A DNA stretch of 50,219 bases from Gemmatimonadota bacterium (GTDB taxonomy: Bacteria; Latescibacterota; UBA2968). The position numbers and the translations under genes were made by a program. The stretch's first letter is position 1; each line of letters begins with the position of its first letter. Positions 1 to 50,219 of this stretch are shown in pieces. The notes under the pieces were generated by a model, which worked only from the letters and a program-made list of their open reading frames with translations, did no database searches and was not told where the DNA came from. The stretch covers positions 1-50,219 of the forward strand of contig VXRD01000045.1 in the NCBI GenBank assembly GCA_009838845.1. Reading direction: 5' to 3'.

Positions 1-2166
1 CACCCCCGCAGTCCCGCCCGACTTGCCCCCGCGAGGCCTGAAACGCACACCGGGAATATCCTTTGGAAGAAGCGCGATGATCCTGTACTGGACTTCGTCT
101 GTCGTCAACTTGCTTTCTTCTGCAGGCGTGAGATAAATGGTCAAAAGTGCGTTTCTCTTTCCCTGGCGGTTACCCGTATTGAACTTCGTCGCAATAGCCT
201 CTATGTCCAGTTCCTCCTTCAGTGGAATAAGGATATCTTCGGCTATTTTAAAAGTATTACTCGCCTGCGCCAAATCGTACGTACGGGGCATCTCCACTGT
301 CAGCCTAATCGCGCGGGTGGGTTGATAGCGGAAGGGTTCTTGTTCTATTTTGCCGTAGATGTGATTGCCCAAAAAGAGAAGAACGCACGCAACGGATAGC
401 GTTGCCCAGCGATAGTGCAAAGTATTGGCGACCACCCTCGCGTACAGTGCTCTGGCACCAATGGCGCGGTAACGAAAATACAGAAAAATCACCAGTGCAA
501 TTGCCGCGGGAAAACCAATTTTGGCAAATAAAGGCAGGGCAGCGATAGTACGCGCAAATGCGTCCCACATATCCCCGTAATCAATTTTACTGAAATCCGT
601 ATAATATATATACGCGCCCACCCCGACACTTGCCGCGAGTACAAAAATGCTTTTGAGAACGCGGTCAAAGGTCTGACCACCTTTATCAAAGGCGCGAGAT
701 GCGGCCAATGGAATCAGAGAAAGCGCGACACAAAACGATGCAATAACAGACACGACAACTGTCACAGAGAATTGCCGCATAAAGAGCGAAGTACCCGAAT
801 CAGTCACAAAAATGACCGGAACAAATACACACACAGTGGTGAGCGTAGCAGCCAGAACCGGGAGACCAATCTCCTCACTGCCCTCAAGCGCTGCCTGTGT
901 TGCACTCTGGCCCTCATCAAAACATTTGCGAAAAATATTCTCCAGAGCCACAACAGCGGGATCCACGAGCATCCCAATAGCGACCATCAGCCCCATCATC
1001 GAAATCAAGTTCAAGGTGATATCAGCGCCCGATTGCCGCAAAAAATACATGATGAGAAACACCGTGAGCGCGCTAATTGGAATAGCGGAGCCAATGATGA
1101 GCGTACTGCGGAAGTTGCGGAGAAAAATAAAAATGGCAATAACGGCTAAAAGTCCCCCCATAATCGCCGAATGGCTGAGGCTGGTTATGCTGGCAATAAC
1201 ATCCGTTGACTGATCTCGCACCAGAAGCATTCGAAATTTATCTTTGCCAACCTCCTCGTTGATGCGGACGAGTTCTGCACGGGCACGCTTGCAAACATCG
1301 ACCATATTTGCCGTTGACGATTTATGCACAGAAAGATAAAGAGAAGGTATGCCATCAAGACGATCAAATCGACGAGCGGGGGGATAATCGTAGGTAACCG
1401 CTGCAACGTCGGACAGCGCCAGGTTTGGACGAATGGGCAGATTGCGAATCTGGTCAACGGTCTCAAACTCGCCCACACTCCGCACAGCAAATCGCCTGTC
1501 GCCATCGGTGACATAACCCGCCGAGATATTGATATTATTTCTGCGAAGCGCGCGATTGATGGTGCGAAAATCCAATTTGTGCGCAGTCATAGCCCGCTGA
1601 TCAACCTCGACGAGGAGATCCTTTTGCTGTAAACCCCTCAATTCAACACTTGCCACGCCATCGAGCCGCTGCAATCGCGGCAACAGGTGCTGGTTATAAA
1701 ACGCGATGAGATCTTCGGGATCTTCACCGAGCCACGAAACAGTATATTCAAGAGCCGGAATATCTTCGGTATCAAAACTTTTAATCCCAATATAATCCAC
1801 GTCTTCTGGCAAATCTGCGCGGACCTGATCAAGCCTGTCGCGCAAATGAATGCCAACGAGATCCATATCCGCATCCATTGCAAATTCCAGGCGAATGGTC
1901 GAAGAAGACGCATTGGATGTGGATCCCATATTTTCAATACCGGGCATAGTGCCCAATATCTCTTCAATCGGTCGCGTGATAAACCGTTCAATTTCCTCGG
2001 GAGACGAAGAGGGATACCGGATAGACACAAAAAGAACCGGAAACGTCACGCTGGGCAAATATTCGAGCGGCAACTTGAACAGGGAAATAAAACCCATCAC
2101 CACGAGACTAAGTGCAATCATAATAGTACTGATGGGCTTAAAAATGGCAAAGCGGCTGAGTTTCAT
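1..2166 (-). CDS. RND (AcrB/HAE-type) efflux permease, 3' part outside window
   Basis: One open frame runs without a stop from ATG 2166 to base 1 (722 codons), so about the N-terminal 70% of a usual ~1040-residue RND pump is present. The start MKLSRFAIFKP is typical, with AAAGGA just before it. A first membrane segment is followed by a porter domain (around residues 40-330, including PVLFVSIRYPSSSPEEIE and DGVASVELRG). Membrane segments from about 335 include IGMLVDPAVVALENIF, in which D402 matches the proton-relay Asp of TM4, and then FVPVIFVTDSG. The expected role is proton-driven export of drugs or lipophilic compounds across the inner membrane, with periplasmic adaptor and outer-membrane partners that would lie beyond the left edge. 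It is divergent from the isomerase/sulfatase operon. The family call is firm; the substrate is unknown. Confidence 0.93.
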   Translation of the reverse strand, partial: MKLSRFAIFKPISTIMIALSLVVMGFISLFKLPLEYLPSVTFPVLFVSIRYPSSSPEEIERFITRPIEEILGTMPGIENMGSTSNASSSTIRLEFAMDADMDLVGIHLRDRLDQVRADLPEDVDYIGIKSFDTEDIPALEYTVSWLGEDPEDLIAFYNQHLLPRLQRLDGVASVELRGLQQKDLLVEVDQRAMTAHKLDFRTINRALRRNNINISAGYVTDGDRRFAVRSVGEFETVDQIRNLPIRPNLALSDVAAVTYDYPPARRFDRLDGIPSLYLSVHKSSTANMVDVCKRARAELVRINEEVGKDKFRMLLVRDQSTDVIASITSLSHSAIMGGLLAVIAIFIFLRNFRSTLIIGSAIPISALTVFLIMYFLRQSGADITLNLISMMGLMVAIGMLVDPAVVALENIFRKCFDEGQSATQAALEGSEEIGLPVLAATLTTVCVFVPVIFVTDSGTSLFMRQFSVTVVVSVIASFCVALSLIPLAASRAFDKGGQTFDRVLKSIFVLAASVGVGAYIYYTDFSKIDYGDMWDAFARTIAALPLFAKIGFPAAIALVIFLYFRYRAIGARALYARVVANTLHYRWATLSVACVLLFLGNHIYGKIEQEPFRYQPTRAIRLTVEMPRTYDLAQASNTFKIAEDILIPLKEELDIEAIATKFNTGNRQGKRNALLTIYLTPAEESKLTTDEVQYRIIALLPKDIPGVRFRPRGGKSGGTAGV

Positions 2167-2229
2167 GTCCTTTTACGACCTCTGCATCGGGATGCTGAAA
2201 TATGCGAAACCGTGTTTTTTGACTACCTG

Positions 2230-2280
2230 GTCGTCATTTTTCACAACAATTTGACGACAACATATACATTTTTCACAACA
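2230..2280 (-). promoter_or_regulatory. Operator-like repeats at the RND promoter
   Basis: Two perfect copies of TGTTGTGAAAAATG (minus strand) lie at 2267-2280 and 2235-2248, 32 bp apart centre to centre, about three helical turns. One sits between the -35 and -10 boxes, the other just after the expected start of transcription. A separate 7-bp inverted repeat GTCGTCA/TGACGAC (2230-2236 and 2252-2258) overlaps the downstream side. The arrangement suggests cooperative binding of a repressor or activator; no regulator gene is adjacent in the window. Confidence 0.5.
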
Positions 2281-2286
2281 TGTCAA
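2259..2286 (-). promoter_or_regulatory. Sigma70-like promoter of the RND gene
   Basis: On the minus strand TTGACA (2281-2286) and TATGTT (2259-2264) are separated by 16 bp, about 93 bp upstream of the RND start. The spacer is filled by one copy of a 14-bp direct repeat, so a bound regulator could block polymerase. Confidence 0.6.
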
Positions 2287-2379
2287 GATTTGAGCTTCGC
2301 ATCACCATTGATTTTAGGTACATAATTGCGTATCCTGAAACGCTCATAAATGCAAACGACACCAGAGAAAGGAAAGAAA

Positions 2380-3216
2380 ATGAAGCTCACGTACATCATG
2401 TTCACAAAACACCTCGAAGGCATGGACGTTTCCGAAATCATCGAATCCCTCCAATCCGTAGGCGTACAGGGCGCGGATTTGTGTGTGCGAGAGGGATATC
2501 CTGTAAACCCAGACAATATCGATAAGGCACTGCCCGAAGCCGCCAAACAGTTTGAAGCAGCAGGGCTGTGCATTCCACTCGTAACAGCCCCCGGCGATTT
2601 TAGTCGCCCGGACATCGATTACGCCGAGCGTTATTACGGCGCTCTCGGTGAAGCTGGCGTGGCGCACGTAAAACTGGGCTACTGGCATTGGTCAGATGCG
2701 AAACACTACTGGGATCAGCTGGATGAAATCCGGGGCTGGATGGAAAGCTTTGAGAAATTGTCGGAAAAACACGGCGTAAAAACCGTAGTACACAACCATT
2801 CGGGCAAATCGATGGGACTAAACTCGTGTGCCGTCATGAACGTGGTCAAGGGATTCAACCCCGAACACATCGGCGTATTCTCCGACCCGGGACACCTGTC
2901 GATATGTGGCGAACCCATAGAAATGGCACTGGATATCGTGCGCGAATATCTCTCAGTCCTGGCATTTAAAGACCTGATTCGCCAGCGACCTCTGGGACGA
3001 ACTGTACAGGGGACGCCCACGGGTGGGACAATGCGACTGGGACAGGGATTTGGCGATTGGCCCGCAGTCGTAAAAACACTGGATCGATTAAACTTTGAAG
3101 GTCCCGTGAGTTTCCACAGCGAATACAGCGGTGAACCCATAGAAACCGTAATTGACCTGGCGCGCATTGATGTGCGCTTCTTTAACGCAATGCGAGCAGA
3201 ACACGAAAGCGCGTAA
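2380..3216 (+). CDS. Sugar phosphate isomerase/epimerase (xylose isomerase-like TIM barrel)
   Basis: A 278-residue protein of the AP-endonuclease-2/xylose isomerase-like TIM-barrel family. Strand ends visible include VHNHSG, FSDPGHLSICG, FKD and FHSEYSG, where His, Asp and Glu normally bind a divalent metal. The start at ATG 2380 is preferred to ATG 2350 because GAGAAAGGAAAG lies just before it. It is the first gene of a tight plus-strand run, ending 3 bp before the first sulfatase, so a role in isomerising or epimerising a sugar released from sulfated glycans fits. The exact substrate cannot be read from the sequence. Confidence 0.85.
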   Translation: MKLTYIMFTKHLEGMDVSEIIESLQSVGVQGADLCVREGYPVNPDNIDKALPEAAKQFEAAGLCIPLVTAPGDFSRPDIDYAERYYGALGEAGVAHVKLGYWHWSDAKHYWDQLDEIRGWMESFEKLSEKHGVKTVVHNHSGKSMGLNSCAVMNVVKGFNPEHIGVFSDPGHLSICGEPIEMALDIVREYLSVLAFKDLIRQRPLGRTVQGTPTGGTMRLGQGFGDWPAVVKTLDRLNFEGPVSFHSEYSGEPIETVIDLARIDVRFFNAMRAEHESA

Positions 3217-3219
3217 TCT

Positions 3220-4641
3220 GTGCCTAACCTTCTCTACATCTTCGCCGATCAACTCCGCCCGCAATCCTGTGGCTATATGGGCGACAACCGCGCCCGCACC
3301 CCCAATATCGACCGCCTATCATCTGAAGGCATCAACTTTGTCAACGCCACCTCGGTCTATCCCGTGTGCAGCCCGCATCGCGCATCCCTCTTTACGGGCT
3401 GTTATCCCACCACCAATGGCTACGTCATGAACGAATTGAGTGCCCGCACCGATTTGCCAACGCTTGCCGGCACATTGACGCAGAACGGCGTGAATTGTGC
3501 CTACATCGGCAAATGGCACATTTACGCAACCGAAGGCAAAGTTTATAAACAGGCCGGAGATTTTCACAAGAATCCCGCCAATCAATTCGTGCCCCCAGGC
3601 CCGCACCGACTGGGATTTGACCACTATTGGGCAGCCTACAACTTCAACCACAGCTATTACAAGGGATTTTATTACGAAGACAAATTTGAACGCATCGACA
3701 TCCAGGCCTATGAACCCGATGCCATGACCGACCTCGCCATCTCCTATCTCGAAAACGCGCGCGAAAATCCAGAACCCTTCGCCCTCTTCGTCTCTTATGG
3801 CACACCTCATCAGCCCTGGAACTGGGACAACGTCCCCGAAGAATGGGGTATGCACTTCAAAGACATGGCCTTTGACCTGCCGCCAAATTACCGGGATGGA
3901 TCAGGAGAATACTGGCACGCGTGGTTCGACCGCGATTGGTGGATGAAATCCGTCAAACCCAACCTCGTTGAATGGCAGCGAATCTATGCCGCTATGACTG
4001 CCAACCTCGACTGGAACGTGGGCCGAATTTTAGACGCGATAGACAGATTCGACCTCGCGCACGACACCCTTGTCGTCTTCACATCAGACCACGGCGAAAT
4101 GTTTGGCGCACACGGTCGCGTTCAGAAAAACATCTACTATGAAGAAGCTGCTCGCGTCCCCTTTCTCATGCGCTGGCCCAACCGCATCGCACCCAAATCC
4201 GAAAGCGATGCCTGCCTCAACACACCCGATATCATGCCCACGCTGCTCTCACTTATAGACGTCGATATCCCCGATGGTATCGATGGATTTGACCTTTCGC
4301 ATTGCGCATTCGGCCAGCCTGGAGAGGAACCCGAATCCGCATTCTTACAGGGCATGGGTCCCAGTGTCGATTGGGACGATGGCTTTGAATGGCGTGCTTT
4401 GCGCGACAAACAATATACCTATGCCATTGAAAACCATCGAGAATCCCTCTACAATCACCGCGAAGACCCCCTGCAATTGCACAACCTCGCCAGCAGCCCT
4501 GACCATGCCAGAACAATCCAGCATTACCGCGACCAGATTCGGACGCGCATGGACGCACTAAACGACACCTTTGAACCCACCACCTTTTACCGCGATCACT
4601 GGATCGAAAATGGCCGCGTTATCAGAGGCGCACGCGATTGA
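3220..4641 (+). CDS. Sulfatase (Cys-type, alkaline-phosphatase superfamily)
   Basis: A 473-residue sulfatase starting at GTG 3220, 3 bp after the isomerase stop. The N-terminal metal-site strand LLYIFADQLR is followed by the modification motif C50-S-P-H-R-A-S-L-F-T-G, in which the Cys is converted to formylglycine. Later blocks are GKWHI, GTPHQPW and FTSDHGEMFGAHG (Asp/His metal ligands). The C-terminal strand region NHRESLYNHREDPLQLHNLA is typical of the family. No signal peptide is visible, so it is either cytoplasmic or exported by an unrecognised route. It probably removes sulfate from a carbohydrate; the substrate is unknown. It overlaps or abuts the next sulfatase. Confidence 0.92.
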   Translation: MPNLLYIFADQLRPQSCGYMGDNRARTPNIDRLSSEGINFVNATSVYPVCSPHRASLFTGCYPTTNGYVMNELSARTDLPTLAGTLTQNGVNCAYIGKWHIYATEGKVYKQAGDFHKNPANQFVPPGPHRLGFDHYWAAYNFNHSYYKGFYYEDKFERIDIQAYEPDAMTDLAISYLENARENPEPFALFVSYGTPHQPWNWDNVPEEWGMHFKDMAFDLPPNYRDGSGEYWHAWFDRDWWMKSVKPNLVEWQRIYAAMTANLDWNVGRILDAIDRFDLAHDTLVVFTSDHGEMFGAHGRVQKNIYYEEAARVPFLMRWPNRIAPKSESDACLNTPDIMPTLLSLIDVDIPDGIDGFDLSHCAFGQPGEEPESAFLQGMGPSVDWDDGFEWRALRDKQYTYAIENHRESLYNHREDPLQLHNLASSPDHARTIQHYRDQIRTRMDALNDTFEPTTFYRDHWIENGRVIRGARD

Positions 4642-4652
4642 GGAGACCACCA

Positions 4653-6083
4653 TTGACATCAAAACGCCCCAACATCCTCTGGATCTGCACAGATCAACAA
4701 CGTTACGACACCATCCACGCCCTCGGCAATGAACACATCCAGACGCCCAACCTCGACCGCCTCTGCGCCGAAGGCGTAGCATTCACACATGCCCACTGCC
4801 AGAGCGCGATATGCACGCCCAGCCGCTCCAGCTTTCTCACCGGGCTATATCCCAGCACCGTACACGGCAATCGCAATGGCAATGCCTATTTCCAGGCAAA
4901 TGAACGCGTACAACTCATCACCAAACGCCTCGCAGATGCCGGATACGATTGCGGCTTATCGGGAAAACTCCACCTCGCCTCTGCATGGAACGGCGAAGAA
5001 CAACGCGTTGACGATGGATATCGCAAATTCTGGTATAGCCACTCACACAGTCAAGGTATCGGAATTGGCAACCAGTACACCGACTGGCTCACCGAACAGG
5101 GCATAGACCTCGGCGATGTCTTTCAAACAAAAAAAGACGGCACGTATGGCAACTATCGTCCCGACATGAATCCCCAATACCACCAGACCACCTGGTGTGC
5201 GGACCGCGCCATTGAATTTATCGAATCCCCCCACGACGGTCCCTGGCTCATGAGCGTCAACCCCTTTGACCCGCACGGACCTTTTGACGCCCCCGACACG
5301 CACAAATACAATCCCGCCGACCTGCCACCGCCGCTATTTCGCGAAAGCGACCTGCAAACACAAACGCGGCTCAAACGCTTCTTCGCAGGGCAAGAAGGCA
5401 ACCCACCTGGCGACCGCGAACAGCACAACAAAGCGTCCTACTACGGCATGATCGCCCTCATCGACGAAAACGTCGGTCGCATGCTCAACGCACTTGAGCG
5501 CACGGAACAACGCGAAAATACCGTGGTCATCTTCACGAGCGACCACGGCGAAATGCTCGGCGATCACGGCCTCACCGGCAAAGGTTGCCGCTTCTACGAA
5601 GCCCTCGTAAGGGTTCCTCTCATCATCTCATGGCCCGGCACCTTTCTCCAGGGCCAGCGCGCAGATGGCCTCACCGCGCTCTTAGACATTGCGCCCACCC
5701 TCGCCGACCTCGCCGGCATCCCTCTCGAATGGACACACGGCAAGTCCCTCATCCCCATTCTCACAGGCGAACACCCCGGTCACGCGCACCACGACTTTGT
5801 GCGCTGTGAATACTACGACGTCGTCGATAAATTCGCCCCACACGCCTCTGAAAAACACAAACCCTGTTGGGCGACCATGTTGCGCAACAACCGCTACAAA
5901 CTCGTCGTCTATCACAACGAAGACTACGGCGAACTCTACGATCTTCGAGAAGATCCCGATGAATTTCACAACCTCTGGGAAGACCCATCCCACACAGATC
6001 TGAAATACCAGCTCATCAAACAAAACTTCGACCACACCGTTATATGCGCCGACCCCGGTCCCGAACGCATAGGAAGATATTAA
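4653..6083 (+). CDS. Sulfatase (Cys-type), second of the operon
   Basis: A 476-residue sulfatase. The best start is TTG 4653, 7 bp after GAGGAG; an upstream TTG at 4638 overlaps the previous stop and has no ribosome site. Motifs: NILWICTDQQR (metal Asp), C54-T-P-S-R-S-S-F-L-T-G (formylglycine site, canonical CxPSR), SGKLHL, NPFDPHGPF and FTSDHGEMLGDHG. The C-terminal LYDLREDPDEFHNL is typical. No signal peptide. Its last 15 codons (VICADPGPERIGRY and stop) recur as a 47-bp direct repeat just upstream of the third sulfatase, marking the likely old junction between the two genes. Confidence 0.92.
   Translation: MTSKRPNILWICTDQQRYDTIHALGNEHIQTPNLDRLCAEGVAFTHAHCQSAICTPSRSSFLTGLYPSTVHGNRNGNAYFQANERVQLITKRLADAGYDCGLSGKLHLASAWNGEEQRVDDGYRKFWYSHSHSQGIGIGNQYTDWLTEQGIDLGDVFQTKKDGTYGNYRPDMNPQYHQTTWCADRAIEFIESPHDGPWLMSVNPFDPHGPFDAPDTHKYNPADLPPPLFRESDLQTQTRLKRFFAGQEGNPPGDREQHNKASYYGMIALIDENVGRMLNALERTEQRENTVVIFTSDHGEMLGDHGLTGKGCRFYEALVRVPLIISWPGTFLQGQRADGLTALLDIAPTLADLAGIPLEWTHGKSLIPILTGEHPGHAHHDFVRCEYYDVVDKFAPHASEKHKPCWATMLRNNRYKLVVYHNEDYGELYDLREDPDEFHNLWEDPSHTDLKYQLIKQNFDHTVICADPGPERIGRY
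6036..6082 (+). repeat. 47-bp direct repeat, copy A (3' end of sulfatase gene)
   Basis: This stretch, coding for the last residues of the second sulfatase, matches 6882-6928 at 45 of 47 positions (differences C/T and G/A). The two copies bracket the DUF1445 gene exactly. Confidence 0.9.
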
Positions 6084-6105
6084 GCGTTTCAATGGAGAGC
6101 GCAAC

Positions 6106-6873
6106 ATGAAATTCAAAACACCGTTAGACGTCAGACTCGCTTGCAGAGCCAACGAACTCGAAGGCTTCGCATCCCGAGCCCTTCCCGGTTACCTGTGCGT
6201 CAACGTCGCTTTTCTGGACATAGACTACGCCGACGATTTCGAGGCATTCTGTCGCGCCAACCCGAAACCCTGCCCGCTGATCGCTAAAATGGAACCCGGC
6301 CAAACAGACTGTCCCGAGTATGCACGCGCCCTCGACATCCGAACCGACCTGGGTTCATACGACATCGTACGCGATGGCGAAGTCACCGAACGCCGACAGG
6401 ACATCGTGGACCTGTTCGACGACCGAACCGTTACCTTCCTGATCGGATCGAGCGTCTCCTTCGACGGCCTCCTGACCGAAAAAGGCTACCCCGCCGCATT
6501 CGGACCAACCATCCAACTCACGTCGCTCTCGTGCAAAACAGTCGGGATCTTCTCGGGCAACATGGCCGTCACCATCCGCTCCTTCGATCCGGCTATGATC
6601 GACGATGTATGGGAATTCACCAGCCACTTTCCCGGGTGTCACGGCGCCCCAATCGGAAGAAACAATGCGGACGAACTTGGTATTGAAGAACTGAACGTCA
6701 ACATGGACGGTCACCCGTTTGAAGTACCCGAAGGAACGGACCGCTTGTATTGGGCTTGCGGCATCACACCCCGCATTGTCGCCGAACAGGCCAGGCTCCC
6801 CTTCATGATATCCTACACCCCTGGCCACGCAATGATCACCGACATCCCGACAGAGAGCCTGTACCAGGCCTGA
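6106..6873 (+). CDS. DUF1445 / D-glutamate cyclase-like putative hydro-lyase
   Basis: A 255-residue protein of the DUF1445 (YcsI/D-glutamate cyclase-like) family. Hallmarks are the opening xxxRLACRANELEG, the central FLIGSSVSFDGLL, the block FTSHFPGCHGAPIGR and the end RLYWACGITPRIVAEQARLPFMISYTPGHAMITD, which carries the family CG(V/I)TP and PGHxxITD motifs. The mammalian relative converts D-glutamate to 5-oxo-D-proline; the bacterial substrate is generally unknown. The start ATG 6106 follows GGAGAG. The gene breaks a row of sulfatases and is flanked by a 47-bp direct repeat, so it looks inserted. By eye its codon use (more CTG and TCG) differs from the neighbouring sulfatases. Confidence 0.88.
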   Translation: MKFKTPLDVRLACRANELEGFASRALPGYLCVNVAFLDIDYADDFEAFCRANPKPCPLIAKMEPGQTDCPEYARALDIRTDLGSYDIVRDGEVTERRQDIVDLFDDRTVTFLIGSSVSFDGLLTEKGYPAAFGPTIQLTSLSCKTVGIFSGNMAVTIRSFDPAMIDDVWEFTSHFPGCHGAPIGRNNADELGIEELNVNMDGHPFEVPEGTDRLYWACGITPRIVAEQARLPFMISYTPGHAMITDIPTESLYQA

Positions 6874-6881
6874 CCTGAGAT

Positions 6882-6928
6882 ACCGTTATATGCGCCGATC
6901 CCGGTCCCAAACGCATAGGAAGATATTA
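6882..6928 (+). repeat. 47-bp direct repeat, copy B (upstream of third sulfatase)
   Basis: A near-identical duplicate of 6036-6082 that no longer codes for the end of a sulfatase but supplies AGGAAG, 8 bp before the ATG at 6931. Before the DUF1445 gene arrived, the second sulfatase probably ended directly at this ribosome site. Confidence 0.9.
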
Positions 6929-6930
6929 GC

Positions 6931-8304
6931 ATGAACCAGCGCCCCAACATCCTACTCGTCATGAGCGACGAACACGACCCCGCAGTCACCGGCTGTTACG
7001 GTCACCCCCATATCGAAACGCCACACATGGATCGCCTCGCATCCGAAGGCACCACCTTTGACAATGCCTATACCGCCTGCCCGATATGCGTACCGGCGCG
7101 CATGTCCTTTATGACTGGACAATACGTCCACCAGATCGGCACCTATGACAACGGCTCACCCCTCGCGGGAACAATCCCCACAATGGGCAGCTACCTCGAA
7201 GCCGCGGGCTACGAAACCGCAGCCTGCGGCCGCACCCACTTCATAGGTCCCGAACGCCTGCACGGCTTTGGCGCGCGCCTCATGGACGATGCAGAAAAAT
7301 GGAAACACTGGAATATGGGTGCCCCCTCCCGCACACCCGACGCCCGGCGCGGCAGCAACAGCCACGTCACCGAATGCGGCCCCGGAGAAAACTGGCAAAC
7401 CGACTACGACAGCACAGCTACCGACCTCTCCGAACGCTTTCTCAAATCTCGCGCGCAATACGCCGACCGCCCCTTTTTCCTCTACACCGGCTTCATAAAT
7501 CCCCACTTCCCCCTCCTGTGCCCGCAAGAATACTTCGACCGATACTATCCCGACCGCGTCATCTTGCCACACACGAGAACCGAACCCTGCGAAACCCAGC
7601 ATCCTTCCATCCAGCAACTCCGCTACTGGCTGCGCAACGAAGAACCCCTGCCCGACGCCATCTCCACCACTGCAACCGCGGCTTACTACGGCCTCATCAC
7701 TTTCACCGATTACCTCGTCGGTCGATTGCTCGACATAGTCGATAACTCATCCCTGCGCGACAACACCGTCGTCATCTACGTCAGCGACCACGGCGAAATG
7801 GGCGGACACCACGGTATATGGCAAAAACAATGTTTCTACGAACACTCCGTGCGCGTCCCCATGATCATTCGCCACCCAAACGCTGCAGGCAACCAGCGCA
7901 TCGCCGCAGGAGCCAACCTCATCGACATCCTCCCCACCCTACTCGATCTCGCCGAACAGGACCCCGCGCCATTGCCCGGCAGCAGCCTCCTGCCCGCCAT
8001 CCTCGGACATCCCTTTCCCGACCGTCCCATCTTTAGCGAATACCACGCTCTCGGCGCGCTAACTGGCGGCTTCATGATCAAAAAAGGCGATTGGAAATAC
8101 ATCCACTACGTAGGCCTGCCAGACCAGTTATTCAACGTCGCCAACGACCCCGACGAAACCGAAAATCGCGCCGACGACCCCACCTGTGCCGACCTCCGCG
8201 CCGACCTCCGCGCCGACCTCCACAACATCGTCATACCCGAAGAAATCGACCAGCGCGCCAAAGCAAATCAAAAAATCAAAGGCATTAACAGAGCAACCCG
8301 TTAG
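6931..8304 (+). CDS. Sulfatase (Cys-type), third of the operon
   Basis: A 457-residue sulfatase. Motifs: NILLVMSDEHD (metal Asp), C53-V-P-A-R-M-S-F-M-T-G (CxPxR formylglycine site), CGRTHF, GFINPHFPL and YVSDHGEMGGHHG. The C-terminal part QLFNVANDPDETENRADD is typical of the choline-sulfatase/arylsulfatase-like group. Near the end a 12-bp unit is repeated three times (about 8190-8225), giving ADLRADLRADL, so this tail varies by slippage. No signal peptide. It converges on the acylase gene, with only 11 bp between the two stops and no clear terminator. Confidence 0.92.
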   Translation: MNQRPNILLVMSDEHDPAVTGCYGHPHIETPHMDRLASEGTTFDNAYTACPICVPARMSFMTGQYVHQIGTYDNGSPLAGTIPTMGSYLEAAGYETAACGRTHFIGPERLHGFGARLMDDAEKWKHWNMGAPSRTPDARRGSNSHVTECGPGENWQTDYDSTATDLSERFLKSRAQYADRPFFLYTGFINPHFPLLCPQEYFDRYYPDRVILPHTRTEPCETQHPSIQQLRYWLRNEEPLPDAISTTATAAYYGLITFTDYLVGRLLDIVDNSSLRDNTVVIYVSDHGEMGGHHGIWQKQCFYEHSVRVPMIIRHPNAAGNQRIAAGANLIDILPTLLDLAEQDPAPLPGSSLLPAILGHPFPDRPIFSEYHALGALTGGFMIKKGDWKYIHYVGLPDQLFNVANDPDETENRADDPTCADLRADLRADLHNIVIPEEIDQRAKANQKIKGINRATR

Positions 8305-8315
8305 CTGTCAACTCT

Positions 8316-10484
8316 TTATGGTCCTAACACCTCGTACTCGCCTTGCGCCCATGCATCTAACCCCGACGTATAGAATTTGGAAAAACGGCGATCTGAAGCA
8401 CCGCCCGCGATATTTGCGTATAGCACATCCTCCCCAAAATCGCAAATCATTCGAAAAGTGGGTGCAAGCGCGCCGCCTTTGAACACGCCAGCCTGAGAAA
8501 CCGTTGACCGACTCCCAATATTCGCAAGCGAATAATCAAAACCCAAAAACCTCGGCAACTTCCCCCTGAAAAAAATATGCTCAATATAAACTTTACTCAC
8601 TTTGCCGTGCGGCACGGCTTTTTTTCTTAACCCGCGTTCAATCGCCATTTGATAAAGAACCTCACGCGGCTGATCTCCAAACCAGACCGATGCCTCGCTC
8701 AAAAGAATGCGATCAAAATATCCGTGCAGAACACTGAACAGCGTCGTACCATCCAGCAAAAACGTCACCATCTCGCGCCCCAAACCATTATCCCCAAAAA
8801 CGAGCAAAACCAGTTCGCGATAAACGCGCTCAAAAAGCGTCGCACCCAGAGAATCCGCATCATAACACAAATCCCACTCCTGCAATCTATTCCCGTTTTC
8901 TGATTCGGGTAATAACGGACGTATAACCGCCATAAACTCCCTGGCCTGAAGCGCGTAAAGATCGCAGTGAATCCGCTTCATATCCTCTACTGTCAAATCA
9001 TCCTTCTCCCGCAACATCTCGCAAATTCGATCCACGCGATAAGACGAAATCGACAACTTCATTGGCGCGAACTGCCCCATAGAATTGAGATCCTGATTTG
9101 CCGTCGCAATAAAATCGCATTCCGGATTCATCGCACGCGGATACAATATTGGATCCACCATCCCATCCCAATTCTGTTTCTCATCCCAACCCAAATACGG
9201 AAGCAAACCCGATGAACCTTCGGGTTGTTTGGGCACCAGCCCCCCGAGTTGATATCCAATATTCCCCCCCCGATCAGCAAACACCCAATTAAACGGCGCA
9301 AACGTCAACCCCGCAAAATAATCCCGTGCCTCTTCAACGCCTTTTGACTTTGTAATCCGCAAAACACAATCCAGCGAATCCGCACCCGTCCCCTTTTGCT
9401 GCTTACCCGTCCACGCATAACACAGGTAAAACCCATCCTCATTGACCTCACCCTCCAACAAACCGCGTTCCGTCTCGCAAACGCGCAACCCTATCGGATC
9501 CCGCTTCCTGGGCCGAATAACCTCTTCTCGCACGCGCAAAGGCACCCATTTATCCCCACATCTATACTTCCCATCCTTCACCTCCTCCAAAAAATAATCA
9601 CACACATCGGCGGTACCATAGGTCGCTGCCCACGACAGATGGGGTGACCGTCCCATAGCCACAACCGGCAACCCCGGCAGCGTCGCACCCATCAAATAAT
9701 CATCGCCCCCAGACAGCACCGCCAGATACCACACCGAAGGCAATTGCAATTGCAGATGCGGATCTCCGCACATCATCGCCCATCCAGATGCCGTCTTTGA
9801 CGGACGCACAGCCCAATTATTGCTCGCGGAAAAATCGGGCAACAAATCGCGCCACACCACAGATGATGGAATCATCGGACGCACCAGACGCACTCTCTTT
9901 ATCAGATCGATGTACTCTTCTGATACATCATCCCGAATCGCTGGAAAAAGTTCCTTCAATCGCTCTGTATCCACGCCCTTCTGAATCAACTGAACAATCA
10001 ACTTCTCCATATCGCCCTGCATTTGCGAAAGCCCAACAAAACCGATCAGCTTAACCATCAGCAGTGCATCTGCCGGCGTCCAGTCATCTGGTCGATACCC
10101 CATCAGCTTAAATTCAAAAGGCGTTCCCGTTGCGCGCACCGCCTGATTCACCCCCTTGCAATACGCATCCAGAACCGCTTGCACATCAGGTGACAAACGT
10201 CGCGCTTCCCGATCCGCATCACCCGCTATATCGAGCCAGCGCATAAACCGATCTACCTCAATCAACTCGTCATCCGCTTTCAGATATGCAGACGCATTCC
10301 CGCGCCCAATGAGCTTGAGCAACCACATATGCATCTGCCTATCCCGGCCATGTGCATACCCCAGACCGTAATACCGATCCTCTTCATCCCCCGCCGAGAT
10401 ATGCGGAAAGCCATGCGCCATCCGCTGAATGCACACCTCGCCTTTAATACCTGGTATCACAACTTTTTTTGTATCGCGTTTCAT
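8316..10484 (-). CDS. Penicillin acylase family (Ntn-hydrolase) amidase
   Basis: A 722-residue protein of the penicillin amidase family (S45). The N-terminal half has the family pattern around GFPHISAGDEEDRYYGLGYAHGRDRQMHM; S221 in FSASNNWAV is the expected N-terminal nucleophile created by autocleavage into alpha and beta chains. Later GDPHL, ATYGTADVCDYF and the C-terminal GSRSTVSQAG/GGASDRRFSKFY fit the beta chain. The start ATG 10484 (MKRDTKK) is chosen because the longer frame runs back through a terminator hairpin. It has no signal peptide, whereas most characterised members are periplasmic, so a cytoplasmic amide or acyl-homoserine-lactone type substrate is possible. No ribosome site is visible. 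Confidence 0.9.
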   Translation of the reverse strand: MKRDTKKVVIPGIKGEVCIQRMAHGFPHISAGDEEDRYYGLGYAHGRDRQMHMWLLKLIGRGNASAYLKADDELIEVDRFMRWLDIAGDADREARRLSPDVQAVLDAYCKGVNQAVRATGTPFEFKLMGYRPDDWTPADALLMVKLIGFVGLSQMQGDMEKLIVQLIQKGVDTERLKELFPAIRDDVSEEYIDLIKRVRLVRPMIPSSVVWRDLLPDFSASNNWAVRPSKTASGWAMMCGDPHLQLQLPSVWYLAVLSGGDDYLMGATLPGLPVVAMGRSPHLSWAATYGTADVCDYFLEEVKDGKYRCGDKWVPLRVREEVIRPRKRDPIGLRVCETERGLLEGEVNEDGFYLCYAWTGKQQKGTGADSLDCVLRITKSKGVEEARDYFAGLTFAPFNWVFADRGGNIGYQLGGLVPKQPEGSSGLLPYLGWDEKQNWDGMVDPILYPRAMNPECDFIATANQDLNSMGQFAPMKLSISSYRVDRICEMLREKDDLTVEDMKRIHCDLYALQAREFMAVIRPLLPESENGNRLQEWDLCYDADSLGATLFERVYRELVLLVFGDNGLGREMVTFLLDGTTLFSVLHGYFDRILLSEASVWFGDQPREVLYQMAIERGLRKKAVPHGKVSKVYIEHIFFRGKLPRFLGFDYSLANIGSRSTVSQAGVFKGGALAPTFRMICDFGEDVLYANIAGGASDRRFSKFYTSGLDAWAQGEYEVLGP

Positions 10485-10494
10485 ATTGTAACCC

Positions 10495-10532
10495 AAAAAA
10501 AGCGAAGCACTTGTCAATGCTTCGCTTTTTTT
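10495..10532 (-). terminator. Intrinsic terminator after comM-type gene
   Basis: A perfect 15-bp stem (10495-10509 with 10518-10532, core AGCGAAGCA), 8-base loop and T-run on both strands, 4 bp after the ComM stop. It ends only about 10 bp before the acylase ATG, which is on the same strand. Confidence 0.93.
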
Positions 10533-10536
10533 ATTT

Positions 10537-12075
10537 TCACTCCCACAACCTTCTATCCAGACTACGGTATTGAATCGCCTCGGCAACATGGCGCGATTGG
10601 ATATCCTCTTCGCCTTCCAGATCTGCTATTGTGCGGCTCGCCTTCAGGATGCGATCATAGGCCCGCGCCGAAAGCCCCAATCGCGTAATCGCCATCCGCA
10701 ACAACTCCTCGCTCCTATCATCAATTTTACAAAACATCCGAATCTCTCGCGACCCCATGTGCGCGTTGCTAAACAAATCTCTATAATCTGCAAACCGTTC
10801 CAATTGTATTTGCCGCGCGCCTTGCACGCGCTTGCGAACCTCTGCAGAAGACTCGCCAGCGGGTTCATTGGCCAGTTCTTCATACTGCACAGCCGGGGCT
10901 TCTACGTGAATATCAATGCGATCCATCAGCGGTCCCGAGATTCGATTGACATAGCGCTGCACCACAGGTGGCGAGCAAATACACTCGTGGTGTGGATCGC
11001 CCAAATACCCGCACGGACACGGATTCATGGCGCAAACGAGCATAAACTGCGCGGGATACGAAAGCGACATCGCCGCGCGTGCAATCGTCACAAAACTGTC
11101 CTCAATAGGTTGGCGAAGAGACTCCAAAACCTGTTTCTTAAACTCGGGAAGCTCATCCAAAAACAGCACCCCGTGATGTGCCAGCGACACCTCTCCCGGC
11201 CGGGGATAGGGACCGCCACCGATCAATCCCGCATCTGAAATCGTGTGATGTGGCGAACGAAACGGCCTTACTGCCACCAGTGCCGTATCAGGCGGCAGCA
11301 ACCCCGCCACCGAGTGAATTTTTGTCGTCTGCAGAGCCTCATCCAGGGTCAGATTGGGTAAAATGGTCGGCAATCTCCTGGCGAGCATCGTCTTACCAGA
11401 TCCGGGTGGTCCCATGAGAATCGCGTTATGCGCGCCTGCCGCCGCCACCTCCAGCGCGCGCTTGGCATGCTCTTGCCCGCGCACATCCCTAAAATCCACC
11501 CGATGCATCCGCGCCTGCCGAAAAATCGCCTGGCTATTGATTTCAAAGGGCATGATATCGCAGTACCCCTCAAAAAAATCCAGTGCCTCACTCAAATCGC
11601 GCACCGGCAAAACATCTAACCCTCCAGTAATCGCCGCCTCTTGCGCATTCTCCACAGGGACGAGCAACCCTTTTAAACCCGCCTTTTTGGCTTCCACAGC
11701 CATTGACAGTGCCCCGCGCACGGGCCGCACCGTACCATCTAAAGCCAACTCACCCAAAATGAGATATTGCGACAGCTTCTCGGGTGAAATTGAATCGCCC
11801 ATCGCGGCGATAATACCTATCGCAATCGGCAAATCAAATGCCGAGCCTTCCTTTCGAATATCTGCCGGTGCCAAATTCACCGTAATCCGATTAGTTGGAA
11901 ATGTTCGCCCGGCATTTTTAATCGCAGCCATCACCCGATCCCGGCTCTCCTTCACCGTACTATCGGGCAAACCCACCACTGAAAATGAGGGAAGCCGACG
12001 CGAAATATCCGCCTCAATATGCACGATATACGCATCAATACCCAGCGTAGCACAACTCAACACACGCGAAGTCAT
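10537..12075 (-). CDS. comM: ComM/YifB family Mg-chelatase-like AAA+ ATPase
   Basis: A 512-residue protein with the three-part ComM architecture: an N-terminal LonC-like ChlI domain (about 20-140, PSFSVVGLPDSTVKES...VNLAPAD), an AAA+ Mg-chelatase domain with Walker A GPPGSGKT (222-229), FRSPHHTISDAGLIGG and GVLFLDELPEF, and a C-terminal domain ending in LSARAYDRILKASRTIADLEG. A Cys-rich insert NPCPCGYLGDPHHECIC is normal for the family. ComM homologues are hexameric helicases that promote branch migration during natural transformation. The start ATG 12075 is set by GGAGG 5 bp upstream; that ribosome site lies in a hairpin. Confidence 0.95.
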   Translation of the reverse strand: MTSRVLSCATLGIDAYIVHIEADISRRLPSFSVVGLPDSTVKESRDRVMAAIKNAGRTFPTNRITVNLAPADIRKEGSAFDLPIAIGIIAAMGDSISPEKLSQYLILGELALDGTVRPVRGALSMAVEAKKAGLKGLLVPVENAQEAAITGGLDVLPVRDLSEALDFFEGYCDIMPFEINSQAIFRQARMHRVDFRDVRGQEHAKRALEVAAAGAHNAILMGPPGSGKTMLARRLPTILPNLTLDEALQTTKIHSVAGLLPPDTALVAVRPFRSPHHTISDAGLIGGGPYPRPGEVSLAHHGVLFLDELPEFKKQVLESLRQPIEDSFVTIARAAMSLSYPAQFMLVCAMNPCPCGYLGDPHHECICSPPVVQRYVNRISGPLMDRIDIHVEAPAVQYEELANEPAGESSAEVRKRVQGARQIQLERFADYRDLFSNAHMGSREIRMFCKIDDRSEELLRMAITRLGLSARAYDRILKASRTIADLEGEEDIQSRHVAEAIQYRSLDRRLWE

Positions 12076-12081
12076 CAAAAC

Positions 12082-12133
12082 CTCCTTGCCTGAAAGAAAC
12101 CAACCGAAAGAAGCACTAGAATCAGGCAAGGAG
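12082..12133 (-). promoter_or_regulatory. Hairpin that sequesters the comM ribosome-binding site
   Basis: In the comM leader, CTCCTTGCCTGA (12122-12133 read on the minus strand) is perfectly complementary over 12 bp to TCAGGCAAGGAG (12082-12093), which contains the ribosome site before ATG 12075. The loop is 28 bases. As folded, the site would be inaccessible, so translation could depend on a ligand, protein, temperature or antisense RNA. Confidence 0.75.
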
Positions 12134-12182
12134 TGTGCCAGAACCACTTGAAACAATAACTTGTTGTTATAAAAAAATTTAC

Positions 12183-12212
12183 ATCATATCAAAGCAGACC
12201 TGTATTGAACAA
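12183..12212 (-). promoter_or_regulatory. Candidate promoter of comM
   Basis: Minus-strand TTGTTC (12207-12212) and TATGAT (12183-12188) with an 18-bp spacer, giving a leader of about 100 bases that includes the hairpin. Just downstream is a short palindrome ATAAC-N5-GTTAT (12156-12170) that could be an operator. Confidence 0.45.
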
Positions 12213-12261
12213 TCTTTTCACAAAAACCATCTTCCGCAGAACAAAATGTGCAACACGCCTG

Positions 12262-13506
12262 CTACTTCATCCGATCCAGCACGGGCTGCAATTTTTGTCG
12301 CGCTACCTCGGCTTCTGCGCCCCCATCGACGACCGGGTGTTCTTCCAACTCATCTGCTACCACATCGTACAAATCGCCCGTATCGTAGAGCTTCCAGCGT
12401 TTATCCTGTGCCCACCGCTTTAAGTAATACCCCACCTTACCCCATCCGGGAAGGGGATCGTGATGGGCAAAAATCCACTCGCGCGGCGTTCCCGCCTCGC
12501 CCTTTAACTGCGGCAAAAATGACACCCCATCAAACACATCGTCCTCGGGCAAAGAAATGCCAGCCATATCCATCATAGTGGGCACAAAATCACTACAATC
12601 GATCAAATCATCACACACAGACCCCGGGGGAATTGTCCCCGGCCAACTCGCGACAAATGGCACCCGCGTACCCGCATCGGTCGAAAGGCCCTTCCCCCCC
12701 TGGAACTCGCGACCATTAATCATAGAAGTCACCTGACGGGGCGAACCATTATCGCCAATAAACAAAAGCAAAGTATTCTCTCTCAGACCGAGTTCATCCA
12801 ATTTATCTACAATCCGTCCAATCACCACATCCATATACTCAACCATATCTTTAAAATACTTCACACCGCTATCGTGTCGGTTTTCAGACCATATTTCACT
12901 ATGGGGCGTGGGTTCAAACGGACCGTGTGTCAGCGCCATGGGATAATAAACAAAAAATGGCTCATCCTTGTGCCGCTCGATATAATCGCAAATATAAGCC
13001 GTATAAATATCCGGACCGTACTTGCCCTCTGTATCCTCCAAATACGCTCCATTTTGCTGAATCACCGGATCGGCATACCGCGACCCCTTATCCTCGGTGT
13101 GTTCCGTATGCCATAAGCAATACTCGTCAAAACCCGAATCTTCCGCCAATTGCCCCTTACCGCGCCACTCGGGCTCAAAATCCGGCGGATTATAGCTATA
13201 CATTTGCCATTTACCCGAAATACACGTTTTGTACCCAGCCGCTTGCATCAGATGTCCAAAGGTGCGCTCCTGAGGGTCCATCACGCCAAAAGCTCTCCAA
13301 TTTCGAAAATTGTATTTACCCGTCATCAACTGTAACCGAGTCGGCGTACACAGCGGCAGGACATACGCATGGTCAAAACGCATCCCCTCCTTGCTCAAAC
13401 CATCCAGCACGGGAGTTCGATACGATTCACCCCCATAACACCCCAGGCATTCATATCCCAAATCATCGGACAGAATCAGAATAATATTTGGTTTATCAGA
13501 AGCCAT
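12262..13506 (-). CDS. Sulfatase (arylsulfatase A-like)
   Basis: A 414-residue sulfatase, shorter than the other four. Motifs: NIILILSDDLGYECLGCYGG (double-Asp metal site of the arylsulfatase A-like group), C53-T-P-T-R-L-Q-L-M-T-G (formylglycine site), SGKWQM, ALTHGPFEPTPHS and FIGDNGSPRQ, where Asn replaces the second His of the usual DHG, as in arylsulfatase A-like enzymes. ATG 13506 follows AAAGGAG. No signal peptide. It is the last gene of a minus-strand run behind an enolase-superfamily enzyme, which suggests desulfation and dehydration of a sugar acid in one pathway. Confidence 0.92.
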   Translation of the reverse strand: MASDKPNIILILSDDLGYECLGCYGGESYRTPVLDGLSKEGMRFDHAYVLPLCTPTRLQLMTGKYNFRNWRAFGVMDPQERTFGHLMQAAGYKTCISGKWQMYSYNPPDFEPEWRGKGQLAEDSGFDEYCLWHTEHTEDKGSRYADPVIQQNGAYLEDTEGKYGPDIYTAYICDYIERHKDEPFFVYYPMALTHGPFEPTPHSEIWSENRHDSGVKYFKDMVEYMDVVIGRIVDKLDELGLRENTLLLFIGDNGSPRQVTSMINGREFQGGKGLSTDAGTRVPFVASWPGTIPPGSVCDDLIDCSDFVPTMMDMAGISLPEDDVFDGVSFLPQLKGEAGTPREWIFAHHDPLPGWGKVGYYLKRWAQDKRWKLYDTGDLYDVVADELEEHPVVDGGAEAEVARQKLQPVLDRMK

Positions 13507-13548
13507 AAAATCTCCTTTCAGTAGTCAGAGCTTCGGGACACGCCCCAT

Positions 13549-14688
13549 TTACAATTCTCCAATCCGCTTCTTCTCAAAAAATTCCCAATCCCATTCGGCA
13601 CCCCATCCGGGATCACTGGGCGGTGTAATATGGCCATTCTCGGGCAAGGGTGGATTGAGCAACCCAATCTCACGACCGCGCACATCCCGGGACCCTCCTG
13701 GGAAAAACTCGTAATAACTCGTATTCGATATGGCACAAACCAGATGTGCATGCACCAGCCCAAACAACCCACCCGGTCCATTAAATTCAATATTTGCACC
13801 GTACATCTCCGCCAAATGTGCTAATTTCAACGTCGGAGTTGTACCCAGCCGCGCATTGGCGCGCAGGGCATCGGTTGCCCCGGAAATAATCCATTGCGCG
13901 CTCAAATCCACATCGTGCATCAAAGTCTCAGGTGCCAAAATGGGAATATCCAGCGCATCGCACAAACGCTGCAAGTTCTTTTGATCTCGATCTGCCAGAG
14001 GCTCTTCAAACCACCCAAACCGCAACGCCTCCAGAGTCTTACCCACCCGAATCGCATCGTGCAACGTATAATCACATCCTGCGGCATCGTGCAAAATATC
14101 GACATCCCTCCCAACCGCATCGCGCACAGCGTGAAAACACGCGATATTTTCATCTGCCGTACCCCCAAAGTGATCTTTTACAGCCAGAAATCCCATTTCC
14201 ACTGCCTTTTTTGCATCGGCTACAGCCTCTTCTTTTGAGCCACTTCTAAAATTGTAATAAGCCGCACAACGAGACCGCGCCCGACCAATCAGACCGTGAA
14301 CGGGAAGCCCCGCAACCTTGCCGGCGATATCCCACAAACAATTGTCAAAAGCGCCAAACCATCCAGGTCGCGTGAACATGCCGCGCGTTGCTTTGTGTAA
14401 TTTTTGCGCGAGTCTCTCCCGATCAAATGGATCTTCGCCAATCGCCAGCAACCGCAATTGCTCCAGATCTTCAGAGCGCATCGTCGTGTACCGCGCATCC
14501 CCCACCGTACACACCCCTTCGATGTCTTCGTCTGTCTTTACATGCAAAACGTGTATATGCTCTGCCGACTTACCCGCACCCCGCTTTGCCCATCGCTTGC
14601 GGGCACCCTGACCGGTTTGTTCCATCCGAAACCGCCCCGTATTGGCGGGCAACTCAAAAACCGAAATCGCAATCGCTCGAATCTTCAC
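13549..14688 (-). CDS. Mandelate racemase/muconate lactonizing enzyme family (enolase superfamily)
   Basis: A 379-residue enolase-superfamily protein. The start is GTG 14688, 5 bp after GGAGG, which also removes overlap with the endonuclease gene. The N-terminal capping domain is about 1-125. The barrel shows K171-D-H173 (the KxK/KxH position), an Asp near 201 (ILHDAAG), E228 in WFEEPL and E254 in APET as the expected Mg ligands. Members abstract the alpha proton of a carboxylate; many dehydrate sugar acids. With a sulfatase 42 bp downstream and an MFS transporter upstream, an acid-sugar dehydratase is the best guess. The substrate is not readable. Confidence 0.9.
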   Translation of the reverse strand: MKIRAIAISVFELPANTGRFRMEQTGQGARKRWAKRGAGKSAEHIHVLHVKTDEDIEGVCTVGDARYTTMRSEDLEQLRLLAIGEDPFDRERLAQKLHKATRGMFTRPGWFGAFDNCLWDIAGKVAGLPVHGLIGRARSRCAAYYNFRSGSKEEAVADAKKAVEMGFLAVKDHFGGTADENIACFHAVRDAVGRDVDILHDAAGCDYTLHDAIRVGKTLEALRFGWFEEPLADRDQKNLQRLCDALDIPILAPETLMHDVDLSAQWIISGATDALRANARLGTTPTLKLAHLAEMYGANIEFNGPGGLFGLVHAHLVCAISNTSYYEFFPGGSRDVRGREIGLLNPPLPENGHITPPSDPGWGAEWDWEFFEKKRIGEL

Positions 14689-14704
14689 TTCCACCTCCAA
14701 TCTT

Positions 14705-15355
14705 TCAAAGCAAACTTCTGCGTCCATACACGCTACAAATGCGGCATTGATGGGGATCATGGCCTCTCGCAGGGCAATATTCTCGTCCAAAAAAAATAAT
14801 CTGCAAATGCAGCTTATTCCAAATTTCCGCGGGAAAAATGCGTTTCAAATCGCGCTCGGTCTGCACCACATTTTTGCCACTGGACAACCCCCATCGATAG
14901 GCGAGACGATGAATATGCGTATCCACGGGAAATGCCGGCACGCCAAAAGCCTGAGCCATCACCACCGACGCCGTCTTGTGTCCCACGCCGGGCAATGCTT
15001 CCAAACCTTCATAAGATTGGGGCACCTCGCCATCGTGTTCATCCAGCAAAATACGAGACAAATCGAAAATCGCCTGCGCTTTGCGAGGCGCCAACCCACA
15101 CGGACGGATAATGCCTTCGATTTCTTCAACCGACAGCGCAATCATTTTCTCTGGCGTATCTGCCCTGGCAAATAAAACCGGCGTCACCTGATTGACCCGC
15201 ACATCGGTACACTGCGCCGACAACAACACAGCGACCAGCAAGGTATAGGCACTCCCGTGTCTCAGCGATCCTTCGGGATCGGGATACAATTCGTCTAAAA
15301 TCTCGGCAATTCTTTCGGCTTTCTCGGCTTTACTAAAACGCTTTTTCAAATTCAT
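14705..15355 (-). CDS. nth: Endonuclease III (DNA glycosylase/AP lyase)
   Basis: A 216-residue HhH-GPD glycosylase. It has LLSAQCTD, the helix-hairpin-helix LPGVGHKTASVV with catalytic K127, and VDTH with D145. It removes oxidised pyrimidines and nicks the abasic site. The C-terminal iron-sulfur region is unusual: C194-x9-C204-x2-C207, followed by SVYGRRSLL with no fourth Cys, where E. coli has C-x6-C-x2-C-x5-C. ATG 15355 is chosen although GGAG is close to it; GTG 15364 has no ribosome site. It sits 19 bp after an MFS gene and 16 bp before a sugar-acid enzyme, an odd operon partner. Confidence 0.93.
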   Translation of the reverse strand: MNLKKRFSKAEKAERIAEILDELYPDPEGSLRHGSAYTLLVAVLLSAQCTDVRVNQVTPVLFARADTPEKMIALSVEEIEGIIRPCGLAPRKAQAIFDLSRILLDEHDGEVPQSYEGLEALPGVGHKTASVVMAQAFGVPAFPVDTHIHRLAYRWGLSSGKNVVQTERDLKRIFPAEIWNKLHLQIIFFGREYCPARGHDPHQCRICSVYGRRSLL

Positions 15356-15374
15356 TCTCCACACAAATTAAAAA

Positions 15375-16526
15375 CTAATCGCCCGTCTGCGGCACAAAGC
15401 CGCTGGGAGCTTTCACTTTATGGATAAACAACTGAATACCAATCGTCATCAGAATAACCATACTACCCATCAAATAGGGCAATCGCGCATTAAAATGCTC
15501 GGCAACAAGACCACCGAGGAGCGGACCAAATAAAAATCCACTCCCCACAATCGCTTCGTGAATACCCGTGCGACGACCTCCTGGACCTTCTGCGTACAAA
15601 CTGTAAAAAATACTCGCTGTAAACGTTACCCCAATAAGCCCGCCCAGCAGCAAAAAACCACATGCAAAAACAATCGGTTTTGTACCCATCCCGATCAAAC
15701 CGAGGCCAAAAGCTCCCAAAAGCTGAGCGAAAATAATAGGTGACAGACGAAATTGCCATCGATCTGTCCGCGACATAAAATAAAAAACCGCAAGTTGGGT
15801 CAAAGCGATCAGCGCGAGCAAAAACCCCAGCAAATCCGGTGAAATGCCGAGATCCGTCGCCAATTTTGGAAAGAGCGCACGTATAAGCCCAATCACAAAA
15901 AACGTTGCAAAATTGGCCAACAATGCAAGGGGAAAAAAATGTCCTGACGTCGCAACAACCGATCTTGTAGCCGCAACACCTGGCTCCGATTCCAAAATGG
16001 GAACGACGATCAGCCCCAGAAATAACAGAAGCACAAAAAAGCCAGACAAAACAAATCCGCTAAACGGGTGGAATGCGAACAACACACCACCTGCGGCTGG
16101 GCCAACAAACACGCCCAATGTCCACGCCACATTGAATCGCCCCAAAGCGGGTAACAACATATCTCGCGATTTCCCGCGCCCAAGATAGGCTTGCATTGGG
16201 GGCCAATAATGTGCAATGGCAACAGCAGAAAGCACAGAAAGCAAAATAAAATGCCAGATGCGATTGACACCGATATATCCCACAAATGCCAGAAAAAGAC
16301 AAAAACTCCCAATTCTCATAATCTGACGATAACCCATCCGGTCTGAAAGGCGGCCAGAAACGAGACTGGTCACAGAATAAGCCAATGCACCCCAGGCATT
16401 GATGTGCCCGAGATCGTCATAAGTCGCACCGAATTGCAGGGCGTATAATGGAACGCAAATGCCCACAATGGAAAAACAGCTATCCATTAAAAAGGCATTG
16501 ACATACAAAAAAGTATCTTTTTTCAC
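15375..16526 (-). CDS. Major facilitator superfamily transporter
   Basis: A 383-residue integral membrane protein with about 12 hydrophobic segments. MFS signatures are the loop 2-3 motif SGRLSDRMGYRQIMRIG (G-x-x-x-D-R-x-G-R-R type) and the matching half after TM8. A short cytoplasmic N-terminus (MKKDTFLYVN) precedes TM1. It likely carries a small solute across the inner membrane, either a sugar or sugar acid used by the downstream enolase-family enzyme or an efflux substrate. The start is GTG 16526. The only ribosome-like site, AGGAG, is in a 14-bp palindrome and 12 bp upstream. A terminator lies just before that. Confidence 0.88.
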   Translation of the reverse strand: MKKDTFLYVNAFLMDSCFSIVGICVPLYALQFGATYDDLGHINAWGALAYSVTSLVSGRLSDRMGYRQIMRIGSFCLFLAFVGYIGVNRIWHFILLSVLSAVAIAHYWPPMQAYLGRGKSRDMLLPALGRFNVAWTLGVFVGPAAGGVLFAFHPFSGFVLSGFFVLLLFLGLIVVPILESEPGVAATRSVVATSGHFFPLALLANFATFFVIGLIRALFPKLATDLGISPDLLGFLLALIALTQLAVFYFMSRTDRWQFRLSPIIFAQLLGAFGLGLIGMGTKPIVFACGFLLLGGLIGVTFTASIFYSLYAEGPGGRRTGIHEAIVGSGFLFGPLLGGLVAEHFNARLPYLMGSMVILMTIGIQLFIHKVKAPSGFVPQTGD

Positions 16527-16529
16527 AAA

Positions 16530-16543
16530 AGGAGATATCTCCT
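16530..16543 (-). promoter_or_regulatory. Palindrome covering the ribosome site of the MFS gene
   Basis: AGGAGATATCTCCT is a perfect 14-bp palindrome 3 bases before GTG 16526. It can fold as AGGAG/CTCCT with an ATAT loop, hiding the only Shine-Dalgarno-like sequence. Confidence 0.5.
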
Positions 16544-16550
16544 AAAAAAA

Positions 16551-16572
16551 AAGGGACTCAAAAGAGTCCCTT
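16551..16572 (-). terminator. Intrinsic terminator after TPR gene
   Basis: A 9-bp stem AAGGGACTC/GAGTCCCTT with a 4-base loop, followed on the minus strand by a long T-run; 30 bp after the stop of the TPR gene at 16602. Confidence 0.93.
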
Positions 16573-16601
16573 CTAATTTTTTACAAAAAGCATTGTGCTA
16601 C

Positions 16602-17798
16602 TTACTGTGCCTCTTCTTCTCCACCGCCCATTGGATTGAGGATGCGATCAATCTGGTCTTCGCAATATTTCTTGTATTGGCGATTCCCAACCCCTTTTTT
16701 GTAGTGCGAAATCGCTCTTTCTTTTTGGCCAAGCTCGCGATAACAATCGCCCAGAATGACATTGGCGGGCACTCTCCATTTAGATGAAGACACGGCTTTA
16801 TTGGCGTGCCTGATCGCATTTTGGTATTGCTTGAGTCCAAAATAGGGTTCAGCTATCCGATAGTTTACCTCGGCTGTATTCTTAATGCCCAGTGCCCTTT
16901 TGTAGGAAGCAACAGCATTTGTGTACTGTCTGGCATCTGAATAGGCTTTGCCAAGTGCTGTGTGAACATCTGCATTCTTGGGATCAACCTGTGCTGCTTT
17001 TGAAAGCACGGAGATCGCTTTGCTATTTTGCTTCATCGCCTGATAGACCACTGCCAGATTCAGGCGAGATCTCGTATCTTTTGCATCCGCTTGAATCGCC
17101 TTTAAGTACGCGCTTGCTGCACTGCTATTTTTTCCTGTCGCCCTGAAGAGATCACCCAAACCGCGATGGGCTTTGCCATAGTTCGGATTCAGCTCAATGG
17201 CTGTTTCAAGTGCTTCGCGCGCGGCATTCACACTGCGAGCACTTCTATGTGCCAGACCCAAATTGTAAAATACGGTCGCATCTGAAGGATCGACTTGCGT
17301 GGCACTTTCATACTGAGCCGCAGCTGCCTTGTAATTGCGCCGCCTGAACAACGTGGTGCCTTCTTGAAGATAAGCCACCTTTAACCTATCCCGTGCTTTG
17401 CCGTCGGCAAAACTGGGATCAATCGACAGCACCTTTTGCATGCTCGCCTGGGCGCCTGTATAGTCTTTGGTCTGCAATTGCAATTCGCCCATCTCAAAAT
17501 AAGCAGCTGCGTAATCCGTCTTGATTGAAGTCGCCATTTGATAAGCTTCTATGGCCTTTGTGTAATTGCGGAGCTTTCGATATGTCGTGCCTATCGCGCG
17601 ATATGCCTGCGCGTTTTTAGCATCGATTTTTACAGCTTCCTCAAAAGCTACGAGTGCTTTTTGATACTGTCTTTTTTTGTATAACTCCTGTCCGGCATTG
17701 TACTTTTCCGCTGATTCGGGACTCACAACCTGTGCAAGGGCAGAGCCAGCCATTAGCACAGACAATGAAAGCATCGCAAGGAAGGAACGCATGGACAT
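16602..17798 (-). CDS. Secreted/periplasmic TPR-repeat protein
   Basis: A 398-residue protein. The start ATG 17798 (MSMRSFLAM) lies 7 bp after AGGAG. A signal peptide MSMRSFLAMLSLSVLMAGSALA is followed by about nine to ten 34-residue TPR units (for example ALVAFEEAVKIDAKNAQAYR, AASAYLKAIQADAKD, AVASYKRALGIKNT). The acidic tail ends in MGGGEEEAQ. TPRs bind partner proteins, so a scaffold in the periplasm or at the outer membrane is likely. It follows TonB in the energy-transduction cluster but has a terminator in front, so it may be a separate unit. Its length equals that of the other TPR protein of the cluster (398). Confidence 0.85.
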   Translation of the reverse strand: MSMRSFLAMLSLSVLMAGSALAQVVSPESAEKYNAGQELYKKRQYQKALVAFEEAVKIDAKNAQAYRAIGTTYRKLRNYTKAIEAYQMATSIKTDYAAAYFEMGELQLQTKDYTGAQASMQKVLSIDPSFADGKARDRLKVAYLQEGTTLFRRRNYKAAAAQYESATQVDPSDATVFYNLGLAHRSARSVNAAREALETAIELNPNYGKAHRGLGDLFRATGKNSSAASAYLKAIQADAKDTRSRLNLAVVYQAMKQNSKAISVLSKAAQVDPKNADVHTALGKAYSDARQYTNAVASYKRALGIKNTAEVNYRIAEPYFGLKQYQNAIRHANKAVSSSKWRVPANVILGDCYRELGQKERAISHYKKGVGNRQYKKYCEDQIDRILNPMGGGEEEAQ

Positions 17799-17910
17799 GG
17801 GGAATCTCCTGTATTTTGAACCTTTACAAAGACTTAAAATTCGGATTAGGCAGTATATATTGTAAAATTTCGGCGTATATGTCAAGTATTGTTTACATAT
17901 TTACACAAAA

Positions 17911-17942
17911 AAGGCCATTGTACACCCTGCACAATGGCCTTT
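17911..17942 (-). terminator. Intrinsic terminator after tonB
   Basis: An 11-bp stem AAGGCCATTGT/ACAATGGCCTT (17911-17921 with 17932-17942 approximately) with a T-rich run on the minus strand, 26 bp after the TonB stop. Confidence 0.9.
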
Positions 17943-17967
17943 CGCAAATCAAAATAGCCACCTTACC

Positions 17968-18615
17968 TTAGTTCAAGCGGAAAGACATCGGCTGTGTCAT
18001 CCAAACAGAAACCGGCTTGTCATTTTGTTGGGCTGGTTCAAACCTGAATTGCAGAACAGCATCAATCGCCGCTTGACGGAAAATTTCTTGACCTCTAAGT
18101 ACAGTCACATTGCTTACCCGACCATTCTTATCAACCAAAAACTTCAAAAACACTTTTCCAGTCAACCCGGCTTTGCGGGCAATTTCAGGATATTTAGGAT
18201 TTACCTGATGTTTGACTTTTGGTTTTTGCTCAACCATATAAAACTCGAGGATTTCTTCTTCTTCCTCATATGAACCCGGCGGCGGTGGCGGCGGCATATC
18301 GACCATTGCATCGTCAAAATCGAGATCAGTACTCTCAATAGTCACGTCATCGGGCACATCGTCGCTCTCTGTTTCAATTGGCACAGCAGGTCGCGGCGGC
18401 GGCGGCGGACGTTTAATCTGACGAGTTTCTGGAATATCCACATTTTCAATAATGATCTGTTTCTTCTTGCGATCACTCGCAGAGGCTTCAAAAGTTGGAA
18501 AAATCACAGCCACGGCGGTGTGCAGGACAAACGTGACCAATGTGCAATATCCAAAAACCTTATTATAAGAACGTCGCAAATCGGCTTCTGGTGCTTTTCC
18601 CCGAATCATTGCCAT
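17968..18615 (-). CDS. tonB: TonB-family energy transducer
   Basis: A 215-residue TonB protein. A cytoplasmic N-terminus is followed by a membrane anchor (about 20-40, FGYCTLVTFVLHTAVAVIF), a Pro-rich linker with PPPPPRPAVP and PPPPPP, an acidic stretch EEEEE, and a C-terminal TonB domain (about 140-215): PKYPEIARKAGLTGKVFLKF, then AVLQFRFEPA and KPVSVWM. It passes proton-motive force from ExbB/ExbD to outer-membrane receptors. The start ATG 18615 is 3 bp from the upstream ExbD stop, with GAGGGG as ribosome site. It is the last gene before the terminator at 17911. Confidence 0.93.
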   Translation of the reverse strand: MAMIRGKAPEADLRRSYNKVFGYCTLVTFVLHTAVAVIFPTFEASASDRKKKQIIIENVDIPETRQIKRPPPPPRPAVPIETESDDVPDDVTIESTDLDFDDAMVDMPPPPPPGSYEEEEEILEFYMVEQKPKVKHQVNPKYPEIARKAGLTGKVFLKFLVDKNGRVSNVTVLRGQEIFRQAAIDAVLQFRFEPAQQNDKPVSVWMTQPMSFRLN

Positions 18616-18618
18616 AGC

Positions 18619-19026
18619 TTACCCCTCTCGGTTGGTCGCAAAGTTGATGCGCAGCGCATCGGCCTTGCGCAATTCTTCCATCACACTACTGATCAATCCA
18701 TAAGGCGCGCGGTAGTCACATTTGAGTGATACGACCATGCGGGGATCTTTGACACGGCGATCGTAAAAAATCCCGGCTATCTGATCGAGATTCGCCAGCT
18801 TGTCGTCAATATAGATTTTGCGATCAGCAGAAACCCATAGATAGTTGATGTGACGACGTTTCTTGAGTTCTTCGATTTTTTCGGCCTTGGGCATAATAAT
18901 GCCCGTCACGCGGTAGCGGACAAAAACCGTAGATACCATAAAGAAAATGAGCAGCAAAAAAGTAATGTCGGCCATAGACCCGGTGGGGATGCTGTGTGAG
19001 ACACCACCTTTTTTCTTAAAATTCAT
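18619..19026 (-). CDS. exbD: ExbD/TolR biopolymer transport protein (second)
   Basis: A 135-residue ExbD/TolR protein. A basic N-terminus with the motif IPTGSMADITFLLLIFFMVST contains the conserved membrane Asp needed for proton use. The periplasmic domain follows (about 50-135, including IYIDDKLANLDQI and VVSLKCDYRAPYGLISSVMEELRKADALRINFA). It works with ExbB as part of the proton channel that drives TonB. It lies 15 bp after the first ExbD and has the same membrane motif, so the pair is probably an old duplication that now forms a mixed channel. Confidence 0.93.
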   Translation of the reverse strand: MNFKKKGGVSHSIPTGSMADITFLLLIFFMVSTVFVRYRVTGIIMPKAEKIEELKKRRHINYLWVSADRKIYIDDKLANLDQIAGIFYDRRVKDPRMVVSLKCDYRAPYGLISSVMEELRKADALRINFATNREG

Positions 19027-19041
19027 GAAAACCTCCTGAAC

Positions 19042-19446
19042 TTACTCACTGGGCGAAGCGAGGGAAATTTTATCTGCCCCTGACAATTTAATCTCGTCGA
19101 GCACATCGATGAATTGCTCATAGGGCGTTTCTTCGTCTGCCTTTAATGAAATGATCAGCTTATCATTTTGCGCCAATCGCTGCTCAATATCTGCTCGAAG
19201 CATATTCAATGGGATACTCTGTTCCAAATTGATGAGAATATCCCCATTGACATTGACCCAGATGTTGCAAATATTTTTCTTCTGGATTTTCTTGGACTCG
19301 CCCGGCGGAGGCAAGTGCATACCAATACCCTTATCCTGGTTCATCGTGGTAGTCACCAGAAAAAACACCAGCAACAAAAATACGATATCAGCCATAGACC
19401 CGGTGGGGATTTCAGGTGAAGATTTTTCGCGTCGCTGAAGGGCCAT
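19042..19446 (-). CDS. exbD: ExbD/TolR biopolymer transport protein (first)
   Basis: A 134-residue ExbD/TolR protein. IPTGSMADIVFLLLVFFLVTTT carries the conserved Asp of the single membrane helix. The periplasmic part ends LIISLKADEETPYEQFIDVLDEIKLSGADKISLASPSE, the normal ExbD end. The start ATG is 3 bp after the ExbB stop, with AGGAGGAC (part of AAGGAGGACTAAAAC) as ribosome site. Confidence 0.94.
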   Translation of the reverse strand: MALQRREKSSPEIPTGSMADIVFLLLVFFLVTTTMNQDKGIGMHLPPPGESKKIQKKNICNIWVNVNGDILINLEQSIPLNMLRADIEQRLAQNDKLIISLKADEETPYEQFIDVLDEIKLSGADKISLASPSE

Positions 19447-19449
19447 GTT

Positions 19450-20070
19450 TTAGTCCTCCTTGCCGTAGCCCAACTGAATCAGGTCATCGACAAATTGATT
19501 GGAACTTTCCTGGAGATCGATGATGATCTTGTCAATCTTTGACAGGAAGAAATTGTATGCAGCCTGTACTGGAATAGCAACCACCAGGCCCGAAGCTGTT
19601 GTAATCAAAGCTTCAGAAATACCACCGGCCACAACACTGGGATCAACATCGCCAGCAGCGGCAATATCGTTAAAAGCCCGGATCATACCCGACACAGTGC
19701 CAAGGAAGCCGACAAGAGGTGCCAGGTTTGCGACCGTGGAAAGCCACACGAGACCACGCTCGAGAAAAGCCATTTCGATAGCACCGGATTCCTCAATCGA
19801 CTTTTCCACATGTTCAATACCGCGATCCAAACGCAACAACCCTGCGTGCAACACCGTAGCGACCGGGCCGCGCGTATTGGAACACAACTCGGCAGCACCT
19901 TCTGGCCCATTCTGCTTGAGGGCATCCTGAAGCTCTACCATAAACTCTTTGGCATTGATGTGTGCCTTAAAAAGCGTGTAAAAGCGCTCAATCATCACCA
20001 CAACACCAAAAAACAACATCACCAGCAACGGATACATAAAGTTTCCGCCTTTAATAAAAAGATCAACCAT
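19450..20070 (-). CDS. exbB: ExbB/TolQ/MotA proton channel protein
   Basis: A 206-residue ExbB/TolQ protein with three membrane helices: about 10-30 (MYPLLVMLFFGVVVMIERFYTLF), about 115-140 (LSTVANLAPLVGFLGTVSGMIRAF, the highly conserved channel block) and about 155-180 (ISEALITTASGLVVAIPVQAAYNF). It forms the proton-conducting pentamer around the ExbD helices and feeds TonB. It is preceded by a TPR gene 72 bp upstream and followed closely by two exbD genes. Confidence 0.95.
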   Translation of the reverse strand: MVDLFIKGGNFMYPLLVMLFFGVVVMIERFYTLFKAHINAKEFMVELQDALKQNGPEGAAELCSNTRGPVATVLHAGLLRLDRGIEHVEKSIEESGAIEMAFLERGLVWLSTVANLAPLVGFLGTVSGMIRAFNDIAAAGDVDPSVVAGGISEALITTASGLVVAIPVQAAYNFFLSKIDKIIIDLQESSNQFVDDLIQLGYGKED

Positions 20071-20142
20071 GCCACATCTCCCAGGTTAGGTTATGAATTA
20101 CGTGTGAATGCGAAAAAAATGGATTAACAACACAAAAGCCCT

Positions 20143-21339
20143 TTACTTTTTACCTTCGGTTTCCACCTCCTCCTTTTTCTTTTTACTACCTTCAAAAAAT
20201 TCTCGACGCTTCTTTTCTTCTTCTGTCAGGGGTGGATCAAGTGTCAGGATCATCGCGTTGGCATTGCCCTTCCACTGCGGGTCTTTCAACGCCCTTCGAT
20301 ACCATATCAAGGCATTGATCGAATCCTGTTTTGCACTTGAATTTTCCCACCTGTCAAAATAATGTTCGCCCCTCATATAGGGGTACCTGCCATTTTGGGG
20401 ATCTTGTTTCAATCCCTTATTGACCCACTTGAGACTCTCGGTCAACACAGCCAGTTCTTCTATCACTCCCAAATTGTCGGGCTGCATAGCGTGTAATTTT
20501 TCAAGCCGACCAACGACCCAGCTTTCGGATTTACTCAACCTCTTGCCCAATTTAATGGTCTCTTCCAGAAAGAAAACACTCGAGACATCATTTTGATACA
20601 ATTTTTCAAAGGCATCAAAGGCTTTATCATCATCGCCTCTCTGATCATACATACCCGCCAATTTTTCCAGCGTAGCATAATCATCGGGATTTATCTCCAG
20701 AACTTTTTCCATTTCGGCCAGAGCTTCGTCCTCGCCGCCTGTTCGCAGATGTAATTTACCAATCATATCCCGCACTTCGGGATCATCGGGAGCCAATTCA
20801 CCCCACTTTTTGGCATACTCCAATGCTTGTTCATAGTCTTCAGTTTCGACACTCAAACTGACCAGCGCGTGATAATATTTAATTTTCTCCTCTGCCGTGA
20901 GGTCAAATCCCAGCAACGCTTCATAAGCCCCAATGGCTTTATCGGGCTGTTCTTCTATAATATAGATGCGGGCCAATGCGATGTGTGCTATCTTCGTGTA
21001 TTTGCTTTTGGGGTCGAGTTCAACAGCTTTGTGCAACCAGGTAATCGCATCTTCGTATTTTTCTATTTCTTCGTACAACTTACCCAGGTATCGAGCTGTT
21101 GTTGATCTTTTGGGATTAAAACCCCACGATTTCAAAAATTGCGTTTCGGCATCTTCATATTGCTTGCTCTTGAGATATCGAGCACCAAAAGACAGGTGTT
21201 GACTGGCCTTCTTAATAGAATCAGCCTGTGTCATCTCGGGTTCGCCATCTTCGGCAAAACAGATTGACGCTGTACCCAGAAGAAAAAAACTGCAAAACAA
21301 AGCCGAAAAACCAGATCGGAATTTCCAATTTAAAATCAT
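20143..21339 (-). CDS. Secreted TPR protein leading the exbBDD-tonB cluster
   Basis: A 398-residue protein. ATG 21339 (MILNWKFRSG) has GGAG 9 bp upstream and gives a clean signal peptide ending FLLGTASICFA. Then come several TPR units (FGARYLKSKQYEDAETQFLKS, WLHKAVELDPKSKYTKIA, ALAEMEKVLEINPDDYATLEK and others) and a Lys/Glu-rich tail (GSKKKKEEVETEGKK). It lies at the head of the Ton cluster behind a good promoter. The role is not known; a periplasmic scaffold that links the Ton motor to its targets fits. TPR proteins next to ExbB/ExbD/TonB are common in FCB-type bacteria. Confidence 0.82.
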   Translation of the reverse strand: MILNWKFRSGFSALFCSFFLLGTASICFAEDGEPEMTQADSIKKASQHLSFGARYLKSKQYEDAETQFLKSWGFNPKRSTTARYLGKLYEEIEKYEDAITWLHKAVELDPKSKYTKIAHIALARIYIIEEQPDKAIGAYEALLGFDLTAEEKIKYYHALVSLSVETEDYEQALEYAKKWGELAPDDPEVRDMIGKLHLRTGGEDEALAEMEKVLEINPDDYATLEKLAGMYDQRGDDDKAFDAFEKLYQNDVSSVFFLEETIKLGKRLSKSESWVVGRLEKLHAMQPDNLGVIEELAVLTESLKWVNKGLKQDPQNGRYPYMRGEHYFDRWENSSAKQDSINALIWYRRALKDPQWKGNANAMILTLDPPLTEEEKKRREFFEGSKKKKEEVETEGKK

Positions 21340-21470
21340 GGTCCCAATCTCCATACTATATGGGGATGAAAAATCGCGGAAAACGACACATAACAGGCCG
21401 TTTTCCCTCCTTGAGAACAATATACAACCCACAGCAAAGAATAATGCGATTACAGGTACCAGGGCTGAAG

Positions 21471-21499
21471 AATCTAATGAATGAAAAAAAACCTGTCAA
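21471..21499 (-). promoter_or_regulatory. Promoter of the TPR-exbBDD-tonB cluster
   Basis: On the minus strand TTGACA (21494-21499) and TAGATT (21471-21476) are separated by exactly 17 bp. Transcription would start near 21464, about 125 bp before the TPR start. Confidence 0.72.
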
Positions 21500-21738
21500 G
21501 CCAAAATCTGCTTCAAATTAAACGAAATATAAATCAATAGAGTTCCCGGTATATCCAACACTGCAACAATGTTTTATGAGAAGTGTTAATTATCTCAGTT
21601 TTGAAAATGTAAGATAGCTAATTAACTAAAAGCGATATTAGAAGTTTGGGTTAATTAAAAATAAGAATATAAGCCGTAGAGATCGCTGTCAACCCCTTTT
21701 CCAGAGACCATTGAGAACAAAATTCTATTTCACGCATA
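21500..21738. other. AT-rich divergent intergenic region
   Basis: Part of a 460-bp gap (21340-21799) between the Ton cluster and the guaB leader. Both flanking promoters were found, but nothing else convincing: the stretch is markedly AT-rich, with runs such as TTAATTA and no long frame, tRNA fold or hairpin. It may be an upstream-activation region for one or both promoters. Confidence 0.5.
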
Positions 21739-21767
21739 TTGACAGAATAAAAGAGAAGCGGTATATT
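21739..21767 (+). promoter_or_regulatory. Consensus promoter of the guaB leader
   Basis: TTGACA (21739-21744), a 17-bp spacer and TATATT (21762-21767); the closest match to a sigma70 consensus seen in the window. It serves the short reading frame/RNA at 21800-21934 and, by read-through, guaB. Confidence 0.8.
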
Positions 21768-21799
21768 TGGCAAATCCAATCGCAATTTGGAGAACCATC

Positions 21800-21898
21800 A
21801 TGCACCAGAAGTTTTACACTTATTGTTGTCGCAAAAAACGGCGGGTTACACCGCCGCCAGGCCTCAGAGCGGAGTGTGTAACTGTGCCTGCCTCCTGA
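21800..21898 (+). CDS. Possible 32-residue leader peptide upstream of guaB
   Basis: A short frame [20 protein letters not shown]... ending [12 protein letters not shown] lies 7 bases before the ATG, the promoter about 35 bp before it, and the stop codon overlaps the first base of a terminator stem. The layout (promoter, small frame, terminator, gene) resembles an attenuator leader. The peptide has CC and RKKRR runs and resembles no family I know. The same bases can also form a pseudoknot, so the coding call is uncertain; it could be a structured RNA only. Confidence 0.4.
21839..21890 (+). ncRNA. Predicted pseudoknotted leader RNA upstream of guaB
   Basis: Stem 1 is CGGCGG/CCGCCG (21839-21844 with 21851-21856) with loop GTTACA. 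The loop plus one base, GTTACAC (21845-21851), is complementary to GTGTAAC (21876-21882). That strand is enclosed by a second stem CAGGC/GCCTG (21858-21862 with 21886-21890). A terminator follows. This is the shape of a small riboswitch or regulatory RNA; it does not match a class I can name. Confidence 0.45.
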
Positions 21899-21934
21899 AT
21901 CCCCTTGATGTGTCTGCGTCAAGGGGATTTTTGT
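21898..21934 (+). terminator. Intrinsic terminator / possible attenuator before guaB
   Basis: An 11-bp stem AATCCCCTTGA/TCAAGGGGATT (21898-21908 with 21919-21929), 10-base loop and TTTTTGT. It lies between the leader promoter and guaB, 68 bp before the guaB start. No alternative antiterminator pairing was found by eye. Confidence 0.9.
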
Positions 21935-21989
21935 ATTCGACTCAAAAGAGGGAAAATAATCCTCATCAACTTTCTCGACTTCACTATAG

Positions 21990-23486
<1,497 letters not shown>

Positions 23487-23488
23487 AA

Positions 23489-23590
23489 CGAATAGACGAA
23501 TAGACGAATAGACGAACCCCGCCCAACCACCCAAAATCAGTGCGAACTCCATTAGCAGATTCGCTGATTCGTTGATTCGCTGATTCGCTG
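23489..23590 (+). repeat. Dispersed element with 8-bp unit arms, copy 1
   Basis: Left arm: three CGAATAGA units plus CGAA (23489-23516). Core: C-rich CCCCGCCCAACCACCC then AAAATCAGT (about 23517-23550). Right arm: five 8-bp units, ATTAGCAG, ATTCGCTG, ATTCGTTG, ATTCGCTG, ATTCGCTG (23551-23590). It starts 2 bp after the guaB stop. Copy 2 at 48943-49045 has the same plan and a closely similar core. Confidence 0.88.
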
Positions 23591-23631
23591 ACCGGATGTC
23601 CTGAATTGCCATAAGTGCTGAGGATAACACC

Positions 23632-25290
23632 ATGCCAGACCGCCCCAACATTCTCGTCCTCATGACCGACCAGCAGCGCGCAGATGCCATGGGCTGCGCT
23701 GGAAATACAACAATCCGCACGCCCAACCTCGACGCGCTCGCCAGTTCAGGGATTCGCTTTGCACAGGCCGTCACGCCCACCCCCGTCTGCGTTGCTGCGC
23801 GCATGAGTTTTATCACCGGTCACAGAATGTCCCGACACCACTGGACAGACAACAGTGCGCTACCTGGTCCCTTACCCGAACTTCCCACCATCATGACGCT
23901 TCTTCTGCGCGCCGGGTACTGGACACAGGGCATTGGGAAAATGCACTTTCACGGTCGGCACTACGGCTTCCGAAATCTCCTCACAATGGAAGAAGGCATC
24001 GATCATTGGGTCAATGACGACTACATCCGCTATCTGCGAGAAAACAGTGTTCGCACCCGTTTTCCCAAAGGCATCCGCGACCTGCTCTTCTTCCAGCCCC
24101 AAACCTGTGGCATACCTGTTGAACACCACAAAAATACCTGGGTCGCCAACCGATCCATTGACTTTCTCCGCGAACACACGCGCTACCGCGCCAATCAACC
24201 CTTTTTCCTGTGGAGTTCCTGGATATCACCGCATCCGCCCTTTGCACCCTGCGAACCGTACGACGACATGTACGACCCCGCCGACATGGAACTTCCGCCC
24301 TTTGCCGACCGCCCTATCGAAACCCTGCCACCCAATTTTTACGGCAGCCGGGGACGTCTGGACGGTGCCCATCGCGACCCCGACCGCCTGCGCCGCCTGC
24401 GTGCCCTTTACTATGGCCTCATCTCTCATGTTGACGACGGCATTGGTCGCATTTTGAATGAACTCGAAACCCTCGGCCTATCCGATAACACTGTCATCCT
24501 CTTTGTCTCAGACCACGGTGAAATGATGGGCGAACACGGCCTTTCGCAAAAAAACTGCCCTTATGAATCCTCCGTCCGCATTCCATATCTCCTCCGCTGG
24601 CCCGGCAAAACGCGAGCGGGGCAACAATGCGATGACCTCGTCAGCCTGCTCGACTTCTTTCCCACCCTCATAGAAGAACTCGACCTCCAGTATCCAGAAG
24701 AACACGGCCCGTTACCAGGGGCGAATCTCCTGGGCACAACAGGTGGGGGCTTGGCAAAGCCTCGAGAATCCGCGATTATAGACTACAGCAAGGGCAAAGG
24801 ACGCTGGATTTCAGCGCGCAACCAGAAACACAAATACGCCTTTTTTGCCCACGGCGGAATCGAAGAACTCTACCACCTGGAAAACGATCCACACGAACAG
24901 CACAACCTCATCGCCGAAAACCCCGCATTGGCGTCAAAATTTCGCGATCAAATCACCGTCTGGGAACGACAATATGGCCTGAGTAATTCGCTTGACGGCG
25001 ATAGACTGCGCTCGTATCCCGGTCCGGCCCGCATTCCCACAGAAGAAGAATGCCGCACGGTCAACCTCAACGACGGGCCCTGGCCCAAACGCTTGCCGGA
25101 CGATGAAAAAGACAGTATCGAAACCTTTGCCGAAGCATTTACCCGTGCCATCGACAAAGAAACCACCTTATCACCCGACAAATTGAGCATCAAAAAATAT
25201 AAAGAACAAGTGCTCAAACGCGGTCCCCGAGATATCGCCGCAGAATCGCTTGAAGGCACACCATGGGAAGACGCCTGGCACAACGCATAA
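23632..25290 (+). CDS. Sulfatase with CxAxR active-site motif
   Basis: A 552-residue sulfatase, the longest here. Motifs: NILVLMTDQQRADAMG (metal Asp), C53-V-A-A-R-M-S-F-I-T-G, GIGKMHFHG, SSWISPHPPF and FVSDHGEMMGEHG. The active-site core is CxAxR, not CxPxR. Ala at this place is tolerated by some formylglycine-generating enzymes, so activity is still possible. The C-terminal 100 residues (after LRSYPGPARIPTEEECR) extend past the normal fold with a charged segment of unknown role. ATG 23632 follows GAGGA. It opens a five-gene plus-strand run; no signal peptide. Confidence 0.92.
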   Translation: MPDRPNILVLMTDQQRADAMGCAGNTTIRTPNLDALASSGIRFAQAVTPTPVCVAARMSFITGHRMSRHHWTDNSALPGPLPELPTIMTLLLRAGYWTQGIGKMHFHGRHYGFRNLLTMEEGIDHWVNDDYIRYLRENSVRTRFPKGIRDLLFFQPQTCGIPVEHHKNTWVANRSIDFLREHTRYRANQPFFLWSSWISPHPPFAPCEPYDDMYDPADMELPPFADRPIETLPPNFYGSRGRLDGAHRDPDRLRRLRALYYGLISHVDDGIGRILNELETLGLSDNTVILFVSDHGEMMGEHGLSQKNCPYESSVRIPYLLRWPGKTRAGQQCDDLVSLLDFFPTLIEELDLQYPEEHGPLPGANLLGTTGGGLAKPRESAIIDYSKGKGRWISARNQKHKYAFFAHGGIEELYHLENDPHEQHNLIAENPALASKFRDQITVWERQYGLSNSLDGDRLRSYPGPARIPTEEECRTVNLNDGPWPKRLPDDEKDSIETFAEAFTRAIDKETTLSPDKLSIKKYKEQVLKRGPRDIAAESLEGTPWEDAWHNA

Positions 25291-25333
25291 GCACTGAAAA
25301 AACCCATTCATATTAGATAGTCCGATTAATCCC

Positions 25334-26077
25334 ATGCCAGACTACGCCACTTTTGAAAACCGCTTAAAAAATATCGCGCACCCCGACATTGCCCATCGCA
25401 TCATTGGTCATATTCACGGTTATGCTTTTCATTGCCTCACAATTGGCAAACCCGCGCCATCAAAACCGAATATTCTCCTCTCGGCAGGTGTACACGGCGA
25501 TGAACCCGCGGGCGTCGAAGCCATCCTTCAATTTCTCGAACGCGATCTCGCAGATATAATCCAGCACTTTCACATCGTCGTTTTACCCTGTGTCAACCCT
25601 TCTGGATACGTCAACAACCAGCGAGAAAATATCCAGGGTGAAGACATCAATCGCGCTTTCAAAAACGAAGTCCCCGAATCCACCCTTGTCAAACAGCAGC
25701 TTGCGGGATATCGTTTTGACGTCTTTCTCGACATGCACGAAGATTACGACGCAACAGGTACTTATTTTTACGAAGGCAAACGCGATAGCGCGTGGTTGGC
25801 GCCAGCCATCGCGCACCGGGCAAAAAAAATCGGCCCCCTGGATGCGGATACCGCTGAAACCGATATCCCGCTTGCAGAGGGCGTCTTGCAAGTCGATCCC
25901 GCCTGGGGTGAAAGCGGTTTTACCTCTTATGTCTATATCCATCATGCCGACCACGTCATGATCACTGAAACATCATCCAACTGGCCTATGGATAGGCGAG
26001 CTAAAGTACACCTGCTCGCCCTTGACATGACCCTCGATCACTATTCGACGTCACTCAAAGGAGAACCACGTGAATAA
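25334..26077 (+). CDS. M14-family metallopeptidase / aspartoacylase-like deacylase
   Basis: A 247-residue zinc carboxypeptidase-like protein of the succinylglutamate desuccinylase/aspartoacylase group. Zinc ligands are H54 and E57 (GVHGDEPAG) and H135 (LDMHEDYD); the probable general base is E212 ([10 protein letters not shown]). [23 protein letters not shown] is the substrate-binding block. No signal peptide. Such enzymes cleave an N-acyl or C-terminal amide bond from small molecules. Its stop overlaps the start of the SGNH hydrolase by 8 bp, so the two are probably made together, and the cluster may strip acyl groups as well as sulfate from a substrate. Confidence 0.88.
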
Positions 26078-26684
26078 CCCAGCATTTGAACCCATTGAAG
26101 ATGACCCCGGCCTTCCTCGCGTATTCATCATAGGGGACTCCATCTCCATTGGCTATACCGTGCCCGTGCGCGAACTGCTCAAAGGCAAAGCCAATCTCCA
26201 CCGCCCGCTCACCAACTGCGGACCGACAAAGCGCGGCGTAGAGGAAATCGAAAACTGGCTCGGTGACGGTTCCTGGGATGTCATCCACTTCAACTGGGGC
26301 TTACACGACATCGTCTATATGACAGAACAGGGTGAGCGCGTCGATCCACCGCAGGGCCAACACCAGGTGCCTGACGACCAATACGAACAAAACCTCGACA
26401 CCCTGGTCAAACGCCTCGCACAAACCGGTGCCAAATTGATCTGGTGTGCCACCACACCGGTTCCCGAAGGCGCGTCCTTTCGCAAACCCGGCGACGAAGT
26501 TGAATACAACGCCATCGCACAAAAAGTCATGGCTGCACACGGCATTCCCACACATGACCTCTACACATACGCTATAGAACGCCTTGACGATATACAACTC
26601 CCCGCCAATGTGCATTTTTCAAAAGAAGGCTCTGCCATACTGGCTGAATCTGTTGCGCGACATATTTTGGGTGTGTTGGCCTGA
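26070..26684 (+). CDS. SGNH/GDSL-family hydrolase
   Basis: A 204-residue SGNH hydrolase starting at GTG 26070, 6 bp after AAAGGAG. Block I is [11 protein letters not shown] with nucleophile S24, block II is the Gly region around 51-56, and block III is FNWGLHD with N75. The His of block V is H182 in NVHFSKEG, but the usual Asp three residues before it is Ala (A179) with Asn at 180. Family members are esterases, for example carbohydrate acetyl esterases. Without Asp, a Ser-His dyad may serve, as known for some members. It overlaps the M14 gene. Confidence 0.87.
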
Positions 26685-26707
26685 GGTCTTTTTTTCAGGA
26701 GTTTTAC

Positions 26708-27706
26708 ATGTCCTATCGCATTGGAATTGTTGGTGCTGGCGGTATCTCGCGTGCTCATGGTCGGGCGGCGGCACAATCTGAACGCGCAGAAATCGTTGCA
26801 GTCTGCGATGTCTTGCCCGAAGCAGTTGAGAGATACCGCGGCGAATTTGACGTCCGAAAAGGTTATACCGATCTCGACCTGATGCTCGACAACGAAAACC
26901 TCGACATCGCCATCATCTGCACATGGGGCCGCTTTCACGCCAGCCTGAGCAATCAAATTGCGAAATCGCAAAAAGTTCGCGCCATCCTCTGTGAAAAACC
27001 CATCACACAAACCGCTGCAGAATGCCGAGAAATGGTCGCCTGCGCCAAAGCCAACAATATCCTCCTCGCCGAAGCCTTCAAATTTCGCCATCACCCCTTA
27101 CATCTCAAAACCAAAGAAATTCTCGACAGTGGAAAAATCGGAACCCTGGGCAACATTCGCAGCACCTTTTGCACGGGCGTTTCAGACGACCGCCGAAAAC
27201 CCGAACTCAACTGGCGTTTCAACAAAGAAAAAGGCGGAGGCGCGGTCTATGATCTGGGGTGTTACAATACCCATCACGCCCGCTTCATAGCCAACGCCGA
27301 CCCCATCCGCGTCTATGCCACGGGAGAATTTGGTCGAGAAGTGGATGAAACGATTATCGCCATCTACGAATTTCCCAATCAGGTCACTGCCCAACTCACA
27401 TTTAGCTTCAAAATGGCCTCCTCACAATATTTTGAAATCTCCGGCATCGATGGCATGTTGCGAACAGAACGCGCCTGGAACAACGAAAATCAGCCCACGA
27501 CCCTTGAGGTCCACACCCGCGATGGCATTGAAACCCATGAATTTGAACCCGTCTTTCAATTCCTGAACCAGCTCCATCATCTATGCGATTGCCTCGATAC
27601 CGGGCAGCCGCACCGCATCCCGCCCGAAAACAGCATCGGCAATATGAAAACAATGGACGCCATTTACGAGTCCATCAGAACACAACAACCCGTGGACCTT
27701 TCTTGA
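26708..27706 (+). CDS. Gfo/Idh/MocA-family oxidoreductase
   Basis: A 332-residue NAD(P)-dependent sugar dehydrogenase-like protein. The Rossmann motif GIVGAGGISRAHG is at 6-18, then VVAVCDV-like VAVCDV, and the signature CEKPIT with the catalytic Lys near 97. The C-terminal substrate domain begins with KFRHHPLHLKTKEIL. ATG 26708 follows AGGAG. Members oxidise or epimerise sugars, inositols and sugar acids. In this operon it probably acts on the sugar after desulfation and deacylation. Confidence 0.93.
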   Translation: MSYRIGIVGAGGISRAHGRAAAQSERAEIVAVCDVLPEAVERYRGEFDVRKGYTDLDLMLDNENLDIAIICTWGRFHASLSNQIAKSQKVRAILCEKPITQTAAECREMVACAKANNILLAEAFKFRHHPLHLKTKEILDSGKIGTLGNIRSTFCTGVSDDRRKPELNWRFNKEKGGGAVYDLGCYNTHHARFIANADPIRVYATGEFGREVDETIIAIYEFPNQVTAQLTFSFKMASSQYFEISGIDGMLRTERAWNNENQPTTLEVHTRDGIETHEFEPVFQFLNQLHHLCDCLDTGQPHRIPPENSIGNMKTMDAIYESIRTQQPVDLS

Positions 27707-27710
27707 AATC

Positions 27711-28412
27711 ATGAAACTGCACTATCTCCAGCACGTGCCATTCGAGGGCCTCGGCAGCATTGCATCCTGGGCAAAAGCGCGTCGCGCTCAGATTTCGCGC
27801 ACGCGCCTCTTTGCCGGCGAGGCATTGCCATCAGCCGATGAAATTGACCTATTGATCGTCCTGGGAGGCCCCATGGGTGTCTATGACGAACGCGACTATC
27901 CCTGGCTCATACGAGAGAAGGACTTTTTGAAACAGGCAATAGATACCGGTACACATATACTCGGCGTCTGCCTGGGCGCCCAACTCATAGCCGACGTACT
28001 CGGAGCCAGAGTCTATCCCAACGACCACAAAGAAATCGGCTGGTTTCCCATTGAAGGCGTGCAAACGCATGAAAAAATCGGGCTGTTACTCGCACAGGCT
28101 GGCAAAGTCTTTCACTGGCATGGCGATACTTATGACCTCCCCACTGGCGCAACGCACCTTGCCAAAAGCCGTGCCTGTAAGCATCAGGCATTCTCGGTAG
28201 GCAATCAGATCCTCGCATTGCAATTCCACCTGGAAACAACGCCCAACGCAGCCCGGGCATTGGTCGATAACTGTGGGCACGAAATCGTCGAAGCGCCCTA
28301 TATTCAGCCCCCTCGCGAAATACTGACAGATCAACGCGAATTTGAACGCATCAATCGCCTCATGTCAGAATGTCTCGACCTGCTGATACCAAATAAAAAA
28401 AGCGACCATTAA
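27711..28412 (+). CDS. Class I glutamine amidotransferase-like protein
   Basis: A 233-residue stand-alone class I GATase. The nucleophile elbow is LGVCLGAQ with C87; the triad is completed by H173 and E175 in LQFHLETT. LIVLGGPMGVYDE is the oxyanion-hole block. Stand-alone members include gamma-glutamyl hydrolases and enzymes of unknown substrate (GMP-synthase-like YfeJ type). It starts 4 bp after the oxidoreductase stop, so it is in the same operon. It may cleave a gamma-glutamyl or other amide bond. Confidence 0.9.
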   Translation: MKLHYLQHVPFEGLGSIASWAKARRAQISRTRLFAGEALPSADEIDLLIVLGGPMGVYDERDYPWLIREKDFLKQAIDTGTHILGVCLGAQLIADVLGARVYPNDHKEIGWFPIEGVQTHEKIGLLLAQAGKVFHWHGDTYDLPTGATHLAKSRACKHQAFSVGNQILALQFHLETTPNAARALVDNCGHEIVEAPYIQPPREILTDQREFERINRLMSECLDLLIPNKKSDH

Positions 28413-28421
28413 GGCCGCTTT
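28399..28421 (-). terminator. Terminator after the propeller gene (overlaps GATase 3' end)
   Basis: AAAGCGACC/GGCCGCTTT stem (one mismatch) with a 5-base loop; the T-run is on the minus strand, so it ends transcription of the gene at 28448. It overlaps the end of the GATase frame and may also slow plus-strand transcription. Confidence 0.72.
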
Positions 28422-28447
28422 CTCCATAGATCAAATTGCAGGTTACC

Positions 28448-29650
28448 TCACTGAGATCCCGTCATCCTCGGCACAGTCCGAAACGCGATTTCCCTCGGAT
28501 AAAAGAACCCCCGTAACCGACCGAGAATCCGCCACTCATTCAAATCCACCACCGTAAGTCCCGGTCCTCCAGCCTGTAGCACAAGCGTTGCAACATAAGC
28601 CCGAGAGCCATCGGGCGAAACCCCGAGTATCGTCGAATCATTCCCCAATCGCAATGTGCGAACAATCAAATTGTGCTCCACATCAATTTCCAACAACACG
28701 CCCACTGCGCTTACGTACAATAACTTTTTATCGGGCGAAAATTCTGCGCCAAACGAACCCTCCTGATCAATCTGAAGCGCACCCACCACCTGATTGGTAT
28801 TGAGATCTAAAACAGAAATCACACCGCGACTATAATTTGTTACATAAGCGCGCGCGCCATCCTGCGTAATTGAAATCTCTAACGGAATATCACCGATAAC
28901 TATCCTCGCTGTAACCGTCATCGTTGCCAGATCCACAACGACCACATTTCGATCGGTTTGATTTGCCACATACAACGTTGTGCCATCGGGCGAGAGCGCG
29001 ACATCAATTGGTCGATTGCCCACCAGGATAGAATCTATGGTAACGCCATTCACCACATCCACCACGCGAACCAGGTCCTGCACTTGATCGGCCACATAAG
29101 CCCGCGTCTGATCGGGACTCAGCACTGCTTTGCCCCGCGATTCAACAGGCACGCTAAACTCCACCTGATGGCGCGTGTCCATCTTGAAAAATCCAAACAC
29201 CTCCGCCACATAAATCGACTGCTGATCCGCAGACACTATAACTCCACCCGGACCGCGATAGGGCAGATAATCGATTATCAGATGTGAATCGGAATCCAGT
29301 GCCATAACCGAACTATCATCTATGTCCGCCACATAAATAATATATCGATCTCCGCTCGGCTCAGCAGGTGTCTGCGATTCACCATAAGAAGCACTAAATG
29401 CCAAAAAATCGTTAAAATTCGTGACCCCGTCCTCATTCAAATCCGTGCGAGGATCATAACTCTCAACCTCAGGATCCGCATTAAAATTATTGACAAAATG
29501 CAAAAAATCGGTAAACGTCACCTTGCCATCGCCATCAAAATCCGATCCCATAGGGCCGTTAGCCACCCAGAACACGCGCGTTTCAGCCCGCAGTTCCTCT
29601 CCGTTCAGGGCCATAAGCATACACAGCACAGCGCAAAAGCGTAAATTCAT
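28448..29650 (-). CDS. Secreted dockerin-like / YVTN beta-propeller protein
   Basis: A 400-residue protein. A signal peptide (MNLRFCAVLCMLMALNGEELRA) is followed by two calcium-binding dockerin-type loops: SDFDGDGKVTFTDFLHFV (about 36-53) and TDLNEDGVTNFNDFLAFS (about 68-85). Both have D-x-[DN]-x-D-G spacing. The rest (about 100-395) is a seven-bladed YVTN/NHL-like propeller with repeats such as SPDGTTLYVANQTDRNVVVVDL and TQDGARAYVTNYSRGVISVLDL. No enzyme motif is visible. It may be a surface or extracellular binding protein; dockerin-like pairs in such bacteria often serve calcium-stabilised folding, not cellulosome assembly. Confidence 0.85.
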   Translation of the reverse strand: MNLRFCAVLCMLMALNGEELRAETRVFWVANGPMGSDFDGDGKVTFTDFLHFVNNFNADPEVESYDPRTDLNEDGVTNFNDFLAFSASYGESQTPAEPSGDRYIIYVADIDDSSVMALDSDSHLIIDYLPYRGPGGVIVSADQQSIYVAEVFGFFKMDTRHQVEFSVPVESRGKAVLSPDQTRAYVADQVQDLVRVVDVVNGVTIDSILVGNRPIDVALSPDGTTLYVANQTDRNVVVVDLATMTVTARIVIGDIPLEISITQDGARAYVTNYSRGVISVLDLNTNQVVGALQIDQEGSFGAEFSPDKKLLYVSAVGVLLEIDVEHNLIVRTLRLGNDSTILGVSPDGSRAYVATLVLQAGGPGLTVVDLNEWRILGRLRGFFYPREIAFRTVPRMTGSQ

Positions 29651-29720
29651 CGGGATAAGTCCTTTCTCAATTGTCGGTAGCCAGTCCGCTCAACGCCACA
29701 GTCCAAAAGTCAAAAGCATA

Positions 29721-30221
29721 TCACTCCCTATCTCGTTGCCCCTCAAAAACGGACAACAATTCATAAAGCATAACCCCTGTAGCTACAGACACATTTAGAG
29801 ACACTTTTGTTCCCAACATTGGAATATGTACAACGCCGTCGCACAAACACAGTGTCTCGGGACGCACGCCCGTCACCTCATGACCCAAAACCACAGCCAC
29901 CGGCCAGCGATAGCAAAAGGTTCGAAAATCGACACTATCTGGCGTTTGCTCTAATGCAACCACCTGAACACCTTGTGAGCGCAAATCGCCAATTACCTCT
30001 TCCGTATCCCGTTCATAATGCCAGGGCACGGCCTCTTCTGCGCCCAACGCCACGCGACTGATTTCCCTGCGCGGGGGACATCCCGTAAACCCCGTCAAAT
30101 AAATCCCCGATGCATTAATCCCATCTGCCGAGCGAAAAATCGCGCCCACATTAAACAGTGAACGAACATTTTCCACAACGGCATAAATGGGATAGCCATC
30201 GGGTTTGGAAAGCAAATTCAT
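29721..30221 (-). CDS. SpoU/TrmH-family RNA 2'-O-methyltransferase
   Basis: A 166-residue SPOUT methyltransferase. The three family motifs are NVRSLFNVGAIFRSADG (motif 1), VAVVLGHEVTGV (motif 2) and IPMLGTKVSLNVSVATGVMLYEL (motif 3), where the knot binds S-adenosylmethionine. It probably methylates the 2'-OH of a tRNA or rRNA ribose; the substrate is not readable. ATG 30221 is preferred over the TTG codon at 30230. A strong terminator ends about 10 bp before the start, and no ribosome site is visible. Confidence 0.93.
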   Translation of the reverse strand: MNLLSKPDGYPIYAVVENVRSLFNVGAIFRSADGINASGIYLTGFTGCPPRREISRVALGAEEAVPWHYERDTEEVIGDLRSQGVQVVALEQTPDSVDFRTFCYRWPVAVVLGHEVTGVRPETLCLCDGVVHIPMLGTKVSLNVSVATGVMLYELLSVFEGQRDRE

Positions 30222-30230
30222 CAGATACAA

Positions 30231-30272
30231 AAACGCAAGAAGTAAAAACGCTCTCGCGTCTTACTTCTCGCG
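30231..30272 (-). terminator. Terminator directly upstream of the SpoU gene
   Basis: CGCGAGAAGTAA pairs with TTACTTCTTGCG (11 of 12 bp) and is followed by TTTTTG on the minus strand, ending transcription of the YtxH-like gene. The distal arm is built of a tandem 14-bp unit CTCGCGTCTYACYT (about 30253-30280). Confidence 0.8.
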
Positions 30273-30328
30273 TCTCACCTCTCTATTCGGGTCGTTCAAT
30301 CCAGAAACACACCCATCCTGAAATTCTT

Positions 30329-30547
30329 CTAATCTATATATCCCGCTTCAGCAGGTGATTCCTGAGATTTTGCGGAACCATTAAAGCGGGTGCGCACCCG
30401 TTGAACGGCCTCTCCCAGGCGCGAGCGCGTATTTCGCCCCGCTTCCGTTCCCAAAAACAATCCCAGAATAGCAAGGCCACCAAGAGCAAGGCCTACAACG
30501 AGTCCTACCCAGAAAAATTCGCGATGCACTTCTTGTCGTCGCCACAT
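30329..30547 (-). CDS. YtxH-like small membrane protein
   Basis: A 72-residue protein with one membrane helix (about 12-32, FFWVGLVVGLALGGLAILGLFLG) followed by TEAGRNTRSRLGEAVQRVRTRF, the YtxH pattern (GTxAGxxTRxxL). ATG 30547 follows AAGGAG. YtxH proteins are general-stress-type membrane proteins of unclear function. It stands alone before a terminator. Confidence 0.8.
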   Translation of the reverse strand: MWRRQEVHREFFWVGLVVGLALGGLAILGLFLGTEAGRNTRSRLGEAVQRVRTRFNGSAKSQESPAEAGYID

Positions 30548-30716
30548 AACACACTCCTTGGAAATATCTCCCGATTGTTTAACCTACAAACTTAAAATGC
30601 CCGTCTAATTTCAACCATACACGGCGCGAAGTCAAGCGGAAATAGGCATTCAGGAGCAGACGAACCGACCGAAACAATTTATAGCGCAAAAAAAAATTAT
30701 CCCTATTTTAAGGGAC

Positions 30717-31937
30717 ATGCCCAACAAATGGATGCAAAAACTCGACCGTGCCATTGACGCTCAACGCAAAAAAATTGTACGCGTCCGCCGCGATCTACAC
30801 ATGTATCCCGAACCCAGCGGTCGCGAAGTGGAAACCACGCGCTATCTAGTCAAATTATTACAACAGACCGGATGCCATATACAGATGGGTCCCAGAGGCT
30901 GTGGCGTTATAGCCGACAACACATTGGAAAAAACGCGTATAGGCATGCGAGCCGATATCGACGCACTTCGCATACAAGATGCCAAAAACGCGCCCTACCG
31001 CAGCCGCGTACCAGGCGTGATGCACGCCTGCGGACACGATGGTCATACAGCCACCGTGCTCGGTGCTGTTCTGGGCCTTCTGGAATGCGACCGGGTATTG
31101 CCGTGGCCCGTACACTGGCGCGCCATCTTTCAACCTGCTGAAGAAACCAATCGCGGCGCCAAAGACATGATCGCCTTTGGTGCCCTCAAAAACGTCTGTG
31201 GCCTGCTCAGTCTTCACCTCGATCCCTCGCGTCCAACAGGTACCGTGGGCACACGCAAGGGCGTGCTCACAGCCAATTGTGCCGAAATAGAAATTTGTAT
31301 CCAGGGCCGAGGCGGACATGCTGCGCGCCCCCGGGAAACACGAGACCCCATCGTCGCTGCCGCTCAGGTCATCACTGCACTCTATCAATCATTGCCTCGC
31401 AATGTAGATACCTACGACCCGATTGTCATATCAATTGGGCATATCTCTGCAGGCGAAAATCCCAACGTCATACCCGGCCAGGCTCTGCTTCGCGGCACCC
31501 TTCGCACCCTCAGTGGCAGTTCTCAAGCCCATGCTATGGACCACATCCTCAAGATTGCCCATGGCATAGCCAATCTCACCGACACGGAAATCGATGTTCG
31601 CTTTCTCACCGGTCCCTCATCGGTCAACAACGACCCCACACTCACCGAACTGATCCGCCAAAATGCCATCGATCTATTGGGCCAAACACACGTTCAAACC
31701 ATCGCCAGACCGAGCATGGGGGGCGAAGACTTTGCCAATTATCTCGACCATGTGCCCGGCAGCCTATTTCGCCTGGGATGCATGCCCGCCCGGGGGAGTG
31801 CCCCGCCCCTGCATGCACCCGACTTCGACATCGATGAACGCGCCCTGGTCATAGGCGCCAAAATACTCGCGCGCAGCGTCGTCAACTACTTCGATCCATC
31901 GCGAAAAAAGAATGGAGCTTGCCATGACCCGACTTGA
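30717..31937 (+). CDS. M20-family amidohydrolase
   Basis: A 406-residue M20D amidohydrolase (hippurate hydrolase/IAA-amino-acid hydrolase-like). Metal sites are in RRDLHMYPEPSG, HACGHDGHTATVLGA with C105 and H107, PAEETNRGA (EE) and the C-terminal GGEDFANYL and LHAPDFDIDE. It hydrolyses an N-acyl amino acid or related amide. ATG 30717 has AAGGGA before it. Its end overlaps the start of the carboxylate-amine ligase by 14 bp, which argues for translational coupling and a shared pathway. No signal peptide. Confidence 0.92.
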   Translation: MPNKWMQKLDRAIDAQRKKIVRVRRDLHMYPEPSGREVETTRYLVKLLQQTGCHIQMGPRGCGVIADNTLEKTRIGMRADIDALRIQDAKNAPYRSRVPGVMHACGHDGHTATVLGAVLGLLECDRVLPWPVHWRAIFQPAEETNRGAKDMIAFGALKNVCGLLSLHLDPSRPTGTVGTRKGVLTANCAEIEICIQGRGGHAARPRETRDPIVAAAQVITALYQSLPRNVDTYDPIVISIGHISAGENPNVIPGQALLRGTLRTLSGSSQAHAMDHILKIAHGIANLTDTEIDVRFLTGPSSVNNDPTLTELIRQNAIDLLGQTHVQTIARPSMGGEDFANYLDHVPGSLFRLGCMPARGSAPPLHAPDFDIDERALVIGAKILARSVVNYFDPSRKKNGACHDPT

Positions 31938-33039
31938 ATTTAATCCCAGTAATCAACCCACCCTCGGCGTGGAAATAGAACTGGCTCTGGTCGATGCCAA
32001 CACCATGGCTTTGTGCAGCAAAAATGCCGCGATTCTCAATCGCATTCCCGACGAATATGCCGACAAAATCAAGCCCGAATTGATGCAGTGTTATGTCGAA
32101 ATCAACACCGATATATGTGAAAGTGTCAGCCATGTAGAAGCCGACCTCAAGCCCAAACTCCAGACGCTATCCAGCGTAGCGGCCGCCGAGAATGTCCAAC
32201 TCTACTGGTCGGGCACACACCCATTTTCCACCTGGCGCGAACAAAAAATCACCCCCAATGACCGATACATGGGCCTCGTCAACCTTCTCCAGGACACCGC
32301 CCGGCAACTGGTCACATTTGGCCTCCACGTACACGTAGGCGTCAACAGCGGCGACAAAGCCATAATGATCTGCGACCGAATACTGCGCTATTTGCCCGTC
32401 TTGCTGGCGCTATCTTGCAACAGCCCATTCTGGGAAGGTCGGGTCACGGGCTTGCACTCGTGGCGATCAAAAGTAATGGAGGGCCTCCCCACCGCTGGGC
32501 TGCCCCCCTTAATGCGCAACTGGAGCGAATATGTCTGGCTCATCAACCACCTCATCGACACTGGCTATATCGAATCCATCCGAGAAATCTGGTGGGACGT
32601 GCGTCCCCACCACGCATTTGGCACCGTTGAAGTCCGCATTTGCGACATTCCCGGCACTCTCGAAGACACATTGGGATTGGTCGCACTCGTACAGTGTTTA
32701 ATTTGCAACCTGTCCGACGAAATCGACCGGGGAATCTATCAACACGACAGCCACCCCATGCTCATCCGTCAAAACAAATGGCATGCCTCGCGGTACGGCA
32801 TCGATGCACAACTGGTCGATTCCACCTCTCACAACCTCAAATCCGTCCCACAAATAACCGAGGAACTCGTCGAAAAACTGCTCCCCATGGCCGAACAGCT
32901 CAATTGCGTACCCTATCTCAAACACGTCCTCGACATGGCTCACCAACCCACCTGGGCGCAACGGCAAATGGATCTCCTCGCCCTCACTGGCGACCCCGCC
33001 GAAGTCGTCCGCCGCCTGATTAACGAACCATCTTCTTGA
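31924..33039 (+). CDS. Carboxylate-amine ligase, glutamate-cysteine ligase family 2 (YbdK-like)
   Basis: A 371-residue GCS2/YbdK-type ATP-dependent ligase. GVEIELALVD at the N-terminus and LHVHVGVNS in the middle are family motifs, followed by WWDVRPHHAFGTVEVRICD. It joins a carboxylate (often glutamate) to an amine. ATG 31924 is 6 bp after GGAG and overlaps the M20 stop; ATG 31912 is less likely. Together the two genes could form and cut the same amide bond. The 3' end overlaps the ankyrin gene on the other strand by 20 bp. Confidence 0.9.
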   Translation: MTRLEFNPSNQPTLGVEIELALVDANTMALCSKNAAILNRIPDEYADKIKPELMQCYVEINTDICESVSHVEADLKPKLQTLSSVAAAENVQLYWSGTHPFSTWREQKITPNDRYMGLVNLLQDTARQLVTFGLHVHVGVNSGDKAIMICDRILRYLPVLLALSCNSPFWEGRVTGLHSWRSKVMEGLPTAGLPPLMRNWSEYVWLINHLIDTGYIESIREIWWDVRPHHAFGTVEVRICDIPGTLEDTLGLVALVQCLICNLSDEIDRGIYQHDSHPMLIRQNKWHASRYGIDAQLVDSTSHNLKSVPQITEELVEKLLPMAEQLNCVPYLKHVLDMAHQPTWAQRQMDLLALTGDPAEVVRRLINEPSS

Positions 33040-33442
33040 CCGAATTGCCAACAGACTGCAGAAACTTCACAACTTCCGCGGCTTCCTTGCCTCCCTTTTT
33101 GGCATGGATCATCAGCGCAATCCCGTGTGGCCCCTTTTCATTTACAACCGCGGGATTGTCGTTCACCACCGCCTGTACGATTTCGAGCTTGCCCAGCATG
33201 GCCGCCGCAAACAAATCGATACGCGCACCCTTGTTCAGCAAAAACTCGGCAATGTCCTTGCGACCCATGTGTGCTGCTGCGCCCAGTCCTGTTTCCCAGT
33301 CGCCGCCTCCCCAATCCCAGGAAGAATTGACGAGTGCCGGTTCTTTCTCAAGCAGCTTTTTTACACTGTCGAAGTCGCCGTGGGCATCTTGGACAAATTG
33401 GTTGACGAGTTTCGGATCAATAGCAGAATTATTTTGTGACAT
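33020..33442 (-). CDS. Ankyrin-repeat protein
   Basis: A 140-residue protein with about three ankyrin-like units (DSVKKLLEKEPALVNSS, GLGAAAHMGRKDIAEFLLNKGARIDLF, AAMLGKLEIVQAVVNDNPAVVNE, IALMIHAKKGGKEAAEVVKFL). No signal peptide. ATG 33442 follows AAGGA; a promoter-like TTGAAT-N16-TATTTT stands about 60 bp upstream. It probably binds a protein partner in the cytoplasm. It is the only gene between the ligase and the S41 protease; no other function is visible. Confidence 0.82.
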   Translation of the reverse strand: MSQNNSAIDPKLVNQFVQDAHGDFDSVKKLLEKEPALVNSSWDWGGGDWETGLGAAAHMGRKDIAEFLLNKGARIDLFAAAMLGKLEIVQAVVNDNPAVVNEKGPHGIALMIHAKKGGKEAAEVVKFLQSVGNSVKKMVR

Positions 33443-33573
33443 GTTTTCCTTCCCCTCTTGTCGCGGTGCAATAAAATATTTTGACAATCTGAAAATTCAA
33501 CAAATTGTAATAACATTTAACTGGAGACGCAACGAGAATGAAGAAAAGTTTCAGAGGGAGTTAATTCCTCCTT

Positions 33574-34593
33574 TCATTTTTTTACTAATATCTCAATCGC
33601 TGTTTCAAAAATGCGGTCCGTTCCACTTTCCAAAAGCGCGTCTGGCGTCGAAACCCAAACATCGGGTGCAAGACCAACACCTTCAAAAGGTTCAAAGTTG
33701 GGCGTAAATGCCTGCCACCGCGGAACACGAAAAGTCCAGCCATTGGGTAGTTCACGATACACGGGATTGCCCGAACCCCCTCCCGTTGTGTCACCAACAA
33801 CTGTGACCTGGGGCAAAGTACGCATCATAAGCACAAAGGCTTCTGCCGCGCTAAAAACACGACGGTTGGTGAGCAGGACGACTGGTCTGGTAAATGTGAT
33901 ATTGCCTTTGGGTTCAAAGCTATCGGAAAAATACTGGGTAAAATCGTCGTGATTGGGTCCGCTGCGAAACTGAACATGCCTGAACAATCGCTCTTCATCT
34001 GCAAATCTGCTAGCAACATCCTTTGCATTTCGACCACTGCCTCCGCCATTGTTGCGAACATCGACAATGAGTCCTTGTATATTACCCATTTCTCTCAGTG
34101 CGATTTCGATGTCTCGTCCCCAATTGCCACCACTATAATTGCTAAAACTGCTGATATGCACATATCCAATTTGCTCATCCAACAAGCGATATTGTATGGG
34201 ATTATTTGTGCGTCTCACGATACCATATTGAATGCGTAAAATTTCGCTGTCGTAATTGCGTGGATATTGATCCCACCAGGCAGTGTATGAATAATCTCCC
34301 AAAGGGGTATAAAGATTTACATGCCCGTCCCGGAGTGTTGCGAGCATATTGCTCATAATGAGAAATAGGTCCTCATCTGTTGTCTGCGATGTGACCTGTG
34401 GGCGATAGATGGCATAAACCGAATCCCAGTCAACGCCTTTGAGTTCAAATGCAGCGTAGAAATGGTCGTATTCTTGCCAGAGGTATTCAAAATTGCTTTC
34501 GGGTGTGTTTTCTGGAATAGAATTGGTAATGGTTCGGCTACACCCTATGCCCAGGAGGATAAAAATGAAGAATGTTGGCAGACAAATCTTCAC
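33574..34593 (-). CDS. S41-family peptidase, lipoprotein
   Basis: A 339-residue C-terminal-processing-like protease. The lipobox LGIGC (C18) marks an envelope lipoprotein. The catalytic core is GLIVDVRNNGGGSGRNAKDVA, RRVFSAAEAFVLMMRTLPQV with the nucleophile Ser in SAAE, and VVGDTTGGGSGNP; the C-terminal GVGLAPDVWV is the usual end. No PDZ domain is obvious. It starts 3 bp after the barrel protein stop and probably processes or degrades envelope proteins. It may belong to the upstream sigma/caspase block. Confidence 0.9.
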   Translation of the reverse strand: MKICLPTFFIFILLGIGCSRTITNSIPENTPESNFEYLWQEYDHFYAAFELKGVDWDSVYAIYRPQVTSQTTDEDLFLIMSNMLATLRDGHVNLYTPLGDYSYTAWWDQYPRNYDSEILRIQYGIVRRTNNPIQYRLLDEQIGYVHISSFSNYSGGNWGRDIEIALREMGNIQGLIVDVRNNGGGSGRNAKDVASRFADEERLFRHVQFRSGPNHDDFTQYFSDSFEPKGNITFTRPVVLLTNRRVFSAAEAFVLMMRTLPQVTVVGDTTGGGSGNPVYRELPNGWTFRVPRWQAFTPNFEPFEGVGLAPDVWVSTPDALLESGTDRIFETAIEILVKK

Positions 34594-34595
34594 GT

Positions 34596-35348
34596 CTAAA
34601 ACCTCCAGTTGATCAACCCACTCAGTTGATCAACGCCGATTTGCACACGACGCGGTTCCGTATAGCGATAGAATTGTCCCCAATATTGTATCTGGACAGA
34701 CCATCTATTAGAAAGATGATGCGTCCAGACAAGATTGTGTTCCACGCTTAAAAATTGGTGTAGACTTGTTGTATCGAAGTCTCCGCTTTCACCCATGCCA
34801 TAGGTATGACGCCATAAGAACACAAGCGCGGGTACAGACAGGTCATAATATAGAGATGATTTGTCTGTCCATTCAAAATGCAATGCGATTGACGGCTGAA
34901 CCGAACCGACGAATTCACCAAAATATTCACGACCAGATTGTAAGTAAAATTGTCTGCGAAAATGAATAAATGCCTGTTGAACAACACCCCAATGCAACCG
35001 CAGACGACCAGACGAATCAGACCGAAAGGAGCGGTGATATGCGTATCTTACTTGAATGCGAGTTAGCTCAACCCTGTGATTGTGCCCTCGGGTAAGAGAC
35101 GATGTGAGAAGCCCAGTATCCCACATCAGGGATATGTGATGACGGCGTTTGGCATTTTGAGCGCGATATTTGATGAGCCATCCCTTGCCATCTCCATTGT
35201 AAGTAAATGGAGAAGCCAAATTATCTTTACTACGCATCAAAAACAAACCGAGACCAATACCGAATTGCCGCGTATTTTTTGTCTCGGCTTCCACAGATTG
35301 CGCAATCAACAAACATCCCACAAAAACCAAACCAATATATTTCGCCAT
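34596..35348 (-). CDS. Predicted outer-membrane beta-barrel protein
   Basis: A 250-residue protein with a signal peptide (MAKYIGLVFVGCLLIAQSVEA). The rest is a run of amphipathic strands, for example RVELTRIQVRYAYHRS, SIALHFEWTDKSSLYYDLSV and RWSVQIQYWGQFYRY, ending in Phe (LINWRF), the outer-membrane assembly signal. No known family is recognised. It sits between the caspase-barrel operon and the S41 lipoprotein gene, 3 bp from the latter. Confidence 0.65.
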   Translation of the reverse strand: MAKYIGLVFVGCLLIAQSVEAETKNTRQFGIGLGLFLMRSKDNLASPFTYNGDGKGWLIKYRAQNAKRRHHISLMWDTGLLTSSLTRGHNHRVELTRIQVRYAYHRSFRSDSSGRLRLHWGVVQQAFIHFRRQFYLQSGREYFGEFVGSVQPSIALHFEWTDKSSLYYDLSVPALVFLWRHTYGMGESGDFDTTSLHQFLSVEHNLVWTHHLSNRWSVQIQYWGQFYRYTEPRRVQIGVDQLSGLINWRF

Positions 35349-35390
35349 AAAATCAGATCTCGTATGTATTGCAAAAGGCGTGAGTTCTGG

Positions 35391-35415
35391 ATCGCGGCTA
35401 AAACCATGCCGCGAT
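35391..35415 (-). other. Hairpin between caspase and barrel genes
   Basis: A perfect 8-bp stem ATCGCGGC/GCCGCGAT with a 9-base loop, 62 bp after the second caspase stop. No T-run follows, so it is not an obvious terminator; it may protect the 3' end or separate two transcripts. Confidence 0.45.
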
Positions 35416-35476
35416 GACGGCTCTGTTGATAGGAATGAGTTAAAGCAAAAAACTTATTTGAAAAACCTCTCTCCTT

Positions 35477-37276
35477 TTATCTGCGAATACTCTTGACCGC
35501 TCCCACATCTTTCCCCCACAACAAACTCAAACTAAAGCTCAATTCCGGACCGCTGAAATTTCTACGACCTCTTATTGGCTCTGCAAAATTTGCAATCAGA
35601 TGATAGCCCGCGCTTGCGCCGAGCATCAAATACCTTCCGATGGCAAAATCAACACCACCACCGATATAAGCTCCCAAACTGGCTTGAATACGACCTTCTT
35701 GAACGATCCTCGATGTAGTCAAGTCGAGATTTAGCTTTTCAAGATCAGCCTGAACGTTGACAGTTCGCCCCTCATCGTCTTCTTGCACCTTAACGCTAAC
35801 GCCTTCCGCCTCAATATCGACGTTTGGTACATCTCGTCCTATACCAACTTTTTGAGAGGTGTCTGATAAAAAATAGGACCCCGCACTTGCGACAACATAA
35901 GGGCGAAAAGGGGATGGTGCCAGAGGCCAGTAGTACCTTACACCAAAAAGCAGAGGCATAACAACGACGGCATCCTCTGATATGCCTATAACACCCACAT
36001 TTTGCTCGATCTCTGCAATCAACCCAGCCCATCGAACCATCAAAGCCAGATTTTCTTTGAGCTGATAGATATAAGCGACAGCCCCCATCACATTCTCTGC
36101 ACTCTGCTGTACCAATCCGCTCCCTACACTTTGCCGCGCCAATCCGCCTGTGCTGGTAGTAGATCTTCCAACTGGATTCCAATATCCGCCGCGCAATTCG
36201 ATCCGAGAGCGCTTTACGCTATATTTAATCCCGCCCCGAGTTGTGGTACGTTCTCGTGCAACAATTTCAAAATCATCTTCGTCAAGTATCTCGCGCTGTC
36301 CCATCGCCAATTCGACCGAAGCTGTAGCCGATTGAATCTCACGGGCCATGTGAACGCGATACGTGCCGGGTTCCAAACCCAACTCAACGCGCCGTCCAGC
36401 GGGCTTGAACAACTCTGCGATCAACTGTCGATTGGCATTTCGAATAAAAAATCGCCCCTGAAGCGACTCCGCCAAAACCAGTCCCGCCGACGTTTGTCGC
36501 ACATCCGTCATCACCACATCGCCCGTACCCGTCATCTTGATATCATAAGCTGGATGCTGTGCCCCTCCTCGTGTGCGTTCCGTGCCCTCCAATGTATTTT
36601 GAAACGCGAAGTGATAGGCTTCATTCAACGTGACGCGCCCATCCCCGGTCACATCTGCTGCACCGCGCAATCCCGACACCAGATAATGCGAAAAAAACGA
36701 CGCCCCAATCGCATCCGACTCCTGCGCCGCTTCATCTTCTGAACTCGACGTCAAAAACGCATACCCCCGCATATCCGACGACGCATCCACCATAAACGCC
36801 TTTTGTCGTCTTCCGCCCTTCAATCGCGTAATCGCACCAGAAGCACAGGCATCCAAAATAGCAATATGCACTTCGGCTTCCATCCTATCCATTGCATTGC
36901 GAAGGCGTACGTAGGAAAAAAGCGATTCACCCAACCTAAGGCCATTTTCATCGGCGTGTCCCGAATAATAGATAATGACCTCTCGCCGCGCTGCTTCCGC
37001 AGATGCAACCCGATTGTGCAATACGTGCAAAGCCATCTCAAGATCGTCAACGCGCGGATCGGATAACAAAACACCGGCATCAACCCCACCCATTGTTTCC
37101 ATGACCTGCACAAAATTTTGAGCATCAGAGACAGCATATTGCAGGGTCTCGCGCTTTGCCCCGCCATCATTGGCACCCACAGCCAGCACCCACCGCCGCA
37201 CGCCATCTACCGCATACAGATCTTGAACAATCAGAACACAGAGTACCATCATAAGAGCCAAAACGCGACCAAACAT
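35477..37276 (-). CDS. Caspase-like (C14) domain protein with EF-hand loop and C-terminal beta-barrel
   Basis: A 599-residue secreted protein. The signal peptide is about 1-22. The caspase-like domain (about 25-265) has H107 in IIYYSGHADENG and C144 in ILDACASGAI, the expected His-Cys dyad. An EF-hand loop DVTGDGRVTLNE (208-219) sits inside the domain, suggesting calcium control as in metacaspases. A middle strand domain (about 265-345) is followed by a strand-rich C-terminus (about 365-590, including FGVRYYWPLAPSPFRPYVVASAGSYF) like an outer-membrane barrel, ending in a basic tail GKDVGAVKSIRR. Strong AGGAGG before ATG 37276. It pairs with a paralogue at 39015-40583. Confidence 0.85.
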   Translation of the reverse strand: MFGRVLALMMVLCVLIVQDLYAVDGVRRWVLAVGANDGGAKRETLQYAVSDAQNFVQVMETMGGVDAGVLLSDPRVDDLEMALHVLHNRVASAEAARREVIIYYSGHADENGLRLGESLFSYVRLRNAMDRMEAEVHIAILDACASGAITRLKGGRRQKAFMVDASSDMRGYAFLTSSSEDEAAQESDAIGASFFSHYLVSGLRGAADVTGDGRVTLNEAYHFAFQNTLEGTERTRGGAQHPAYDIKMTGTGDVVMTDVRQTSAGLVLAESLQGRFFIRNANRQLIAELFKPAGRRVELGLEPGTYRVHMAREIQSATASVELAMGQREILDEDDFEIVARERTTTRGGIKYSVKRSRIELRGGYWNPVGRSTTSTGGLARQSVGSGLVQQSAENVMGAVAYIYQLKENLALMVRWAGLIAEIEQNVGVIGISEDAVVVMPLLFGVRYYWPLAPSPFRPYVVASAGSYFLSDTSQKVGIGRDVPNVDIEAEGVSVKVQEDDEGRTVNVQADLEKLNLDLTTSRIVQEGRIQASLGAYIGGGVDFAIGRYLMLGASAGYHLIANFAEPIRGRRNFSGPELSFSLSLLWGKDVGAVKSIRR

Positions 37277-37322
37277 TGCAATTCTTCCTCCTTTGGACCT
37301 CTCTCCTCATCCGTGATATAAT

Positions 37323-39002
37323 CTAAAACGCCCGCCGAAACCGCACCCAAACCCGCCAATCAACCAGATCGTTTGCATCCAGTGGCCGGGCAAAAAACAC
37401 GCGCAAATTATCGGTCTTTAATCCAAATCCCGCACTCGTTACAACCCGTGTTTCAACAGGCCCTCTATCCGAAAACCACGCCTTACCCGCATCAAAAAAT
37501 ACACCGATGCCAACATCATCTAAAGGCCAGTCATCCCTAAAATGAGCTTCGCCATCAACCCAATAAATCGCATTAAACAGCACCATGCGATCTCCCTCAT
37601 AAGCATTCAATCCATAACCCCTAAGCGAAGAAGGACCTCCGAGACGATAGAGAAATTGCACGGGCACACGTCCTCGTCCAGTACCCGCGCGAACGCGCAA
37701 ATTCAATTGGGTCCCACGCCCCGCATACTGATAGCGGCGCACATCCAGGATATAGCGTTCAAAATCAAAATCGCCTCCCCAAATACCACCTGCTTTCTCA
37801 GCCTGTGCCATTAAACGCCATCCCTGTCGAGACCGTTGGCTCGCACGACTATCTAACTGTAGTGTACCCATTACACTGTGCATTTGCCCGGCCTCAATCT
37901 CTGGATTGGGTCGAAAATTCATCCGGCTACCCCATCGATCGCCAAATAGATTCCAGGAAACGCTATTGGGCATCGACTCGAAAACATCTACACCCACCTG
38001 TCCTCGAACCTCTACCATGCGGTCAAAATCCCGAAAAATATAAGTACTGGCCCCCTCCCGACGATAATAGTCTCTAAAATCGCGTCGCAACAAAAAGGCA
38101 AAAATCGAATTTTCTATCTCATCAATACGCCAATTATCTTGCGTATTTGTCAACCCGTGCAATTCAAAACCCAGCGCGACCATGTTGTCCTTTGACGCAC
38201 CAGAAAAAGTAAAAAACTCAGCACCAGCCTGATAATCCCACCGATTACTCCCAAAGCCATAACCCACTTCGCCATAGTGCGCCACCCCGCGCGAAGTGCG
38301 ATATTTCAATGGCAATCGCCAGCCAATAAAAACGCCATCCACCCGATTGTAACGCACCAAAAAATCTTCGTGATCAATGCGCCAAATATTCGAAAATGGA
38401 GCAATACGCGCCTTCCAGGAACCCAGGCGGTGGTGTGCTATGTGGGAGACAGACGGTTTATATCCGGGCAATAAACGAGCAATGCGATCAAACGCCTCCA
38501 CCTCTAATTCCCGACCAACAGTTCCCATTTTATCAATTTGAACAACGCCAACCACATTGACCAGCGTTAAAGTGGCAGCCTTGCGATCATGGACCATTGC
38601 AAACAGACCAATAACAGCATCTGCTTCCTTCTGCAAATACACCGACACGCGCTCGCGTTTCTTCCATGACTGAACGGTTATCTCCCAACCCATCGCATCT
38701 AAATATCGCGCAATTTTGTCCATACGCATTGCAATCTCATCAACCGACAGAGTATGCACACGCACCAGCTTCAGATCTGATAGGGCTTCACCAATTTTTT
38801 TATTTTTACTTTTGACCCTTTCAGCGACCTGCTTCAACATCAATTGTCCAATAGACACATCCGCAGTGACATCTTTGGACTCAAATACATCCAGTGATTT
38901 AACCTCCACATAACCCAAATGACTGGAAATATCTTGTTGTGCATTCGCGATTCCAAAAATCAAAAAACAAATGACACTCGCGCACAAAATCATTCGGCAC
39001 AT
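37323..39002 (-). CDS. DUF4252 domain fused to Omp85-type outer-membrane barrel
   Basis: A 559-residue protein. After a signal peptide (1-21, ending IANA) comes a DUF4252-like domain (about 30-180: TADVSIGQLMLKQVAERV, MGWEITVQSWKKRERVSVYL, DRKAATLTLVNVVGVVQIDKM). The rest (about 195-559) is a 16-strand-type surface-antigen barrel with the Omp85 signature YRLGGPSSLRGYG and a C-terminal Phe (RVWVRFRRAF). No POTRA domains are seen, although Omp85 proteins normally use them to contact substrate. DUF4252 could take that place. GGAGGAG lies 3 bp before ATG. Neighbours are caspase-barrel genes on both sides. The function is unknown. Confidence 0.82.
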   Translation of the reverse strand: MCRMILCASVICFLIFGIANAQQDISSHLGYVEVKSLDVFESKDVTADVSIGQLMLKQVAERVKSKNKKIGEALSDLKLVRVHTLSVDEIAMRMDKIARYLDAMGWEITVQSWKKRERVSVYLQKEADAVIGLFAMVHDRKAATLTLVNVVGVVQIDKMGTVGRELEVEAFDRIARLLPGYKPSVSHIAHHRLGSWKARIAPFSNIWRIDHEDFLVRYNRVDGVFIGWRLPLKYRTSRGVAHYGEVGYGFGSNRWDYQAGAEFFTFSGASKDNMVALGFELHGLTNTQDNWRIDEIENSIFAFLLRRDFRDYYRREGASTYIFRDFDRMVEVRGQVGVDVFESMPNSVSWNLFGDRWGSRMNFRPNPEIEAGQMHSVMGTLQLDSRASQRSRQGWRLMAQAEKAGGIWGGDFDFERYILDVRRYQYAGRGTQLNLRVRAGTGRGRVPVQFLYRLGGPSSLRGYGLNAYEGDRMVLFNAIYWVDGEAHFRDDWPLDDVGIGVFFDAGKAWFSDRGPVETRVVTSAGFGLKTDNLRVFFARPLDANDLVDWRVWVRFRRAF

Positions 39003-39014
39003 ATTCTCCTCCGA

Positions 39015-40583
39015 TCAGAATAACAACAAACCCAACCCCACGCTGTACTCCATCCCACTATAGTCCGTTTGCCCATCCACCGGCACAGCAAAAGGCTCGA
39101 CAAACCGATTATAGCCTATGCGTCCACCCAGAACAAAAAACTTCATAAACGGCACATCCAGTCCACCACCCCAATACAACCCATTCACTTCATCGACATT
39201 CTCATCCAATACTTTACCCGTGTACCGACCAACGCCTCCTTCGGCATAAGGGCGCAGAGGTGAACGCCACATATTCAAAGGCATATAAATACGCAGACTG
39301 ACCAGCTCAGATGACACGCCTGCTTTTTTTTCATCGTCAGCAAACGAAAATCCCGAACGAGAATAATTGATCGAAACATGTTCTGTGGGCCAGAATCCAA
39401 AAATCCAGACTTTGCTATCATCCCCCAGTTGCCATGCACCCCTGCTGCGTTCAAGACGCCATCTGCCGGATAGCCTGTGTGGATAGCGGGCAGATGTCCC
39501 GGTTGCTGGCTTCCTCAACGCAGGCCCTCGGCTTGTGGTTTTTTCGCGCACCTGAGAGCGAAAATGCCGATCCTCAAGCAAAAACCGCTCACCCTTTTTT
39601 AACGCGACCTTTGAATGCAACAATTGCGTTCGCTGTTCAAAATGAATGTCATAAACCTCGGGTTCCAATCCCAACTCGAGCGTTTGCCCGGCGGTCTTGT
39701 CCAGCTCTGCCACCAGTTGCTCCTGCGAATTGCGCACAAAAAATCGGCCATTCAACTCATCCGACAAAATCAAACTCGCCGACGTCTCTCGCACATCGGT
39801 CATCACCACATCGCCTGTACCCGTCATCTTAATATCATAAGCCGGATGCTGCGCCCCTCCCTGAGTTTTTTCGGTTCGCTTCAGCGTATTGCGAAATGCA
39901 AACGCATACGCTTCGCTGAGTGTCACCTTACCATCACCGGTCACATCTGCTGCACCCCGCAAGCCAGACACCAGATAATGCGTGAAAAACGATCCGCGAA
40001 TGCGATCCGATTCTTGTGCAGCCTCATTTTCGGAACTCGAAGTCAAAAACGCATACCCCCGCATATCCGACGACGTATCGACCATAAAGGCTTTTTGCCT
40101 TTGCCCGCCTTTCAGGCGCGTAATAGCGCCCGAAGCACACGCATCGAGCACAGTAATATGCACATCCGCCTGAACGCTATTCATTGCATCGCGCAAAGCG
40201 CGATAGGTCAACCGATCTTCTCCCAACAGCAACCCATTTTCATCGGCATGCCCCGAATAATACAGGACAACTTCGATGCGACTCGACGATTGGGATGCTT
40301 TTATAACCCGAGATTGCAAATCCATCAAAACCCGTTTAAAATTTTCCAAACTCGGCTCGGCCAATAAAAATTGATCCTCAGATTCAACCCCACCCATCAT
40401 CTCTAAAACACGAGCAAAATGTTTTGCATCCGATACGGCATAACGCAGTGGTGTGCGTTTCACCCCACCAAAATTTGCGCCAGCCGCCAACACAAAACGC
40501 CGCACAACCTGTGTTGCCTCAATTCCCTGAGCACATAACAGCAGACCGATCCCCAACAGTACTGCCCATCGGCGCAACATCAC
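39015..40583 (-). CDS. Caspase-like (C14) domain protein with EF-hand loop and C-terminal beta-barrel (paralogue)
   Basis: A 522-residue paralogue of the protein at 35477-37276. The signal peptide is about 1-23. The His-Cys dyad is H112 (LYYSGHADENG) and C149 (VLDACASGAI); the EF-hand loop DVTGDGKVTLSE (213-224) is intact. Blocks AFLTSSSENEAAQESD and GGAQHPAYDIKMTGTGDVVMTD are shared almost unchanged with the paralogue. The C-terminal third is strand-rich and ends in Phe (GLGLLLF), as in outer-membrane barrels. Its start overlaps the anti-sigma stop (ATGA type), so the two are translationally coupled. The DNA blocks shared by both paralogues could recombine and delete the gene between them. 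Confidence 0.86.
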   Translation of the reverse strand: MMLRRWAVLLGIGLLLCAQGIEATQVVRRFVLAAGANFGGVKRTPLRYAVSDAKHFARVLEMMGGVESEDQFLLAEPSLENFKRVLMDLQSRVIKASQSSSRIEVVLYYSGHADENGLLLGEDRLTYRALRDAMNSVQADVHITVLDACASGAITRLKGGQRQKAFMVDTSSDMRGYAFLTSSSENEAAQESDRIRGSFFTHYLVSGLRGAADVTGDGKVTLSEAYAFAFRNTLKRTEKTQGGAQHPAYDIKMTGTGDVVMTDVRETSASLILSDELNGRFFVRNSQEQLVAELDKTAGQTLELGLEPEVYDIHFEQRTQLLHSKVALKKGERFLLEDRHFRSQVREKTTSRGPALRKPATGTSARYPHRLSGRWRLERSRGAWQLGDDSKVWIFGFWPTEHVSINYSRSGFSFADDEKKAGVSSELVSLRIYMPLNMWRSPLRPYAEGGVGRYTGKVLDENVDEVNGLYWGGGLDVPFMKFFVLGGRIGYNRFVEPFAVPVDGQTDYSGMEYSVGLGLLLF

Positions 40584-41338
40584 CTGCCCCCTTTGTAAAG
40601 CGTAATGACAAACTGCTCAAATTCTCTTCCCACCCTCAATGAATCGGGACCACCCTTTGCCGCCTGTGCCACATCGCGCACGTCAAAAGACATATCTGCT
40701 GTCAAAAAATAAAACCGTTCCCACTTTGGAGCATCATCCAGTTCGTAAGAATAATCCAGAGACACCGGATCGCCCTGTATCAAGCGCACGGCACTTGTTC
40801 CCGATGAGGGCAAATGCCGCGTCACAGTGCCGCGCCCATCCACAGACACAATCACCCCAAAAGGCTTGCCCGCCGCGCGATAAAAAATCTGAATCAAATC
40901 GCCTGTATAAGCCACACTGCTATCCGACAATTGTTCAATCTCAGACGCCCTTTTTCGATATAGCAACAAATCCGGCTTTACGCCTTTTAACCGAATGCCA
41001 TCCATCCCTTTCCGATCCCAGGGTGGCGGCACTTCAGGCCCCGGTAAAAAGATCGAAAAAACAACGGCGAGCAAAATCACAGCGGCCAATGCAAAACGCG
41101 GACCGAACCGCGATATACTCGGCACCCCTCGCCTCTCCGACCGGCGCGCAACCTGCCGCGCAACCCACTCAGTCGGATAGGACGCGTGAATTTCTCGATC
41201 TGACCCTTCCAATGCCTCCAGGCGCGCCCTCAAATCCGGGTCCTCATCCAGCGCCCTTTGAACAGCTCTCATCTCTTCTTCCGGCAGTTCATTCAGCCGA
41301 AAACGCTCCAGTTTCCAATCACCGCGTTGTCTCCTCAT
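40580..41338 (-). CDS. Anti-sigma factor with DUF4384-like periplasmic domain
   Basis: A 252-residue membrane protein. The cytoplasmic part (1-80: WKLERFRLNELPEEEMRAVQRALDED) resembles non-zinc anti-sigma domains, with no HxxxCxxC. One membrane helix is at about 82-98 (FALAAVILLAVVFSIFL). The periplasmic part (about 115-252) has YTGDLIQIFYRAAG, VIVSVDGRGTVTRHLP and LDYSYELDDAPKWERFYFLTA, similar to DUF4384-like domains near myxobacterial caspase genes. It should hold the ECF factor until an envelope signal is sensed. It overlaps both the sigma and caspase genes by 4 bp. Confidence 0.82.
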   Translation of the reverse strand: MRRQRGDWKLERFRLNELPEEEMRAVQRALDEDPDLRARLEALEGSDREIHASYPTEWVARQVARRSERRGVPSISRFGPRFALAAVILLAVVFSIFLPGPEVPPPWDRKGMDGIRLKGVKPDLLLYRKRASEIEQLSDSSVAYTGDLIQIFYRAAGKPFGVIVSVDGRGTVTRHLPSSGTSAVRLIQGDPVSLDYSYELDDAPKWERFYFLTADMSFDVRDVAQAAKGGPDSLRVGREFEQFVITLYKGGR

Positions 41339-41802
41339 AGATCCTCCAACTTCTCCAGCGATTCTCGCAACCCCCGCAACCGCTTTCGCACTCCAGAAAC
41401 CGACATCCCAACCTCCCGAGCGACTTCCGCCAATGTGAAACCATCCACAAAATGTAAAACCGCAATTGTTCGCGTCGAATCTCTGTGCCGGGCAAAAAGC
41501 CGGTCGAGCATCGCCCGAGCATCCAACCGCGATTCCAGATCTTCAATCCCAGCAATGTGTATCAACTTCTCATCACCCGGCAGATCGAGCCGCTGATCGC
41601 GAATGCGATTCAAACACACATTGGTCGCAATGCGATACAGCAAACTCGACGGATAGGTCGCTTTCAGACGATCCCGGCGTTGCAATACCCGCACAAAAAC
41701 ATCTTGCATGGCATCCATGGCGCGATCTTCATCTCGCAACAACCGCCGACAGCGACGCAACACCATAGGACCGTATTTTTGATATAACAATTCGACATTC
41801 AT
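41335..41802 (-). CDS. ECF-type RNA polymerase sigma factor
   Basis: A 155-residue ECF sigma factor. The sigma2 region is about 10-70 (LRRCRRLLRDEDRAMDAMQDVFVRVLQRRD, TNVCLNRIRDQR) and sigma4 about 95-150 (AVLHFVDGFTLAEVAREVGMSVSGVRKRLRGLRESL). It directs polymerase to a small regulon and probably to its own operon. ATG 41802 is chosen over TTG 41808. Its stop overlaps the anti-sigma start, with GGAGG just before it. It heads the caspase/Omp85 operon. Confidence 0.93.
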   Translation of the reverse strand: MNVELLYQKYGPMVLRRCRRLLRDEDRAMDAMQDVFVRVLQRRDRLKATYPSSLLYRIATNVCLNRIRDQRLDLPGDEKLIHIAGIEDLESRLDARAMLDRLFARHRDSTRTIAVLHFVDGFTLAEVAREVGMSVSGVRKRLRGLRESLEKLEDL

Positions 41803-41911
41803 AAACAACCCATCGCTTTATTTTTTAACACATCACACAGACCAAAATGTTACTTTTTTTTGGCAGGCACAAGATCGAGATGAATTTAAACGCTCGCCTG
41901 AGAAGGAAAAT

Positions 41912-41941
41912 TTGGTTGCTTATTTTTTTTATCCTTTATAA
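41912..41941 (+). promoter_or_regulatory. Candidate promoter of the S1-domain gene
   Basis: TTGGTT (41912-41917), 18-bp spacer and TTATAA (41936-41941), followed by an AT-rich leader of about 55 bp before ATG 42001. Confidence 0.5.
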
Positions 41942-42000
41942 ATTATTTGTTCTGTCTAACAACCCCCGTCCCTCAAAAACGATTCCACAGGTCATAAACT

Positions 42001-43278
42001 ATGAGCACCCCCGAAACAACACGCGAAACGGCTGGCGATACACCAGCCAATGCCCCTTCAGACGACGCGCCCACTGTCGAAGAACTCGACAAAAAATACG
42101 CTGAAGACACACCTGATACCGAATTTGCCGCATTACTCGAAGAAAGCGATAAGCAGAGTTATCGCGAGGTCTCTACTGGCGATAAAGTCACTGGAACGAT
42201 CCGCGAAATCGGTGACTCCACAGCTTTTATCGACTTTGGCGGCCGCAGTGAAGCATCAATAGACATTCAAGAACTGCGCGACGAATCGGGCGAATTGAAA
42301 TACAAGGCTGGCGATACCATCGAAGCCTTTGTCGCCAGCACCGATGGCGAAATACGCCTGGCATTTTCGTTGCGCGTTTCCAGTCGTCAACTCCTGCGTC
42401 AAGCACATCAAAACGACATGCCCATCGCCGGCAAAGTCACCGGCTTCAATACCGGAGGCCTTGTGGTGAATATCGGCGGCCTTCGCGCATTCTGCCCCAT
42501 GTCGCAAATCGACACGGGATATTGCGACGACCCGGCTTCGTATGCGGGCCAAACCCACAACTTCAAAATTGTTGAACTGCGAGGACGCAACAATGTCGTC
42601 GTTTCACGCCGCGCTTATCTGGAAGAAGAAAATCGCAAAAAAGCCGACGAGATGCGCCAAAAACTCTCAGAAGGTGAAGAAAGAACGGGAACCATTACAC
42701 GCATAGAACGCTTCGGCTCTTTTGTTGACCTCGGAGGAGTTGAAGGTCTGGTACACGTCTCGGAAATCAGCCACACCCGTGTAGAAAATCCGCGCAGTGT
42801 CCTAAAAAAAGGCGAAGAAGTGCGCGTGAAAATAATCGGCCTCAAGAATCTGGGCAAAAAAAATGAGCGCATATCGCTCTCTATCAAAGCACTGGAAAGA
42901 GATCCCTGGGATACGGTAGCAGAGCGCTACCAATCGGGCAGCATCATTACCGGCAAAGTCGTTTCAATCCAAAATTTCGGTGCCTTTGTCGAAATTGAAC
43001 CCGGTATTGAGGGGCTGGTCCACATCTCGCAGTTCGTCTCGGGAAAACGCATCTCAAACCCCAGCGAAGTCGTTTCAGTCGGTCAAGAAGTCAAAACCTT
43101 GATCCGCGAAATCGATTTGGGTAAAAAACGCATTTCACTCTCAATGCGCGCCGTTGAAGAACGAGATAGGCAAACGGCTGAAATTGAGGACATGGCCGCA
43201 TTCAAATCCAAGCAAACGCAAGAGTCTCAAAGCGACAATGCCATGGCCGACGCCCTTCGCCGTGCAGGACTCGCCTGA
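42001..43278 (+). CDS. rpsA: Ribosomal protein S1-like, four S1 domains
   Basis: A 425-residue protein with four S1 RNA-binding domains: about 60-125 (GDKVTGTIREIGDSTAFIDFGG), 138-205 (IAGKVTGFNTGGLVVNIGG), 222-292 (RTGTITRIERFGSFVDLGGVEGLVHVSEIS) and 308-378 (ITGKVVSIQNFGAFVEIEPGIEGLVHISQF). The acidic N-terminal 50 residues are disordered. It is shorter than the six-domain E. coli S1 (557) but has the domain number seen in several other phyla. It helps mRNAs bind the 30S subunit. Only weak Shine-Dalgarno pairing precedes ATG, as is common for rpsA. A strong terminator follows. Confidence 0.9.
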   Translation: MSTPETTRETAGDTPANAPSDDAPTVEELDKKYAEDTPDTEFAALLEESDKQSYREVSTGDKVTGTIREIGDSTAFIDFGGRSEASIDIQELRDESGELKYKAGDTIEAFVASTDGEIRLAFSLRVSSRQLLRQAHQNDMPIAGKVTGFNTGGLVVNIGGLRAFCPMSQIDTGYCDDPASYAGQTHNFKIVELRGRNNVVVSRRAYLEEENRKKADEMRQKLSEGEERTGTITRIERFGSFVDLGGVEGLVHVSEISHTRVENPRSVLKKGEEVRVKIIGLKNLGKKNERISLSIKALERDPWDTVAERYQSGSIITGKVVSIQNFGAFVEIEPGIEGLVHISQFVSGKRISNPSEVVSVGQEVKTLIREIDLGKKRISLSMRAVEERDRQTAEIEDMAAFKSKQTQESQSDNAMADALRRAGLA

Positions 43279-43294
43279 GAGGCCGTTAAAATTC

Positions 43295-43357
43295 AGCGGT
43301 CAGTTTTGCGCCATCACGTCTCGTTGGGTGATCGTTAAAAACTGACCGCTTATTTTT
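43295..43357 (+). terminator. Intrinsic terminator after rpsA
   Basis: A 13-bp stem AGCGGTCAGTTTT/AAAACTGACCGCT (43295-43307 with 43338-43350) encloses a smaller ATCAC/GTGAT hairpin and is followed by TATTTTTTT. It ends about 10 bp before the ATG of the release-factor-like gene. Confidence 0.92.
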
Positions 43358-43367
43358 TTATGTTAAA

Positions 43368-43709
43368 ATGTCTAAAAACACCGACAAAAACGCGCTCCTG
43401 AAGGATGTCCGATTTCAAACTATGCGCGGGTCTGGCCCCGGCGGTCAACATCGCAACAAAGTTGAAACCGCCGTACGCGCGACCCACATACCCACGGGTA
43501 TTACGGTCATCGCCACAGAACACCGCTCACAACACCGCAACAAACAACTCGCCCTCGAACGTTTGCAAAACCGCTTGAACGAGCGCAACAAAAAGCGCAA
43601 ACCGCGCATCAAAACCCGCCCCAACCGATCTTCGATCGAGAAACGCCTGGAAAAAAAACGCCAGCGTGCAGAAAAAAAACGCCAGCGACAACGCGTGGTC
43701 AACAATTAG
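43368..43709 (+). CDS. ArfB-like peptidyl-tRNA hydrolase / RF-1 domain protein
   Basis: A 113-residue protein with the GGQ loop [25 protein letters not shown] (about 21-45), which hydrolyses peptidyl-tRNA in the ribosome, and a very basic tail ([20 protein letters not shown]...) like the mRNA-channel tail of ArfB. It is shorter than E. coli ArfB (140). No stop-codon recognition domain, so it is expected to rescue stalled ribosomes. It lies directly after the rpsA terminator and has no clear ribosome site. Its stop overlaps the thiL stop on the other strand by 4 bp. Confidence 0.86.
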
Positions 43710-44701
43710 CTCCCAAAATGATCATATCCCAACTGCTCCAATAGCACGCGCTTGCCATCCTCATCTTCTATCATCACACGACCATCGCCAGCCACAACCT
43801 CGCCAATGCGACAAATAGAATACTGTTCTGCCAGTGCTTCGACCTTATCGACCTGTGTGTGAGACACAGAAAATAGCAGCTCAAAATCTTCCCCTCCAGT
43901 GAGAGCAAGATCCAATTTTTCTTCACCACTGACTTCACAAAATTTCTTAAACGCCAGCGACATGGGAATCGTCGCTGCCCGAATCACAGCCGACACGCCA
44001 CTTTGCTGGCAAACATGGCTCAAATCCGAAGCCACCCCATCCGACACATCGATCATCGCTGTCACCGCACCTGTCTCCGCCAATACCTGCCCCAAATCCA
44101 ACCGAGGCTCAGGCCGATAATGCCTTTGTAACAACGCGGTTCGCACCTCACCTGGCAGATCGACATCACCCAATACCAGCCCCAAACCACCTGCAGCATC
44201 GCCCAATGTCCCCGATACATAGACAGCATCACCCACTTGTGCGCCAGACCGATAACACACCTGGTCTCGCGCCATCTCACCCGTAAGCGTCAAACTCAAA
44301 ACCAGCGCACCAGACGTGCGCGTTGTATCACCGCCCACAACAGCCACATCAAACCGATCTGCACAGGCAAAAAGCCCGTTGTAAATACGCTCCACATAAC
44401 CCACATCACAATCACCCGATGCGCTAACCGCCACAACCGCATCCGTTGGTTTCCCTCCCATAGCAGCCACATCGGACAAACTCGCAGCCAGTAATTTGTA
44501 CCCCACACCTTCTGGCGGTGCCTGTGGCACAAAGTGTACGCCCTCAACCATCGCATCAACCGTCACCAATCGCACGCGCGCCTGCCCGGCAGCCATAACA
44601 GCGCAATCATCTCCAATCCCACACAGAACCCGATTGCGCTGTGCGTGCGCGGTAATGCGATCAATAAAATCGAACTCTCCGATATCCTTAAACCGATCCA
44701 T
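43706..44701 (-). CDS. thiL: Thiamine-monophosphate kinase
   Basis: A 331-residue ThiL, the usual length. Motifs: [54 protein letters not shown] and [11 protein letters not shown], which bind Mg-ATP and thiamine phosphate. It makes thiamine diphosphate from the monophosphate. ATG 44701 is chosen because the longer frame runs into the upstream gene; the ATG lies one base past the stop TGA of the hisA-like gene, so the two are coupled. Confidence 0.96.
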
Positions 44702-44702
44702 C

Positions 44703-45467
44703 TCACTTTTCCCCCCACGCCCACGCCACAACATCTCGATACGCCACATCGCCCCCAAAAATATCCAGCGCACTGCCAATAGTCAGATCTACCCGCCCCT
44801 GGCCCAGCACATTGACGCGGTGCATATCCGATAGCTCTCGCACCCCGCCTGCATAAGTTACCGGCACGGGTGACCATTTGCCCAATAATTCCACCAGAGG
44901 TTCTTCTACACCTGCTCGTTTGCCCTCAACATCAACCCCATGCACCAAAAACTCAGCACAATAGCCTGCCAACGCACTCAAAGTCTCCTCGCCGACAGTC
45001 ACATCCGTAAATCTTTGCCAGCGATCCGTTACAACAACATAATCATCACCGCGCCTTCGACAACTCAAATCCAGAACCAAACGCCCTCTACCCACAGTCT
45101 GTATCATCTCATCCAACCGCCTCATATCAATTTGCCCATCTCGGAAAACATAAGACGTCACAATTACATGGCTTGCACCCGCACGCAAGAATTTTTTCGC
45201 ATTATGTGGCGTGATACCCCCACCCATATGCAGACCCCCGGGAAACGCCTCCAGAGCCTCCAACACCGCCGCTTCATTGCCCGGCCCAAGCGCAATCACA
45301 TGGCCGCCCCAAAATCCATCCTCGCGATACAGCCGTGCATAATCCGCAGGAGAGCGTTCGGTTTCAAAATTTGTCACCGTGTGCTGGGCATCCCCATCGC
45401 GCAACGTGCCCCCCACGATTTGTACAACCCGACCATCTTTCAAATCAATACACGGTCTGAATTTCAT
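44703..45467 (-). CDS. hisA: HisA-type isomerase (eukaryote-like HIS6 subfamily)
   Basis: A 254-residue TIM-barrel ProFAR isomerase. MKFRPCIDLKDGRVVQIVGGTL carries D8, the first catalytic Asp; LVLDLSCRRRGDDY has the second. HGVDVEGKRAGVEEPLVELL and TYAGGVRELSDM are phosphate-loop blocks. The opening FRPCIDLKDGRVVQIVGGTL is closer to the yeast/plant HIS6 type than to standard bacterial HisA. It isomerises ProFAR to PRFAR in histidine synthesis. ATG 45467 is set by homology; no his genes are adjacent and it is coupled to thiL, so some caution on the exact substrate is fair. Confidence 0.87.
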   Translation of the reverse strand: MKFRPCIDLKDGRVVQIVGGTLRDGDAQHTVTNFETERSPADYARLYREDGFWGGHVIALGPGNEAAVLEALEAFPGGLHMGGGITPHNAKKFLRAGASHVIVTSYVFRDGQIDMRRLDEMIQTVGRGRLVLDLSCRRRGDDYVVVTDRWQRFTDVTVGEETLSALAGYCAEFLVHGVDVEGKRAGVEEPLVELLGKWSPVPVTYAGGVRELSDMHRVNVLGQGRVDLTIGSALDIFGGDVAYRDVVAWAWGEK

Positions 45468-45478
45468 GTGATCTACCC

Positions 45479-45510
45479 AACGGGCGGGCACGGGAACACC
45501 GCCCCTACAA
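45479..45510 (-). repeat. REP-like GC-rich palindrome
   Basis: On the minus strand TTGTAGGGGCGGTG... contains GGGCGG/CCGCCC arms (6 bp) around an 11-base loop. The TGTAGGGGCG opening resembles a palindromic repeat family seen in many environmental genomes. There is only one copy in the window. Confidence 0.5.
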
Positions 45511-45599
45511 CTTTCTGTAAAAAATATGGATTACAAACATATTATGTGTTATTTTTCTATTTATATCAACATCAACCGCGATCATCCCAAGGAAACTTT

Positions 45600-46718
45600 A
45601 TGCAAGATCCCCGACTTGAAAAACTCGCCGATGTCCTAATTCGCCATTCCACAAAGTTACAAGCGGGCGAAACCGTCCTCATTCAAGGCTACGACATGCC
45701 CGAAGACATGATCATTGCACTCATTCGCAAAGTGCGCGAAGTCGGCGGCATTCCCCTGGTATCCATGAAAAACAACCGCATCCAACGAGAACTCATCCAT
45801 GCAGGAGATGTCGCCACCATGCAACAAGCAGGCGATTACGAAGCCTTCCGAATGAAGCGCGTACAGGCCTATATCGGTCTGCGCGGTAGCCGCAACATCT
45901 CAGAATTATCAGATGTATCCAGCACCGCGATGAATATTTACGAAAAACACTGGCTCAAACCCGTGCATTTTGCTATCCGCGTGCCGCATACCAAATGGGT
46001 AGTCTTGCGATGGCCCACACCTTCTATGGCACAACAGGCGCAACAAAGTACTGAAGCTTTTGAAGATTTTTACTTTGACGTCTGCACGCTCGACTATGGC
46101 AAAATGGCCGAAGCGGTTGTACCCCTCCAAAAACGCATGGAACAAACCGAGCGCGTGCGCATCACCGGAGTCGATACCGATCTATCCTTTAGCATCAAAA
46201 ACATACCAGTCAGACCCTGTACGGGACTTCGCAACATCCCCGATGGCGAGTGTTTTACTGCACCGGTGAAATACTCAGTAAACGGTCACATCCATTTCAA
46301 CGTTCCCACTATCTATCGCGGTACAACATTTTCAGATATCAAACTGACCTTTCAAGCGGGCAAAATCATCGACGCGACCGCAAATGACACCGATAAACTC
46401 AACGATATTCTCGACACCGATAAAGGCGCGCGTTATATTGGTGAATTTGCCATCGCATTCAACCCCTATATCACATCGCCTATGCTCGATATCCTCTTCG
46501 ACGAGAAAATAGCGGGCTCATTCCACTTTACACCCGGAAATGCCTATCCCGATGACGCCGACAACGGCAACCGCTCTGCCGTACACTGGGACATGGTATT
46601 TATCCAAACACCCGAATACGGCGGAGGAGAAATCTACTTCGACGACGAGTGCATTCGCAAAGACGGGCATTTTGTCGTAGAAGACCTCAAAGGGCTAAAC
46701 CCCGAAAACCTCAAATAA
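45600..46718 (+). CDS. M29-family aminopeptidase
   Basis: A 372-residue metallo-aminopeptidase (AmpS/PepS-like, M29). DPRLEKLADVLIRHSTKLQAGETVLIQG is the family opening. Metal ligands are expected in the acidic block NIPDGECFTAP and in VHWDMVFIQ (His and Asp). GGGEIYFDDECIRKDGHF closes the protein as usual. It removes N-terminal residues from peptides in the cytoplasm. ATG 45600 is set by AAGGAAA; a much longer frame upstream is not coding because it overlaps hisA on the other strand. Confidence 0.92.
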   Translation: MQDPRLEKLADVLIRHSTKLQAGETVLIQGYDMPEDMIIALIRKVREVGGIPLVSMKNNRIQRELIHAGDVATMQQAGDYEAFRMKRVQAYIGLRGSRNISELSDVSSTAMNIYEKHWLKPVHFAIRVPHTKWVVLRWPTPSMAQQAQQSTEAFEDFYFDVCTLDYGKMAEAVVPLQKRMEQTERVRITGVDTDLSFSIKNIPVRPCTGLRNIPDGECFTAPVKYSVNGHIHFNVPTIYRGTTFSDIKLTFQAGKIIDATANDTDKLNDILDTDKGARYIGEFAIAFNPYITSPMLDILFDEKIAGSFHFTPGNAYPDDADNGNRSAVHWDMVFIQTPEYGGGEIYFDDECIRKDGHFVVEDLKGLNPENLK

Positions 46719-46743
46719 ACTAAAATAGCTTTCACAACTGCCC

Positions 46744-48930
46744 ATGACAAAAACCGAACACCCCATGCAAACCCTGACCATCTCCATCAAAGGCATGAGT
46801 TGTGCCGCCTGTGTGGCGCGGGTTGAAGATGCCCTCCAAACTGTTCCCGGCGTCGCAGATGCCCAGGTCAACTTTGCCACCCATCAGGCCACGGTTCATC
46901 ACAAAGCAGTCCTGACAGATGTGCTCCTGAACGCCGTCTCCAATGCCGGCTACGAAGCCTCTCCTCACATTTCCGAAGACGCCGAACAAATCGAACGCAC
47001 AATCGAATATCGCAAGTTGCGTTATCTGTTCACAGTCGCCGCAATCCTCTCTGCACTCATCATGGCAACGGGCATGACCCGCACCATGTGGGGTGCAAAC
47101 ATCCCCCCCCATCACATTCACATATTGCTCTTTGCATTGGCCACACCGGTCCAATTCTTATGTGGCTGGCGTTTTCTCAAAGGGGCATGGGCTGCACTGC
47201 GCCATCGCACAGCCGACATGAACAGCCTGATAGCTGCGGGAACCCTCGCCGCTTATTTTTACAGCACTGCGGTAATCTTTGCCCCACTCGACATGCAGAA
47301 TATCCAGACCTACTTCGACACCTCTGCCATGATCATTACACTCGTCCTGCTCGGTCGTCTGCTCGAAACGCGCGCCAGAGGTCAAACATCGTCCGCCATC
47401 CGAAAACTCCTCGACCTGCGACCCAAAACTGCCCACATCGTCCGCGACGGCCGGGATGTTGAAACGCCCGTTGAACACATCCAGGTCGGCGATCACATTC
47501 GCGTTCGGCCCGGTGAAAACATCCCTGTTGATGGCCTCATACAAAATGGACAATCCGCAATTGACGAATCCATGCTCACGGGGGAATCCCTACCCGTTGA
47601 CAAACAATTAGGCGACAAAGTCACAGGCGGCACGCGCAACACAACCGGTAGTTTTATCTTCCGGGCAACACAGATCGGCGCCGATACAGTCTTGTCTCAA
47701 ATCATCGACCTCGTGCGCCGGGCACAGGGGTCCAGAGCACCTATACAACACCTCGCCGACCGCGTCGCCCGCATCTTTGTCCCGATAATCTTTGCCATCG
47801 CCCTGCTGACCTGCGCCCTGTGGTGGATCTTTGACTTTGGGATCGAAACCGCCCTCATCAATGCCGTGGTCGTCCTCATCATCGCCTGCCCTTGTGCAAT
47901 GGGATTGGCCACCCCCACTGCCATCGCGGTCGGCACAGGACGGGGCGCGCAACTCGGCATCCTCATAAAAGGAGGCGATGTGCTCGAAAATGCACACCGC
48001 CTCAATGCCATTGTCCTGGACAAAACAGGCACGCTAACAGAGGGCAAACCCACTGTCACCGATATTATCCCCGCAGAAAATTATCACCGCGATCACATAC
48101 TCAAACTCGCAGCCTCTGCAGAAAAAGGATCGGAACACCCCCTCGGCGAAGCCATTGTTCGCGCCGCGCAAGAAGCCAACCTTTCCCTGCATCCAACCAC
48201 AGATTTTGAAGCCAGACCAGGCGTTGGCGTCGCCGCCACAATTGACGGACAGCGCGTCGTGCTCGGCAACCCACGCACCATATCTGACCGCGCAAAATAT
48301 CCAGCCGAAAAACTCGAAGCCGAGGGCAAAACCGCCGTATTCGTCACCGTCAATGATCAGCCCGCGGGCCTCATCGCCATTTCAGACAACCTGAAAGCCG
48401 ACGCCGCGCAAGCCGTTCATGACCTCCAGCACCTGAGCCTTGAAGTCTCCCTCGTGACAGGCGACAATGAGCGCACGGCCAAAGCCATTGGGCAACAGCT
48501 CAACATCAATCAGGTCTTTGCCGAAGTTCTACCCCAGGACAAAGCTCACAAAATCGCGCAACTCCAGGACCAAAATATAAACGTGGGCATGGTTGGCGAT
48601 GGCATCAACGACGCTCCTGCACTCGCCCAGGCCAATGTCGGCATCGCCCTGAGTTCGGGCACAGACATCGCCATAGAAAGCGCGGGCATGATCCTCATGT
48701 CGGGCAACCTATCGGCCATAGCCACATCTATCCGGCTATCGCGGCAAACCATGCGCGTCATTCGCCAAAATCTCTTCTGGGCATTTGCCTACAACACCCT
48801 TCTAATTCCCGTTGCTGCGCTGGGCCTGCTCAATCCCCTGGGTGGTCCCATGCTCGCCGCAGCTGCTATGGCCCTCTCTTCTGTCTCCGTTGTCACCAAT
48901 GCCCTGCGCCTAAAGCGATTTTCTCCGTAA
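46744..48930 (+). CDS. copA: Copper-transporting P1B-type ATPase
   Basis: A 728-residue P-type ATPase. One N-terminal metal-binding domain has GMSCAAC (C20, C23). Eight membrane helices are present; the sixth carries CPC (C382-P-C384), the Cu(I) site. The phosphorylation motif [11 protein letters not shown] has D426; the hinge [13 protein letters not shown] follows, with the nucleotide-binding [11 protein letters not shown] before it. It exports Cu(I) from the cytoplasm at the cost of ATP. ATG 46744 lies 25 bp after the aminopeptidase stop, without a strong ribosome site; ATG 46768 is an alternative. A dispersed repeat element follows. Confidence 0.96.
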
Positions 48931-48942
48931 TATCTTAATAAG

Positions 48943-49045
48943 CGAATCTACGAATCAGCGAATCTACGAACCCCACCCATCCTCCCAAAATCAGTATGTA
49001 CTGCCATTCGTCTATTCGTCTATTCGTCTATTCGTCTATTCGTCC
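48943..49045 (+). repeat. Dispersed element with 8-bp unit arms, copy 2
   Basis: Left arm CGAATCTA, CGAATCAG, CGAATCTA, CGAA (48943-48970). Core with CCCCACCCATCCTCCC then AAAATCAGT (about 48971-49005). Right arm of exactly five units, four ATTCGTCT and one ATTCGTCC (49006-49045), ending on the last base of the amidase stop codon. It fills the space between the convergent copA and amidase genes. The core matches copy 1 with few changes. Confidence 0.88.
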
Positions 49046-50219
49046 TACCGCCTCTTCGCGTAATTTAATATCCCGCGAAAAATGCGATCCGCATCTGAAT
49101 CGCGTATCTTGTGAGAACGCAATGCCCATGCTTCGCCTTTATGGTGTACATTGCGTATCTCCACCAGAATTTCTGCCTGCGCCAGATTGCCCCGCAACAC
49201 CGCCAGATTCCGCCCCCCAATTTGAGCGGGCATATCTGGCAGATCGAGTGCCCTTTCCATAATCCGCGCAAATGACCGGGACCGGGAATCGATCTTCCCG
49301 CGCCTGCTCCAATAAATAACCAGAGGACCCTCTGGACGATTGGGAGTGTTGTCTGCATGCAGGGATATAAACAGAGTCTTCCCGCGCCTTGCAAAGAAAC
49401 GGTTGGCTATTTTTACCCTTTGTACAATATTGTCAAGCCCCGGACGCACTGAAAAACTATTTCTTCTGTTGACACTTACATCGTTATAGACTTCGTTTTG
49501 TTCGTGTACAAACGTCCTTGCAGGCGGATTATTTTCCCGAATGAGATGATTTGGACTAATCACCGTCATCTCCACCTCGGCACCTGCAAGCCTCAGTTTT
49601 TGGTACAAACGCAACGCAATATCGTAAACAAATTCGTCTTCGACCACATAAACCGAACGATTATTGCCATCTAAATTGGAAACAATAGCACCCGGGTCGC
49701 GTCCACCGTGCCCCGGGTCGAGCACAATGCGCCAGCCTTTCAATGATCTGCCATCTCGACGCATATCAGAATTAATACTGGCATTGAACACGCCCATCAA
49801 ATTTCGGGCACTCCGATAATCTTCAATCGGCTTTTTGGGGGGCACTTCTCGATATCTCCGACTGCGTTGCACAGCGGCTTTGGGACGAGAAAAATAATAC
49901 GGCCCATTATCCATCGTGATCTTTGTTAACCGAGTCTGTATCTTTAACCTCTGGCCCACATAAATGCGATCCGACCGGATACCATTGCTCCGCTTGAGTT
50001 CGGTCAGGCCCATAGAATATTGTGCGGCAATTTTAGAAAGCGTATCCCCCCTTCTCACCACATAGTCCATTTCTACGTAGCCAGAAGATGGACGGGAGCG
50101 AGCCGATTGAACAGTATAAGAACGCGTGCGAAGCCTTTGTCCGGGATAAATATTATTCGACCTCAACCCATTGATCCGCTTCAGTTCGGTCACACTCATG
50201 GAAAACTGATCGGCAATTT
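49045..50219 (-). CDS. LysM + N-acetylmuramoyl-L-alanine amidase (Amidase_3), 5' end outside window
   Basis: The frame is open to the right edge, so it is partial (391 codons seen). At least two LysM modules are present: the first is cut by the edge (IADQFSMSVTELKRINGLRS), the second is MDYVVRRGDTLSKIAAQYSMGLTELKRSNG...VGQRLKI. The Amidase_3 domain (about the last 230 residues) has WRIVLDPGHGGRDPG, EDEFVYD, FISLHADN and ILVEIRN, giving the zinc His/Glu/His and catalytic Glu. It cuts the peptide from muramic acid in cell-wall turnover or division, with LysM holding it to peptidoglycan. Confidence 0.94.
   Translation of the reverse strand, partial: IADQFSMSVTELKRINGLRSNNIYPGQRLRTRSYTVQSARSRPSSGYVEMDYVVRRGDTLSKIAAQYSMGLTELKRSNGIRSDRIYVGQRLKIQTRLTKITMDNGPYYFSRPKAAVQRSRRYREVPPKKPIEDYRSARNLMGVFNASINSDMRRDGRSLKGWRIVLDPGHGGRDPGAIVSNLDGNNRSVYVVEDEFVYDIALRLYQKLRLAGAEVEMTVISPNHLIRENNPPARTFVHEQNEVYNDVSVNRRNSFSVRPGLDNIVQRVKIANRFFARRGKTLFISLHADNTPNRPEGPLVIYWSRRGKIDSRSRSFARIMERALDLPDMPAQIGGRNLAVLRGNLAQAEILVEIRNVHHKGEAWALRSHKIRDSDADRIFRGILNYAKRR

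Follow-up and report, generated by a model that had tools for sequence, protein, structure and literature searches.

Bacterial caspase homologues, whose function is for the most part unsettled, have often been discussed as agents of programmed death. In FecA/FecR/FecI cell-surface signalling an outer-membrane barrel signals across the periplasm to an inner-membrane anti-sigma factor. Craspase (Cas7-11-Csx29/Csx30) relies on an RNA-guided TPR-CHAT protease in a CRISPR effector, and is not known to involve export or a membrane anti-sigma factor. Its TPR-CHAT protease Csx29 cleaves Csx30, an inhibitor of an ECF-like sigma factor (PMC10028731). In DegS/RseA-type RIP (cited in PMC10028731) a single-TM anti-sigma factor receives its first cut in a periplasmic linker near the membrane. 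Caspase-like proteases also lie near ECF sigma factors in ECF54, which has CHAT/subtilase neighbours and is proposed to work without an anti-sigma factor (PMC8999054), and in the EACC1/EACC2 conflict systems, where a caspase domain and an ECF sigma factor share one neighbourhood (PMC8195603). With the exception of animal caspases, C14 proteases show a strict Arg/Lys preference at P1, and orthocaspases autoprocess (PMC5756287). In M. xanthus DK1622 four of five metacaspases are encoded in sigma-70 operons, and the same layout was described for Anaeromyxobacter, Haliangium, Sorangium, Ralstonia and Fibrobacter (Asplund-Samuelsson et al. 2012, PMC3501461). The term "anti-sigma" is absent from the main text of that paper, and its operon section gives neither a mechanism nor a cleavage site.

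The window, i.e. the whole stretch of 50,219 nucleotides analysed here, carries seven open reading frames on the minus strand between 33574 and 41802. An ECF sigma factor (41335-41802; ATG start at 41802, alternative open TTG at 41808), a 252-aa anti-sigma factor (40580-41338) and caspase 1 (39015-40583) form the core triad, each gene overlapping the preceding one by 4 bp. They are followed by four accessory genes: a DUF4252-Omp85 fusion (37323-39002) after 12 bp, caspase 2 (35477-37276) after 46 bp, a small predicted barrel protein (34596-35348) after 128 bp and an S41/Tricorn_C1 lipoprotein protease (33574-34593) after 2 bp. This arrangement agrees with the order, strand, overlaps and gaps given by the initial annotation, which had further read five to seven of these genes as one module. 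That unity did not hold, since only sigma factor, anti-sigma factor and caspase are conserved together and the remaining four have a patchy distribution even inside the genus of the window (g1). The DUF4252-Omp85 protein matches Pfam DUF4252 (3.1e-7) and Omp85 (3e-9), with DUF5686 (1.2e-5) below cut-off, and among 15 genomes of the family DUF4252-containing matches were confined to genus g1 and G002. Caspase 2 is likewise patchy in g1. Among the compared g1 loci the barrel gene, whose product has no Pfam family above cut-off, is complete in just two, the window and G009, with a 90-aa piece in G013, and the S41 protease (Pfam S41 4.9e-32, plus Tricorn_C1) was found only in the window and G009.

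We propose that the triad is a three-gene signalling unit, in which the exported caspase probably cuts its membrane anti-sigma factor at a [KR]-G bond of the linker, as a site-1 protease, and thereby frees the sigma factor. The membrane-bound anti-sigma factor would keep the ECF sigma factor in the cytoplasm, and the caspase would be exported to the periplasm and, in genus g1, anchored to the outer membrane through its own C-terminal barrel. The caspase may be activated or freed by an envelope signal, perhaps a barrel that has failed or become occupied, with calcium as cofactor. It would then cut the linker, which joins the membrane helix to the DUF4384-like domain, after its Lys, or after Arg in one branch. 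The trimmed anti-sigma factor would undergo the usual intramembrane and cytoplasmic degradation, and the freed sigma factor would transcribe its own operon and others. Probably the caspase also cuts itself at a similar [KR]/G bond in the loop behind its active site.

Such a unit would share with DegS/RseA a single-TM anti-sigma factor and a proposed first cut in a periplasmic linker close to the membrane, but its putative protease is a C14 caspase with a predicted outer-membrane tether and a basic P1. As in Craspase, a caspase-superfamily protease would relieve a protein inhibitor of an ECF-like sigma factor; no Pfam match to a CRISPR effector or TPR-CHAT protein was found among eight window proteins, and the caspases are of the C14 type with signal-peptide-like N-termini. 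A barrel protein and an inner-membrane anti-sigma factor also occur in the Fec system, whereas the barrel of the triad itself carries the protease, and neither a TonB-dependent receptor nor FecR was found among the triad genes. Unlike ECF54, the triad includes an anti-sigma factor; unlike EACC1/EACC2, it couples an exported caspase with a membrane anti-sigma factor, and Pfam and NCBIfam scans reported no EACC domain for the window proteins. The metacaspase/sigma-70 operons described in 2012 very probably represent the same system; the sigma-caspase operon has been known since then, without the anti-sigma factor in the main text (PMC3501461), and the [KR]-G site in the anti-sigma linker is new. 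If the proposal is correct, the caspase joins the known site-1 proteases of anti-sigma factors and parallels the CRISPR-linked Csx29/Csx30 by a different route. A large and widespread group of caspases would gain a concrete, easily tested substrate with a named bond and shift from death to signal transduction, and M. xanthus DK1622 with its four sigma-linked metacaspase operons (PMC3501461) makes testing practical.

The sigma factor matches Pfam Sigma70_r2 (1.1e-14) and NCBIfam TIGR02937 (1.8e-19), and its homologues head the triad in other phyla too. Sigma factor, anti-sigma factor and exported caspase occur together in Latescibacterota, Acidobacteriota and at least three further phyla, two of which we take to be Myxococcota-like and Fibrobacter-like (G490- and G551-type genomes). 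In 36 of 37 fetched caspase loci of Latescibacterota and Acidobacteriota an anti-sigma factor is present, and in 35 the caspase lies behind it; in L101 the caspase precedes the sigma factor with the anti-sigma factor present, and the sole locus without an anti-sigma factor is a 3.2-kb contig with a 110-aa fragment. For the three further phyla, 80 anti-sigma loci were picked for spread among the matches listed, the weakest matches being left out (the same applies to 40 further regions), and in 74 of these 80 a caspase follows downstream on the same strand within 500 bp, 43 times with a 4-bp overlap. The initial annotation had named co-occurrence across genomes as the check on its module; the triad recurs in distant phyla, and the four accessory genes are patchy additions within one genus. 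Spread by viruses or plasmids found no support, with no confirmed relative on viral contigs and five weak C14 matches on plasmids (∼28-31% identity, none covering >43% of the query).

Both caspases score above the Pfam cut-off for Peptidase_C14 (caspase 1, 7e-12; caspase 2, 1.5e-9) and have the C14 p20 fold with its His-Cys dyad in YYSGHADENG and LDACASG. In caspase 1 the dyad consists of His112 (40248-40250, minus strand) and the catalytic Cys149 (40137-40139, minus strand), both invariant in the caspase alignment. A signal peptide is followed by the C14 domain (residues ∼25-255), a beta-sandwich (∼258-345) and a predicted 8-stranded barrel (375-522). The AlphaFold model shows eight C-terminal strands with Foldseek matches to NspA, OprF and OmpA (3e-7 to 2e-6), and a Pfam match to OMP_b-brl (0.0049) stays below cut-off. 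The earlier reading as a caspase joined to a barrel is thus upheld, and signal peptide and C-terminal beta-barrel together predict an outer-membrane protein. Caspase 2 shares 61% identity with caspase 1 across the catalytic domain and the sandwich, and its barrel differs. The nearest NCBIfam model, caspase_w_EACC1, reaches 60 of 140 bits, far below cut-off. Of 105 non-redundant caspases 103 have a signal-peptide-like N-terminus, in keeping with an exported, sigma/anti-sigma-linked caspase that recurs in distant phyla; a second TM-like segment in 12 of the 105 indicates that outer-membrane tethering is not universal.

An ECF sigma factor followed by a single-TM anti-sigma factor with an N-terminal cytoplasmic domain corresponds to a class I membrane anti-sigma pair, the anti-sigma factor's own family scores being below cut-off. 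From translation and AlphaFold model, its N-terminal domain is helical, with one helix (81-97) that fits a membrane span. The model continues with a disordered linker (89-118) and a DUF4384-like beta domain (123-249). No Pfam family scored above cut-off, two NCBIfam anti-sigma matches (1.6e-5 and 0.0035) are weak and below cut-off, and Foldseek returned no match for the fold at E<=0.001; two relatives match DUF4384 below cut-off (1.6e-5 and 0.002), and relatives match zf-HC2 weakly. The linker holds Lys-Gly in 96 of 96 aligned anti-sigma factors. Only seven columns are invariant in A4, a 16-row alignment whose members fall to 23% identity with the window protein, and K118 and G119 are two of them. 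The candidate cleavage site of the window protein is R116-L117-K118/G119 (40982-40993, minus strand); between the end of the membrane core and this site lies a median of 15 residues (n=105). Of 83 K-type linkers 79 contained KG, where shuffling would give 0.24. Among 14 controls, i.e. proteins beside other ECF genes, some of which are probably not anti-sigma factors, KG occurred in none and [KR]G in one. These controls came from 50 loci, of which 19 had no match to the ECF profile, 11 no downstream membrane gene and 3 were caspase-linked; L420, L421 and L439 were set aside for a weak score to the anti-sigma profile, and L420 also has KG.

A comparable sequence, R156-L157-K158-G159-G160 (40104-40118, minus strand), follows Cys149 in caspase 1 and is a candidate self-processing site. 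Around this loop the model is of low quality (mean pLDDT 65), and residues 150-194 have pLDDT <50. All 70 scored relatives have [KR]G there, which may be a general C14 feature, since TRGG also occurs in L334, a C14 protein without an anti-sigma factor in the fetched stretch, which stops short of the start of L334. In L329, L332 and L333, which form a third subtype, the anti-sigma factor carries KG and no clear [KR]G directly follows the caspase Cys. In some R-type caspases an in-frame TGA was listed; for L328 the coordinates show that the match merely runs three bases beyond the natural stop.

Two observations speak for the caspase acting on the anti-sigma factor: the basic-Gly pair of the linker is invariant, and genomes that have lost the linkage still retain both genes. 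The two genes lie apart and are both kept in five genomes (G940, G931, G927, G936 and G939). In G761, which has nine caspase matches, a lone anti-sigma factor (L250, 68%) and a lone caspase (L320, 61%) best match members of one linked triad, L252. Evidence to the contrary comes from L316, L318 and L320, three family caspases in G814 and G761 with no anti-sigma factor in the 1.2-1.4 kb upstream. The conserved linker site suggests that the caspase throws the sigma switch and is not only a product of the sigma factor. The initial annotation had seen the caspase as an output; its link to the ECF sigma/anti-sigma pair stands, but the direction is altered. In its original direction, the sigma factor would induce the caspase against other envelope or foreign proteins, the anti-sigma factor would be run by another protease or a ligand, and KG would serve that step. 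ECF operons often encode their own outputs, the caspase gene overlaps behind sigma and anti-sigma factor, and the accessory barrels and the S41 protease vary as surface outputs do. We nevertheless consider this unlikely, since it leaves unexplained both a basic-Gly pair fitting C14 specificity in distant anti-sigma factors and the retention of unlinked genes.

Alternatively, KG could be a structural turn before the first strand of the DUF4384-like domain, unrelated to proteolysis. Eight examined anti-sigma factors have KG without an adjacent caspase (L147, G650_C274 and six of the 80; L250 is one of those that lack a neighbouring caspase), and no family caspase was found in G934 (60% complete); KG kept without a caspase is what a structural role would allow, and several further residues of the domain are invariant as well. 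Against this, K118-G119 closes the linker of pLDDT <50, just ahead of the first strand at 123, and the number of residues between KG and that strand varies through insertions. Among the 22 sequences of the divergent R-type branch a single alignment column is R (20) or K (2) and the next is G (20) or S (2), and just two other columns reach 75% conservation. Lys is thus exchanged for Arg, not for any residue, and a purely structural role is more doubtful still.

Cleavage at this bond has to be distinguished from inhibition, in which the linker pair would sit in the caspase active site as an uncut pseudosubstrate and the anti-sigma factor would restrain the caspase. The same sequence facts fit this reading, as does covariation of the P2 residue class between linker and caspase loop, which counts for cleavage as well and ranks 5 of 260 caspase columns by mutual information in the K branch, though only 42 of 260 by same-class fraction; P3 and P4 show no significant covariation within the K branch, and all of these figures ignore phylogeny. 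A P1' Gly in a disordered linker would rather resemble a good substrate, and we regard inhibition as very unlikely. P1 identity tracks loosely: 3 of 105 non-redundant pairs combine a caspase Arg with an anti-sigma Lys, where redundancy was removed at 75% caspase identity only. Strict K-to-K and R-to-R covariation is weakened as proof of cleavage, since it mainly follows the deep two-branch split, outside of which one matched P1 change (L379) stands against these three unmatched ones. This comparison used 183 of 194 caspase/upstream-gene pairs; it left out six loci that were fragmentary, frameshifted or wrongly paired (L080, L098, L108, L113, L318 and L325), second caspases behind DUF4252-Omp85 and pairs without a readable site. 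The R-type site was assigned from the text of the sequence, as [KR]G or failing that as [KR]S, and is K or R there by construction, with the alignment column and shuffles as independent checks; the K-type site was located by alignment. In register, L372 (K/R by the text rule) and the unscored L327, L373 and L391 all have R, and L100 is K-S. Least probable of all, and hardly credible, is a triad that moves by horizontal transfer and co-occurs through joint ancestry without direct contact, which would suit the sporadic presence in Acidobacteriota (11/396) but not anti-sigma matches in most genomes of other groups (129/167 and 156/195) or co-retention after unlinking.

For cleavage by the caspase, we tentatively consider a wider version, to which we give a low but appreciable probability: a whole family of exported caspases, including those of multicellular myxobacteria, would be dedicated site-1 proteases of their own anti-sigma factors. 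The forms with a barrel would be sequestered by its insertion into the outer membrane, away from the inner membrane, and a failed or displaced barrel would let the caspase reach the anti-sigma factor and release the sigma factor. If so, caspase activity would be an envelope-assembly alarm and no death device. For the competition or programmed death suggested earlier we found no support, and a defence system was rejected, as PADLOC gave 0 matches for the seven proteins. The EF-hand-like loop noted before is present, with D213, D217, G218, T221, L222 and E224 invariant in 10 of 10 sequences and an acidic D...DG pattern in 84 of 105 caspases. An EF-hand_5 match (0.0065, below cut-off) occurred in one of six relatives scanned; calcium control of the caspase is plausible from these residues.

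A generic sigma-70 promoter scan gave 9 matches versus 10.7 in shuffles, i.e. no excess. Upstream of the sigma gene, a block conserved in the genus (41821-41860, minus strand) contains GTAAC in 7 and GTGAC in 3 of 10 g1 upstream regions, and this GT[AG]AC block is a weak candidate for a sigma-dependent promoter.

The genes for the ECF sigma factor, the membrane anti-sigma and the exported caspase form a conserved unit. The caspase profile matched 25 of 64 genomes of the window's phylum (E≤1e-20); in the phylum to which a Vicinamibacteria locus belongs, 11 of 396 genomes matched. The initial annotation had treated the window's operon as one sigma-controlled module. Its seven genes are indeed all encoded on the minus strand and spaced as described there, and Pfam supports the ECF sigma factor, two C14 caspases, the DUF4252-Omp85 fusion and the S41 protease. 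However, the unity of the module holds for sigma, anti-sigma and caspase, while the remaining genes are patchy in the window's genus. Of the 38 regions fetched 37 contain a caspase and 36 of these also an anti-sigma, the sole exception being a 3.2-kb contig carrying a caspase fragment. Of these 36 regions, 33 include a sigma gene, and the other three stop at a contig edge. The caspase is placed upstream of sigma in one locus (L101).

The anti-sigma profile matched 35 of 291 relatives, some in genomes of other phyla. A broader profile (E≤1e-10) matched 156 of 195, 3 of 3 and 129 of 167 genomes in the phyla of G490, G610 and G551, respectively. Among 80 anti-sigma loci picked for spread, 74 are followed, at most 500 bp away, by a caspase gene of the same orientation, and 43 of these caspases overlap the anti-sigma gene by 4 bp. 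In genome G590 (L153-L154) the anti-sigmas carry long repetitive linkers preceding a DUF4384-like domain, with KG near the domain start and caspases nearby, one on the opposite strand. Genomes G814 and G761 hold 12 and 9 C14 caspase profile matches (L307, L310, L315-L316, L318-L334). Most of these caspases have a sigma and an anti-sigma to themselves, which makes a set of parallel circuits that may be insulated from one another.

In the predicted model of the 252-residue window anti-sigma, residues 1-70 contain helices and a further helix at 81-97 could span the membrane; the linker has pLDDT values below 50, and the beta domain begins at residue 123. The motif R-x-K-G directly before this domain was invariant in the first eight anti-sigmas. 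KG occurred in 35/35 readable anti-sigmas (21/21 at 80% non-redundancy) and in all 96 of a set of 16 plus 80 sequences. The 16-row alignment, which includes proteins as little as 23% identical to that of the window, has no more than seven invariant columns, and K118 and G119 are among them. In a divergent branch, whose caspases were found by their own profile in 151 of 189 genomes, the column matching K118 holds Arg in 20 and Lys in 2 of 22 non-redundant anti-sigmas; the next column holds Gly in 20 and Ser in 2, and just two other columns reach 75% or above. In the 61 residues that follow the transmembrane segment, 79 of 83 K-type proteins contain KG (0.24 expected from shuffling) and 19 of 22 R-type proteins contain [KR]G (0.45 expected). 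As controls, 14 membrane proteins adjoining other ECF sigma genes were taken from three genomes: KG is absent from all of them, and a single one contains [KR]G; KG occurs in one of three further controls that were set aside. The distance from KG to the first strand is variable, insertions included. A structural role of KG in the anti-sigma is less probable than the cleavage proposed below.

We consider it rather probable that the caspase acts first on its anti-sigma, cleaving it directly after the Lys or Arg of the linker. Among characterised C14 proteases, those outside the animal caspases depend on Arg or Lys at P1, and orthocaspases self-process (PMC5756287). The proposed logic would be that of DegS on RseA and of Csx29 on Csx30 (PMC10028731), with the caspase as a new kind of protease in a new place. 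Asplund-Samuelsson et al. (2012) had already reported that sigma-70 factors share operons with four of the five metacaspases of M. xanthus, a layout also given for Anaeromyxobacter, Haliangium, Sorangium, Ralstonia and Fibrobacter (PMC3501461). None of the open-licence literature matches listed, with the main ECF classification paper outside this set, linked a caspase of this type to membrane anti-sigma cleavage. The initial annotation's view of the caspase as a product of the sigma switch is a less probable alternative.

The triad caspases carry a similar motif themselves: [KR]G follows the catalytic Cys in 70/70 scored proteins (68 KG, 2 RG), four of the 74 matches being left out as fragments or for lack of the exact Cys motif. 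In caspase 1 of the window this loop falls inside the stretch 150-194, disordered in the predicted model. A pseudosubstrate role of the anti-sigma KG is likewise a less probable alternative. The loop motif may be shared by C14 proteins in general, since L334, a C14 protein whose fetched stretch contains no anti-sigma, has TRGG there too; the specific motif is that of the anti-sigma. In the K branch, loop and linker covary in residue class at the position preceding the basic residue. By mutual information this position ranks 5 among 260 columns of the caspase (permutation p 0.0005, phylogeny ignored), but only 42 when scored by same-class fraction; positions more distant from the basic residue showed no significant covariation in this branch. 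The basic residues of 105 non-redundant triads pair as 81 K/K, 16 R/R, 3 R/K and 1 K/R, with 4 unscored; by inspection of the register, the lone K/R pair (L372) and three unscored ones are R/R. This pairing was set aside as proof because it mostly mirrors the two branches. In a third subtype (L329, L332, L333) the caspases have the active-site motif AT-C-HSG and a lipoprotein-like N-terminus but lack a clear [KR]G immediately behind the Cys, with KG anti-sigmas adjoining.

Of 105 caspases, 103 begin with a hydrophobic segment compatible with a signal peptide. The modelled C-terminus of caspase 1 has eight strands matching the NspA, OprF and OmpA barrels. Caspases of other phyla often have a larger C-terminal part, for which those scanned gave weak family matches only, with the LA_2272 surface repeat in two proteins. 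Together with a second TM-like stretch in 12 of the 105 caspases, these larger parts indicate that the anchor varies. We speculate that outer-membrane tethering could make protease position the switch.

Six of the 80 loci lack a downstream caspase (L228, L250, L269, L274, L279, L283), the last four in relatives of G551. A family caspase is encoded elsewhere in G940, G931 and G927, and none was found in G934 (60% complete). In G936 and G939 caspase and anti-sigma lie on different contigs, with no anti-sigma within 1.2-1.4 kb upstream of the caspases. No caspase lies behind the anti-sigma of L250 in G761; this lone anti-sigma and the lone caspase L320 of the same genome both match best one linked triad, L252 (68% and 61%), as would be expected for a split pair. 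Behind the intact IKG anti-sigma of L228 (G814) lies a short gene (3436-4023) with a signal peptide and a barrel-like end by inspection; it lacks the catalytic caspase domain, as though this part had been deleted.

Caspase 1 of the window recurs at 94-97% identity in five named records, four labelled Latescibacteria or Latescibacterota and one Gemmatimonadota. Matches to the DUF4252-Omp85 protein (37323-39002) that include the DUF4252 part are confined to the window's genus and G002 among 15 genomes of the family. The fusion may be recent and local, since relatives in sister genera (L013-L015, about 384-432 aa) match the barrel part only. Within the window's genus, only some loci contain caspase 2, the small barrel or S41. 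An ankyrin-repeat protein (33020-33487) lies 3' of the S41 gene; relatives also lie behind the operon in L094, L095, L096, L110 and L111, loci that yielded no full-length S41 or barrel gene. The operon end (33500-37300) is a hot spot for differing surface proteins. Genome G009 has one caspase, a 1047-residue leucine-rich repeat protein, a barrel and S41 instead; at the matching place, L025 (11765-14908; the same place as L077, G009) encodes this repeat protein with an acidic tail and L111 of G008 (14455-17532) a 1025-aa exported-looking protein.
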